Virus record (IMG/VR): IMGVR_UViG_3300008470_000008
Span: 1 to 47,738 of that record
Direction: 5' to 3' (one strand)
Source of the DNA: a virus
Length of the DNA: 47,738 nt
Below, piece by piece: positions 1 through 47,738 of this stretch. Under the pieces are notes generated by a model. The model worked only from the letters and a program-made list of their open reading frames with translations. It was not told where the DNA came from and ran no database searches. The first letter of the stretch is position 1. The number at the start of each line of letters is the position of its first letter. The position numbers were made by a program, and so were the translations under genes.

Positions 1-33
1 ATAGAGGAACCACAAGTAGATGGTTCATTTTAA
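1..33 (+). CDS. 3' end of an upstream gene, acidic C-terminal tail
   Basis: The window opens inside a reading frame ending in TAA at 31-33. The last residues read IEEPQVDGSF. The tail is acidic and ends in phenylalanine, like the ends of many ssDNA-binding proteins and like the end of the next gene (EEPVF). It may be another replication protein, possibly a paralogue of the next gene. Only eleven codons are visible, so frame and function are tentative. Confidence 0.45.
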   Translation: MEEPQVDGSF

Positions 34-55
34 TAATAAATAAAAAAGTAAAATT

Positions 56-643
56 ATGAGTTACGGTTCAAGAACAGACAGTGAGGGGAAGGCAATTAGT
101 GCCAATGGTACAATGCCAGTTACAACAGGAGAGAGAGTAGTAGGTAATGAAATCGTATCTTTAGCAATGGCTGAAGATAAAGACGGAAACAAACTAGATA
201 GCAGAGCAGTATTAACCTTTAAACAAGCATCAGGTGCTATTTTTAGAGTAATGTTCTTTGATTCTAGTGAAGATTGGGCAATGAAGAATCTTAATACAAC
301 TATGGTACACATTTGTACTAAAATTGTAAGTGAAGATGCTTACTATGCAGCAGTAGACGGGTCATCTGACTTTGCATCATTTATTAATAACATTGCTACT
401 AAGGTAATTCCTTCAGCAGCAGGTAAGAAATTTACCATGAAGGTTATTTTAAAGCATAATAAGTCAAAAGATGCTTATTATCCAAATCTTCCTAATTTTC
501 CAAATTATATTGAGTTGGATGGTACAACACCTACAACTATTGGGAAAACTAATCCTAAATATGATATCTATTCTATTCCAGCAGCAACAACAGTTGCAGC
601 AGGTGCAGCAGTAGAAGGAGAGGCAGAAGAGCCTGTATTTTAG
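56..643 (+). CDS. Probable single-stranded DNA-binding protein
   Basis: A 195-residue protein. The body (about residues 40-150) looks rich in beta strands, and a low-complexity Ala/Thr linker (about 172-187) leads to an acidic tail ending EGEAEEPVF. A compact beta domain with a flexible linker and an acidic tail ending in Phe is the usual layout of phage and bacterial SSBs, where the tail recruits partner proteins. It lies 18 bases before the primase and heads the replication genes. No specific OB-fold signature could be identified by eye, so the call rests on architecture and context. Confidence 0.5.
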   Translation: MSYGSRTDSEGKAISANGTMPVTTGERVVGNEIVSLAMAEDKDGNKLDSRAVLTFKQASGAIFRVMFFDSSEDWAMKNLNTTMVHICTKIVSEDAYYAAVDGSSDFASFINNIATKVIPSAAGKKFTMKVILKHNKSKDAYYPNLPNFPNYIELDGTTPTTIGKTNPKYDIYSIPAATTVAAGAAVEGEAEEPVF

Positions 644-661
644 TATAACTAACTAACCGTC

Positions 662-1651
662 ATGTACGGGAAAAAAGTAGTTAACAAGGATAATATTCTA
701 GCATTAATTAACTCCTACGATATATTTAAGAAGTATATCGTAGGGTTTGTTGATGTGGGTAGAGCATTTAAGAGTGAATTAAGAGCAGATAAAAAACCTA
801 CTTGTGTAGTTTTTAAAGGTAATACAGATTTACTTTATAAAGATTATGCAGTTACTGGAGCATTAAATTGTTTTAGTTACGTGATGCAGAGATATAGTTG
901 TAACTATTTTGAAGCATTAGAGATAGTTAATAGAGATTTTGCTCTGGATTTAGTTTCAGATATGCCTAGCTATGAATATACTCCTACAGCTTCTACTATT
1001 TATAATGTAGATATATCTAAAATAGAGACAACTCCTGCTGATATTAAGATTAGAGCACGTAAGTGGAATAATTTTGATAAGGAGTTTTGGAATACACAGT
1101 ATGAATTAACTGTAAAAGAGTTAGAGGTGGGTAGAGTTTACCCCCTTGACGCTTTTTGGTTAAATAACATGTACTTTAGAGCTGACTCAACTGCCTATGG
1201 TTATTACCAGGGGTTTAGAGATGGACGGGAATTGTGGAAAATATATCAACCTTATAATGTAAAGGCTAAATTCTTTACTAACATAGGTCCAGATGACTAT
1301 CAAGGATATGACCAACTCCCTGAAACAGGGGATAGGCTAATAATAACAAAGTCTTATAAAGATGTATTGGTGCTTAGAAGGCTGGGAATCCCAGCTATTA
1401 ATCCACCAAGTGAATCATCTACTATAAAACAAGAGTTTTATGATGCCCTATTACTACGTTTCAAGAAAGTGGTTTTATTATTTGATAATGATACACCTGG
1501 AATTAAATCAGCTATTAAACTTAACAGTTTGATAGGGATACCGTACTTTATATTGCCTCAAGATACTAAAGATTGCGCTGATTATGTGAAGAAGTATAAC
1601 TATGAATTATTAACTAATTATATAGACTTATGCTGGGAAGATATCAAGTAA
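662..1651 (+). CDS. DnaG-type DNA primase with TOPRIM domain
   Basis: A 329-residue protein expected to make RNA primers at the phage fork. The N-terminal half resembles the DnaG catalytic N-domain, with an Arg/Lys-rich stretch (RADKKPTC, about residues 42-49) followed by beta strands and a helix. A TOPRIM segment follows: LIITKSYKDVLVLRRLG (about 224-240), then VVLLFDNDTPG (about 270-280), the metal-binding DxD-like motif. The usual first TOPRIM glutamate is replaced by lysine in ITKS-KD, a variant common in primases of Bacteroidota phages. No zinc finger and no fused helicase are present, so a helicase must be supplied elsewhere. It overlaps the resolvase gene by 22 bases. Confidence 0.82.
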   Translation: MYGKKVVNKDNILALINSYDIFKKYIVGFVDVGRAFKSELRADKKPTCVVFKGNTDLLYKDYAVTGALNCFSYVMQRYSCNYFEALEIVNRDFALDLVSDMPSYEYTPTASTIYNVDISKIETTPADIKIRARKWNNFDKEFWNTQYELTVKELEVGRVYPLDAFWLNNMYFRADSTAYGYYQGFRDGRELWKIYQPYNVKAKFFTNIGPDDYQGYDQLPETGDRLIITKSYKDVLVLRRLGIPAINPPSESSTIKQEFYDALLLRFKKVVLLFDNDTPGIKSAIKLNSLIGIPYFILPQDTKDCADYVKKYNYELLTNYIDLCWEDIK

Positions 1652-2214
1652 CAATTCCTAATTGGGTTAGTAGTTATCAGAAAGCTGCTAAAACAAATCC
1701 TAAGTATTGGGAATGGAAGGATAGAGATAAACTACCTATTAAACACAAAAATAGATTAAGAATAAACCCACTTATAAGGGGCACTAAGATATTTTGTTGT
1801 GATGAAGAGGAAGAGAGATTTCTAAAGAATACCAAATCTGCTGGAAAACCTAACCTTTGGGTTATGAATGGACAGGATTTGTATAATGCCATGATGAATT
1901 GGCGTATGCGTAAAACTGTTGCTAAGTATTATCATACTTACTTCTCTAATTATATTAAAGAGCAACTAACACCTATAGATATACCAGAAGGTAAATTTCT
2001 ATCTATTTCATGTGATATATATGAAGTAAAGAGAAAAATGATGCCTGATGTGTCTAATATGTGGTTGTTAGAGAAATTCTTTGAGGATGCTTTACAGGAA
2101 TGTGGAGTTATCCCTGATGATAGCCCTGACTATGTAATAGAGAGTGGTAGGAAAAGATACCATTGGGTAGAAGAAGAAGATAGGAAACTAGTGTTTACTA
2201 TCCAAATAGTTTAA
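1630..2214 (+). CDS. RusA-like Holliday-junction resolvase / endodeoxyribonuclease
   Basis: A 194-residue protein. The C-terminal 90 residues carry the RusA pattern: a strand (KFLSISCDIYEV, about 120-131), then a conserved-Asp segment with PDVSNMWLLEKFFEDAL (about 138-154), then GVIPDDSPDYV (about 158-168), matching the D..N..K..-D.L....I.DD arrangement of metal-binding aspartates. RusA enzymes cut four-way junctions and resolve branched replication or recombination DNA before packaging. The N-terminal 80 residues are basic and unassigned. The gene begins inside the end of the primase gene, indicating co-translation. Confidence 0.78.
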   Translation: MLGRYQVTIPNWVSSYQKAAKTNPKYWEWKDRDKLPIKHKNRLRINPLIRGTKIFCCDEEEERFLKNTKSAGKPNLWVMNGQDLYNAMMNWRMRKTVAKYYHTYFSNYIKEQLTPIDIPEGKFLSISCDIYEVKRKMMPDVSNMWLLEKFFEDALQECGVIPDDSPDYVIESGRKRYHWVEEEDRKLVFTIQIV

Positions 2215-2308
2215 GTAGTGATGCCATGAGTAAGGGACTACTCATTAGTATTTATAAAGTTGATTTGAAAGTTAATTTGTATTACTACTTAAATTTTAAT
2301 TATAAACT
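2215..2308 (+). other. 94-base intergenic gap with a small hairpin
   Basis: An AT-rich gap between the resolvase and a small ORF. It holds a perfect 7-bp inverted repeat (ATGAGTA ... TACTCAT, 2226-2245, loop AGGGAC) not followed by a T tract, so it is not a convincing terminator. The sequence TTAATTTG at 2272-2279 is one mismatch from the Bacteroidota -7 box but has no clear -33 partner. The gap could hold a promoter for the downstream cassette; none is clear. Confidence 0.3.
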
Positions 2309-2527
2309 ATGACAGATATAGAGATTTTTAAAAAGATAGAACGTGTAATAGGATACCAACCTAATGAATTCTCTGGTAGAGAGAGAATATTATTAGAAGA
2401 GGCTTATGATAAAGCCAAAAAAGAAAGAGACAACTCTGTAACAGGAGAAAGTTTCATTATTAACAAGAATAAATTTACCCAAATAGAGGAGATTTATTCA
2501 TTATTTATGGATAAAATAACAAATTAA
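2309..2527 (+). CDS. Small hypothetical protein (72 aa)
   Basis: A short, charged, mostly helical protein. It ends one base before the start of the ubiquitin-like gene, so the two are probably translated together. It has no membrane segment, cysteine pair or recognisable motif. The close spacing makes it a candidate accessory component of the ubiquitin-like cassette, but that is positional inference only. Confidence 0.6.
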   Translation: MTDIEIFKKIERVIGYQPNEFSGRERILLEEAYDKAKKERDNSVTGESFIINKNKFTQIEEIYSLFMDKITN

Positions 2528-2528
2528 G

Positions 2529-2822
2529 ATGAGAAAAATTACAATTGTTTCAACAAAGATTGACGGTAAAACAGAATTAAACTCAGGTGCAACAACTTGG
2601 GGAGAATTACAAACAGAATTAGGGGCTAACAGTATTGATAGCAATAATATGAAAGCTATGGAGAAAGTTTCCAAAGTAACATATGATAGTGCTGCTGCAG
2701 TACTACCTACAGGTGACTTTGTATTATTCCTTACACCTGGAAAGGTGAAGAGTGGAAATGAGGTAACAACTCATTACACAGAACTATTGGAGCAACTAGA
2801 TGCTATTCAAGCAGCTATTTAG
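2529..2822 (+). CDS. Ubiquitin-like (beta-grasp) modifier candidate
   Basis: A 97-residue protein with a beta-grasp-like order: strand RKITIVST (2-9), turn, strand GKTELNSG (13-20), helix TTWGELQTEL (22-31), a variable middle, then LPTGDFVLFLTPGKVKSG (59-76). The last piece resembles the final hairpin and strand of ThiS/MoaD/ubiquitin-like proteins ('L..GD.V.l.P...SG'). After Gly76 there is a tail of 21 residues, so a modifier of this type would need trimming before adenylation. A JAMM peptidase encoded 1.2 kb downstream could do this. The neighbours are E2-like, JAMM and E1-like proteins, the gene set of bacterial ubiquitin-like systems including PRTRC cassettes. The fold is inferred by eye; a small structural or unrelated protein cannot be excluded. 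Confidence 0.55.
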   Translation: MRKITIVSTKIDGKTELNSGATTWGELQTELGANSIDSNNMKAMEKVSKVTYDSAAAVLPTGDFVLFLTPGKVKSGNEVTTHYTELLEQLDAIQAAI

Positions 2823-2837
2823 TATTTCATATATCAT

Positions 2838-2866
2838 AAAGAGGGGCAAAATGCTCCTCTTTTTTT
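2838..2866 (+). terminator. Rho-independent terminator or attenuator inside the ubiquitin-like cassette
   Basis: A 10-bp stem with one G-T pair, AAAGAGGGGC / GCTCCTCTTT, has a five-base loop and runs into eight T residues (2859-2866 region). It lies 15 bases after the modifier gene. No promoter is visible in the 20 bases before the next start (2887), so downstream genes are probably reached by read-through, giving more modifier than enzyme transcripts. Confidence 0.75.
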
Positions 2867-2886
2867 AATTTTTAAAACAGAGTAAG

Positions 2887-4059
2887 ATGGCAGAAGAAGA
2901 TGATTTTGCATTACTAGAAGCCATATTAGCTGATGATAGTAATACAAGAGTAATAAGTGGTACTGCTACCAATCCAGTGGTAGTAGAATCCATAGCAGAT
3001 ATAGATATACACGTAGTGGAACCTATAAAGGAACCTACAAAGGAAGAAGTTGTAGTAGAAAAACTAGAAACAACTATAGAAAAAAGAATTAGAAGAACTC
3101 AAGAATTAACAGAGGAATATCATCCTGGTGCTTGGGACTTTCAAAAGTGTATAGATAATGATTATTTAGGTAGACCTAATAATTCAGCTGTATATACTTT
3201 AACTATCCTTTTTCCTAAACTCACTATGACTAACAGTAGTAATGATTCACATGTTATACAAGATTTATATGTAAGTATGTGTTTTACTGCTAGTATGCAC
3301 CATCAAAGTAATATTTATGGTGTAAGAGGTAAGTTAACTGGTGCAGAGTATTTTAGTAGTTATGTACATTCCCACTTATCTCCTAGTGGGATAGATAGGG
3401 ATAGAGGTACATCTAAGATAACAAGATATGGTGCTTTCTGCTTAGGTGGAGGTACAGAACTAATTAGGTTAGCTAACAACTTAGTACTAGATGAGTGGAA
3501 TGAAGAACTATTTGCTTCAACACTACTACATTTACATTCATATGTTGATTGGGAATCTAGCGAAGGAGGACCTTATATGAGTATGCATAATATATCTATA
3601 AATAGAAGTTCATCACGTTTGAATAATGCCCCTGCTACATCAAATAGAAAGGAGGCATATATGTCATTGTTACGTACTATGACATACAATATGAAGTTAG
3701 AGTTAGATAAAAGTACTACTTCAGCTAAATTTGTATTAGCAAATGTAGATGAGTTAGAAATAGGGTTAATACCACATACTCCATATTATCAATATAAAAA
3801 TGAACTGGGTGTATATTCTAATATAGTTACAGGTAATAACATACCAGAGTTAAATACTAAAATTAGAGCAGCAAATAGCTGTCAAGAACCTTTTATGGTA
3901 TTTAAATCAGAGAACATTAGGTGTCAAGTAGATGAAGTTATAGACCCTAATTCAAAAACTGATGCAGTAAGCAAAGTACCGCATAGAGATATAACTACAT
4001 ATGTACAACAAGAATTAGAAAAAGAGATTAATAATTATTATTTAAAAATTAAAATATGA
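2887..4059 (+). CDS. Prokaryotic E2-like protein
   Basis: A 390-residue protein. After an acidic, low-complexity N-terminus (1-70) comes a core of strands (YTLTILFPKLTMTN, 103-116; IQDLYVSMCFTAS, 124-136), then YVHSHLSPSG (159-168), YGAFCLGGG (181-189) and a helical stretch ending LHLHSYVDWESSEGGPY. Strand meander, HxH-like 'YxHSH' motif and FCLG cysteine fit the divergent E2-like proteins of bacterial ubiquitin-like operons described by Iyer, Burroughs and Aravind. Cys185 would be the thioester cysteine. Its stop overlaps the start of the JAMM gene (ATGA), which supports a joint role. The assignment is from motif memory, not a search. Confidence 0.6.
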   Translation: MAEEDDFALLEAILADDSNTRVISGTATNPVVVESIADIDIHVVEPIKEPTKEEVVVEKLETTIEKRIRRTQELTEEYHPGAWDFQKCIDNDYLGRPNNSAVYTLTILFPKLTMTNSSNDSHVIQDLYVSMCFTASMHHQSNIYGVRGKLTGAEYFSSYVHSHLSPSGIDRDRGTSKITRYGAFCLGGGTELIRLANNLVLDEWNEELFASTLLHLHSYVDWESSEGGPYMSMHNISINRSSSRLNNAPATSNRKEAYMSLLRTMTYNMKLELDKSTTSAKFVLANVDELEIGLIPHTPYYQYKNELGVYSNIVTGNNIPELNTKIRAANSCQEPFMVFKSENIRCQVDEVIDPNSKTDAVSKVPHRDITTYVQQELEKEINNYYLKIKI

Positions 4060-4940
4060 GTTTAGTAGACGATAAAAAAGTACATAGTAGAACTGTTATA
4101 CCTGTTACAGGTAAGGCAGAGTTAACTTTAGGTAAAGAAGTGATGATGAAGATTCATTACCTACATCAAAGAGTTACCAGGAATACAGAATGGAGTGGTG
4201 TTTTAATGTATAAAACAGTATCAGGTGGAGTAGAAGACCCAGGAAATTGGAAATTAGAAGCAGATGATTTTATCCTTATGGATGTAGGAACAGGTTCTTA
4301 TACTGAGTATGACTTTGATACAGATGATGTTTATTCATTTGATAAGTATACAGATGCAATGTTAGATGATAAGAGATTAGGACATATTCATACTCATCAC
4401 AGTATGGATACTTTTTTTAGTGGTACTGATATGTCTGAATTACATGAGAATGCGCCAAATCACGCCTATTACTTAAGTTTAATTGTAAACTATAAGGAAC
4501 CAGGATTATGGATGGCTAAAGTAGCATTTGTAGGAGAAGAGACTTCAGTAGGGTCTATTGTTAGAACTAAAAACTCTATTCTTAATATGTTAGGATTTGG
4601 AGAACCAGTAGAGGAAGTAGTAAATAAAGTTACTCCTATATTATATACTATAGATTGTGATTTAATTATTGCAGATGAGATGAAACCTTTCTATGATAGA
4701 GTTACAGAGATTTGTAAACCTAAAGTAGTAGCTACTCCTTATAGATATACTCCTCCAGGACATTATAATGGTACTTCTATGCATCAACAGCGTTTTAAAG
4801 GTGCTAATTTGAAAAAGAAGAAAGCAACTAAAATGGATTGGAGTGATTGGGATGCAAGAGCAGGTGTTGCTCCTTCATTATTTAACCAATTACCACCTAA
4901 CAAAGTAGTTCAAAAAGAACTGCTGGGAGTTACAGTATAG
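4056..4940 (+). CDS. JAMM/MPN-family metallopeptidase (deubiquitinase-like)
   Basis: A 294-residue protein with a complete JAMM zinc motif: upstream Glu in TEWSGVL (Glu45), then His112-x-His114-x7-Ser122-x2-Asp125 within GHIHTHHSMDTFFSGTD (109-125). These are all the catalytic and zinc-binding residues of the Rpn11/AMSH/RadC superfamily, so it should be active. Such enzymes remove or process ubiquitin-like modifiers at isopeptide or C-terminal bonds. The likely substrate is the modifier at 2529-2822, which has a 21-residue tail beyond its candidate C-terminal glycine. The C-terminal 80 residues are basic and Pro/Lys-rich, with no assigned domain. It overlaps the E2-like gene by 4 bases. Confidence 0.85.
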   Translation: MSLVDDKKVHSRTVIPVTGKAELTLGKEVMMKIHYLHQRVTRNTEWSGVLMYKTVSGGVEDPGNWKLEADDFILMDVGTGSYTEYDFDTDDVYSFDKYTDAMLDDKRLGHIHTHHSMDTFFSGTDMSELHENAPNHAYYLSLIVNYKEPGLWMAKVAFVGEETSVGSIVRTKNSILNMLGFGEPVEEVVNKVTPILYTIDCDLIIADEMKPFYDRVTEICKPKVVATPYRYTPPGHYNGTSMHQQRFKGANLKKKKATKMDWSDWDARAGVAPSLFNQLPPNKVVQKELLGVTV

Positions 4941-4957
4941 CTGCAATATATCCATTT

Positions 4958-5323
4958 GTGTGTAAGTTGATATCAACTAACCTAAATGAAGGTGCAGAAA
5001 CAACAATTACTCAACTATTTAAAACAATAGGAGAATCATCAGAAGTAGAGATAGAGTTTTTAGTAGATGTAATGGAAGAGGAGTTTGAGAAATTTTTAGC
5101 TACTCACTTTAATGTTCCAGTACCTACTCAATTAGATTTATTCTGTGTATCAATTGGGATTTTAAAAGTGTGTGAAACATATGTAGATACGTATTTGTAT
5201 CAATGTATGGATAACATGTTAGATGTATATACAAGCATCAAAATAGACGCTGACTTCAAAAAGAAGGTTACGCAATTAACTAATATAGAAAATTTAGCAG
5301 AATGGACAGCAGTAGCAACATAG
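4958..5323 (+). CDS. Small helical protein in the ubiquitin-like cassette (121 aa)
   Basis: An acidic, helical protein with no recognised domain. The start is GTG at 4958, 17 bases after the JAMM stop; a downstream Met would remove much of the protein, so GTG is preferred. Its last 22 bases overlap the ThiF-like gene, showing tight translational coupling. Cysteines at several positions (about residues 2, 68, 74, 87) do not form a zinc motif. It may be an accessory factor or substrate of the cassette; nothing more can be read from the sequence. Confidence 0.6.
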   Translation: MCKLISTNLNEGAETTITQLFKTIGESSEVEIEFLVDVMEEEFEKFLATHFNVPVPTQLDLFCVSIGILKVCETYVDTYLYQCMDNMLDVYTSIKIDADFKKKVTQLTNIENLAEWTAVAT

Positions 5324-6015
5324 ATAATAAAAAAGCAAGATTCAGTGACGCTGCCTGGTATAAGGCAGGTCCTGAAGATATCATAGTTGGAGGTGTAGGT
5401 GGAATTGGTTCTTGGGTAGCATTATTGCTATCCAGAATTGGTCACACTTTACATATCTACGATAATGATGTAGTAGATGATACTAATATGGCAGGACAAC
5501 TGTATCCTATTAGTGCAATTGGACAAAGAAAAGAGAATGCAGTAGCAGAGTTAGTAAGACAATTCTCTGGTAGTACTGTAAATGTAAATGGACTATATGC
5601 TGAAGACAGTATGGTAGCTCCAATTATATTTAGTTGCTTTGATAACATGACTGCAAGGAAAGTTATGTTTGAGAAATGGGCAGCAGAAGAAGACAGAGAG
5701 TTATTTGTAGATGGTAGAATGCTTGCAGAAACAGGTATGATATTCTTAGTACAAAAAGGAGAAGAGGAAGCATACAGAGCAGAGTTGTTTGATGATGCTG
5801 AGGTGGAAGATGCACCATGTTCCTTTAAAGCCACTAGTCATTGTGGAGCTTTTATAGCTTCTATGATGGTAGCAGGTTTAAATAACTATATGGCTAACAG
5901 ATATATAGATGCAGACCTTAGAGCAGTAGATTTTAGAACTGACTTTGAACTACCTCTGTTAAATGTACAAGCCATAGCAATTCCAGTAGCGGAACCAGAA
6001 GAAGTATTAACTTAA
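5302..6015 (+). CDS. ThiF/MoeB/E1-like adenylyltransferase
   Basis: A 237-residue Rossmann-type protein. The nucleotide-binding loop GVGGIGSWVA is at 31-40. IYDNDVVDDTNMAGQ (52-66) is the E1 pattern D.D.V..SN..RQ that binds ATP, with Gln66 retained and Arg replaced by Gly or Ala. SCFDNMTARK (111-120) is the late 'D...R' motif. A Cys at 173 (DAPCSF) or 181 could accept the modifier. It lacks the adenylation-domain zinc CxxC pairs and any second domain, so it is a minimal E1. E1-like enzymes adenylate the C-terminal glycine of beta-grasp proteins; the partner here is the modifier at 2529-2822. Confidence 0.8.
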   Translation: MDSSSNIDNKKARFSDAAWYKAGPEDIIVGGVGGIGSWVALLLSRIGHTLHIYDNDVVDDTNMAGQLYPISAIGQRKENAVAELVRQFSGSTVNVNGLYAEDSMVAPIIFSCFDNMTARKVMFEKWAAEEDRELFVDGRMLAETGMIFLVQKGEEEAYRAELFDDAEVEDAPCSFKATSHCGAFIASMMVAGLNNYMANRYIDADLRAVDFRTDFELPLLNVQAIAIPVAEPEEVLT

Positions 6016-6026
6016 AACAATAATAA

Positions 6027-7043
6027 ATGTTAAATATAAAAAATATAGGAGATAATAGAATACATTTAAGCCATAATAATAGTAGTTGGAAGACTATATT
6101 AGTGGATAAAGTAGATACATTTATACTAGCCAATACGGAGAAACAGGAATATACTCCTGTACATGCTATTGATTTACCCGCAACTTTAGCGTTAACTACA
6201 GGAAGTAGACCTCGTAGAAGACACGGCTGTAATACTTATTTATTTAGAGCTCTAGAAAACCAAATGACTATATTACAGAGTAAATTAAATATATCTTCTT
6301 ATACTATTCGTTTTATGTTTGATACATCTATGCGCCTAGCTTGTCTACCAGATAATCAACGTAAGATAAAAAAGTATGAAACTAAGACTAATATAATGCA
6401 GAATATAGCAAAAAAATTCATGCGTAAATCTTTAGAGGTCTTAAAAGATGCAGTACATAGAAGTATAGAGCATACGTTACCTAATATGAAAAATGCAGGT
6501 AGATTTAATCCATCACAATCGTTTTCATATGGTAAGTCATATAATGATATAATAAAGCATACGCTACATGGTACAGGTTGGAGTAGTGTACCATTACGTA
6601 CCTTAGGATATCGTGTAAGTACAGGAGCATGTTATGAGTTATCTAGAACAGGTTCTTTTGAACCTATTCCTTTATACGTAACAGTGGTAAAGTCAATCCA
6701 CATACCATATTTAACATTATGTATGGTTTTAGGTGAAGACCCTCAAAGTTCTATTTATGAACTATGGGTTAATCCTGAGTTTGATGTAGTAAGGTCTAAG
6801 TATAAAGGGTTACGTCCCCATTATAGGAAACATATAAAAGCGGTAGCTAATAGACAAGGTATTCCTATTATAGAGAAGGATAATATCCAGGAAGAACTTT
6901 ATGATAGTATATCACTTCCTGCGGAGGTAAAGAGTATCAAAGGAAGAAGAGAGTGGTTAGAAGAATTCACAACAGAGGTGAAAGGACACCTAGCGTCTAA
7001 AAGTCTCTTACAGAGAGGATATAGTATTGAATTATGCGCATAG
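6027..7043 (+). CDS. Hypothetical protein (338 aa), last member of the ubiquitin-like run
   Basis: No family recognised. The protein is basic in the middle (several Lys/Arg-rich helices, about residues 120-170) and has a predicted beta-rich part (about 200-260) containing LYVTVVKSIHIPYLTLCMVLG. It starts 11 bases after the E1-like gene and overlaps the exonuclease start by 10 bases, so it sits in one transcription unit with both. It could be a ligase-like or target-binding component of the cassette, or a replication protein. Confidence 0.6.
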   Translation: MLNIKNIGDNRIHLSHNNSSWKTILVDKVDTFILANTEKQEYTPVHAIDLPATLALTTGSRPRRRHGCNTYLFRALENQMTILQSKLNISSYTIRFMFDTSMRLACLPDNQRKIKKYETKTNIMQNIAKKFMRKSLEVLKDAVHRSIEHTLPNMKNAGRFNPSQSFSYGKSYNDIIKHTLHGTGWSSVPLRTLGYRVSTGACYELSRTGSFEPIPLYVTVVKSIHIPYLTLCMVLGEDPQSSIYELWVNPEFDVVRSKYKGLRPHYRKHIKAVANRQGIPIIEKDNIQEELYDSISLPAEVKSIKGRREWLEEFTTEVKGHLASKSLLQRGYSIELCA

Positions 7044-7759
7044 CAGTAATTGATGCAGACCCTATTGCATATATATGTAGTAAGGACACACTAGAAGAAA
7101 GTTTATTAGGGGTAGATAGCTTAATTGCTAATGCCCTTAATGTTTCTAGGTGTGACGCTTATTATATGTTTTTATCAGATTCCCCTTATTTCAGACATGA
7201 AGTAAATAAGGAGTATAAAGCTAAAAGACCTACATCTAAGTTACTTTATCTTAAAGAAATTAAGGAGTACCTTAAGAGTAATTTTGGTGGAGTAAGTTAT
7301 CCAGGTTTAGAAGCAGATGATTTAAATGCGTATGTGATGATACAAGCTAATAAAACACCCAGTAATACTTATATCAATATGTCTATAGATAAAGATGTAT
7401 TGAAATCAGTATGGGGAAAGTGGTTCAACTTTAAGAAGTTTGAATCAGGAGAAACCTCTAGGCAAGATGCTACTAGATTTATATTTATACAGACTCTTAT
7501 GGGAGATAGTACAGATAATATCAAGGGTATTCCAGGAGTAGGAGAAAAAAAGGCTGAAAAACTCCTTGAAACAACTAATGATATAGGTCTTATGAGAAGT
7601 ATAGTACTAAATACGTATTGTACTCATTTTAAGTCTAGTGCAGTAGGTATATATGAGTTTCAAAAGAACTTTAGGCAAGTTTATTTACTAAGAAATAATG
7701 AAGACTTCTTAAATGAAGTAGGTTATATACCTGAGTTACCAGAACTTAGGTCAATATAA
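7034..7759 (+). CDS. FEN-like 5'-3' exonuclease / flap endonuclease
   Basis: A 241-residue protein matching the T5 D15/T4 RNase H type. Acidic metal ligands appear in order: AVIDADP (Asp7, Asp9), EADDL (93-97), SIDKD (117-121) and LMGDSTDNI (156-163). The last is followed by the helix-hairpin-helix GIPGVGEKKAEKLL (165-178) that holds duplex DNA. The length is right for a stand-alone phage enzyme without a polymerase domain. It would remove RNA primers and flaps, complementing the primase upstream. Confidence 0.88.
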   Translation: MRIAVIDADPIAYICSKDTLEESLLGVDSLIANALNVSRCDAYYMFLSDSPYFRHEVNKEYKAKRPTSKLLYLKEIKEYLKSNFGGVSYPGLEADDLNAYVMIQANKTPSNTYINMSIDKDVLKSVWGKWFNFKKFESGETSRQDATRFIFIQTLMGDSTDNIKGIPGVGEKKAEKLLETTNDIGLMRSIVLNTYCTHFKSSAVGIYEFQKNFRQVYLLRNNEDFLNEVGYIPELPELRSI

Positions 7760-7765
7760 AAGAGA

Positions 7766-8572
7766 ATGGGAAAAAGTACAGTTTTAACAGTAAAGCAAGA
7801 TACCTCAGTAATTATTACAGAGGAGACAACCAGATTAGTACATATGAGTCCTGCACATGCAGACTATGAAGTACTAGATTCTGAAGGTAATATTGTTGGA
7901 ATAGACTATTGTGGAGAATATAAAGTAGATAGAAATGAAGTAATAAATTTAAATAAGACAAAGTACAAAGTACTAAAAATAAACAAAGTAAAACACAATG
8001 GCACTAAGCCAGCTTATTACAAACTTACTACTAGTAGTGGGTTAACTAAAACTTTTAATTTTATTATGCCTTTATTAGGGGATAGTAGAAATTATTTTAA
8101 GTTTAATACACAGTTTATTAATGCCTTTATGGGCACAGAGCAAGATGGAGATTACGGAAGTAGTTTATATTTACTCTACAGATTTTCAGGTAGTACAAAC
8201 TATACTGATTTTGAGGCTTCTCTAGTGGACCATCCTTGGTATGAAAGTACCGTAGATGTAGATAAGTATCAAGTTTTATATAAATTTGATATACCAGAGG
8301 AGCATAAAATGGATGTAGGATTAATACTAAGTGGAAAATACTCTCAAGTTAGTGTAAAAACTAAAGAGAGGATACTTAGGTTTCATAATACTAGAGAAAC
8401 TAGTACATTGGGACAGATTTTAAGTAAGTCTCCTAAAAGGAAGGCTAAACTTGAAGCAGATTTAAAATGTGACCCTATCCCTAATAATTTAGACTTATAT
8501 AGTCCTTTTAAGCCTGAAGAAGAAATCTTCAGAGATTACTTAAGGCTAGATAGAAGTAAATTAGATGGATAA
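7766..8572 (+). CDS. Hypothetical protein (268 aa)
   Basis: No domain recognised. The first 100 residues look beta-rich; the C-terminal 60 are charged and contain SPKRKAKLEADLKCDP. No signal peptide or membrane segment is seen. It starts 6 bases after the exonuclease gene, and its end overlaps the UNG-like gene (ATGGATAA), so it is translated with DNA repair/replication genes. A nucleic-acid role is likely from position only. Confidence 0.65.
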   Translation: MGKSTVLTVKQDTSVIITEETTRLVHMSPAHADYEVLDSEGNIVGIDYCGEYKVDRNEVINLNKTKYKVLKINKVKHNGTKPAYYKLTTSSGLTKTFNFIMPLLGDSRNYFKFNTQFINAFMGTEQDGDYGSSLYLLYRFSGSTNYTDFEASLVDHPWYESTVDVDKYQVLYKFDIPEEHKMDVGLILSGKYSQVSVKTKERILRFHNTRETSTLGQILSKSPKRKAKLEADLKCDPIPNNLDLYSPFKPEEEIFRDYLRLDRSKLDG

Positions 8573-9263
8573 GGTATTAGCATGGTATGAACAGCAATTT
8601 GGTAAAGGGTGGTATAATAGATTACTACCTTTTCTAAGTTCTGTTAATATGGAAGAGATTAGAAAAACAATACTTAACAGGAGGAAAAGTTCCGTTGTTA
8701 TGCCTAAGAGTATTGAAATGTTTGAAGCCTTTAAGCTTTGTAAATGGGAAGATGTAAGAGTAGTAATATTGGGAATAGAACCGTATTGTGGCACAAGTGA
8801 GGCTACAGGATTGGCGTTTAAAGCCCAGAAAATGTATCCTTCACATGAAGTGGTACATGAGATTTTCATGGAAGTTTTCCAAGATATTCATATTAAAGAC
8901 CGTAATCTAAGATTAGGTGAAATAAATGATTTATCTTTGTGGGCTGTTCAAGGAATTCTTCTTTTAAATACAGCATTAACCGTAGAAAAAAACAAACAAA
9001 ACTCTCATATTAAGTTATGGGAGCCGTTTACGGCTACTGTAATTAATACCTTACAAGAAAAAACAGGAGTAATTTATTTACTCTGGGGAGATAAAGCTAA
9101 ACAATATAAGAAGTACATTAATAGTGAACTTAATTATATTTTAGAAGCTGAGTACCCTGTTCCAGGTAGAGATACTAAAGGATTTAAAGGCTGTGGACAT
9201 TTTTCATCAGTAAATGATATAATAACAAATCAAAATGGTAATGAATATAAAATAGATTGGTAA
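8565..9263 (+). CDS. Uracil-DNA glycosylase family 1 homologue with altered active site
   Basis: A 232-residue protein that aligns along its length with UNG. Conserved parts: VVILG.EPY.G (67-76), ILLLNTALTV (131-140, keeping the uracil-contacting Asn135), NSHIKLWEPFT, VIYLLWGDKAKQ and GFKGCGHFS. Key changes: the water-activating motif GQDPYHG is GIEPYCG (70-76), so catalytic Asp becomes Glu and His becomes Cys; the HPSP loop is YPVP (197-200), so the catalytic His is Tyr. The fold and uracil pocket look intact while catalysis is doubtful. It may bind uracil-DNA, act as a processivity or scaffolding factor like poxvirus D4, or be a re-tuned enzyme. Confidence 0.83.
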   Translation: MDKVLAWYEQQFGKGWYNRLLPFLSSVNMEEIRKTILNRRKSSVVMPKSIEMFEAFKLCKWEDVRVVILGIEPYCGTSEATGLAFKAQKMYPSHEVVHEIFMEVFQDIHIKDRNLRLGEINDLSLWAVQGILLLNTALTVEKNKQNSHIKLWEPFTATVINTLQEKTGVIYLLWGDKAKQYKKYINSELNYILEAEYPVPGRDTKGFKGCGHFSSVNDIITNQNGNEYKIDW

Positions 9264-9697
9264 TGGAATTAGATAGAAAGAAAGCAAATATATTATTCTC
9301 AGGTGAAGTAACAGTTAAGTTTAGTGAAGTAGATTTAGAATCAATGTTAGGACTACATAAAGAAGGTACATTAAACACCCCTAATGGATACCATATGCAG
9401 GATATAATTAAGCATATTTTACAAAACGTAAGAGGTAGAAATATTAATCTTAATAATACAAACCATACTGACTATATGGAGAACGGGGTAAGTGTAGTTA
9501 TTAATGAAAATGCTCCCCCTACATTGCTCTATAAAAATGAAAGTTTAGAGATTCCACTACTTACATCAGGGGGAGAACATGGTTTAACTACAGCTCCTAG
9601 AAGTGTGAGGCAGGAAATTATGGATGGGCATGTGAAGTTTGAAGATGCAGAGATAGATAGAAAACTAGAAAGTCTAGATTTAGAACTTAAATTTTAA
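9263..9697 (+). CDS. Hypothetical protein (144 aa)
   Basis: The ATG at 9263 overlaps the TAA of the UNG-like gene (TAATG), which is preferred over a TTG two codons earlier. The protein is charged, with no membrane segment or motif that I recognise; the middle is Asn-rich (NINLNNTNHT). It lies between two nucleotide/DNA genes and probably belongs to the same transcript. Confidence 0.62.
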   Translation: MELDRKKANILFSGEVTVKFSEVDLESMLGLHKEGTLNTPNGYHMQDIIKHILQNVRGRNINLNNTNHTDYMENGVSVVINENAPPTLLYKNESLEIPLLTSGGEHGLTTAPRSVRQEIMDGHVKFEDAEIDRKLESLDLELKF

Positions 9698-9702
9698 AAT
9701 TA

Positions 9703-12306
9703 ATGGAGGAGAAGGATAAAGACACTAGGCTAATAGATTACTTTAAGGGTGATGAATTAGCTGCTAGTGTATGGAAAGGTAAATATGCACAGGAAGGAGA
9801 TATTACTCCTGATGATATGCATAGAAGAATGGCAAAGGAATTTGCAAGAGTAGAGAAACAACATACTATGTTACCTTGTGTAGCACATGATGTAGATACT
9901 TCTTTACTATCTAAATATGGTCAAAATAGACCACCTTTAAATGAAAGTGCTATATACAGTTTATTTAAGGATTTCAAATACGTAATTCCTCAAGGCTCAG
10001 TAATGAGTCAATTAGGAGTTAAGTCTATTGGAAGTCTAAGTAACTGTTTTGTAGTAGGTGAACCAGAAGATTCTTATGGAGGAATATTCCAGAAGGACCA
10101 AGAAATGGCTCAACTAATGAAACGTAGAGGAGGAGTAGGGATTGATATCTCTACTTTGAGACCAGAAGGTACAACAACAACAAATGCTGCTAAGTCTTCA
10201 ACTGGAGCAGTATCATTTATGCATAGATTTAGTAACACTACTAGAGAAGTTGCACAAAATGGTAGAAGAGGAGCATTAATGATTAGTATTGATATTAATC
10301 ATCCTGATGTAATGGAATTCATCAAGATTAAAAGAGATTTAACTCAGGTAACTGGTGCTAATATTTCTATTAAGCTTAATGATGACTTTATGAAAGCTGT
10401 AGAGGCTGATGAGGAGTATATTTTAAGATTCCCTTGTGATGGAGAAATAGAAGGTAATAACTTTAGTTTTACAGGTAAGTATAAAGATTATCACGGACAT
10501 GTAACTACTAAAAGAATAAAAGCTAAAGAATACTATGATGAGATTATTAAATCTGCTCATAATGTAGCTGAACCTGGATTAATGTATTGGAATAGAATGG
10601 TAGAATATTCTCCTGATGGAGTTTACCCTCAATTTAAACAAGTAACTACCAATCCTTGTAGTGAAATCGGTATGCAACCTTATGATGCTTGTAGATTAAT
10701 AGCTCATAATTTATATCACTATGTCATTAACCCATTTACAAGTGGAGCTAGATTTGACATGGAGCTATTTTATAAGCATAACTATGAGGCAATGGTGTTA
10801 TCTGATAACCTAATTGACTTAGAAGTAGAGCATATAGATAGAATATTAGCTAAACTTGAGACAGATATCCAAGAAGAAATAGTACTAGCTAGATTAACTG
10901 AAGGAGAAATCAGACAGAATTACTCTGTTGAAGTTCAACTTTGGAAGAAAGTAAAAGTTACAGCTCTTTCTAGTAGAAGAACTGGTTTGGGACTTACTGG
11001 TTTAGGTGATATGCTTGCAGCATTGAACCTTAAGTATGATTCTAATGCTAGTTTAGGGTTTATTGAAACTCTAATGAAACTAAAAATGGAATCAGAGTTA
11101 GATTGTACTACAGATATGGCTATTACTAGAGGTACATTTGTAGGATGGGACCCACATATGGAATTTGATGGAGAAAACCCTACTGTAGGTACAAATGATT
11201 TCTACCAATTTATAGTTGATGTGTTCCCAGAACATGCAAATAAAATGTGGAAATATGGTAGACGTAATGTTTCTTGGTCTACAGTAGCACCTACAGGTAG
11301 TTTATCTATCTTAGCACAGGTTACTTCAGGATTAGAACCACTATTTATGCCTTATTATATGCGTAGAAAGAAGGTTAATCCTAATGATGAAGATTCTAGA
11401 GTAGATTTTACAGACCAGAATGGTGATACTTGGCAAGAATTTCCTGTACTACATCAGAAGTTTAAGGATTGGTTAAGTACTTGGGATATTAGTAATTATG
11501 TAGGATTAAAGCAAGTAGATGAATTAACTCAAAAAGAATTAGAAACTTTATTTGAGCAATCTCCTTGGTACAAAGCTACGGCTAATGACATAGATTGGAT
11601 TAGAAGAGTAGAGATACAAAGTGTTATACAGAAGTATATTACTCATAGTATTTCAAGTACTATTAATCTACCTAGTGATGTAACTGAAGAAGAAGTAGCT
11701 AATATTTACTTAGAGTCCTGGAGAATGGGACTTAAAGGTATTACTGTCTATAGAGATGGTTCTAGAAGTGGGGTAATGGTAGCAGCAGATTCTAAACCTA
11801 AAGAAGGGTTTGAATATGTAGATGCTATTAAGAGACCTAGAGAATTAAATGCTGATGTACATCTTAGTACTACTAAGGATATAGAGTACAAGATTATCAT
11901 TGGATTAATGGATGGAAAACCATATGAAATATTTATGGATGAATCTGATAGTGATATTTCAGGTAGTGGAGTAGTATTTAAGAAAGCTAAGGGTAACTAC
12001 TTTTTCAAGAAAGGTGATATTACTATTGATATTAGTAGTACTATGACTGATGAACAAGCAGCTATTACTAGATTAGTAAGTACTTCTTTAAGACACGGTG
12101 CTGATATTAAGTTCATAGTAGAACAACTACGTAAAGCTGACGGTGATATGTTTAGTTTTACTAAGTCTTTAGCTAGAGTACTGAAGAAGTACATTCCAGA
12201 AGGTGCATCATCTACAGTAGAATGTAATGATTGCGGTGGAAGCAATGTAATCTTTGAAGAAGGATGCAATAAATGTCTAGATTGCGGTAACTCTGCATGT
12301 GCTTAA
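9703..12306 (+). CDS. nrdJ: Adenosylcobalamin-dependent (class II) ribonucleotide reductase
   Basis: An 867-residue enzyme reducing ribonucleotides to deoxyribonucleotides for phage DNA synthesis, using a B12 cofactor rather than a separate radical subunit; no NrdB-like gene is nearby. Active-site residues are visible: SNCFVV (Cys115), NPCSEIG with Asn317, Cys319 (thiyl site) and Glu321, and PYDACRL with Cys330. The 11-residue spacing from Cys319 to Cys330 matches class II enzymes of the Thermotoga NrdJ type, where Cys115 and Cys330 would form the redox pair. The phosphate-binding segment APTGSLS (about 527-533) and a final Cys-rich tail with CNDC, CNKC and CGNSAC, which re-reduces the active site, are present. 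No ATP-cone is seen at the N-terminus. Confidence 0.9.
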   Translation: MEEKDKDTRLIDYFKGDELAASVWKGKYAQEGDITPDDMHRRMAKEFARVEKQHTMLPCVAHDVDTSLLSKYGQNRPPLNESAIYSLFKDFKYVIPQGSVMSQLGVKSIGSLSNCFVVGEPEDSYGGIFQKDQEMAQLMKRRGGVGIDISTLRPEGTTTTNAAKSSTGAVSFMHRFSNTTREVAQNGRRGALMISIDINHPDVMEFIKIKRDLTQVTGANISIKLNDDFMKAVEADEEYILRFPCDGEIEGNNFSFTGKYKDYHGHVTTKRIKAKEYYDEIIKSAHNVAEPGLMYWNRMVEYSPDGVYPQFKQVTTNPCSEIGMQPYDACRLIAHNLYHYVINPFTSGARFDMELFYKHNYEAMVLSDNLIDLEVEHIDRILAKLETDIQEEIVLARLTEGEIRQNYSVEVQLWKKVKVTALSSRRTGLGLTGLGDMLAALNLKYDSNASLGFIETLMKLKMESELDCTTDMAITRGTFVGWDPHMEFDGENPTVGTNDFYQFIVDVFPEHANKMWKYGRRNVSWSTVAPTGSLSILAQVTSGLEPLFMPYYMRRKKVNPNDEDSRVDFTDQNGDTWQEFPVLHQKFKDWLSTWDISNYVGLKQVDELTQKELETLFEQSPWYKATANDIDWIRRVEIQSVIQKYITHSISSTINLPSDVTEEEVANIYLESWRMGLKGITVYRDGSRSGVMVAADSKPKEGFEYVDAIKRPRELNADVHLSTTKDIEYKIIIGLMDGKPYEIFMDESDSDISGSGVVFKKAKGNYFFKKGDITIDISSTMTDEQAAITRLVSTSLRHGADIKFIVEQLRKADGDMFSFTKSLARVLKKYIPEGASSTVECNDCGGSNVIFEEGCNKCLDCGNSACA

Positions 12307-12307
12307 T

Positions 12308-12541
12308 ATGGGAAAGTTACTAAAATATATACCTGTAATAGGTAAGTATAGATTCTTTTTTCATTGGGTAAGACAGACAGGTAAATGGTCTGTACACTTT
12401 AAGAAGCAATGCATTCATGCAGAGCACTTAGAGTGTAACTTACCTTGTGAAACTAAGATTAAGAAGACACAACCCTACAGAGTTATGCAAGGATACGCTA
12501 GCAATGTAGAAGTAATTAACGATAAAATAATAATTAAATAA
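12308..12541 (+). CDS. Small basic hypothetical protein (77 aa)
   Basis: The ATG at 12308 follows the reductase stop by one base (TAATATG); this is preferred to an in-frame GTG at 12299 inside the reductase gene. The product is basic, with aromatic residues near the N-terminus and four Cys/His-type positions (CIHAEHLECNLPCE, about residues 36-49) that could bind a metal, though not in a standard spacing. Function unknown. Confidence 0.6.
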   Translation: MGKLLKYIPVIGKYRFFFHWVRQTGKWSVHFKKQCIHAEHLECNLPCETKIKKTQPYRVMQGYASNVEVINDKIIIK

Positions 12542-12548
12542 ACATACT

Positions 12549-12662
12549 ATGGTGATAGTGGTAACGGTAGGAAGTAACTACTCCTACTTAGGTATTGAAT
12601 GTTGGATTTATACGCAATATTTACGTGAAAATTTACAAAATAATACACAAAACACAGACTAA
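12549..12662 (+). CDS. Very small ORF before the central terminator (37 aa)
   Basis: An uninterrupted ATG-to-TAA frame of 37 codons fills most of the gap between the last + strand gene and the terminator hairpin. It begins MVIVVTVGSNYSYLGI, a short hydrophobic N-terminus, and its stop merges with the hairpin. It starts 7 bases after the previous stop, as expected for a real last gene of the operon, but its length alone does not prove coding. Confidence 0.4.
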   Translation: MVIVVTVGSNYSYLGIECWIYTQYLRENLQNNTQNTD

Positions 12663-12691
12663 GGGGATGAGCAATAGCTCTCCCCTTTTTT
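12661..12691. terminator. Bidirectional terminator between convergent gene blocks
   Basis: The hairpin AAGGGGATGAG ... CTCTCCCCTT, with a six-base loop, is followed by TTTTTT on the + strand. It ends the left (replication) block; on the other strand the flanking A/T run is weaker. The late - strand block ends 30 bases further on, at 12720. Confidence 0.8.
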
Positions 12692-12719
12692 GACTTTTCT
12701 TAAAAAATTTGACTTTTCC

Positions 12720-13886
12720 TTACTGCAGTAGAAAATCCAATGACTCTTCTGCAGTTCTGTCTAATTGTTTCCAGATAGGGATAAGTTTAATCAACTTCTT
12801 GTTGATTTTTAACTCTCCTTTACGTCTACCTGACTTATATCTTTCAGCTTCTCCTCCAGTTAACATACTATAAGTATCTCCTGTACCTTGAAGAGTTAAT
12901 TTTAAAGCAGATTCTATAGTAGATAAACCTACTGCAGGGCTTCTTAATGTTCTAAGCCCCTCAATAGGATTAGCAAATGTTGCAAGTTCTGAGAATAAAC
13001 GTCTTGAGTATAACGCAATGTATACATCTTCAGGGTCATCTCCTCCTGCAGCTAATCCAAATACAAGTAATGCTAATGCTGCAAATGCGGCTTCTGATAG
13101 AGCTGTTATAATTCTACCTTTCTCTGCATCTGTAAGTCTATTCCAGTTCTCAGGAACAGCCATCATCTTCATGTCTCTAACATCCTTTTTAAGTCCTACT
13201 ACAAATCTAAGTGCAGTTACATATGTACCTTCTTGAAATTGACCTAACTCTGCATTAAATGATTTTCTATCTAAATCTAATTCTCCAGGAGCAGTGGATA
13301 TATTACCAAATCCTCTCCATCTCTTTTGTATACCTGGAACTAACCACCCTCTCATCTTAAAGAGTTGACCTCCTAAAGCTGTTCTTTGTAAAGCACTTTT
13401 ATTAGAGCCATCGTAGTTACCATAGAAGGTTCTATTAGAATGTCTAATTAGTTTACTGATTTGTCTCATATCTTCATCCTCTACACCATCAGTTCTTTCT
13501 GTACTGGCTACAGTTGGATGCATTTCTAGTTCTCCTTCTTCATTGATGTCAAATGCTTCATCTACAGAAATAGCTTCATCTCTGTTATCAGTAGGAGTGA
13601 AATCTTTAGTTAGGAATTTACCATCAGCATTTTTAACTTTAATATTATCTAAGATAGAATACATTACTACACTCTGTACTAGATGCTCTCCCATACTTTG
13701 CATACCCATAAGAGTACCAAGGTTAGCCATTCTCTTAGCAGTGTTGTTATCCATGAATCTCTTATCTAACGCATGATATTCAGAAAAAGCATTTAATTTC
13801 TCTATTAACTTATTAGTTTTACTTTTAGGAGTTCTTTGTCCTATATCACCAATAATACCTACATCATCTGAATGGTATTTTACCAT
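12720..13886 (-). CDS. Virion cargo protein, C-terminal partner (388 aa)
   Basis: The last gene of the late block. It is mostly helical and charged, with one hydrophobic segment AAFAALALLVFGLAAGGDDPED (about 264-285) that could cross or enter a membrane. No enzymatic motif is seen. It begins four bases after the 644-residue gene with no good ribosome site. Its frame stays open upstream of the ATG (reading ...SIKARAM), so it may be the displaced C-terminal part of a longer protein with the 644-residue gene. In crAss-like phages proteins encoded here are packaged and ejected with the DNA; that role is inferred from position. Confidence 0.7.
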   Translation of the reverse strand: MVKYHSDDVGIIGDIGQRTPKSKTNKLIEKLNAFSEYHALDKRFMDNNTAKRMANLGTLMGMQSMGEHLVQSVVMYSILDNIKVKNADGKFLTKDFTPTDNRDEAISVDEAFDINEEGELEMHPTVASTERTDGVEDEDMRQISKLIRHSNRTFYGNYDGSNKSALQRTALGGQLFKMRGWLVPGIQKRWRGFGNISTAPGELDLDRKSFNAELGQFQEGTYVTALRFVVGLKKDVRDMKMMAVPENWNRLTDAEKGRIITALSEAAFAALALLVFGLAAGGDDPEDVYIALYSRRLFSELATFANPIEGLRTLRSPAVGLSTIESALKLTLQGTGDTYSMLTGGEAERYKSGRRKGELKINKKLIKLIPIWKQLDRTAEESLDFLLQ

Positions 13887-13890
13887 TGCT

Positions 13891-15825
13891 CTAGCTTTTA
13901 TGCTTAAGGTTAAATAAGCCTGTACTATTTCCCATGGCTTCTATAGTAGACATAGTAGAACCTTGTAAAATATTAGTTACTGCAGATATATGATTTACTG
14001 CCATACCTACTATAGAAGTGTAGTTTCCTATGGGAGCTATAATTTTATTAAAATGTGGGTCTCCTTCTACACTAATCCCATAGATTCTATGTCTAATTAG
14101 GTGGTCTAGAGTTTTTACAACATTACTATCTGCAGCATCTCTAACTACATCAACGTCTTCAGTACCTTTTCTAATTTTTCTTAGTCTAGAGAAAGATGTT
14201 TGTTGTTTAATATCTCCTTCAGACACAACTCCTTTAAGTACATCTAACACTACTGCTGTCTCTGTCTTAGTTCTAAAGTTTAAGGAGTTACTGTAATCAA
14301 GTAATATAGATGATACAATATCCATACTTAAATCTGCAGGAGCAATAGGTTGTCTATAATAAATTGGAATAACTTCTCTTTCTTTACCTGACTCACTTAC
14401 TACTACTTCTTTAGTCTGTATAGTACCATCTTTTTTCTTCTTTTTATCTTTATCTTCTACCTCATCTACATCTAAATCCACCATACCAGCATCAGTATCA
14501 TCTGCTTTAATCTTAAAGTGGTCTATAGTTCCTTGTTTTAATGTCTCTAAAACTCCATTAGAATAAGCTCTTTCTAAGTTACTCTTATTAATAGAAGGTA
14601 TAGCGTATTTGATTCTAGCCCATTTAGGTACTAATGTATCTTTTTCTTCTATAAGGGAAACAAGTTCTTGATATAAGTCCCATACTGGAGTACCTTGATG
14701 TTTATTTTTAAATTCTACCCACCCTTTACTTTTCTTATTGATAATCTCATTATCATTAACAATAAACATAGCATATTGATTAGCAGGGTCTCCTTGTTTA
14801 CCTACGTGTTTAAGGAAGGCAGCATTAGCTCTATCTAATCTATTTCTAGCTGCAATAGTTGCTTGCTGTACCTCAGAATCAGCTTTATCTAACTGGTCTA
14901 CAGCTATAGAAATAATATCATGATTCATGTCTTTAGGATTGACAGCCATAGCTATAGTAGTAGGAACGTCTATAGTCTGCATTAACATCTTATTTACATA
15001 ATCCAGGGTAGCAAACTTAATAGCAACTGCTTCACTTCTCATAAACGCAGCTATATACTCCTTCTTAGCTTCAGCAATCTCTTTTTTACTGCTTCCAGCT
15101 TCCTTAAGGTCTACTGCATTAGTACCTCCAAAATCTCTTTGTGCTTGTTCTCTATAATGCTCCTCTACTCTAGAGAAATGGGGTGCAAATTCTCTAGCTA
15201 ATGCTTTTCTAGCTAAATCTATAAAATCATTTTTGATAATTTTTCTCTTAGTAGAGATATCATTTACAATCTTAAAATCCTCAATATGTTTAGGGTCATT
15301 AAAGAAATCCTTTCTAATATCATCAATGATAGAGAAACTCTGAATAAACTCATTAATTTGAGCTAATTTATCTAAAGTACCTGCTTCTTCATCTGCTTTA
15401 ATTTCCTTCATCCACTTTACAGCAGAGTCAGCCATTCTACCTCCTGCTAAAATGAAACTATGTAAGGCTATATCAGCATCACTACTATTCATCTCCTTCA
15501 TTAACTCTTTAAACTCTAACTCAGCCTTAGCTAGGTTAGGAGTCTTTTTCATAACGTTAGTAAGTTTAGCAATCTTTAATTCAATAATAGTTTTACTCTT
15601 TTGAAGGACCACTTCTCTCTGTAGTAGATTACTATCAGGACTGTATGACTCATTTTTAGGAGACAGCCCTTCTTGTTGTTCTACTTTAGAATGAATGTCT
15701 GCAGGATAATCATCTCCTAACTCAGCCCATTCTTTATAGGCTGGGAGTTCAAGTCCTTTATGTTTCTCTACTAAGAGTTTCCACTCTAGTGTATTTGTGT
15801 TTGGGCAATTAGTTCTACTACTCAT
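13891..15825 (-). CDS. Virion cargo protein (644 aa), polymerase-associated cluster
   Basis: A long helical protein directly downstream of the polymerase gene (one base between stop and ATG). There is a highly charged Lys/Asp linker (about residues 445-470, including VDEVEDKDKKKKK), and the C-terminus is mixed helical (SIVGMAVNHISAVTNILQGSTM) and ends abruptly at LKHKS. No catalytic motif recognised. By position it belongs to the set of giant virion proteins of crAss-like phages that travel with the virion RNA polymerase. It may be a polymerase subunit or an ejection protein. See the findings for a possible frame interruption at its 3' end. Confidence 0.7.
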   Translation of the reverse strand: MSSRTNCPNTNTLEWKLLVEKHKGLELPAYKEWAELGDDYPADIHSKVEQQEGLSPKNESYSPDSNLLQREVVLQKSKTIIELKIAKLTNVMKKTPNLAKAELEFKELMKEMNSSDADIALHSFILAGGRMADSAVKWMKEIKADEEAGTLDKLAQINEFIQSFSIIDDIRKDFFNDPKHIEDFKIVNDISTKRKIIKNDFIDLARKALAREFAPHFSRVEEHYREQAQRDFGGTNAVDLKEAGSSKKEIAEAKKEYIAAFMRSEAVAIKFATLDYVNKMLMQTIDVPTTIAMAVNPKDMNHDIISIAVDQLDKADSEVQQATIAARNRLDRANAAFLKHVGKQGDPANQYAMFIVNDNEIINKKSKGWVEFKNKHQGTPVWDLYQELVSLIEEKDTLVPKWARIKYAIPSINKSNLERAYSNGVLETLKQGTIDHFKIKADDTDAGMVDLDVDEVEDKDKKKKKDGTIQTKEVVVSESGKEREVIPIYYRQPIAPADLSMDIVSSILLDYSNSLNFRTKTETAVVLDVLKGVVSEGDIKQQTSFSRLRKIRKGTEDVDVVRDAADSNVVKTLDHLIRHRIYGISVEGDPHFNKIIAPIGNYTSIVGMAVNHISAVTNILQGSTMSTIEAMGNSTGLFNLKHKS

Positions 15826-15826
15826 A

Positions 15827-18800
15827 TTATACGTCTATACAAAAATTTAAACTTTCTACTGCTTCTTCCTCAGTAAGGTCTGTTTTCTTAATTACCATTT
15901 TAGTAGCATCAAACTCAGATACTGGTATCTGGTTAGGTACTGTATTATTAGCATACGGCATTACAGATACGTGTAAAGGTACACTTCTATTCTCTTTAAA
16001 TATAGAAGCGTTGTTATTTTTTCCATTATATTCTTTAAATATTACGCCATTCTTACTATAGCCTAACTTATTAGTCCTCATATAAACTGCATTACCTTTA
16101 GGAGTTAGTCCCATTTGCTGATATAATACTATAGTGGTAGTTATATTATTATATTCATCTGCTGATTTAAATTTCCTTTTCACAAATCTCTTGAATACAT
16201 AGTCTCCTTTAACATCTAGTCCTGCAATATAATTAGCTCCTTCTAATGGAGTAACTATGAATGCATCACTAGTAGGTATACTTATTAGTTCATCTTTAAC
16301 CTTCATAGGTTTAAATACCTTATCAGTAATAACAGGCACTAGCTTATCATTTTCTGACATATGTTTATAAACACTATCTATTTTACGTACAAGTGCATTA
16401 GGGTTACTGTATTCACTTATCTTATGGTTAATTTGGTCAGAGTAGTTCTTCTCTGCTAAGAAATCCATAGGAATATGCTCATAGAAACTACCAATTGCTT
16501 TAGACATACCTGAAGCGTAGAATGAATATTTCATTAAATCCTCAGCTAATTCTTTATTAGTAGATTGTAATTCTTCCCATGCTAGGTATAAATCATCTTT
16601 AGCTTCTTTTAAAGACTCACTTTTTGGTAAAAAGATAGCACCAGGTGTATTTTTGTTCCCAGGTCTAACCTCTAAAGCTTGGATTAAAAGATTCTCATTC
16701 TCTACTCCTTTTTTAGCAGTACTTAACCTAGTCACAAGTGACTCTGTAGTAGAGTTACCAAACAATAGAGCATGTAATCCTACTTGAGAGTCAGAATAAC
16801 TAGATGGAGAACCATCTGCTTTAGGTTTAGCTTCTCCGTCTAATCTAAATGTACTAGTATCAGTAGCAGTAAGTGCATAGAATTCATTAGCTAAATCATT
16901 AAGTAATGTCTCATTTTCAGTAGTAGGTACTAAGTGTACTATACCTGCTAAAGATGCCATTAAATCAGAAGTAGCTTCTACTGCAGGAGAGTTAGATATA
17001 AACATACCTGCAAACATTTCTCTAGCAGCTCTAATAGAGTTTTCATAGTATGTACCTGTAAATCTAGAACCGTTAAATTCAGCATTTCCTCCAACTACAT
17101 CATAACCTAATAATTTATCTGCATTAACAATTGCATTATCATGAATGATTTTATTAAGTAGGTTTTCTCTAAGTCTAGCCGTAGCTTGATTCTTAGTAGC
17201 ACCATCAGTATCAGACTTAGATATCTTTACTAACTCATTAAGAGACTTAGCTTTACTTTGCCATTCTAGGAACTGCCCAAGAATATCTATTTGTGTTTTG
17301 TTATATTCCGCATCGTACTCTAAGTAGCTTTGTAATCCTTTAGTAGACATACGAATTTCACCGTCTGTCCCTTTCATGTTTTCACTATAAATCTCTCCAG
17401 GACCTTTAGTGTATCCGTATTTTTTAAGTACTTGGTCTAGTGGAGAAATCTCTATACCAGCAGCATTTCTCTTTTTCTCAGCAAATCTTCCTTCTGCAGC
17501 AGCAGTAAGTGCAACTAAATCCTTGATAATAGGTTGTCCCATAAAAGAAACAATCCATTCTCTACTGATTCCTGCTCTTACTAACATAAATGCTGTATTA
17601 GCCGTGAACTGATTAATATTAGCTCTAGTAATATAAGGGTCTTTAGCAGCATCTACAATAGCATTCATAAATGCTAGTAATGTACCTGCTATTTCTCTTC
17701 CGTCTTCATCTAGTTTATTAGATAATTGCGATGTAGGTGAATTTTGTGCAACAGGTTTAGCGTTTCTAACAATTTTCTTAGGTTTATTTACCTTAGTAGT
17801 TTTACCAGCTACTTCTAGACTATTGTCAATAGCCTCTTTTATTAAAGTACTATCTGTTTGAGTACCATCTAATACTAAAGTAGTTTCTGCTGCTCTAGTT
17901 ATAGCAGTGTACATACTTTGAGACTTAGCCTTATTATCAGCTTTAGTGATACTCATTATATCTCCTTCATACACTATAACAGTGTTATAAGTACTACCTT
18001 GAGACTTATGAGAAGTAATAGCATAACTATAATCTATATCTGCATATCTACCATCTAACTCCCAAGCTGCTGCGAAAGCTGATTTACGTTGTGGGCTATT
18101 TACAGGAAATGTATACGCTTTATTAAATAATGCTCTAACTTGCTGTTCAAAAGCTTTCTTACTAGATGGAGCAATTACAGGGATAGTAGCCTCAGCTAAT
18201 GTAATATAATACATATCAAACCCTTCAGGAGAAGTACCTGGTACAGAGTTGATTATTTGTACCTCGTCACTGTTATCATACTGTAAATCTTCATCAATAA
18301 CCCAACTATTATTAAACATTAATAACTCTTTTGGTTGAAAAGGTATACTAGAATCTTCTAATATGTTTTTACGTACAAATTCATTAACATTTTGTCTAGT
18401 TGCGTTTCTATATACTACAGTTTTAACTAGGTTAGGATTATTAGTTTCAATTCCCTTTTTATATAGAGGTAAAGCGTGTTGTACTAAATCTTTTCCTCCA
18501 AAGATTAAAGAACCTTCATCTGTAACAACAGATTTTCTTTCTGTACCTGGATTAAGGACAGGATTCTCTACTCTACTGTTTTTCCAGAAGTGGTCTGCAA
18601 ATGGTAAAATAGGGCTTTTTTCACCTTGTCTTACTCTTTCAAATAACTTAGAGTCTTCTTTATCAAATATAGGACTATCTTTTCCATCATTAGGGTCTCC
18701 TTCTTTACGTATTGGAGGTAATTGTCCTTTATCTCCTATATATATAATAGGAATACCTAAACTATTAAGTAAGTCTACACCTTGCTCATTTAACATAGAT

Positions 18801-20059
18801 GCTTCATCTACAAATATAACATCCATAGAACGGGCAGGAGCATCATATTGATTATACTTATCTATAGTGAACTCTCCTGTTTCATTATCCCTCTTCATAC
18901 CTAACATCTTAGCTACAGACCCACTTGTAGTACCTTCAATGTGCTCTACTTTTGCAAATAGATTCTTAGTAGCTTTATTAGAAATAGCTGTAACTCCTAC
19001 TTTTGCGTATTTTGTAGGTAGCTGTGCTATGATTTCAGCAACTACAGTAGTTTTACCAGTACCTGCTTTTCCAGATAACACATGTACATTAGAGCCAACT
19101 CCTTTTTTAAATTGAGCTAAGAACTGAGATATCTCATCTATAACTGTAGTTTGAGTATCATTAGCAGCTACGAAATCAGTTTCTCTTTTACCTGTTGCGT
19201 CTACCTTAGTTACCTCTGCATTAGCAGTAACTTTCATACCTTTTCCTAAGTAGTACTTATTAAATGATAAGTTTTCAGCTAATGCAAGTGCATAGTGTGA
19301 GTTATGGTTAGCTACTGTACCTACTAAAGACTTAGCAGCATCAAATACAGCTTTAGTTTTCATCTGGTTGTTACCAGTAAAGAACTGTAAACTACGTAAG
19401 TCATTTTTATCTGGGTAAATCTCTGAAGCTAAATCAGATAACCATGGGTCATCAAGTGGAGCCATAACAGTAGTATATGCTGAAGGATGTAATAACATCT
19501 CTCTCATCATCTCTAATCTCTTATTTTCTAAACCTTCTTTACCATCATCTTTTCTATAGAATACTTCTCCTGTTTTCTTATCTACACCAAAGTTAGGTAG
19601 GATAACAAAAGATTTATCAATATCAAAATCGGAACCAGTTTTAGTAGTAATAGCACTAAATGCTACCGTAGTATCACCTGCTTCTTCAGGTAGTATACCT
19701 ACAATCTCAAATGCATCATTAGATGATAAGTTATTTGGAATACGGTATGATAGTCCCTCAAGTACACTCTTAGGAATCATCTTTATGATTTCAGTATGAG
19801 TTTTTCCTTTGATATTATAACCTGCAGCTTTTAACTCTTTCATTAAAAAACTATGAGGCATTAAGATTTGAGCAGGATGTACAACACCTTCTTCATCTAT
19901 TCTCATAGGTTGAAGTTTCTCAGAAGGGTCTTTTAACCAAACTATACCATCTTTTACAGTAGAATCCATATCTACCTCAACTCCAGTAAACCCAAAGTCA
20001 GATAATTGAACCATAGCTCCACCTAATTGCTTAAGTTTAACTGCTTCTTTGGTTAACAT
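15827..20059 (-). CDS. Virion RNA polymerase, catalytic (beta'-like) half with inserted SF1 helicase
   Basis: A 1410-residue protein. Residues 55-150 resemble the beta' double-psi barrel: VHPAQILMP, then LSYRIPNN, then KTGSDFDIDKSFV with the Mg-binding DFDID at 144-148 (bases 19616-19630), the catalytic signature of crAss-like/YonO-type single-chain polymerases. From about 300 to 740 (bases about 17840-19162) lies a complete RecD/Dda-like SF1B helicase: GKAGTGKTT (330-338), FVDEAS (416-421), IYIGDKGQLPPI (439-450), TSHKSQGST (682-690), YTAITRA (717-723). Polymerase-like sequence resumes near 780 (LDEDGREIAGTLLAFMNAIVDAAK). It should enter the cell with the DNA and transcribe early genes. The ATG overlaps the stop of the 3068-residue gene (ATGTTAA). 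Confidence 0.82.
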   Translation of the reverse strand: MLTKEAVKLKQLGGAMVQLSDFGFTGVEVDMDSTVKDGIVWLKDPSEKLQPMRIDEEGVVHPAQILMPHSFLMKELKAAGYNIKGKTHTEIIKMIPKSVLEGLSYRIPNNLSSNDAFEIVGILPEEAGDTTVAFSAITTKTGSDFDIDKSFVILPNFGVDKKTGEVFYRKDDGKEGLENKRLEMMREMLLHPSAYTTVMAPLDDPWLSDLASEIYPDKNDLRSLQFFTGNNQMKTKAVFDAAKSLVGTVANHNSHYALALAENLSFNKYYLGKGMKVTANAEVTKVDATGKRETDFVAANDTQTTVIDEISQFLAQFKKGVGSNVHVLSGKAGTGKTTVVAEIIAQLPTKYAKVGVTAISNKATKNLFAKVEHIEGTTSGSVAKMLGMKRDNETGEFTIDKYNQYDAPARSMDVIFVDEASMLNEQGVDLLNSLGIPIIYIGDKGQLPPIRKEGDPNDGKDSPIFDKEDSKLFERVRQGEKSPILPFADHFWKNSRVENPVLNPGTERKSVVTDEGSLIFGGKDLVQHALPLYKKGIETNNPNLVKTVVYRNATRQNVNEFVRKNILEDSSIPFQPKELLMFNNSWVIDEDLQYDNSDEVQIINSVPGTSPEGFDMYYITLAEATIPVIAPSSKKAFEQQVRALFNKAYTFPVNSPQRKSAFAAAWELDGRYADIDYSYAITSHKSQGSTYNTVIVYEGDIMSITKADNKAKSQSMYTAITRAAETTLVLDGTQTDSTLIKEAIDNSLEVAGKTTKVNKPKKIVRNAKPVAQNSPTSQLSNKLDEDGREIAGTLLAFMNAIVDAAKDPYITRANINQFTANTAFMLVRAGISREWIVSFMGQPIIKDLVALTAAAEGRFAEKKRNAAGIEISPLDQVLKKYGYTKGPGEIYSENMKGTDGEIRMSTKGLQSYLEYDAEYNKTQIDILGQFLEWQSKAKSLNELVKISKSDTDGATKNQATARLRENLLNKIIHDNAIVNADKLLGYDVVGGNAEFNGSRFTGTYYENSIRAAREMFAGMFISNSPAVEATSDLMASLAGIVHLVPTTENETLLNDLANEFYALTATDTSTFRLDGEAKPKADGSPSSYSDSQVGLHALLFGNSTTESLVTRLSTAKKGVENENLLIQALEVRPGNKNTPGAIFLPKSESLKEAKDDLYLAWEELQSTNKELAEDLMKYSFYASGMSKAIGSFYEHIPMDFLAEKNYSDQINHKISEYSNPNALVRKIDSVYKHMSENDKLVPVITDKVFKPMKVKDELISIPTSDAFIVTPLEGANYIAGLDVKGDYVFKRFVKRKFKSADEYNNITTTIVLYQQMGLTPKGNAVYMRTNKLGYSKNGVIFKEYNGKNNNASIFKENRSVPLHVSVMPYANNTVPNQIPVSEFDATKMVIKKTDLTEEEAVESLNFCIDV
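17840..19162 (-). other. SF1B (RecD/Dda-like) helicase domain inside the polymerase gene
   Basis: This is a domain record within the 1410-residue protein (about residues 300-740). All expected motifs are in order: Q/I (Walker A, 330-338), II (DEAS, 418-421), III (GDKGQLPPI, 442-450), IV-like (RVRQGEKSPI, 475-484), V (ITSHKSQGST, 681-690) and VI (AITRA, 719-723). The catalytic Lys, Asp, Glu, Gln and Arg are intact, so ATPase activity is expected. Confidence 0.85.
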
Positions 20060-23000
20060 TGAGTGTAGCTTATTCTGAATCTTTTTAGAAATAGGTAAGA
20101 ATCTAAATTTACTCCTGAGATTATAGCATTAATATGATTATCAGAAATCTCTCCTGCAAATTCTGTAGCTAGAAGAGCACGTAGTTTAACATCATCTCTG
20201 CCATTCTTAGTATACCCTATTTTATCTTGAAAAGATTTTAATCCTAAATTAGATAATTCAGATATTACATTATGGTAAGCTTCAAGTAGTTGTTCTCCTT
20301 TAAGGTCTCCATATTGACCTGTAGGCTCTATGACAGCTAATACGTTTTTAACAGTTTGTGAACCTACTACAGTAGGCTTAGTACCTTTAGATGATAAATC
20401 TTGTTGTAAAAACAATCTCTTATAAGATAATTGAGTAGTATTAAATGTAGGATTAACTAATAAATTACCGTTACCATCAGAAATATCAGTAATACCAACA
20501 CCACCTGCTTTTTTACCATCAAGTACAATAACATGGTCTGGTCCTCCTCCCTCAAGTCCACCTTTTTCCATGGCTAACCTAAGTTTATCTAACGCAGTAC
20601 CTTGAGTTAGTATAGGTAGTAGAACTGCTTCAGATTGTTTGTTATAATGTAAAGCCATTACGTCATTACTGCTCTTAACTAGTTCATTATGCACAGTTTT
20701 TAATGGCATAGCTAGTAACTTAACTTGTTTAGGTGTAGATACACCTTTCTCCATAGCATCCTTAGCATCTTCATGTGCTGGAGTCCATTTACCCCAACTA
20801 TTCATTCTTTCTTTATATACATCTAAAGTAATCCAAGCTTGTGCATCAGTTACATTGACATCTAAATAAGGTTTAAATAACTGTTCTAATTCTGCAACTT
20901 TAACTCCTGTAGCTTTTTCAACTCTAGCAAGGTTTACTTTATTGAATTCACCAGTTTCACTATTACCAAAGAATTCTGAAGTAATACCATCAATATTAGC
21001 AATAGTTGCTGAAGTGTAATAAGGTCTAACTGCCCAATTACCTTGTGAGTTCTTATAAATCCTAGCATCTTTTCCAGATGCACTAGTAGAAGGTACTCTC
21101 TTTCTAAAATCTGCAAATAAATCATTGTTAGACCATTTAGGGTCTTTAGCTTTTACTTTAAATAAAGCAGGGTCTCCATTAAATATCTTAGTTTGTTCTA
21201 TATTACCTATTAAAGAGTTAAGAGTGTAATCAGCAATAGCATTGTGGATGTTTCCATCTCTATCTTCTATTTCTGTTTTATCTATTACTCTGTTAGTTAA
21301 TTTATTACCTTGCTCTGTAACTAATCCTGTTTCTACAGCAGTACGTATATCTTGTTCTACTAAGGTAAGGAATGTAGTACGTAAGTAATCCTTAACTGCA
21401 GGATTATCATCCATAACCTCTCTTGAAAGAGGAACTATGTTACCTGAAGCATCCATTAAGCCTAATTCTTGAAGTAAAGTTTCTCCTGTTTCTTTGTTTA
21501 CTTCATCTGTAACAGCATCTAATAAATCAGGGAATAAAAAAGATTTAAAGGCATTACCTTCAATTCTATCCATATCCTTTCCAAATTGACCTTTTCCTGG
21601 TTCTACTGGATAATAGTGGTAATAAATTTGTTGTTTTTCATCTGCTAATGGTGGAATAGCTGCATCATGTTCTGTAGCTGGTTGCCCATAGATAGTTTTC
21701 TTAGCTACATCCATTCTGTGTAGTTCATCTGCTAAGTACCCTGCAAGGATACTTATTGCAGCAGGATTACTATTAGTGAACTCTAATGATTTAGTTTCTT
21801 CATTAAAAGTTACCATAGACCTTCTTAACTTAGGTCCTTTGAAATAGCCTTGTTGACCTTTATCAGCTTCAGCAAGTCCTATATATAAACCTTTTAGTTG
21901 TTTATTAAATTGGTCCATATAAGTATCAGAGAACTTCAAGTTAGATGCTTTATCTCCTTTATCTCCTCTACCTTCTTCTTTAAAGTTACCGTATAAATCT
22001 AAACTAAAATTAGCTCTATTTTTAACACCGTGTGTTTCATCTAATAATTCTCTTAACCATACAGAGTTTCTACCCCATAAAGAACTTTGTAAGTCCTGTA
22101 GGTGAGAAAGGTCTCCTGCTTTAAATTCAGCAACTAGTTTAGAGAAACTGTTATTATCTTGATATGCCCAGATTTGATTACCATCTGGTCCCAAGAAAGA
22201 GCTTTCACCACTAACTTTTCTAAATTCTCCTTCTGCTCTAGCTAAAGTATTCTTGAAGAATTTATCTTCATCTAGTAAAAGGTTAGTTTTATTAGTTAAC
22301 GGTTTACCTGCTAATTTAGGTAGATTAGATGTAGCCTTCATTAACTTGTTAGTAAGTACATTAAACGCTTTAAGTTGATGTAACGTAGGCTTTAAAGGAT
22401 TAACAATCATATTCTGAGAGAATAGTAGTTTTAAAATACCTTTTTCAGACATAGTTACTCCTAAAGCAGTAAGTGTATCTCCAAATGCTCTAAGTACGTC
22501 ATCTGTCATAGACTGTAACTTCATACCTTCATCAATAGCATCTAGTAGTATTGTTTTTTGTTTAGCTATATTTTCTAAAGCTATTGAGTCATATACAGTT
22601 TTACCTTCTACTTCAATACCTACACGAGAAGCAAACTCTGCTGCCCATGTACCTCTAATAGTAGACTCTTTAGAGTTAATATCAGATTCACCTATTTTAG
22701 ATGTAATATTTCCTGGTCTTCCTTCAACAAGGTGGTTAGTATACTTACCTCTAGTTCTTGAAAAAGTAAAGAAGAATTGAGTCTTAATATACTCAGGCAT
22801 CTGCTCTAATCTTCCTATTAAGTGCTGTAACTCAGGCTTGTAAGTAAATTCTGCCTTCATAGCATTAACCATTACTTGATAACCATCTTCCATCTCACCG
22901 TCCTTAACTACAGCTATTTTATCAGCAAGTAAAGTTTCTAATGAGTTATATGTTACACTAAAGTCATTAAATCTAGGTAGACCTAATAATGTATCTCTAT

Positions 23001-26000
23001 TATAGATAGGCTCTCCATCCTTGTAACCTTTAATATCTGGAGTCATAGCTACTAAGAACTTAACCATCTTAGTGGCAGTATCTTTTCCTGAAGACTCATA
23101 AGATGACTTTAAGAAACTTAGTATACCTTCATCAGTTTCAACAGCATCTTCTTTGTTGTCTATCTTCTTAACTAATTTTAAGTCAAATTCTTCCTTAATA
23201 TAGGCTTTAATATTGTTTTCCCAGAAAGGAGCAAGAGTCATCTCTTTAGTAAAGAGTGCTTTAATTCTTCCTAATTTCTCTTTTGCTGCAGCATCAGTAG
23301 GGTCTGCAAGTAAAAGGGACTTTGTTGATTTATAAGTACGTTTTAATTCATTGATAATGTTATTAGCATCATACTTATCAATAGTATCTAAAGATTTAAC
23401 ATTTTTAAAAGCTAAGTAAGCCATTTGCTTAGTAGTATCTCTAACTTCTTGAGCAGAGTACGTAGGGTGTTTAGCAGAAAATGCTATACTTCTAGTAATG
23501 CTAGGTTTTTTAGTAGCATATTTACTTCTACTGATATCAGAAAATAACTTTCTAGCTGTAGTCTTATTAGAAAATACACCTGTAATCCAGTCCATTAACT
23601 TTTGAAACAGTCCTTTGATACCTGGAGAGTAAGAGTAATGTCTACTAGCATATGTAGGATTAGCCATATAACCCATAAAATCATCTGCTAACCTTTCTTC
23701 ATAATAAACAACAATAGCTTCTGGTTTCTCTATTCCTACATCTTCCATGATAGTAGCAATGATACTCTCTGTAGGTTTAGCATATGACTTAATAGCTTCT
23801 CCTATTAAAGAAGTTCTTTGTTCTTGATTAAGTAGAGTTCTAAATACTGCGTGAAATGCCTCATGATAGGCAGTACCCATCTCAGCTTTTTCACTAATAG
23901 TAATCATTCCGTTTTGAAATAATCCAGCTATTACCTTACCATCAGATAAGAGACCAATATAGTCAGTTACTAACTTAGTAGCAATTTCTGCAGGAAGTAA
24001 AGTATTAATATGAGCTATCTCAGCTTCATGTCCTGGTTTATTAGGAGTATGTGATACTGCTGCAGAAGGAGTATAAGATTTAAAAGCAGATTCACCCTCT
24101 ACTTCACCATCTAAAAAGTCATCTAAATCATTATCTTCTTCCTCAGTTAAATTTACTTGAGTACTAATATCAGCTATGATAGCTTCTTTAATTACTTGGA
24201 TTTCTGGAGTATCCTTAGATGGTACTATACTTAACTCAGCTCTTTTCTCAGCTACCTGACGTAGGAAAGTCATGAAGTTAACATTATTAGCTGTCATCTG
24301 GTCTACTACAGCATCTAACTCTCTAATAGAAGATGCTTCACTAATGTATTTCTTAGCGTCATATGCTGGTGGAGTCTCTACTGGAGCATTCTCCATAGTA
24401 AGAGGAGATACTTTATTAACTATACTACTATGTTCTAATTTAATTAATGTATCAGACATAGGAGATTCAAATCCTTCATCTATATCTACAAAGTCATTAG
24501 TTAATATAGACTCCTCAAGTGTAATTACTTTACCTTCTTTAGAGTAAGTAGTACTTAAAGCTAGTATATTAGTAGATGCTACCTTGATTCCATAAGCAGT
24601 CTCTGTAATATAACCATATGTACTTTGCTGGTCTGCCCATTTCTTAGTTTTAGTATCAAACTTACTAGGTCCATATATATTACTAGCTGTGTATTGTTGG
24701 TTTTTAGCGTTTAACTTAATGTTCTTAAAGTCAATTATATGAAGCTCTCCTTTTTTATCAATAGCAGCTAAATCTAATGTACCACCTACACCATCAAATC
24801 CAGTTCTTTTTCTTTCTTCTTTGGTGTATCTCTTATAGATAAAGAAGTCATTAGAAATAATAGACATACCTTGGTCTAATAATTCTCCTTTGATTGCAGT
24901 AAACGTGTCTATTAAGTATTTAAATTCTTTTTCAGTAGTGTTTAGTAAATAAGAATTATTACTCTTATTCATAACATCAGCCTCAGCTTTATACTCACTT
25001 AAAGTCTTAGGTTGAATGTTAGGGTCAAATACATCTCTACCTATAATATCTACAAAGTTACCTACTACAGCACCTTGAGTCATATTATCATTAGAATCTT
25101 CTTTTTCCTTATTTAATCTTTTAACTAAAGAAGACTGTCTCTCTAGCATTAAGCCTTTACCTTGATAAGTACTTACTTTTTTTCCATCTATTACTGCATC
25201 TACAACTGCAAAGTCTTTAGCATCTGCTTGAATAGCAGCTATCTTACTTAACGCTTCTTCTTGTGTATTTACAATAGGACCTTCAACAACTACATCAGTA
25301 CTCACTGGAGTAACTATACTTCCTTCTTTAACCTCAGTAGTAGAAGCTTTAGATACTGCTGATTTAACTACTTGTAAGTTAGCATTGTAAATAGGTACAG
25401 GCTGAATAAATAAATTCCCTTCTGGTGTAGCTTTAGCATTAGTGTATAATACACCATTAGCATCTAAGTATTCCTTATAGGCTTTATCACCAAGTCTTTG
25501 TACATCAACTTGTCTTCTTCTATTTTCTATTAAATGATTAATTACTAAATCAGCTCCTTTAGGAGAAGATAATCTCTTTAAATCTATTTTCTTATCACCG
25601 TATACTAATACAGCTGTGTTTTTCTTACCCTTCTTTGTAGTAGCTGCTTCTATGTATAATCTAGAAGACTTCTTAGAACTAGTTACTGCCTTACCTTCAA
25701 ATACTAAATGATTAAGTAATTCAGCATAAGTCATAGTGTTTAATGGTAGAAACTTAGCTAAATCAGATACTCTAGGGTCTTCGTCTTTAGTAATAGCTTC
25801 TATAGTTGCATCATTTAAACCTTGTTTAAGTATCTTACTATCTGTAAGAATCTGTACATATAGAGAATGTATAATTTTAGCTTCAGACATAGCTAAGTTA
25901 TCTACGTGGGCTCTTAATGGGAATACCTCTCCATTAGCTTTTTTCACTAATGTGTAGATAGCTCCTGGTGTAGCACTTTTTAAGTGAGCTAAGTCTCCAT

Positions 26001-29000
26001 TTTGTTCTCCATCATTATTAAAGTAGCTATCTGTAGAATCCCCATACATATACTGGATACTACTTGCAGTTCTTCCTGTTTCAATAGAAATAGTATTCTT
26101 AGTAAAGTTACCATTAGAGTCTTTAGTATGATTTAAAGTGCCTCCAGTTTTACCTACAAATGTAGTAGCTACTTTTTGCCCTTTAAAATGTGCTTCAAGT
26201 ATAGTTCTTTTATCTTGAATAACTTGAGCCATTTGTGCAGCTTGTAATTTAGCATCTTTAGTATCTAAGAAGAAAGAATCATCATGTATACTTAATGTTA
26301 AATCAATGTCGTTGTGTGTTACAGGTACACCGTTTCTTTTTAATGCCCCTACAATAGGAATTTTACCTACTAACTCTTCAGGAATAACTCCTGAAGCTAA
26401 TGCTGTTTGAATATCTTTATACTCCTGAGACCCTGCTGCGGCTTGAGCATCTATAAATTTATTGTGAACTGTGAATTCAATATCTACTCCAGTTAAGCTG
26501 AAGTTATACTCTAAGAAAGTAGTTAATGCTTTATTCTCTGGAGTATCTGCAGCATCTGTCATCATTTCCTTATTGTTGACAGATAACCAAGCCAAAGGTG
26601 TAATTTGAGTAGTAATATATAAATCTATTGCTCCTTCATCTTCTCCATCAATGTTACCATTGTCATTAGGAGGAGTTTCTAGTTCTACGTGATTTACAGC
26701 AGCGTTTTTAGTTCCTTGATGGTCTTTATTCTCATCTCTGGATTCAGGAGTTTTACCCTGTAATCTCTTTGCTTTATATGCAGCAAGTGCTTTTTGTACC
26801 TCAGGAGTTTGTTCTTCTAAGGTAGTTTCAGATAAAGCTATAGATGTTTCTAAAGCCTGCATAGACTCATCAGAAGTTAAGTTTTTAGTAGCCTCATCAA
26901 TAACCTGTTCTTTTTCTTGGCTACTTAATCCATCATTTAACTTTTCTTCATTAAGAGATTGCTCATCTTTTTTCTTAGCAGTATCCTTTTTCTTTTTACT
27001 TTCTTTTTTGTTAGTTGCTATTTGTTCCTCTAGGAAAGCTTGTCCAGCTACAGAAGTCATGTGGTTAATCTCCTGTAAGTAAGTACCTTGATAATGTTGT
27101 AACCAATCTAATTCAGACTTAGCTACGGATAAATCATCAGCATAAGTACCGTTTACTGCCTCTAAAGCTATTTTATCTTCTGTAGTTAATGTAGCTGCTT
27201 CTAACTCAGCAAATGCTTTTTTAGAAGACTCATTTACAGCTTTTTTATTCTCTACAGCTACTGCTAACTTTTCTTTAGCAGTAGGAGTCATCTTACCATT
27301 TTCCATTTTCCACTCTGCAGACCTAATCCATCTATCTGTAGATAATGTTTGTACTCTGTAGTCAAAAGCTACCTGCCCATGGTCTGATAATTTATTAACA
27401 TTAGGCATTTTAGCTGTTAAATCAGCTATCTGTTTATTTACTTCATGTGTCCTAGCTTCATATTTCTCTACTAGAAACTGTAATTGTGTAATTGGTTTTA
27501 CTGTAGCAGGTGCGTATTTCTTACTATTTTTCTGAAAGAGTTCTCCTACTCTTCTCATTCCAGCTATATGCTTATCAATATTTGCTTTAAAATCTTCATC
27601 AAATCCATGCTCTGCCATTTCCTCTGGAGTAGCATCTTTAAGGTCCTCCATGTTCTGAATAGCTAATTCTAAATTACCTACCTCAGAAGAGTTATACCCT
27701 GCATCAAATTCTATCTGTACTTTAGCAGCATTAGTACCTCTCTCATCTTCAGCCTGTACTGCTGTGTTTAAAGCGTCTAAATTCGCTGCAATAACTTCAT
27801 TTCTAGTTAAATGCTCTTTAATTCTTCTATCTACATCATTAGAAAAGTCAGTTACCCCTGATGCATGTCCTAATTTAGTAGCTACTTTGTTCTTAAGTTT
27901 TTGAGCCATTTTAGTTTGACTTAAACTTCCAGCACCTTGCATAGCCATACCACCAAGACCACCAAAAAATGCAGCAGTCCACATTTCTGAATCTCTAGTA
28001 TACCCTTTCATTCTTTCTGCTAAAGTAGTGTCATCAGGGTCTACTAAACCAGCATGGATATCAGCTACTAGTTTAGCTTCTTCTCCAACTACAAATTTGT
28101 AAGATTCTTCAAATCCTTCTGAAATAAATTGTGATGCAGCATTTTTACCACCCATAGCAGCAGATTTAACTATAGAGTTACCTGTAGCTCTAGCTAACTT
28201 AAAAGAACCAATAGCTTTAGCAGGACTCATTCCCCTACCTAACATAATATATTGTCCTATATCTTGTAAAGCCATAGCCCAGTTAGCCCTGTAAGAAAAT
28301 GCAGCACCATCTGCAGCATTTCTTTTAGCCTCAGCTTCTGACATACCTTGGTCTATGTACTCATCATACTTTTCTTTAAAGACACCATTAGCCTCCATAG
28401 AAGACTCAATATGCCTAGAAACTATACCTTTATGTACTGCACTAGCAGTTTTTGTACCTGCTGCACCTACCTTAGGAGCTTTAGCTACAACTTTAGCAGC
28501 TAATTTACCGTATTTACCTGCCTTAGCAGCATTACTTAATAACTTAGCACCTTTACCCACTAATCCAACACCTTTAGCCCAACCAGCTACAGGTATCATA
28601 ATACTTACAGCAGATGCTAGTGATACTCCATTAGAGAACCACCAAGCAGAATCTTCATAAGCAAACCTTCCTTTACTGTCAGGGTTTAAATGAATAGGAG
28701 CATTTTTAGCTACACCTTCATTCATCTCTGCAGCCCAATTTGATACTGCATTATTCCAATCATCTTCTTCACCTTCTGTAAAAAAGGATTCCCAGTCCAT
28801 TAAATAACCAGCACCTTCAATAGCACCATATACTATTTCAGAAGCAGCTTGCCAAGCAAATCCATAAGCTTCTCCTAAGAAACCTTGTTCATCTGCTAAC
28901 TTAACTTGATATGCTTTTTGTTCTGCTTTAATCTTTTTATCATACTCACCTACTAAGTACTTCTCTCCTTTATGAAGTTGAAAATCATCCCCTAGCTTAT

Positions 29001-29259
29001 TACGCATTTTATCGTAATCTAAGTTACTTCCGATACCTGTATCTACAGTAGACTTAATTTGCTTTTGATACCTAGCTTGTTTAAATGCTAAATCACTTCT
29101 CCAATCTGCTTCAGGTTCTACTTCTGGAGTACTTTCTGGTGTAGGCTCTGGAGAGGGCTTTACATCAATAGGTGTAAGTTCAGGTAATTTTGCTTCGTAA
29201 CTAGGTGCTGGTGTGATATTCGATGGTAAACCATCTTTATCTATCTTATTCTCTTCCAT
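20053..29259 (-). CDS. Giant virion protein: nuclease and zincin motifs plus beta-like half of the RNA polymerase
   Basis: A 3068-residue protein. Order: Pro/Glu-rich N-terminus (about 14-52); hydrophobic Gly/Ala stretch (about 205-245), possibly membrane-active; long helical regions with a Lys/Glu-rich stretch (about 770-830). Next comes a PD-(D/E)XK nuclease-like motif: GGTLDLAA (Asp1496), then IIDFKN (Asp1510, Lys1512), then a QSTYGYI helix. A zincin motif AYHEAFHAVF follows (His1799, Glu1800, His1803), with a candidate third ligand in EERLADDF near 1853. The C-terminus (about 2870-3068) resembles the beta-type barrel and its conserved Lys loops (GPDHVIVLDGKKAGGVG), supplying the other half of the polymerase in the next gene. 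As a virion protein it would be ejected with the DNA. The motifs are clear; domain functions are inferred. Confidence 0.78.
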   Translation of the reverse strand: MEENKIDKDGLPSNITPAPSYEAKLPELTPIDVKPSPEPTPESTPEVEPEADWRSDLAFKQARYQKQIKSTVDTGIGSNLDYDKMRNKLGDDFQLHKGEKYLVGEYDKKIKAEQKAYQVKLADEQGFLGEAYGFAWQAASEIVYGAIEGAGYLMDWESFFTEGEEDDWNNAVSNWAAEMNEGVAKNAPIHLNPDSKGRFAYEDSAWWFSNGVSLASAVSIMIPVAGWAKGVGLVGKGAKLLSNAAKAGKYGKLAAKVVAKAPKVGAAGTKTASAVHKGIVSRHIESSMEANGVFKEKYDEYIDQGMSEAEAKRNAADGAAFSYRANWAMALQDIGQYIMLGRGMSPAKAIGSFKLARATGNSIVKSAAMGGKNAASQFISEGFEESYKFVVGEEAKLVADIHAGLVDPDDTTLAERMKGYTRDSEMWTAAFFGGLGGMAMQGAGSLSQTKMAQKLKNKVATKLGHASGVTDFSNDVDRRIKEHLTRNEVIAANLDALNTAVQAEDERGTNAAKVQIEFDAGYNSSEVGNLELAIQNMEDLKDATPEEMAEHGFDEDFKANIDKHIAGMRRVGELFQKNSKKYAPATVKPITQLQFLVEKYEARTHEVNKQIADLTAKMPNVNKLSDHGQVAFDYRVQTLSTDRWIRSAEWKMENGKMTPTAKEKLAVAVENKKAVNESSKKAFAELEAATLTTEDKIALEAVNGTYADDLSVAKSELDWLQHYQGTYLQEINHMTSVAGQAFLEEQIATNKKESKKKKDTAKKKDEQSLNEEKLNDGLSSQEKEQVIDEATKNLTSDESMQALETSIALSETTLEEQTPEVQKALAAYKAKRLQGKTPESRDENKDHQGTKNAAVNHVELETPPNDNGNIDGEDEGAIDLYITTQITPLAWLSVNNKEMMTDAADTPENKALTTFLEYNFSLTGVDIEFTVHNKFIDAQAAAGSQEYKDIQTALASGVIPEELVGKIPIVGALKRNGVPVTHNDIDLTLSIHDDSFFLDTKDAKLQAAQMAQVIQDKRTILEAHFKGQKVATTFVGKTGGTLNHTKDSNGNFTKNTISIETGRTASSIQYMYGDSTDSYFNNDGEQNGDLAHLKSATPGAIYTLVKKANGEVFPLRAHVDNLAMSEAKIIHSLYVQILTDSKILKQGLNDATIEAITKDEDPRVSDLAKFLPLNTMTYAELLNHLVFEGKAVTSSKKSSRLYIEAATTKKGKKNTAVLVYGDKKIDLKRLSSPKGADLVINHLIENRRRQVDVQRLGDKAYKEYLDANGVLYTNAKATPEGNLFIQPVPIYNANLQVVKSAVSKASTTEVKEGSIVTPVSTDVVVEGPIVNTQEEALSKIAAIQADAKDFAVVDAVIDGKKVSTYQGKGLMLERQSSLVKRLNKEKEDSNDNMTQGAVVGNFVDIIGRDVFDPNIQPKTLSEYKAEADVMNKSNNSYLLNTTEKEFKYLIDTFTAIKGELLDQGMSIISNDFFIYKRYTKEERKRTGFDGVGGTLDLAAIDKKGELHIIDFKNIKLNAKNQQYTASNIYGPSKFDTKTKKWADQQSTYGYITETAYGIKVASTNILALSTTYSKEGKVITLEESILTNDFVDIDEGFESPMSDTLIKLEHSSIVNKVSPLTMENAPVETPPAYDAKKYISEASSIRELDAVVDQMTANNVNFMTFLRQVAEKRAELSIVPSKDTPEIQVIKEAIIADISTQVNLTEEEDNDLDDFLDGEVEGESAFKSYTPSAAVSHTPNKPGHEAEIAHINTLLPAEIATKLVTDYIGLLSDGKVIAGLFQNGMITISEKAEMGTAYHEAFHAVFRTLLNQEQRTSLIGEAIKSYAKPTESIIATIMEDVGIEKPEAIVVYYEERLADDFMGYMANPTYASRHYSYSPGIKGLFQKLMDWITGVFSNKTTARKLFSDISRSKYATKKPSITRSIAFSAKHPTYSAQEVRDTTKQMAYLAFKNVKSLDTIDKYDANNIINELKRTYKSTKSLLLADPTDAAAKEKLGRIKALFTKEMTLAPFWENNIKAYIKEEFDLKLVKKIDNKEDAVETDEGILSFLKSSYESSGKDTATKMVKFLVAMTPDIKGYKDGEPIYNRDTLLGLPRFNDFSVTYNSLETLLADKIAVVKDGEMEDGYQVMVNAMKAEFTYKPELQHLIGRLEQMPEYIKTQFFFTFSRTRGKYTNHLVEGRPGNITSKIGESDINSKESTIRGTWAAEFASRVGIEVEGKTVYDSIALENIAKQKTILLDAIDEGMKLQSMTDDVLRAFGDTLTALGVTMSEKGILKLLFSQNMIVNPLKPTLHQLKAFNVLTNKLMKATSNLPKLAGKPLTNKTNLLLDEDKFFKNTLARAEGEFRKVSGESSFLGPDGNQIWAYQDNNSFSKLVAEFKAGDLSHLQDLQSSLWGRNSVWLRELLDETHGVKNRANFSLDLYGNFKEEGRGDKGDKASNLKFSDTYMDQFNKQLKGLYIGLAEADKGQQGYFKGPKLRRSMVTFNEETKSLEFTNSNPAAISILAGYLADELHRMDVAKKTIYGQPATEHDAAIPPLADEKQQIYYHYYPVEPGKGQFGKDMDRIEGNAFKSFLFPDLLDAVTDEVNKETGETLLQELGLMDASGNIVPLSREVMDDNPAVKDYLRTTFLTLVEQDIRTAVETGLVTEQGNKLTNRVIDKTEIEDRDGNIHNAIADYTLNSLIGNIEQTKIFNGDPALFKVKAKDPKWSNNDLFADFRKRVPSTSASGKDARIYKNSQGNWAVRPYYTSATIANIDGITSEFFGNSETGEFNKVNLARVEKATGVKVAELEQLFKPYLDVNVTDAQAWITLDVYKERMNSWGKWTPAHEDAKDAMEKGVSTPKQVKLLAMPLKTVHNELVKSSNDVMALHYNKQSEAVLLPILTQGTALDKLRLAMEKGGLEGGGPDHVIVLDGKKAGGVGITDISDGNGNLLVNPTFNTTQLSYKRLFLQQDLSSKGTKPTVVGSQTVKNVLAVIEPTGQYGDLKGEQLLEAYHNVISELSNLGLKSFQDKIGYTKNGRDDVKLRALLATEFAGEISDNHINAIISGVNLDSYLFLKRFRISYTQC

Positions 29260-29277
29260 TAAGTGTTGTTATTTATA

Positions 29278-29285
29278 CAAATATA
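29278..29285 (-). promoter_or_regulatory. Promoter -7 box for the 3068-residue gene
   Basis: TATATTTG on the - strand, a perfect match to the Bacteroidota -7 box TAnnTTTG, lies 18 bases upstream of the ATG at 29259. At the -33 position (19-base spacing) CTG stands instead of TTG. The 11-base TATATTTGTAT is identical to that in the promoter at 34178-34185, which argues against chance. Confidence 0.6.
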
Positions 29286-29286
29286 G

Positions 29287-32070
29287 TTATTTTTTTTCGT
29301 ATTTCAGATTACTAGTATCTCCATATTTAGGATTAGCTTTGTTAAACAAATATGAGTTATTTAACATCTTAGACATTACCTGTGAAGTCTTAGCTACAAC
29401 GTGTTTTTTCTGTGACTCACCTACGTCATGACTTACTGCTTGAGACTCTAATTCTGTAGTACCTTTAAATACTCCATCTTCAGTAAAAGTAGATTGGTGC
29501 TTGGCAGGAGCACTTAATCCTATTTCACCAGCTTGGTACATACCTTCTCTTAATTCTAATTCTCTTTCTAAATCAAAGATAGTTCCTGAAACTGCTGCTG
29601 CATTAGGTACTGTTTGAGCACCAATTTTACCATACATACTATTACCATTCTGGTCAGTAGCTTCTATTACTAAGCCTCCTTCAGAACTTCCTGATTTTTT
29701 AACATTATAATTAATAGGCTCTACTTTACCTGAAACAGGAGACCATCCTGGTCTAGTAAAGAATGTTTGTGACCCAGGAGACTTTAAACTAGATACTTGA
29801 GTCATCTGTTCTGCCATCTCAGGGTCTCCATAAGTAGTGTAGTTTATTAATGATTGTTGTCCTTGTGTACTTAGGTTTTGTTGATTAACCATAGATACTG
29901 AAGGGTCATAGTTAGCATCAGCTAATATATTAGATTTAGCTTCATCAGATTTTGCTGCCCAATATGCATCTGTATTAGCTAAACTTTCAGCTTCTATAGT
30001 GTAATTAAGTGTTTTTGTACTTTTAACTCCTGTAAATGGGTCAGTATATTCTACATCTGCACTAGCATTAAATATAGGATGTCCGTTATGTGGTGATTTA
30101 TTTGCAGATGCAAACTCTAAAGCAGATTGATACCTATAATCACCTTCTGTGATTCTTTCACTTCCTATTCTTAAAATAAACGAATTTGAATTAGTATTAT
30201 ATAGATTCTCCATTTGTAAATCTGCAGTCCAAGTCTGTTGTTTAGAAGTAACTACTTCACCAAACTCATTAACATCTCTTTGAGCATATTTAGTTTGGTC
30301 ACGATTTATAACATCTGCTTTAGGTTGAAAGGACTTCTTAGAGTTATAGATATTCATAAAATCTTGTGTCTCCCATGTTCCTGAACCTACTTCTTGCATA
30401 GTAGATGTATAATCATCTTGTGCAGTAGCCCATGTTTTTAAATTTCTATACTGATTAGATAAATTAGTTACTTCTGCTTGATACTGTGCTTTTTGCTCTG
30501 GACTTACTTTTCCACTAGTTAAATTATCCATACCACCATACTTATCAGATAGTGCTTTTAAATCAGCAGCCTTACCTTCATCAAATGCAGTACCCCAATC
30601 TTCATTGTCTGCCATCATAAGTTCTAACTCTGCTTTAACTTGAGCAGGAGCTCCACCTACTTTATCAATAGTATTACCTAAATCTAAAGCTTCCATTAAA
30701 GTAGCATTATGTTGTCCATATGTAATATTACCATTATACTCTGCTGCAGCTTCTACTGTTTGCTGTCCTATAACAGTTTGCTGTTCCTTAATACCTGCAA
30801 TTTGAAATTTATGGTCTTCTACTTTATTACCTAGTGTTGCAGCTAAATCTGCAGTTTCTACATCTGTTAGCGGGTCCCCATTAATAAATGCCTTAGTACC
30901 TGGTATACCCTCAAGTAGTTTTAAAGTTTTATCAGTTAGTATTAGTACACCATCAGCATTTCTTTTAAGGGAGCCATCTAATACACCTCTTTGTAACATA
31001 CTAAATTCATTTTTAACTTCTGTGTGCTCTGTTAGGGCTTGTGAGTTAGCTTCAAATGTCTCTGTAGCTTCTGCAAAAGAAGGATTTTCTACATATATAG
31101 TATTACCTTGTACAGATAGGTTTAGTTGTTGAGGGTTTAGTAACGCAGATTCATCATCTCTTCCTACTTGCTTGTTGATAGCTACATCTTGATTAGTAGT
31201 ATTAGTTTGGTATACAAATCCTTTACCTACATTAGCTAACCTACTTGCTACAAATTGTTTCTTAGCAGCTTGATGTGCTGTAGCTTCTTCTTGAGAAAGA
31301 CTTTGATAAAAAGCGTCATGTGATGCAAATTCTTTAGGGATATAATTCTCATCAAATTTAGCTTGCAGTTGTTCACCTACTCTAGAATCATAATAAGTAT
31401 CTAATACCCTAGCAGCCTGTGCATCTACCTTAGTACCTTTAACACCTACCCACCCATTTTTATAAGATAAACCTTGAGATAAGTATTTGATACTTTCTCT
31501 ACCATCTGCTTTAAGTGTATTGAAATACTCCTTAGTTTCTTTATTCTCATCTACACCAGATAAGATAGAAGCATCTCCTAAAAGTGTATCTCCTTTGTAC
31601 CCTTGTCCATCTTCACTGGTGTACTCATTGTAACGTCTTAGATAATCATCAGCAAAAGCAGGGTCATAGTCAGTACTATCCCCTTCTTTAGGTTCTTTAA
31701 TTCTTTCTTGATAAGAAGTATGCGTATCTACAGCCCCTTGAACTTTAGCTATACCTTTATCCCCTAGAAAGTCTTTCTTAAAAGATTGGTACTCTCTAGC
31801 AAACTCTTGAGACCCTAAATCTTTAGTTGAAGCACCGTCAATAAATTCTGTTAAATCCTGTTGTTTACCTTCTACAAATCTAGTATCTTCTCCAGTTAGT
31901 GAGGCTTGTTTCCACTTACCAAACTCTGTCATATTAGCATCCATCTTATTGTACTTCTGCTGTTGATTACCTAAGGCTTTCAGCATTAAGTCTGCAGGTA
32001 GTTTATCTGGCACAAATTGAGACTGGTAACTTGACTGTGTTGGTTTATAAAATCTATTTATTCCTGGCAT
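29287..32070 (-). CDS. Virion cargo / ejection protein (927 aa)
   Basis: A large soluble-looking protein, rich in Gln, Asn and Lys, mostly helical, without signal peptide, membrane segment or catalytic motif. Its N-terminus MPGINRFYKPTQSSY and helical Gln-rich content resemble the conserved cargo proteins encoded between tail and polymerase genes in crAss-like phages. It starts three bases after the 690-residue gene, forming an operon with it. No enzymatic role is evident; it may pack inside the capsid or line the ejection path. Confidence 0.72.
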   Translation of the reverse strand: MPGINRFYKPTQSSYQSQFVPDKLPADLMLKALGNQQQKYNKMDANMTEFGKWKQASLTGEDTRFVEGKQQDLTEFIDGASTKDLGSQEFAREYQSFKKDFLGDKGIAKVQGAVDTHTSYQERIKEPKEGDSTDYDPAFADDYLRRYNEYTSEDGQGYKGDTLLGDASILSGVDENKETKEYFNTLKADGRESIKYLSQGLSYKNGWVGVKGTKVDAQAARVLDTYYDSRVGEQLQAKFDENYIPKEFASHDAFYQSLSQEEATAHQAAKKQFVASRLANVGKGFVYQTNTTNQDVAINKQVGRDDESALLNPQQLNLSVQGNTIYVENPSFAEATETFEANSQALTEHTEVKNEFSMLQRGVLDGSLKRNADGVLILTDKTLKLLEGIPGTKAFINGDPLTDVETADLAATLGNKVEDHKFQIAGIKEQQTVIGQQTVEAAAEYNGNITYGQHNATLMEALDLGNTIDKVGGAPAQVKAELELMMADNEDWGTAFDEGKAADLKALSDKYGGMDNLTSGKVSPEQKAQYQAEVTNLSNQYRNLKTWATAQDDYTSTMQEVGSGTWETQDFMNIYNSKKSFQPKADVINRDQTKYAQRDVNEFGEVVTSKQQTWTADLQMENLYNTNSNSFILRIGSERITEGDYRYQSALEFASANKSPHNGHPIFNASADVEYTDPFTGVKSTKTLNYTIEAESLANTDAYWAAKSDEAKSNILADANYDPSVSMVNQQNLSTQGQQSLINYTTYGDPEMAEQMTQVSSLKSPGSQTFFTRPGWSPVSGKVEPINYNVKKSGSSEGGLVIEATDQNGNSMYGKIGAQTVPNAAAVSGTIFDLERELELREGMYQAGEIGLSAPAKHQSTFTEDGVFKGTTELESQAVSHDVGESQKKHVVAKTSQVMSKMLNNSYLFNKANPKYGDTSNLKYEKK

Positions 32071-32073
32071 AAT

Positions 32074-34146
32074 TTATATTTTTGGAAGGACATATCCTCC
32101 GTAAGCGTTAGTTTCTTTGGTAGCTAATTGATTAGCAAATTTAATTGCAAAGTCACCATTATCATCTTCCCAATTGTAATTAGGGAAGGTAGCATTAATC
32201 ATAGACATAAGTCTATCATTTTGTCTTACATTTTCACTAGCTAATTTTTTATCTTTAATATAACCTTGATAGTTATCACTCATGTTAGTCATACCCATAC
32301 CCTTTAAGGTAGCAGCCATGGCTCTATTTTGCTCATTAGCTATAATTTCATTGTTAGCAATAGATGTATTAGTTTGATTAGCTTGATTTCTAATCTGAGT
32401 ATTAGTATTCTCCTCAGACATATAAGACTGCATCTTTGATTTAATACCTGTTTCAGTGATAGCTGAATTACCTGTAGCTAATGAACTAAGTACTGCTCCA
32501 GAGCTTCTACCACTACCTCTAGCATTTTCTCTATTAATTCTCCTATCCAAAGCTAAGTCTCTATCTGTAGAGTCTCTTTGACCTTGTAATGAAATAGTAG
32601 CTGGTTTAACTCTGTCAAACTTAGTTACTTCTGGCTTCATACCTCTAATCATATTTCCCATAGCAGGTAGACTAGAAGCTAATAAAGCTTTTTCTTCATT
32701 ACCAAATGATTTTTCATCTCCACCTAAACCATCTCCATCAGGTTTTGAGTCTAAGTAGTTATGTTTAGCAGACTGTAATTTCTTTAATGGACTATCTTCA
32801 AATATAGGTAAGTTATTTCTATCTAATTTAGGTCCTCCTGTAAATGAAGCTTTACCTACATCTCTAGACTCTGCTAAAAAAGGAGCATTCTCTACTGCAT
32901 TAGGGTCATCTAGTAAAGGAGCTAAATCTTTATTTAATTCATCTAAAGGTCCACCTAAAGCACGTTTACTTTTAGTTTTACCTCCTTTATCAGTTTCACT
33001 GTGTCTTTTTACTACATTATCTTCATAATACAAGTCATCAAGGTTATTCATGTGACTATTCATCTTAGCTTCTATATTGGCTTCATATAGACTCTGCCCA
33101 GCATCTCCCATCATTTTTGGAGCAGCTATTTCTCTCATATCAATTTGGTCTCCTCTCCTAGAACTAGTAGGTCCTCCTAAAGCAAACTTCTCATACACAG
33201 GCATGTTAAGTTCTGCATCTGGGTTAGCCATAGGTAGAATAGGTAACTCAGTACGTCTTCTATCTTCTAGTCTATTAGCCTCAGGTAACTTAGATAAACT
33301 TTCTAAAGGTTGTTCTAAGTCAAACTTAAAATCATCTACTGAAGTAGAATCTGATAACGGACCACCATCTGCAAATTCAGGAGTACCTTGAGGTACATCT
33401 TCCATTCCTGGTTGTACTTGAGGAGCTTGTGCTTCAGCCTTAGCTTGTTCTTTAGCTTCCTGTTCCATTCTCATAACCTCATTAGCCTGCATTAACTTAG
33501 TTAACTCTGCTTCTTGAGACCTCTTAGTGATGTCATCATCTCTAAGTTCATATTTCTTTTTAATTTTTTTAGCTTCATCAGCAAAGGTCTTCTTAGAATC
33601 AGGCATACCTAATCTATCTGAGAATATGTAGTCATCTACTTTAACTTCTCCACCTTCTACTTCTGCATTAGGTCCCATAGCTACTCCACCTTCTTCATGT
33701 GTAGGACCATTAATTTCTTCTATGTCTCCACCCATTGCTAACTCATGTGGATTCAAAAATCCTCCATTAGCTCTACCATGACTAGCTCTTAAAGCTGCTG
33801 TAGTAGCTTCTTGTTCCTTTTGTCCTGATATATATCCACCTATTCCTCCAGCTACAGTTCCTACTGCAGTACCAATAGCTGTTCCAGGACCAGGAAGTAT
33901 AGAGCCTAGTTTAGCACCAGTTGCAGCTCCTGATAACGCACCAGATACTGCTCTTTTACCTAAATTGACTTCTCTACCTTCTTCTTCATCTACAAAAGTA
34001 TCTACTAGGTCAGCAGCTATATTAGCTCCTGCAGAGAATACATCAGTAGTTAATGCCCCACCATTTGCTTTTTTTCTCTTATATGAGAAGGAAGGTAGAG
34101 CTACATGGGGATTCAGCTGTACCTTTTTCTTTTTCTTATTTGCCAT
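32074..34146 (-). CDS. Virion cargo protein with repeated Gly-Gly motifs (690 aa)
   Basis: The start is MANKKKKKVQ at 34146, not the upstream Met at 34260, because promoter and terminator signals lie between them. The N-terminus is strongly basic. A glycine-zipper stretch (about 68-108: GALSGAATGAKLGSILPGPG and onward) could insert into a membrane. A conserved block GPTHEEGGVAMG ... EVEGGEVKVDDYIFSD (about 147-176) recurs in giant proteins of crAss-like phages. Short A-x-G-G type motifs appear near residues 27-30, 126-129, 137-140, 259-262, 322-325, 396-399, 437-438 and at the C-terminus (NAYGGYVLPKI). First gene of the cargo operon. Confidence 0.75.
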   Translation of the reverse strand: MANKKKKKVQLNPHVALPSFSYKRKKANGGALTTDVFSAGANIAADLVDTFVDEEEGREVNLGKRAVSGALSGAATGAKLGSILPGPGTAIGTAVGTVAGGIGGYISGQKEQEATTAALRASHGRANGGFLNPHELAMGGDIEEINGPTHEEGGVAMGPNAEVEGGEVKVDDYIFSDRLGMPDSKKTFADEAKKIKKKYELRDDDITKRSQEAELTKLMQANEVMRMEQEAKEQAKAEAQAPQVQPGMEDVPQGTPEFADGGPLSDSTSVDDFKFDLEQPLESLSKLPEANRLEDRRRTELPILPMANPDAELNMPVYEKFALGGPTSSRRGDQIDMREIAAPKMMGDAGQSLYEANIEAKMNSHMNNLDDLYYEDNVVKRHSETDKGGKTKSKRALGGPLDELNKDLAPLLDDPNAVENAPFLAESRDVGKASFTGGPKLDRNNLPIFEDSPLKKLQSAKHNYLDSKPDGDGLGGDEKSFGNEEKALLASSLPAMGNMIRGMKPEVTKFDRVKPATISLQGQRDSTDRDLALDRRINRENARGSGRSSGAVLSSLATGNSAITETGIKSKMQSYMSEENTNTQIRNQANQTNTSIANNEIIANEQNRAMAATLKGMGMTNMSDNYQGYIKDKKLASENVRQNDRLMSMINATFPNYNWEDDNGDFAIKFANQLATKETNAYGGYVLPKI

Positions 34147-34177
34147 AATGGGGGGTGTTATCAAACATATTTGGATA

Positions 34178-34207
34178 CAAATATACAAAAAAAAGATGCT
34201 CTTACAA
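34178..34207 (-). promoter_or_regulatory. Promoter for the cargo operon (TTG-N19-TATATTTG)
   Basis: On the - strand, TTG at 34205-34207, 19 bases of spacer, then TATATTTG at 34178-34185 match the Bacteroidota consensus TTTG-N19-21-TAnnTTTG. The ATG of the 690-residue gene is 31 bases downstream of the box. The -33 element lies in the loop of the terminator hairpin of the tail block, so termination and re-initiation share DNA. Confidence 0.68.
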
Positions 34208-34218
34208 TGAAGAACATC
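34187..34218 (-). terminator. Terminator of the tail gene block
   Basis: On the - strand GATGTTCTT and AAGAGCATC form a 9-bp stem with one G-T pair and a six-base loop, followed by eight T residues. It begins about 60 bases after the stop of the 1490-residue tail gene, and overlaps the next promoter. Confidence 0.75.
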
Positions 34219-34277
34219 CTTTATTTTGTTTATAAGTATGTGATTTACAGTAACATACAATGTGTTCTGTTGTTAAG

Positions 34278-37200
34278 TTACATAGGAGTAGTACTATAAG
34301 CATATATTAACTCATGTGCTATGTGACTCTTATTCAGGTTGTTATCATATTCTAAAATACAATGTAACCATGGGTTTCTCAGTCTGGATTTTCCATCTGT
34401 AGAATCTCTAGGGATAGTATATCTCCAAGTTCTCATCCTTCTCTTGATGTCTCCACCATTTGTAGCAGGTCTAATATCAGTAGAAACATTAAGTGTTATC
34501 TTACCTGTATCTTGATATTCATTAAAGAACTGTATAGAAGTAAATGTCTCATTATAGATATCCTCTCCATCTGTATCATATAACTCTGCTTTGTACTCAA
34601 GGTTGCTCCAAACTTTATTAAGTTGTCCTTTTTCTCCTAGTATTGTATGTAGGATAGACTTATATGGAGATTCATCATAGTATGTAGCCATTTCACCTTC
34701 ATTGTGTACATAAGCTGACCCTCTAGCAAAAGGAGAAGCAGATAGTAATCTTCTACCATATTGTAGGTAGATATTAGGTACATAACTGTAGAAGGATTCA
34801 AAAGCCTGTATTAATTCACTGTAACTAATGGTAAAGCCCATCTCAGACTTATCTAAGAGTACTCCACCTATAGAAGCCATACTAGGGAAAGGAACTGTTG
34901 TCTCTCTTACTGCATCAACAAAATAGTATATGTTACCGTTTTCCTCTACATATATATCTGCAGGAGCATCATAAGTTGCTCCATCATGATACTCTGTACC
35001 ATCTGTAGAAGGAAAATGTTTTAAGAATGTAAACAATACTCTGTTGTATCTAAAGTCAGGTACAGCATGTACTCCTACAGCAGGACCATCAGTACCTTCA
35101 CCTAGTGTTTTATCTGCTTTAAGTATCTCACCATTAATATTTTTATCAAAGAAAGCACTCATACCTTTTAATTCTGATATAGGACTTGCTCCTCCACCAG
35201 TAAATTGGTATAATTTCTTAAGCCTAGCATCATAGTGGTATATAGCATTCTCAGAAGCTACTACTCCAAACTGATGATAACTACCTGTGTTGGTAGAGAT
35301 ATAGCTGTAGTCAGGGAATACTCCTCCTGTACCTAATAATAACTCTTGTCCAGAATTATCCTGGATAACACTTCTTTCATTGATAGATGCTACTCCAAAA
35401 GCTTTATCTTGGTAGAAGAATAATCTATCCTTAAAGTTTATGATTCTATTAATAGGTCCGTGTATACCATTAACCTCTGTAGAGTTAGCTATCTTAAATG
35501 ACCTCCAACTATCAGAAAGCTCACCATCTAACTTAGCATCAGATGCCCATAGTTGATGAGGGTGTTCTTCTACAAAGGAAGTTAAGAAGTCTTGAGCAAA
35601 GAATTTCTCCTCTGACTTATTCTGTACATTCCATAAAGGATTATAGCTCCAATCATTAGATTCATAAATACCCATACTAGCAGCATCTCTACTAGCAGCC
35701 CAATGTCTACCATATCTGTAATCAGCGTTAACTGTACTTTCTACAGGAAAACAAAAAGCAGTAGATAGTTTATTATCTATAGGTTCACTATATACTTCAT
35801 CATCTGCAGTAGCTTGATTCCAGTAAAACTGTAGTTGCTCCTCATCATAATAGTTTACGTAAGTATCACCTCCGTATGTTTTAAATGTAAATGAAGTAGA
35901 ATCTATTCCTTCTAATACCTGATACGCATTAGTACTAATGTATTGATTCTTACTTCTGTCTGTATATGTCTTACCTCCATACTGCTCTAATACAAATCTA
36001 CAGTACTGTATCTCTTTTAAGTAGATATCAGTTATACTAACATCTGTACCATTAAAATCCATAGTAGCTTTGTGTGTGACATCATGAGGGTGTCTTAGAT
36101 TTCCTGCATTACCTACAGCATCTGTAGGAGAGACTGTATTATTAGTTACTGAATTAGTATCATCTAATAATAACATTTTCTTAGGAGAACCTAATCCTAA
36201 TGGGACTTCATCAGTTGCTTTAGCTAAACTAGCATTAGCTAATCCTATAGTAGTTATAGCTCCCCAAGTATTAAGAATCCCTGTATTAGCATCTATAAAT
36301 TCACCAACTTTTAAATCTTGGACTTCTTCTATTTCAAATCTCTCTCTAGCATAAGGATTGACAATTAAATCTCCTTCTGCTTTATAGTAGAAGCCATAAG
36401 ACCTACTACCTACACCTACAGATTGGTCTCCACCATATAAAGCTAAAGTACTATTGTAGTAACCCCTAGTATCAATATAATCATTGGTTTTAAATGCTGT
36501 ATTATATAATTGAGCTAAAGGTCCCAACATATAGGTAAGTCTTTTTCCTTGAGCTGTAGACTGAAAACTATTAATTCCTGGATAATCACTACAGGAGAAA
36601 CCAGCTTCAGTTGTACCATATATTTTATAATCAGTAGAATAAGCAGTAGCTGCTCCTGGACCAGAAGGACCTGTGTTCTCCCATAAATCAGGTAATGAAT
36701 TTCCCCCTGTAGCATCTCCTGCACTAGCAAAGAACATTTGAATTCCTGAACCTAGTTTAGTTTTATCTGATTCTTCTCTTTTTACTCTTACTATAGCAAA
36801 TGCTTTAATATTACTAGATAAAGAAGAAGTATCTACTGTAAATTCTACGCCTAAGGTATTTAAGTAATCAAATCCTCCATTAGTATGCATTAATGGATAC
36901 CCATCATCTGCATTAGGAAATTTAATATCTCCAATCCAGTTCACAAATGAAACTGCTCCTTTAGCATTATAGAATACTATTCCAAATCTATATACTTCTC
37001 CTCTAGTGTAACCAGTAAAGTTATTTGGTAGCCAGGAAGAAGCCATGTTTTTAAACTGTTCTCCGTAGTAGATAGGTTTTAAACTACTATCTGCTTCTAG
37101 TATACCTAAATCTATAGGACCATTACTACTACTAAATTTTGTCATGTCCACATGAGGTGGACTTGTAGTAGGATGAGTAATTTCAGTATTAGCTAAATAA

Positions 37201-38750
37201 GCATGAGAAGTAAACTCATAACTGATATTAATTCCACTACCTCCTAAGGTAGTACCATCTACTTGGTACTTATACTGATTAACTGCAGTAAACCATCCAG
37301 CATTGTCCTCATCATTGTAAGTATTGATAGCATCTTGTTCATCAGGTACTGAAGCATATGCAGGGGTAGGACCACTAAGTGTAATAGGAGAATCATCATC
37401 TAATAATGCATCTGTTGAGCTGTTAAATCTATAAACTCTAGCATCAAAGTCTATAGTAAAATCATCTGTAGTAGTATTAGCAGCAATAAGCTGGTTATCA
37501 ACCACTTCAATGTCTTTAGCTTTATCAAAACCTGAAGCTAACATACTAAATTCCACTAAAGGAATTTGTATAGCATTTTCTATAGAAGAACATGTCACTG
37601 TGGTACTACCATCAGAATTAACATATTCCTCATCAAACTTATAAATAGTTCTAACACCATTCTTAGTATATACTATAACTATGTGTTCTACAACATCATA
37701 CTCAGTATCTAAACCATTGATAGTATATGTTACTGAGTTACTTCCAGGGCTCACTACTACTTTATCTCCTTCAAAGTCTTCATAGTTAGTACTTGTTAAA
37801 CTGTTACTAGGTAAGTTTACCAATGTGGAAGTAGGTGAATAAATTGTTTCTGCTCCTCCTGTATCTAGTAACCTATAAGCAAACTGTACTACTACACCAT
37901 CAGGTAAACTACCTGTACCTATAGATTCTATAGTAGGCTGTACAAAAGTAACTCCTGCTCTTAAATCTAAATTCTCTACTGGTGTTTCAAATGCGTAAGG
38001 GTCTGCAACATTAAAGGTTCTTACAGGACTATTATTATCTGTCCAGTAGACTCTTTGTATACTAGTAGTCTCATATCTACCTATAGCTCTACCTATTCTA
38101 TATAGGTGTGAGAAATCTGTTAAGTTATTGTATTTTAAATGCTCTGTAACTACTAATGTATTAGATGCTCCAATATTAATAATAGTATCTGTAGCCTCAT
38201 CATAAGTAAGTTTCCATATTTGACCTGCAGTTCCACCTCCTGCAGAATTAACTGAGGAAGTAAATACTATAATATCATCTACAATAGTAGTCCATCCTAT
38301 AATCTGTAGCTCTTCTTGTGCAGCTATTAATTCTACTGTAGCACCTAGAGTACCTATAATAGTTAAAATCTTAGCTCCATTAGTATCTTCAATTACTGTA
38401 GTACTTCCTATTTGATATACTGTAACATCTGCACCTAGTGCAATAACTGCAGCATCTGTACTAATCTCAGTAAATACATTATCCTCAGTAACAGCTATAA
38501 CTATTGACGGAGTAGCATCTTGAAAGTTAATTGTTACAGTACCTGTAAGATTACTAACTATACCTTGCTTCTTAATATCTGGCATAACAAAGCCTAGTTT
38601 ATTACCTTTCTCTGTCTCTAAAGAACCTGTAGATAAACCATCCTCAGTAGTTACTCTGAAGTTTAGTAAGGAGTAGTATGAGTTAGCAGGTCTTTTATTC
38701 TTTGCAGAATCCTGGTTCATACCTCCTAAGTATCCTTGAACTGACTTCAT
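34278..38750 (-). CDS. Large tail protein (P22 gp10-like stabilisation / crAss 'muzzle')
   Basis: A 1490-residue, beta-rich protein. The N-terminus MKSVQGYLGGMNQDSAKNK followed by YYSLLNFRVTTEDGLSTGSL is the typical opening of phage tail stabilisation proteins that list loading sites and baseline values, and the repeated strand-rich segments fit a beta-propeller-like body. Length and position (after three small ring genes, before cargo) match the tail muzzle of crAss-like virions, the outlet of the short tail. It would be a main structural part of the tail and is unlikely to be an enzyme. Its start overlaps the previous gene (ATGA). Confidence 0.72.
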   Translation of the reverse strand: MKSVQGYLGGMNQDSAKNKRPANSYYSLLNFRVTTEDGLSTGSLETEKGNKLGFVMPDIKKQGIVSNLTGTVTINFQDATPSIVIAVTEDNVFTEISTDAAVIALGADVTVYQIGSTTVIEDTNGAKILTIIGTLGATVELIAAQEELQIIGWTTIVDDIIVFTSSVNSAGGGTAGQIWKLTYDEATDTIINIGASNTLVVTEHLKYNNLTDFSHLYRIGRAIGRYETTSIQRVYWTDNNSPVRTFNVADPYAFETPVENLDLRAGVTFVQPTIESIGTGSLPDGVVVQFAYRLLDTGGAETIYSPTSTLVNLPSNSLTSTNYEDFEGDKVVVSPGSNSVTYTINGLDTEYDVVEHIVIVYTKNGVRTIYKFDEEYVNSDGSTTVTCSSIENAIQIPLVEFSMLASGFDKAKDIEVVDNQLIAANTTTDDFTIDFDARVYRFNSSTDALLDDDSPITLSGPTPAYASVPDEQDAINTYNDEDNAGWFTAVNQYKYQVDGTTLGGSGINISYEFTSHAYLANTEITHPTTSPPHVDMTKFSSSNGPIDLGILEADSSLKPIYYGEQFKNMASSWLPNNFTGYTRGEVYRFGIVFYNAKGAVSFVNWIGDIKFPNADDGYPLMHTNGGFDYLNTLGVEFTVDTSSLSSNIKAFAIVRVKREESDKTKLGSGIQMFFASAGDATGGNSLPDLWENTGPSGPGAATAYSTDYKIYGTTEAGFSCSDYPGINSFQSTAQGKRLTYMLGPLAQLYNTAFKTNDYIDTRGYYNSTLALYGGDQSVGVGSRSYGFYYKAEGDLIVNPYARERFEIEEVQDLKVGEFIDANTGILNTWGAITTIGLANASLAKATDEVPLGLGSPKKMLLLDDTNSVTNNTVSPTDAVGNAGNLRHPHDVTHKATMDFNGTDVSITDIYLKEIQYCRFVLEQYGGKTYTDRSKNQYISTNAYQVLEGIDSTSFTFKTYGGDTYVNYYDEEQLQFYWNQATADDEVYSEPIDNKLSTAFCFPVESTVNADYRYGRHWAASRDAASMGIYESNDWSYNPLWNVQNKSEEKFFAQDFLTSFVEEHPHQLWASDAKLDGELSDSWRSFKIANSTEVNGIHGPINRIINFKDRLFFYQDKAFGVASINERSVIQDNSGQELLLGTGGVFPDYSYISTNTGSYHQFGVVASENAIYHYDARLKKLYQFTGGGASPISELKGMSAFFDKNINGEILKADKTLGEGTDGPAVGVHAVPDFRYNRVLFTFLKHFPSTDGTEYHDGATYDAPADIYVEENGNIYYFVDAVRETTVPFPSMASIGGVLLDKSEMGFTISYSELIQAFESFYSYVPNIYLQYGRRLLSASPFARGSAYVHNEGEMATYYDESPYKSILHTILGEKGQLNKVWSNLEYKAELYDTDGEDIYNETFTSIQFFNEYQDTGKITLNVSTDIRPATNGGDIKRRMRTWRYTIPRDSTDGKSRLRNPWLHCILEYDNNLNKSHIAHELIYAYSTTPM

Positions 38751-39574
38751 ATCTTCTCTATGTTAAAATAAGTTTCTGTACTACCATTATGATTACGGCT
38801 ACCATCATTTCCACTAGTAGTGTTATGATTATGTCTTTGTTCTGGAGTACCTGCAGATTTAAATCCATCAGCATGTTGATTAATCTTAGGAATAAGTCTT
38901 AACCAGTTATTCTTAATAGATTCCATCATATCAATACCTGGCATGTTAGCTCTATTTTGAGCAGCACCTATGTACCAATCTCTGTCTGCTTCTAGTTTTT
39001 GATAAACTCCTGCAGCCATCTTACCTCTTGACCATTCTATGAAAGCTAATCTCCATTTAATATGAGAAGCAACTGCTTCTTTAAATTTAGCATCATCTGG
39101 AACTCTAGGGAATCCTCTGTCATCTACAGGAATAGAAATCATTGCTATCTTGATGTAACCTGTTTTAAAGTTCATGAAGGCATAGTTATCATTAACCTTG
39201 TAAGTTAAATCTGACTGACAACTTCTATCATTGTTATCATCACAGTACCAGTGGTGATTAGCATCAGTAGAGTATCTCATCTGAGTATACCCTTTAGCTT
39301 GTCTACATTCTTCTTGAGGAGTATCATCTTCTACAGGAGAAGCTCCTATAGTTATAATCTGGAATAACTCTACAGGAAGACATGCTCTGTAATCAGATAC
39401 ATAAACTTCTTTAACGGATTCTATTAGGTAGTTATTAGCTCCAATTAATTCCATGGCTTCTCCAGCCCATTCTAAAGCATCACCAAATTCTATTGAACCT
39501 GACATTCCCATATCTCTGTATACCTTAGAGATGATGGTTTCTACACTTACATATTTTCCGTTAAATAAACTCAT
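38747..39574 (-). CDS. Tail ring / adaptor protein (275 aa)
   Basis: A 275-residue protein that begins with a short helix pair (VSVETIISKVYRDMGM, about 8-23), the pattern of phage head-tail adaptors and tail ring proteins. The middle has short beta segments with several Cys residues; the C-terminal 40 residues are His/Asn/Gly-rich and disordered (HNHNTTSGNDGS). It overlaps both neighbours by a few bases. Small tail genes in front of the muzzle gene form the ring stack of the tail in crAss-like phages; this is probably one of them. Confidence 0.6.
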   Translation of the reverse strand: MSLFNGKYVSVETIISKVYRDMGMSGSIEFGDALEWAGEAMELIGANNYLIESVKEVYVSDYRACLPVELFQIITIGASPVEDDTPQEECRQAKGYTQMRYSTDANHHWYCDDNNDRSCQSDLTYKVNDNYAFMNFKTGYIKIAMISIPVDDRGFPRVPDDAKFKEAVASHIKWRLAFIEWSRGKMAAGVYQKLEADRDWYIGAAQNRANMPGIDMMESIKNNWLRLIPKINQHADGFKSAGTPEQRHNHNTTSGNDGSRNHNGSTETYFNIEKI

Positions 39575-40146
39575 AATTCGTAATAATCTATTTTGTTATT
39601 AGGGGCTTTAAGTATAGTACATAAATCTACTTTAGCAGTTCTACAAGGTATAAAGGAGTACGCTGACTTCCATTTATAATTTGCTCTCCTAGTAGAGTAA
39701 TACCATTGTGCTATATACCCATTAGTATGTTTATTGAAATGCCTTACTAATTTCTTTTCAGCTTTAGCCTTAGGGTCAACTTCCCATAAGTCCATAGTGG
39801 CTTTCCAATCTGGTGGTAGAGGATTAACTAGATTACCTTCCTCATTTATCCAGGGAGTAATCTTCTTTTTCCTTATACCTAAGATACCCATCTTTCTGGG
39901 TAACACAAAATCAAAAGACTCATTTAGAATAAGTTTTTTGATTTCTAAGTTGAATGCACTGATAACCTTACAGTACAAATCATAATCAATATAGTAAGGA
40001 GTATTCCTATCTATCTTGGCTCTTTTAATTTCCTCTCCCTTCTCATTAGTATAGTCTTTAAAATACTTCTTAGCGTAGTAGTTAAAGAAATCTTTACTTT
40101 TAATGTGGGCAACATACTTCTCTTTTTGTTTCCCTCTTTTTTCCAT
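39571..40146 (-). CDS. Small tail/ring protein candidate (191 aa)
   Basis: A basic, 191-residue protein, with Lys/Arg-rich N-terminus (MEKRGKQKEKY) and a central helical part, and no membrane segment. It lies between two adaptor-like genes with overlaps at both ends (TAATG at its start), so it belongs to the tail assembly set. A specific family is not recognised; its position corresponds to one of the conserved tail genes of crAss-like phages. Confidence 0.55.
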   Translation of the reverse strand: MEKRGKQKEKYVAHIKSKDFFNYYAKKYFKDYTNEKGEEIKRAKIDRNTPYYIDYDLYCKVISAFNLEIKKLILNESFDFVLPRKMGILGIRKKKITPWINEEGNLVNPLPPDWKATMDLWEVDPKAKAEKKLVRHFNKHTNGYIAQWYYSTRRANYKWKSAYSFIPCRTAKVDLCTILKAPNNKIDYYEL

Positions 40147-40844
40147 TATTGTTTATTTAAAATCTCTTGACCATCATTAGCACTATCCTTAGGAATACTA
40201 GCAGCCATCCCAAACTGTGCTAATACTTGTTCCTTTATATAAGGTAGTAAGTGAATATTAACTGGGTACTCATCATCAAATGAGAAACAAGTAGTTCCTT
40301 CAACATCACATGCAAAATCAGTTACAGCTGCAGGAGATTCCCATACACCTCTAACATTAATATGAGTTAAGTGAATCATATTAGGGTCTGTCATAATAAC
40401 ATATACATAGTCATTAAGAGAAAATGTAATTACGCCTTTACTGTATTTACTTTCAGCACTAGCAGTATAAATAGCTTTATCATAATCCATATAAGTAAAT
40501 GGAAGTTTAAGCTTGTGAATAGGTCCTACTCTAGTGATACCCAGGCTACTATGAAATTTAACTGCCTTAGGCATTTTCTTCTTAGTCCTGAGTACTGTAC
40601 ATCCTAATTCTATAGTACAACATTCTGCAGCATCTACTTCCACTAATTCTAGACATCCTAAATCCTGGGTAATTTGAGTATCAATACTTACTCCAGGTTT
40701 ATTATACTCTTTCCTTAACCAAAGTGCTCTCTGGATATCTACTTGATATATTACGTGTCTTTCTGATATCTCAGTATCATCAGAGATTTGATTACCTCTG
40801 ACAACCTCCATGATGTCATAAATTACTTCATTAAAACTAGGCAT
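40146..40844 (-). CDS. Tail ring / adaptor protein (232 aa)
   Basis: A 232-residue protein that starts with a helix (FNEVIYDIMEVVRG) and continues with mixed alpha/beta sequence, like the 275-residue protein nearby, so the two could be relatives stacking as rings. Cys residues near CCTIELGC may pair or bind metal. The start overlaps the HNH gene stop by 8 bases. No enzymatic motif is visible. Confidence 0.55.
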   Translation of the reverse strand: MPSFNEVIYDIMEVVRGNQISDDTEISERHVIYQVDIQRALWLRKEYNKPGVSIDTQITQDLGCLELVEVDAAECCTIELGCTVLRTKKKMPKAVKFHSSLGITRVGPIHKLKLPFTYMDYDKAIYTASAESKYSKGVITFSLNDYVYVIMTDPNMIHLTHINVRGVWESPAAVTDFACDVEGTTCFSFDDEYPVNIHLLPYIKEQVLAQFGMAASIPKDSANDGQEILNKQ

Positions 40845-41394
40845 TTTTTAAATATTTTAAAGCGTTTTTAATTAAATCTATATTATCGTTAAATTTCCCT
40901 AATCCAGTATTACATCTACTACATAGTACTCCTCTAACTTTCCCTGAAGTATGACAATGGTCTATATTTCTAGGTTCTTTATTTATAGTAAGTAAAGCAA
41001 AAGAAGTATCACATAAAGCACAGTTAGGGATAACCATTAAATTATGGTACTGCTTTTCACTTATATTATAAGTTTTCATTGCATTATAAGCTTTCAAGTA
41101 AGCTTTATTTTCTTTTCTCCATTTTTTCATCTGTAAGGTAGTACAATATTTACACTTAAAACTGTTTTTCCAGAAATCACTAAGAGGTAAGTGTTGTATA
41201 CACTTAATACACTCTTTTACTCCTTGTTTAACTGAGTTTTGTCTTTGAGTACGTGAGCTATTCCGTGCTTTTTTTCTTTTAGTGTTTATACATTCTTTAC
41301 ATTGCTTACGTAATTTACATCCACTTCTAGAGTGAAAATAAATACAAGTGTATTCTTTAACCTTTTTACAATCTGAACATATCTGAGTAGCCAT
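40837..41394 (-). CDS. Endonuclease VII-type HNH nuclease
   Basis: A 185-residue protein. The C-terminal half carries the endonuclease VII pattern: CALC (about 127-130), NIDHCHTSGKVRGVLC (about 144-159), SRCNTGLGKF (about 160-169). These provide the ββα-metal His/Asp and zinc cysteines. The N-terminal half holds further cysteine pairs (CSDC, CKEC, CIKC, CKYC), i.e. two extra zinc ribbons. Endonuclease VII cuts branched DNA; free-standing HNH genes are also homing elements. It sits between tail genes, away from replication genes, which favours a homing origin. It overlaps the next gene by 8 bases. Confidence 0.82.
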   Translation of the reverse strand: MATQICSDCKKVKEYTCIYFHSRSGCKLRKQCKECINTKRKKARNSSRTQRQNSVKQGVKECIKCIQHLPLSDFWKNSFKCKYCTTLQMKKWRKENKAYLKAYNAMKTYNISEKQYHNLMVIPNCALCDTSFALLTINKEPRNIDHCHTSGKVRGVLCSRCNTGLGKFNDNIDLIKNALKYLKNA

Positions 41395-41397
41395 ATT

Positions 41398-42465
41398 CTA
41401 ATATAGTTTATTGTTGAAGAAGAAGTGACCATCTTTAAAGTCAAGTACATTAGGGTATGATATACCACCGTGTAATGTTACTGTTAAGATACCATTTCTC
41501 CAGTTTTCTTTTTGTGATTTAGACATGTAACTAAACACATCTTTATTCTTATCTCCACCCCAACCACAATTATAGCCTGCAATATTACTTTCAAAGTAAG
41601 TACCCATTCTATGTGTGTGGAAGAATGCAATGTTTCTATGTAATTCTGAAGCATGTTTAGCTGCAGCATGTTTAGCACACCACTCTCCGTGAATAATTTC
41701 TAAGTCTCCTAGTTGAACACTAGCAGTTTTCCAGTTGAATTGTGTATTGTAACCTCTATGCTTAAAACATGCATCATAAGGAGATTTAGCTCCTGCTCTA
41801 CCTAAGTAGCTGTTATCCACATCTTTACCCCATTGGTTATACCAATCTTCATGATTACCATAGAAGAATTCCTTGATAATCTTTCTATCTCCTATAGCCT
41901 CATCTAGCATATCTAAAGCTTCATTAGCTTCTTTATATTCTCTAGCTAATGTATAACCAGCTAATCTGATTTTACCTTTACTATGTCTTGAGATAGAATG
42001 CATATCTAAGATATCACCTGCAAGGATAATTCCTTTAAGGTTTTGCATATCTGAAATAAGTTTACAAGTAGCTGCCCACATTGCTTTATTATGGAAAGGT
42101 AAATGAGAACATCCTAATACTACATAGTTACCGTCTTCAAACTTACTAGTAGTGTAACTAGGTTTAGATGATTCCTTCTTAACTCTGTTAAGTACATCTA
42201 TAGCTTCATCTATCTTACCTTGAGCAATTAGTTCTTTAGCTATGAATTGTAATGTAGCTTCTGGAGTATGTGCTCTTTCTACTACTTCTACCCCTGACGG
42301 AGTAGTTTTATTAAGATTATCTTTAACTTCTATGATAACTTCCTTGGCTAACATCTTAGATACACCAAACTGCTCTGCTACTCTACGGAATCCAGCTTTC
42401 AAATAACCTGGTTTCTCTGTAAGTATTTCTCTTAAGTCTCTTCTAGTCATTGATAAAAAATTCAT
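41398..42465 (-). CDS. Calcineurin-like metallophosphoesterase
   Basis: A 355-residue protein. The C-terminal 240 residues hold all metallophosphoesterase blocks: VVLGCSHLPFH (about 113-123), GDILDMHS (about 145-152), YGNHEDW (about 203-209), IHGEWC (about 258-263) and HTHR (about 283-286). It should hydrolyse phosphodiesters or phosphomonoesters with a two-metal centre. The N-terminal 100 residues are helical and include a helix-turn-helix-like stretch (AEQFGVSKMLAKEVI, about 30-44). A start at Met6 (42450) would give a shorter overlap with the upstream gene and is also possible. Its substrate is unknown; it could act on DNA ends, nucleotides or a signalling molecule. Confidence 0.82.
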   Translation of the reverse strand: MNFLSMTRRDLREILTEKPGYLKAGFRRVAEQFGVSKMLAKEVIIEVKDNLNKTTPSGVEVVERAHTPEATLQFIAKELIAQGKIDEAIDVLNRVKKESSKPSYTTSKFEDGNYVVLGCSHLPFHNKAMWAATCKLISDMQNLKGIILAGDILDMHSISRHSKGKIRLAGYTLAREYKEANEALDMLDEAIGDRKIIKEFFYGNHEDWYNQWGKDVDNSYLGRAGAKSPYDACFKHRGYNTQFNWKTASVQLGDLEIIHGEWCAKHAAAKHASELHRNIAFFHTHRMGTYFESNIAGYNCGWGGDKNKDVFSYMSKSQKENWRNGILTVTLHGGISYPNVLDFKDGHFFFNNKLY

Positions 42466-42907
42466 TAATTAATCCTAATGTCCTTGAATCTATTTCAGTA
42501 GACATCTCTAAGTACTTCTGTAGTGTAAAAGTTTTATACTCTCCATCTACTTTAACAAGTATCTCTTTACCCTTAGATACTGTTTCAAACTCTATCTCAA
42601 TGTCTTGAGCAGTTAGAGCTTCAATTTCTTTAACCATTGCCTCTTCATCAGTAGATACAAAATCAGTAACCATAAGTGGTTTAGACATATCTACATCATC
42701 TTTAAGGATTCCTGTACCATCTTCATTTCTGGTGATGTACTTATCTACTAAGGTTTGCTTTGCTGTAAGTGTTGTCTCTGTAACTTCAGCTAATAATACT
42801 TTAGCATCTAGTAATTCTTGTTTTAGAACTGGAATTCCCTTTCCAATAATATTACCAATGACACTATCTAGCATCATTACTTCTTCTACTTTTAAATTCT
42901 TTACCAT
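42443..42907 (-). CDS. Hypothetical acidic protein (154 aa)
   Basis: An acidic protein with a helical first half (coiled-coil-like from about residue 5 to 55). No domain recognised. It is the first gene behind a promoter-like box, 22 bases downstream, and overlaps the phosphoesterase start. It may be a structural or chaperone protein for late assembly. Confidence 0.58.
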   Translation of the reverse strand: MVKNLKVEEVMMLDSVIGNIIGKGIPVLKQELLDAKVLLAEVTETTLTAKQTLVDKYITRNEDGTGILKDDVDMSKPLMVTDFVSTDEEAMVKEIEALTAQDIEIEFETVSKGKEILVKVDGEYKTFTLQKYLEMSTEIDSRTLGLINEFFIND

Positions 42908-42929
42908 GACATCGTTTTAGTTATGGTCA

Positions 42930-42937
42930 CAAAGGTA
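42930..42937 (-). promoter_or_regulatory. Possible -7 box in front of the late gene at 42907
   Basis: TACCTTTG on the - strand fits TAnnTTTG and sits 22 bases upstream of the ATG at 42907, in one of the few gaps (about 40 bases) of the block. No TTTG partner is found 19-21 bases upstream, so it may be weaker or activator-dependent. The distance from box to ATG is like that of the two stronger boxes. Confidence 0.42.
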
Positions 42938-42948
42938 AGAATAAAATT

Positions 42949-43452
42949 TTAATCTTTCTTTTTTGATTTAACTATACTGGCTAGTTTTTTAGCTGCTTTG
43001 AATTTATCTGCTATAATGTCTTTAATCCTAACACCTTTTACTTTATAGTAGTTTTCATCAATACTATCAAATTCAACCCACATTAAAATTAATCCTGCAC
43101 ATTTTGTTGCACTATACTCAACTGGAAATGTAGGTAGGAAATGTGTAAATAAATCAGTTAACATAAACCTATCTAATACGTAGATAATAAGTACTACTGA
43201 CGTGTAACTAAATACCTTAGGTAATAAACCATCTCTAGTTTTCTGAGAAGATACTTCTAAACGTACATCTTTACCTTCTTGTATTGCTACATACTTTGCA
43301 GCCCAGCGTCCTGTTAGTGTATCTGCTAATATCATAGCTCCTACTAAAGCCATTAAGGGGTAAATAGGAGATAAGTATAATGATAAACTTAATAATCCTG
43401 CTGAACCAAAACCTATAACTTTGGTCCATAAATCTGTTAATCTGTGTGGCAT
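42949..43452 (-). CDS. Phage holin, family-4 type
   Basis: A 167-residue membrane protein. Hydrophobic segments: about 12-30 and 32-46 (near LYLSPIYPLMALVGAMILAD), and a later one around SYTSVVLIIYVLD (about 82-94) plus CAGLILMWVEF (about 116-126). The motif DTLTGRWAAK with SSQKTRDGLLPKV is characteristic of phage_holin_4-type proteins, as is the WVEFDSIDEN motif after the last hydrophobic segment. A basic C-terminus (KSKKKD) faces the cytoplasm. It should form membrane lesions that allow lysis. Confidence 0.75.
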   Translation of the reverse strand: MPHRLTDLWTKVIGFGSAGLLSLSLYLSPIYPLMALVGAMILADTLTGRWAAKYVAIQEGKDVRLEVSSQKTRDGLLPKVFSYTSVVLIIYVLDRFMLTDLFTHFLPTFPVEYSATKCAGLILMWVEFDSIDENYYKVKGVRIKDIIADKFKAAKKLASIVKSKKKD

Positions 43453-43455
43453 TGT

Positions 43456-43728
43456 TTAAATTGTTTCTTGTTGTATGTAATTATTTTTATCTACTTCTAC
43501 TATATCCTCTAATCTATAAGGTAATCTCTTAAACTTATCTGGGTAATAAGTAGCCAGTGGAGTTATCCTGGCTTTGTCTATAATAACTAAGTATTTATCT
43601 TTAGTTAAATTCTTAAGAAAGTAAGTATATGTCTTAGATACTCCTTCATAGAGAAAAGAAAACTCCTCATCAATCTGTGCAATTAAGTCAATACACTCTT
43701 GTTCTGTGTTTATTATTATTCCTTCCAT
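43456..43728 (-). CDS. Small hypothetical protein (90 aa)
   Basis: A small, mixed-charge protein with no motif or membrane segment, tightly packed between the lectin-like protein gene and the holin gene (3 bases on each side). It may be a fibre-assembly helper or a lysis regulator; the sequence does not decide. Confidence 0.55.
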   Translation of the reverse strand: MEGIIINTEQECIDLIAQIDEEFSFLYEGVSKTYTYFLKNLTKDKYLVIIDKARITPLATYYPDKFKRLPYRLEDIVEVDKNNYIQQETI

Positions 43729-43731
43729 AAT

Positions 43732-44472
43732 CTAATTATTAGGGTCTGACATGAAGTTATCTATTTCTGTTATTTTCTCAGTAGTTAAGGTAGCATTAGA
43801 GTATATAAGTTTATTAGCCATATCCTTACCATAAGAAGGTGAACTATCCATAAGCCCTCCAACTGAAAGATCATCCCTTCCTGTTAAATCTCCAAACCAA
43901 TTTCCGTTGCTTGCTCCAGAATCTACAATTAGTACTTGCCCAGACCCATTCAAAGACATTGTGTATACTGAACCATCTGACCTAATCCACCCGTAATTAT
44001 ACCCAACTACAGAAGAGTCAGTCATAGCAATTCTATCTGGAGTAACACCATCACGATATATGAATCTAACATCTCCAGATGAATTTATACTTATCTCAGC
44101 ATACCTATTGGCAGCAGCAGAGTCAGCAGAACTAAATGGAAATAAAACACTTACCCCATCCCAATAGTATGAGAAGAAAATTATCCCACTTGTATCATTT
44201 AAAGCATCAGCAACAGTTACCGACAAAATATCATCTACCGCATCAAAATTAATTGAATTAGCACCTAATACAGGTTGCTTCGTTACAGTGATTTGACTAA
44301 AGGTGAATGAGCTGGGTGATTGGTCTAGCCACTCTGAAACGAGCTCTCCTTCTACAGCAGAGTCAACTCCTAAGCTTTTATTTAAATATAGTTGTAACCC
44401 ATCTATATCAAGAGGGTCAAATGTACCTAGATAGTTAATGACTCTATCATAGCCAAATCCAAAGCTAAACAT
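43732..44472 (-). CDS. Virion appendage protein with concanavalin A/LamG-like fold
   Basis: A 246-residue protein. The segment from DGLQLYLNKSLGVDS (about 23-37) through SEWLDQS, KQPVLGANSINFDAVDDIL (about 66-84) and later YGWIRSDGSVYTMSLNG (about 160-176) has the layout of concanavalin A-like lectin/glucanase domains in phage fibres. Such domains bind surface sugars, so it may contact the host capsule or lipopolysaccharide. No catalytic residues of a depolymerase are clear. It lies amid fibre-like and lysis genes. Confidence 0.55.
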   Translation of the reverse strand: MFSFGFGYDRVINYLGTFDPLDIDGLQLYLNKSLGVDSAVEGELVSEWLDQSPSSFTFSQITVTKQPVLGANSINFDAVDDILSVTVADALNDTSGIIFFSYYWDGVSVLFPFSSADSAAANRYAEISINSSGDVRFIYRDGVTPDRIAMTDSSVVGYNYGWIRSDGSVYTMSLNGSGQVLIVDSGASNGNWFGDLTGRDDLSVGGLMDSSPSYGKDMANKLIYSNATLTTEKITEIDNFMSDPNN

Positions 44473-44473
44473 C

Positions 44474-44749
44474 TTAACGTACTAAAGCTATAGACCCACT
44501 TGCTAATTGGTATCCTGTTATTCTTCTACCTAAGACAGCTCTTATTACCATTACTGAGTAAACAGTGTTAGCACCAATTCCTTGTTCTGCTAATACATCT
44601 ATTCCCTTCTCATCTGTAAGGGAAGTAAATACTGCATTAGCATTGATAACTATATACTTATAGTTAACACTAGTCTGTGCTGTTGTTGTAAAATCATATA
44701 TTGTTCCTGCACCACCTAGTGCATCATTTTCATCTCCGTATACTGGCAT
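44474..44749 (-). CDS. Small virion-associated protein candidate (91 aa)
   Basis: A small beta-rich protein (MPVYGDENDALGGAGTIYDF at its start) with no signal, transmembrane or catalytic motif. It lies one base upstream of the lectin-like gene, so it is likely a minor fibre or baseplate subunit encoded in the same operon. The function is inferred from position. Confidence 0.5.
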   Translation of the reverse strand: MPVYGDENDALGGAGTIYDFTTTAQTSVNYKYIVINANAVFTSLTDEKGIDVLAEQGIGANTVYSVMVIRAVLGRRITGYQLASGSIALVR

Positions 44750-44768
44750 AATATTTTTATTTTAGTGT

Positions 44769-45482
44769 TTATAGTCCTGTATTAAATACTCTATAAGTTA
44801 TTTTTAATCTAAGTACTCCATCTCCTGTAGCAAATGGTGCTGTATCATTTGTAATATAAATTGGAGAATTAGGAGGCGCAATATGAGGCGCAATAACCGC
44901 ACCTGTAACAAATATAACATCTGATGTGTCTGTCACTGATGCAGTAGGTATAGCCTCTGTTAAAGGTTCATCATCTGAGTCAAATAATACAACTTCACCT
45001 CCACCTGTGAAGGTAACTGTTCCATAGTCTAATATTTGAGTCATGTCTACTATCTTAATTACTTTACCTGCTCCTGGTGTACCTATTACTTCAACAGGTG
45101 CTCCATTCATTGCTATGATTTGAGCAGCACTTAATTCAACTTCCGCTACATATAAAGCTTCAACACCATTAAATGTCATTTCTGGAGCAGAAAGGCGAAG
45201 TATATTATTCCCTTCTAGTTCAACATCATTCCCGTTGAAGTATAGAGTGTCAAATTCGCCAAAAGCAAGGGTACCTGTATTAGAATCACCATCTACTTGT
45301 CTTACTCCTGGTATAGTACCATCTTCAGCATAGAAACTAGCTCCACCTCCTTCACCTACTAAGGCTAAGAAATTTGCTTTACTAATATGCTTAGGTAATT
45401 TATTCTTACCTACGTAGATTACTACTGTATCTTTTGCTGTCATTGCTGATATAGGACCAGCTTTACTTGTTTTATTTGGCAT
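44769..45482 (-). CDS. Fibre-like structural protein (237 aa)
   Basis: The start MPNKTSKAG at 45482 is chosen over an in-frame Met at 45509, because it reduces overlap with the spanin-like gene (ATGCCAAATAA). Sequence is acidic, Gly/Val/Thr-rich and beta-like. The N-terminal 60 residues (including KDTVVIYVGKNKLPKHI) look like the attachment part of a trimeric fibre, and the rest like stacked strands. No enzyme motif is seen. It is probably a tail-fibre or appendage subunit. Confidence 0.52.
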   Translation of the reverse strand: MPNKTSKAGPISAMTAKDTVVIYVGKNKLPKHISKANFLALVGEGGGASFYAEDGTIPGVRQVDGDSNTGTLAFGEFDTLYFNGNDVELEGNNILRLSAPEMTFNGVEALYVAEVELSAAQIIAMNGAPVEVIGTPGAGKVIKIVDMTQILDYGTVTFTGGGEVVLFDSDDEPLTEAIPTASVTDTSDVIFVTGAVIAPHIAPPNSPIYITNDTAPFATGDGVLRLKITYRVFNTGL

Positions 45483-46062
45483 TTTTAAATGAGATTTTTT
45501 TACTAACACCTACGTGGTAGCCTTTATTAATAATATCATAACCTAACTCAAACTTAAGTTCTTGCTTAGTCATAAATTCTACTTTAGGCTTTACAAGGAA
45601 GTAGTTAGAGGCAATACCTGCATCTAATCCTATAAAGACTTTATTTCTTTTCTCCTCTGGTTTCAATAAAGTAACACTATCTGTTCTATAGATGTACTTT
45701 GGAAACTTAGGAGTATATGTTAAATTCTGTTCAACTAGAGTACCGTCTGTTTTTACTCTAGAGAATATAGTACCTGCAATTAGAGAATCCTCATAAGGAT
45801 TATTGTACTCGTAGGTTTTATAAATAGTATCAAAAACTGTATCATGATATGTAACAAATTGAGGAACAGTAACTTCTACTGGTACTTGATATGGAACTGC
45901 TACATGAAAAGGAACTGTGTCAATTACTACTGTGTGTGAAATTACTTGGTAATCTTTAGCTGACATAGGTTCTGTTTGATTTCTAGAGCATACATTCATA
46001 AGTATTGCTATAGCTAATATATACAAAGGTACTAATTTTAAGTCATTGATTTCTATTTGCAT
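45472..46062 (-). CDS. Spanin-like membrane-anchored protein (196 aa)
   Basis: A short N-terminus is followed by one hydrophobic segment (LVPLYILAIAILMNVC, about 10-25) and then a long extracytoplasmic part with Pro/Val-rich strands (VAVPYQVPVEVTVPQ, about 54-68) and C-terminal alternating strands ending GVSKKISFKNAK. Cys25 is not in a good lipobox. A single anchor plus a periplasm-length domain, directly after the murein enzyme gene, fits a protein that bridges or disrupts the envelope in the last step of lysis of a Gram-negative host. No homology to Rz is evident. Confidence 0.42.
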   Translation of the reverse strand: MQIEINDLKLVPLYILAIAILMNVCSRNQTEPMSAKDYQVISHTVVIDTVPFHVAVPYQVPVEVTVPQFVTYHDTVFDTIYKTYEYNNPYEDSLIAGTIFSRVKTDGTLVEQNLTYTPKFPKYIYRTDSVTLLKPEEKRNKVFIGLDAGIASNYFLVKPKVEFMTKQELKFELGYDIINKGYHVGVSKKISFKNAK

Positions 46063-46634
46063 ATGTCTTTTTTCTCTAACAACGTATAACTAAATGTATC
46101 ACCATAAATAGCTTTACTTAATTTCATTCTCTTTAGAACTCTTTTTAAATCAGCATCATCTTGAAATACTTGACACCCTGCAGAATATCTACCTACAACT
46201 ACAGCATCAGATGCATGATGTAAGTTGATACCAAATCTACCTGTATCATCATTTTCAATGTCTATAACTGTGTCTCTGTTTCTATCTCTATAAACAGTAA
46301 CCTTTCCAGCTTGAACTCCAGCTTCATACTTACCTCTATGCTTACCTATTTTCCACATACCACGCCATTGACCTGGTTTTAGAATAGCTACACCTTCATC
46401 ATTAAGTAGTTTATACTTAGTATAGTAATTACCTGGGTCTGTAGTAAAGTCATTAAACTCTTCTACTACCTTAGCTCCATTGTCTTCATATACTACTAAG
46501 AAGATATCATCAAATAGATTAGTAATTAAGTTACTAGTCCTAATTCCTATTAGGTTAATATTCCCGTGACCTGTGAAGAATTTATACCCTTTGGCTTCTA
46601 CACTTTTCTTTATATTATCGTAACTTAAATTCAT
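46053..46634 (-). CDS. YkuD-like murein enzyme, candidate endolysin
   Basis: A 193-residue protein. The C-terminal part holds FGINLHHASDAV (about 135-146) followed by GRYSAGCQVF (about 149-158), the His ... SxGC arrangement of the L,D-transpeptidase (YkuD) fold, where the Cys is the nucleophile. Phage proteins with this pattern occur in lysis cassettes and may act as peptidoglycan-cleaving or modifying enzymes. There is no signal peptide, so export would need a holin. It is flanked by a membrane protein gene and a spanin-like gene. Cleavage rather than crosslinking is inferred from context. Confidence 0.62.
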   Translation of the reverse strand: MNLSYDNIKKSVEAKGYKFFTGHGNINLIGIRTSNLITNLFDDIFLVVYEDNGAKVVEEFNDFTTDPGNYYTKYKLLNDEGVAILKPGQWRGMWKIGKHRGKYEAGVQAGKVTVYRDRNRDTVIDIENDDTGRFGINLHHASDAVVVGRYSAGCQVFQDDADLKRVLKRMKLSKAIYGDTFSYTLLEKKDICK

Positions 46635-46636
46635 GT

Positions 46637-47152
46637 TTATTTATTTAGTGTTTCATAGTAATCTAATATATCTACTGCTGCAATAGCATCTTTTTTTCTA
46701 ATAGCACCTTTAAAGTGATTCTTCTGTCTAAATACTTTATTAACTACTTTAGAGAACCATAACATGTTATCTTTATAATAACCATCTAACATCTCCCTAC
46801 CTGCAGCTTGTGATACAGTTGTCTTCCCTTTAGTAAACTGTGTATTTTCTCTAGTAGTTAGCATATCTTCTATAGCTTCTCCTCCTAGTACATTCCATAG
46901 AAAGTCTAAAAATATAGCTAATTGAGTAAGTAACCAAGCAATACTTAACAAAGTTCCATTGATTAAACTCCAAATAAATCTAAATGGTGCTTTCCAATCT
47001 TTTAATGTAACTCCTGTCCATACTGCATACCCTATAGAGTATAAGTATGCAGGTAGTAAAAGTACTGTAACTATACTTGCAAAAACTAAAGTTTTAATAC
47101 TAAGTAATAACTCCTTTACTCCATCCTTTTCTATTTCTCTTGCTAGCTTCAT
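46637..47152 (-). CDS. Two-segment membrane protein (171 aa)
   Basis: The protein has two long hydrophobic regions, about 21-48 (VFASIVTVLLLPAYLYSIGY and onward) and about 60-90 (IWSLINGTLLSIAWLLTQLA and onward), followed by a soluble C-terminus. It lies three bases upstream of the murein-enzyme gene. It might be a second holin, an antiholin or a superinfection-exclusion protein; the family is not recognised. Confidence 0.58.
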   Translation of the reverse strand: MKLAREIEKDGVKELLLSIKTLVFASIVTVLLLPAYLYSIGYAVWTGVTLKDWKAPFRFIWSLINGTLLSIAWLLTQLAIFLDFLWNVLGGEAIEDMLTTRENTQFTKGKTTVSQAAGREMLDGYYKDNMLWFSKVVNKVFRQKNHFKGAIRKKDAIAAVDILDYYETLNK

Positions 47153-47173
47153 TATTCTATTCCTAATTTCCTG

Positions 47174-47737
47174 TTAAAATCCGTGTTTCTCTAAATAGTC
47201 AATGTCTGTAGGGTCTGACCTTATACTTCCTCTTGTTAATGCTGTGAACTTTAATAAATTACTTAAGTCATCTGAAATAGTTAAACTAAGCTCATCATTA
47301 CTTTTACCATCTAAAAGTATTGGTTCATCTAATACCACTGATAAAGTTAACAAAGTGTTTACACCATCACTTACATGGTCTAGGATTACAGAGAATGCAA
47401 GGAAATCACATAAACTTTTTAGGTTTAGATTAATTACTTTTTTATTATTCTGAAATCTTGTAAATACTATACCGTTAGTCAACTCAGGGATGCCTAGTAA
47501 TTTATTATAAGAAAGTCCTACACCTGTAGCATTTTCTGTAGTTCCTACTACTGGTATAATAGAAGTCACATCATCAACAAATAAAAAGTTAATTTGATTA
47601 ATCATGTAAACCTCAGCTTCAGGAACTCTTACTGTATAAACTAAAGGTGTTCCAGTTTCTTGAATTGTGAAATCATCAAAAGAAATGTGGGGCTGATGTC
47701 CTCCACTTCTTTGAACTGTCATTGTAAATTCATCCAC
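47174..47737 (-). CDS. Hypothetical beta-rich late protein at the window edge (187 aa or longer)
   Basis: The frame runs to the window edge. A GTG at 47737 could be the start, an ATG at 47722 is also in frame, or the gene may begin outside the window. The sequence is acidic with many Val/Leu/Thr-rich strands (INFLFVDDVTSIIPVVG) and ends DPTDIDYLEKHGF, a charged tail resembling ends of tail or appendage subunits. No motif is recognised. Confidence 0.55.
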   Translation of the reverse strand: MDEFTMTVQRSGGHQPHISFDDFTIQETGTPLVYTVRVPEAEVYMINQINFLFVDDVTSIIPVVGTTENATGVGLSYNKLLGIPELTNGIVFTRFQNNKKVINLNLKSLCDFLAFSVILDHVSDGVNTLLTLSVVLDEPILLDGKSNDELSLTISDDLSNLLKFTALTRGSIRSDPTDIDYLEKHGF

Positions 47738-47738
47738 A

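Follow-up and report, generated by a model that had tools for sequence, protein, structure and literature searches.

A predicted ubiquitin-like conjugation cassette in the replication operon of crAss-like phages

A crAss-like phage carries, in one operon, genes for a ubiquitin-like protein (Ubl), an E2-like protein, a JAMM metallopeptidase and a minimal E1. Together they are predicted to form a self-contained pathway in which the Ubl would be processed, carried as thioesters and conjugated to target proteins, a reading to which we give a probability of about 0.8. Ubiquitin-like protein tagging is best known from eukaryotic cells, and bacterial Ubl conjugation has mainly been studied as antiphage defence. 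Here the phages themselves keep the complete set with its catalytic residues intact, including the cultured human-gut phages crAss001 and DAC15. Laboratory strains therefore allow a direct test of whether a bacterial virus attaches a ubiquitin-like modifier to proteins, and to which ones.

The window, i.e. the whole stretch of DNA that was analysed, corresponds to a virus record of 47.7 kb and is crAss-like. Matches to its 'stabilization' virion protein come from 105 phage records, with crAss001, Cellulophaga phi14:2 and further classified Crassvirales among them. Judging by hallmark virion and replication genes that it has in common with classified members, the source is a Crassvirales-like phage. 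The plus-strand replication block contains a primase, a RusA-like resolvase, the cassette, a 5'-exonuclease, a UDG-like protein (assigned from sequence appearance and an annotated crAss001 homologue) and ribonucleotide reductase (Table 1). An earlier note on this DNA had placed a full Ubl-E2-JAMM-E1 set in the replication operon at 2529-6015, and the four genes do lie there, between the resolvase and the exonuclease. The end of the unit was wrong, as it extends to 7043 and includes orf338. In every gene tested, dN is lower than dS. Elsewhere in the window, a 3068-residue minus-strand ORF (20053-29259) adjoins ORFs of 1410 and 927 residues, all encoding very large proteins.

Table 1. Features of the cassette and its flanks in the window
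Feature	Position	Strand	Remarks
DNA primase	662..1651	+	Left flank of the exchangeable slot; phrog_12622, E 1.1e-42
RusA-like resolvase	1630..2214	+	Left flank; phrog_1682, E 2e-9
Pro-Ubl modifier, 97 aa	2529..2822	+	Beta-grasp residues 1-72
Ubl C-terminal motif KVKSG, last residue Gly76	codon 2754-2756	+	Followed by a helical tail of 21 aa, whose removal is predicted
Intrinsic-terminator-like hairpin and T-run	2838..2872 (hairpin 2838-2862)	+	Between Ubl and E2
E2-like protein, 390 aa	2887..4059	+	UBC-fold core ~61-224, extra C-terminal domain
E2-like catalytic-type Cys185	codon 3439-3441	+	H163 upstream
JAMM metallopeptidase, 294 aa	4056..4940	+	E45, H112, H114, S122, D125
orf121	4958..5323	+	Starts with GTG; C-terminal helical domain split from the JAMM protein
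Minimal E1 (ThiF/UBA fold), 237 aa	5302..6015	+	GVGGIG 31-36, D54, D56, K77
E1 Cys173	codon 5818-5820	+	Invariant, 99/99
orf338	6027..7043	+	Fast-evolving fifth gene, directly after E1 in relatives
5'-exonuclease	7034..7759	+	Right flank of the slot; phrog_107, E 2.1e-40

On its structural model, the Ubl is a ubiquitin-like modifier with a conserved glycine at the end of the fold, and covalent attachment is predicted. The AlphaFold model (mean pLDDT 76.9) has the element order b-b-a-b-b and aligns with ubiquitin in VIA-align at Z 8.9-9.2 over 70-71 residues, with an rmsd of 2.2-2.6. Against 1ubq the Z is 8.9, and model residues 2-75 superpose on ubiquitin 1-76. The beta-grasp fold that the earlier note had supposed for the 97-residue protein, and on which its proposal depended, is thus borne out by the model. 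No consistent family emerged when 66 Ubl relatives were scanned against Pfam.

Gly76 is invariant in all 107 non-redundant Ubls, is the sole residue conserved above 97%, and nearly always ends an x-K-S-G motif. The tail beyond it varies from 1 to 252 residues in these proteins and is never absent; since every Ubl has at least one extra residue after the glycine, maturation is predicted. The model is least confident at residues 75-78, where the SG passes into the tail; this is what a flexible end should look like, and the tail helix comes next. Seventeen Ubl genes stop 1-5 residues past the glycine, and in 14 of these a small separate ORF comes next, two of the 14 matching the tails of fused relatives. 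Where the Ubl gene ends near the glycine and the tail ORF is separate, the natural gene break coincides with the predicted processing point. In phage cr106_1 (L006, 3749-4949) an HNH endonuclease gene lies just after the Ubl KSG codons and parts the Ubl from its tail.

The Ubl gene is followed by a hairpin in 67 of the 98 loci with a gap of at least 35 nt, compared with 0.9% of dinucleotide shuffles, while equal stretches upstream of Ubl have a terminator-like hairpin in 1 of 98. Most E2, JAMM and E1 genes overlap their neighbour or directly adjoin it, with median spacings of -62 and -4. A hairpin directly after Ubl and tightly packed enzyme genes suggest that the modifier is made in excess over the enzymes, and the hairpin itself predicts more Ubl transcript than enzyme transcript.

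The 390-residue protein appears, with moderate support from its model, to be E2-like with a UBC fold. Cys185 is invariant in 113 of 113 relatives, H163 is conserved in 110 of 112, and N116 is invariant or nearly so. The model (mean pLDDT 81) consists of a helix, a four-strand meander, a short strand, Cys185 and two helices, the same succession as in a UBC domain. Classical E2s, with their HPN-C spacing, have H and C closer together than this protein does. In a viral structure library the strong matches are confined to relatives, which include a crAss-like virus and cr128_1. An alignment of the E2s is too divergent for a contig scan. Foldseek found nothing significant in the PDB (best E 0.42), the protein has no Pfam match, and a scan of 60 E2 relatives gave no consistent family. 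These searches would suit a reading in which the protein is not an E2 and the Ubl is transferred by the E1 alone or used non-covalently. We consider this improbable, since almost all of the best 50 VIA rows are UBC-fold proteins (E2, UEV, RWD-like; Z 4.6-6.4), the invariant cysteine follows the beta-meander as in E2s, and the gene co-occurs obligately with the rest of the cassette. Of the earlier claim for an E2, the cysteine stands, but the fold is only moderately supported, with Z at most 6.4.

The JAMM peptidase has every catalytic residue, as had been read from the sequence before. E45 and HIHTHHSMDTFFSGTD (H112xH114x7S122xxD125) make up the E..HxHx7SxxD pattern, and all five residues are essentially invariant in about 110 relatives: E45 in 110/110, H112 in 109/110, and H114, S122 and D125 in 109/109 each. 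The match to Pfam Prok-JAB is below the cut-off (E 0.0021), and among solved structures JAMM1 is the closest in sequence (E 0.016). The 121-residue protein had been put forward as a candidate for a missing part. It is instead the split-off C-terminus of the JAMM protein, being 41% identical (E 4e-27) to residues 289-405 of the JAMM in the related locus L013, and the two are fused in relatives. This rules it out as a ligase; no E3 ligase was recognised.

The minimal E1 with an ATP loop is likewise confirmed. It matches Pfam ThiF (E 4.6e-17), has the GGVGGIG loop, and its residues G31, G33, D54, D56, K77 and C173, which include the adenylation residues, are at least 97% conserved. Among solved structures its profile matches UBA5, the NEDD8 E1, ThiF, Cap2 (E 3e-5) and BubCD (E 0.0017). 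Public records mostly name the E1 a 'thiamine biosynthesis protein' and its partner genes 'hypothetical'. Its nearest NCBIfam families are ThiF, which would suit a sulfur-carrier pathway: the Ubl would form a ThiS/MoaD-like thiocarboxylate for nucleotide or tRNA thiolation, with the JAMM releasing the carrier. There is precedent in sulfur pathways with a JAMM and a ThiS-like protein (PMC1779556). Such a role is very improbable here, as an E2-like partner with an invariant cysteine is always present, no rhodanese or thiazole/molybdopterin genes are found among the cassette genes, and the Ubl motif ends in SG, not GG.

Group I introns usually lie at conserved catalytic stretches of well-conserved genes. 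One is found in the E1 gene of L013 (8420-8936), and others in the JAMM genes of L079 (6160-6372) and Flavobacterium phage Fpv1 (L001, 5024-5269), the last scoring below the curated threshold. The positions in L013 and Fpv1 are conserved catalytic stretches.

The gene order Ubl-E2-JAMM-E1 is kept in crAss001, DAC15, Fpv1 and every recruited locus uncut by contig ends. The E1 alone recruited 80 viral contigs, all of which carry the four genes in order if long enough. Recruiting with the JAMM alone added 78 new loci; 73 are complete and five end before E1, all through contig-end cuts. The two sets share contigs and are not fully independent. As the order holds in all untruncated loci, the set exceeds chance. 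None of these loci keeps JAMM and E1 without Ubl and E2, a pattern that would have counted against the proposal in the earlier note. A search with the primase, which lies outside the cassette, gave 80 contigs, many of them short: five with a complete cassette, one truncated, 74 with none, and no other partial sets. Among records recruited with a virion gene, the E1 is present in 5/6, the exception being a 36-kb fragment. A whole-record search of ten primase-bearing, cassette-less contigs, run without a positive control, found no E1 or JAMM elsewhere in them, though the E1 search did match 5/6 other records.

Annotated phages with a cassette E1 are Steigviridae, Flavobacterium Fpv phages, bajarodcaudo and Dulem virus 41; the p-crAssphage and phi14:2 records are not among the annotated-phage E1 matches. 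A host-genome scan gave only two contigs, both in MAGs and probably phage. L090, a 12-kb contig in a Clostridium MAG with a complete cassette, is most likely a misbinned phage contig.

orf338 is a candidate target-recognition factor or substrate. The ORF immediately downstream of E1 belongs to its family in 27 of the 81 loci examined, and gp75 of crAss001, which occupies this position, is remotely related (hhalign probability 82%). orf338 is 38% identical to its L013 counterpart, with dN 0.65 and dS 1.49.

In the proposed pathway, the pro-Ubl would be made first, probably in excess of the enzymes owing to the hairpin after its gene. The JAMM would then cleave it after Gly76 of ...KVKSG. The E1 would adenylate Gly76 and hold the Ubl as a thioester on Cys173, from which it would move to Cys185 of the E2 and on to amines of target proteins. 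Targets may be chosen by the extra domain of the E2, by orf338, or by both. The JAMM may also be able to take the Ubl off its targets again.

The position of the cassette is an exchangeable slot. For the slot with ALTERNATIVES, 26 contigs span primase to 5'-exonuclease: 11 hold rIIA and rIIB, nine a DUF2201 metallopeptidase/VWA protein and an ATPase, five the Ubl cassette and one (L201) no module, only lysozyme and RusA. The modules do not co-occur in any of the 26. Steigviridae phage cr116_1 (L277, 20607-24763) has rIIA/rIIB where crAss001 has the Ubl cassette. In another, cr108_1 (L281, 7279-14335), the primase-UDG interval encodes an ATP-grasp protein, a COOH-NH2 ligase, a C26 peptidase, a glutamine amidotransferase and an amidoligase. 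The crAss001 cassette lies at the place matching this amidoligase cluster, which is possibly another peptide-bond-forming modification module. Individual examples are L244 (11791-16672), with rIIA/rIIB in the same operon slot, and L208 (11857-14217) with eight similar contigs, which have the DUF2201 metallopeptidase/VWA protein and ATPase.

Since the slot is exchanged with rIIA/rIIB or other modules, its position in the replication operon does not by itself point to replication-protein targets. Conjugation may be real but directed at replication or virion proteins of the phage itself, in assembly or replisome control, and the setting among primase, RusA, exonuclease, UDG-like and ribonucleotide reductase genes agrees with this, as does preservation across diverse phages. 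However, the cassette is altogether missing from relatives that share this primase and exonuclease, so that replication machinery as such can do without it, and the L201 site is almost empty; we regard own-protein targets as unlikely. The rII proteins protect T4 against exclusion. Because the same slot holds rIIA/rIIB in relatives, the purpose of the conjugation pathway is most likely host takeover or counter-defence, to which slot position lends about even odds. The full proposal is more tentative and falls a little short of even: crAss-like phages may run reversible Ubl conjugation for takeover or counter-defence, with the cassette as one interchangeable conflict module and an orf338-type protein picking the targets.

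Judging by the features tested, the cassette is distinct from PRTRC, and among bacterial Ubl conjugation cassettes it is a variant carried by phages. The PRTRC cassettes found on plasmids and ICEs (PRTRC C, B, A and ThiF) have the same relative order of Ubl, E2-like, JAMM and E1 genes. The analogy drawn earlier is not supported, however, if taken as membership. Against the PRTRC_ThiF model the E1 scores 33.7 bits, a weak match given the cut-off of 144.75, and neither the E2 nor the Ubl profile matches PRTRC B or C (hhalign probability 0.1% for E2; no Pfam/NCBIfam match). PRTRC E2s carry an absolutely conserved His on the C-terminal side of the Cys but none before it (PMC1779556, row 6d), whereas the window E2 has its His upstream, with no conserved downstream His listed. 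The PRTRC JAB has an N-terminal alpha+beta domain; the window JAMM lacks JAB-N, and its catalytic E45 is near the N-terminus. The PRTRC partners ParB, E and F were not found among the cassette genes, and long variable Ubl tails are a feature of the phage cassette, unlike PRTRC.

The Bil (ISG15-like) and Bub antiphage systems also have Ubl, E1, E2 and JAB components. The crAss001 E1 matches the PADLOC BilD model (E 2.5e-5), as the window E1 does BubCD. The PADLOC defence models (E1-E2, JAB, BilD) give weak matches to the E1 and JAB and nothing for Ubl or E2. This gene content and these matches would be consistent with cargo against competing phages (superinfection exclusion), Bil/Bub-like in effect. 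That use is quite unlikely, given that the cassette sits in the replication operon and not in a variable accessory region, and that its E2 and Ubl have no sequence match to defence families. Bil and Bub are defence loci, whereas the set described here is phage-borne and its Ubl has a single-Gly KSG end with a tail. Type II CBASS (Cap2/Cap3) shares the E1, E2 and JAB logic, including the Cap2 E1-domain match, but the phage set has no CD-NTase or E1-E2 fusion and has its own Ubl.

The phage cassette is unmentioned in PMC7886860, PMC6235969, PMC10172136 and the jumbo-phage survey PMC7824862, and no description was found in the open-access papers searched. The lambda tail-assembly pair I/K consists of a JAB peptidase and a phage Ubl extended at its C-terminus (PMC1779556), but lacks E1 and E2 and belongs to tail assembly. 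The Xanthomonas jumbo phage PhiXhv-15 (L088, 2817-6693) has, in the neighbourhood of DNA ligase and topoisomerase, an E1, an E2-like protein (HPHM..CLG; 892 aa, Cys-rich ends) and a Ubl-like protein, the E2 and Ubl being assigned by inspecting motifs by eye. Its Ubl-like protein ends in ..SGG without a tail, and no JAMM was recognised nearby, which fits, in this one lineage, a need for the JAMM in maturation. Cassettes of the same type are also present in PhiXhv-12, PhiXhv-16 and Erwinia Ep032.
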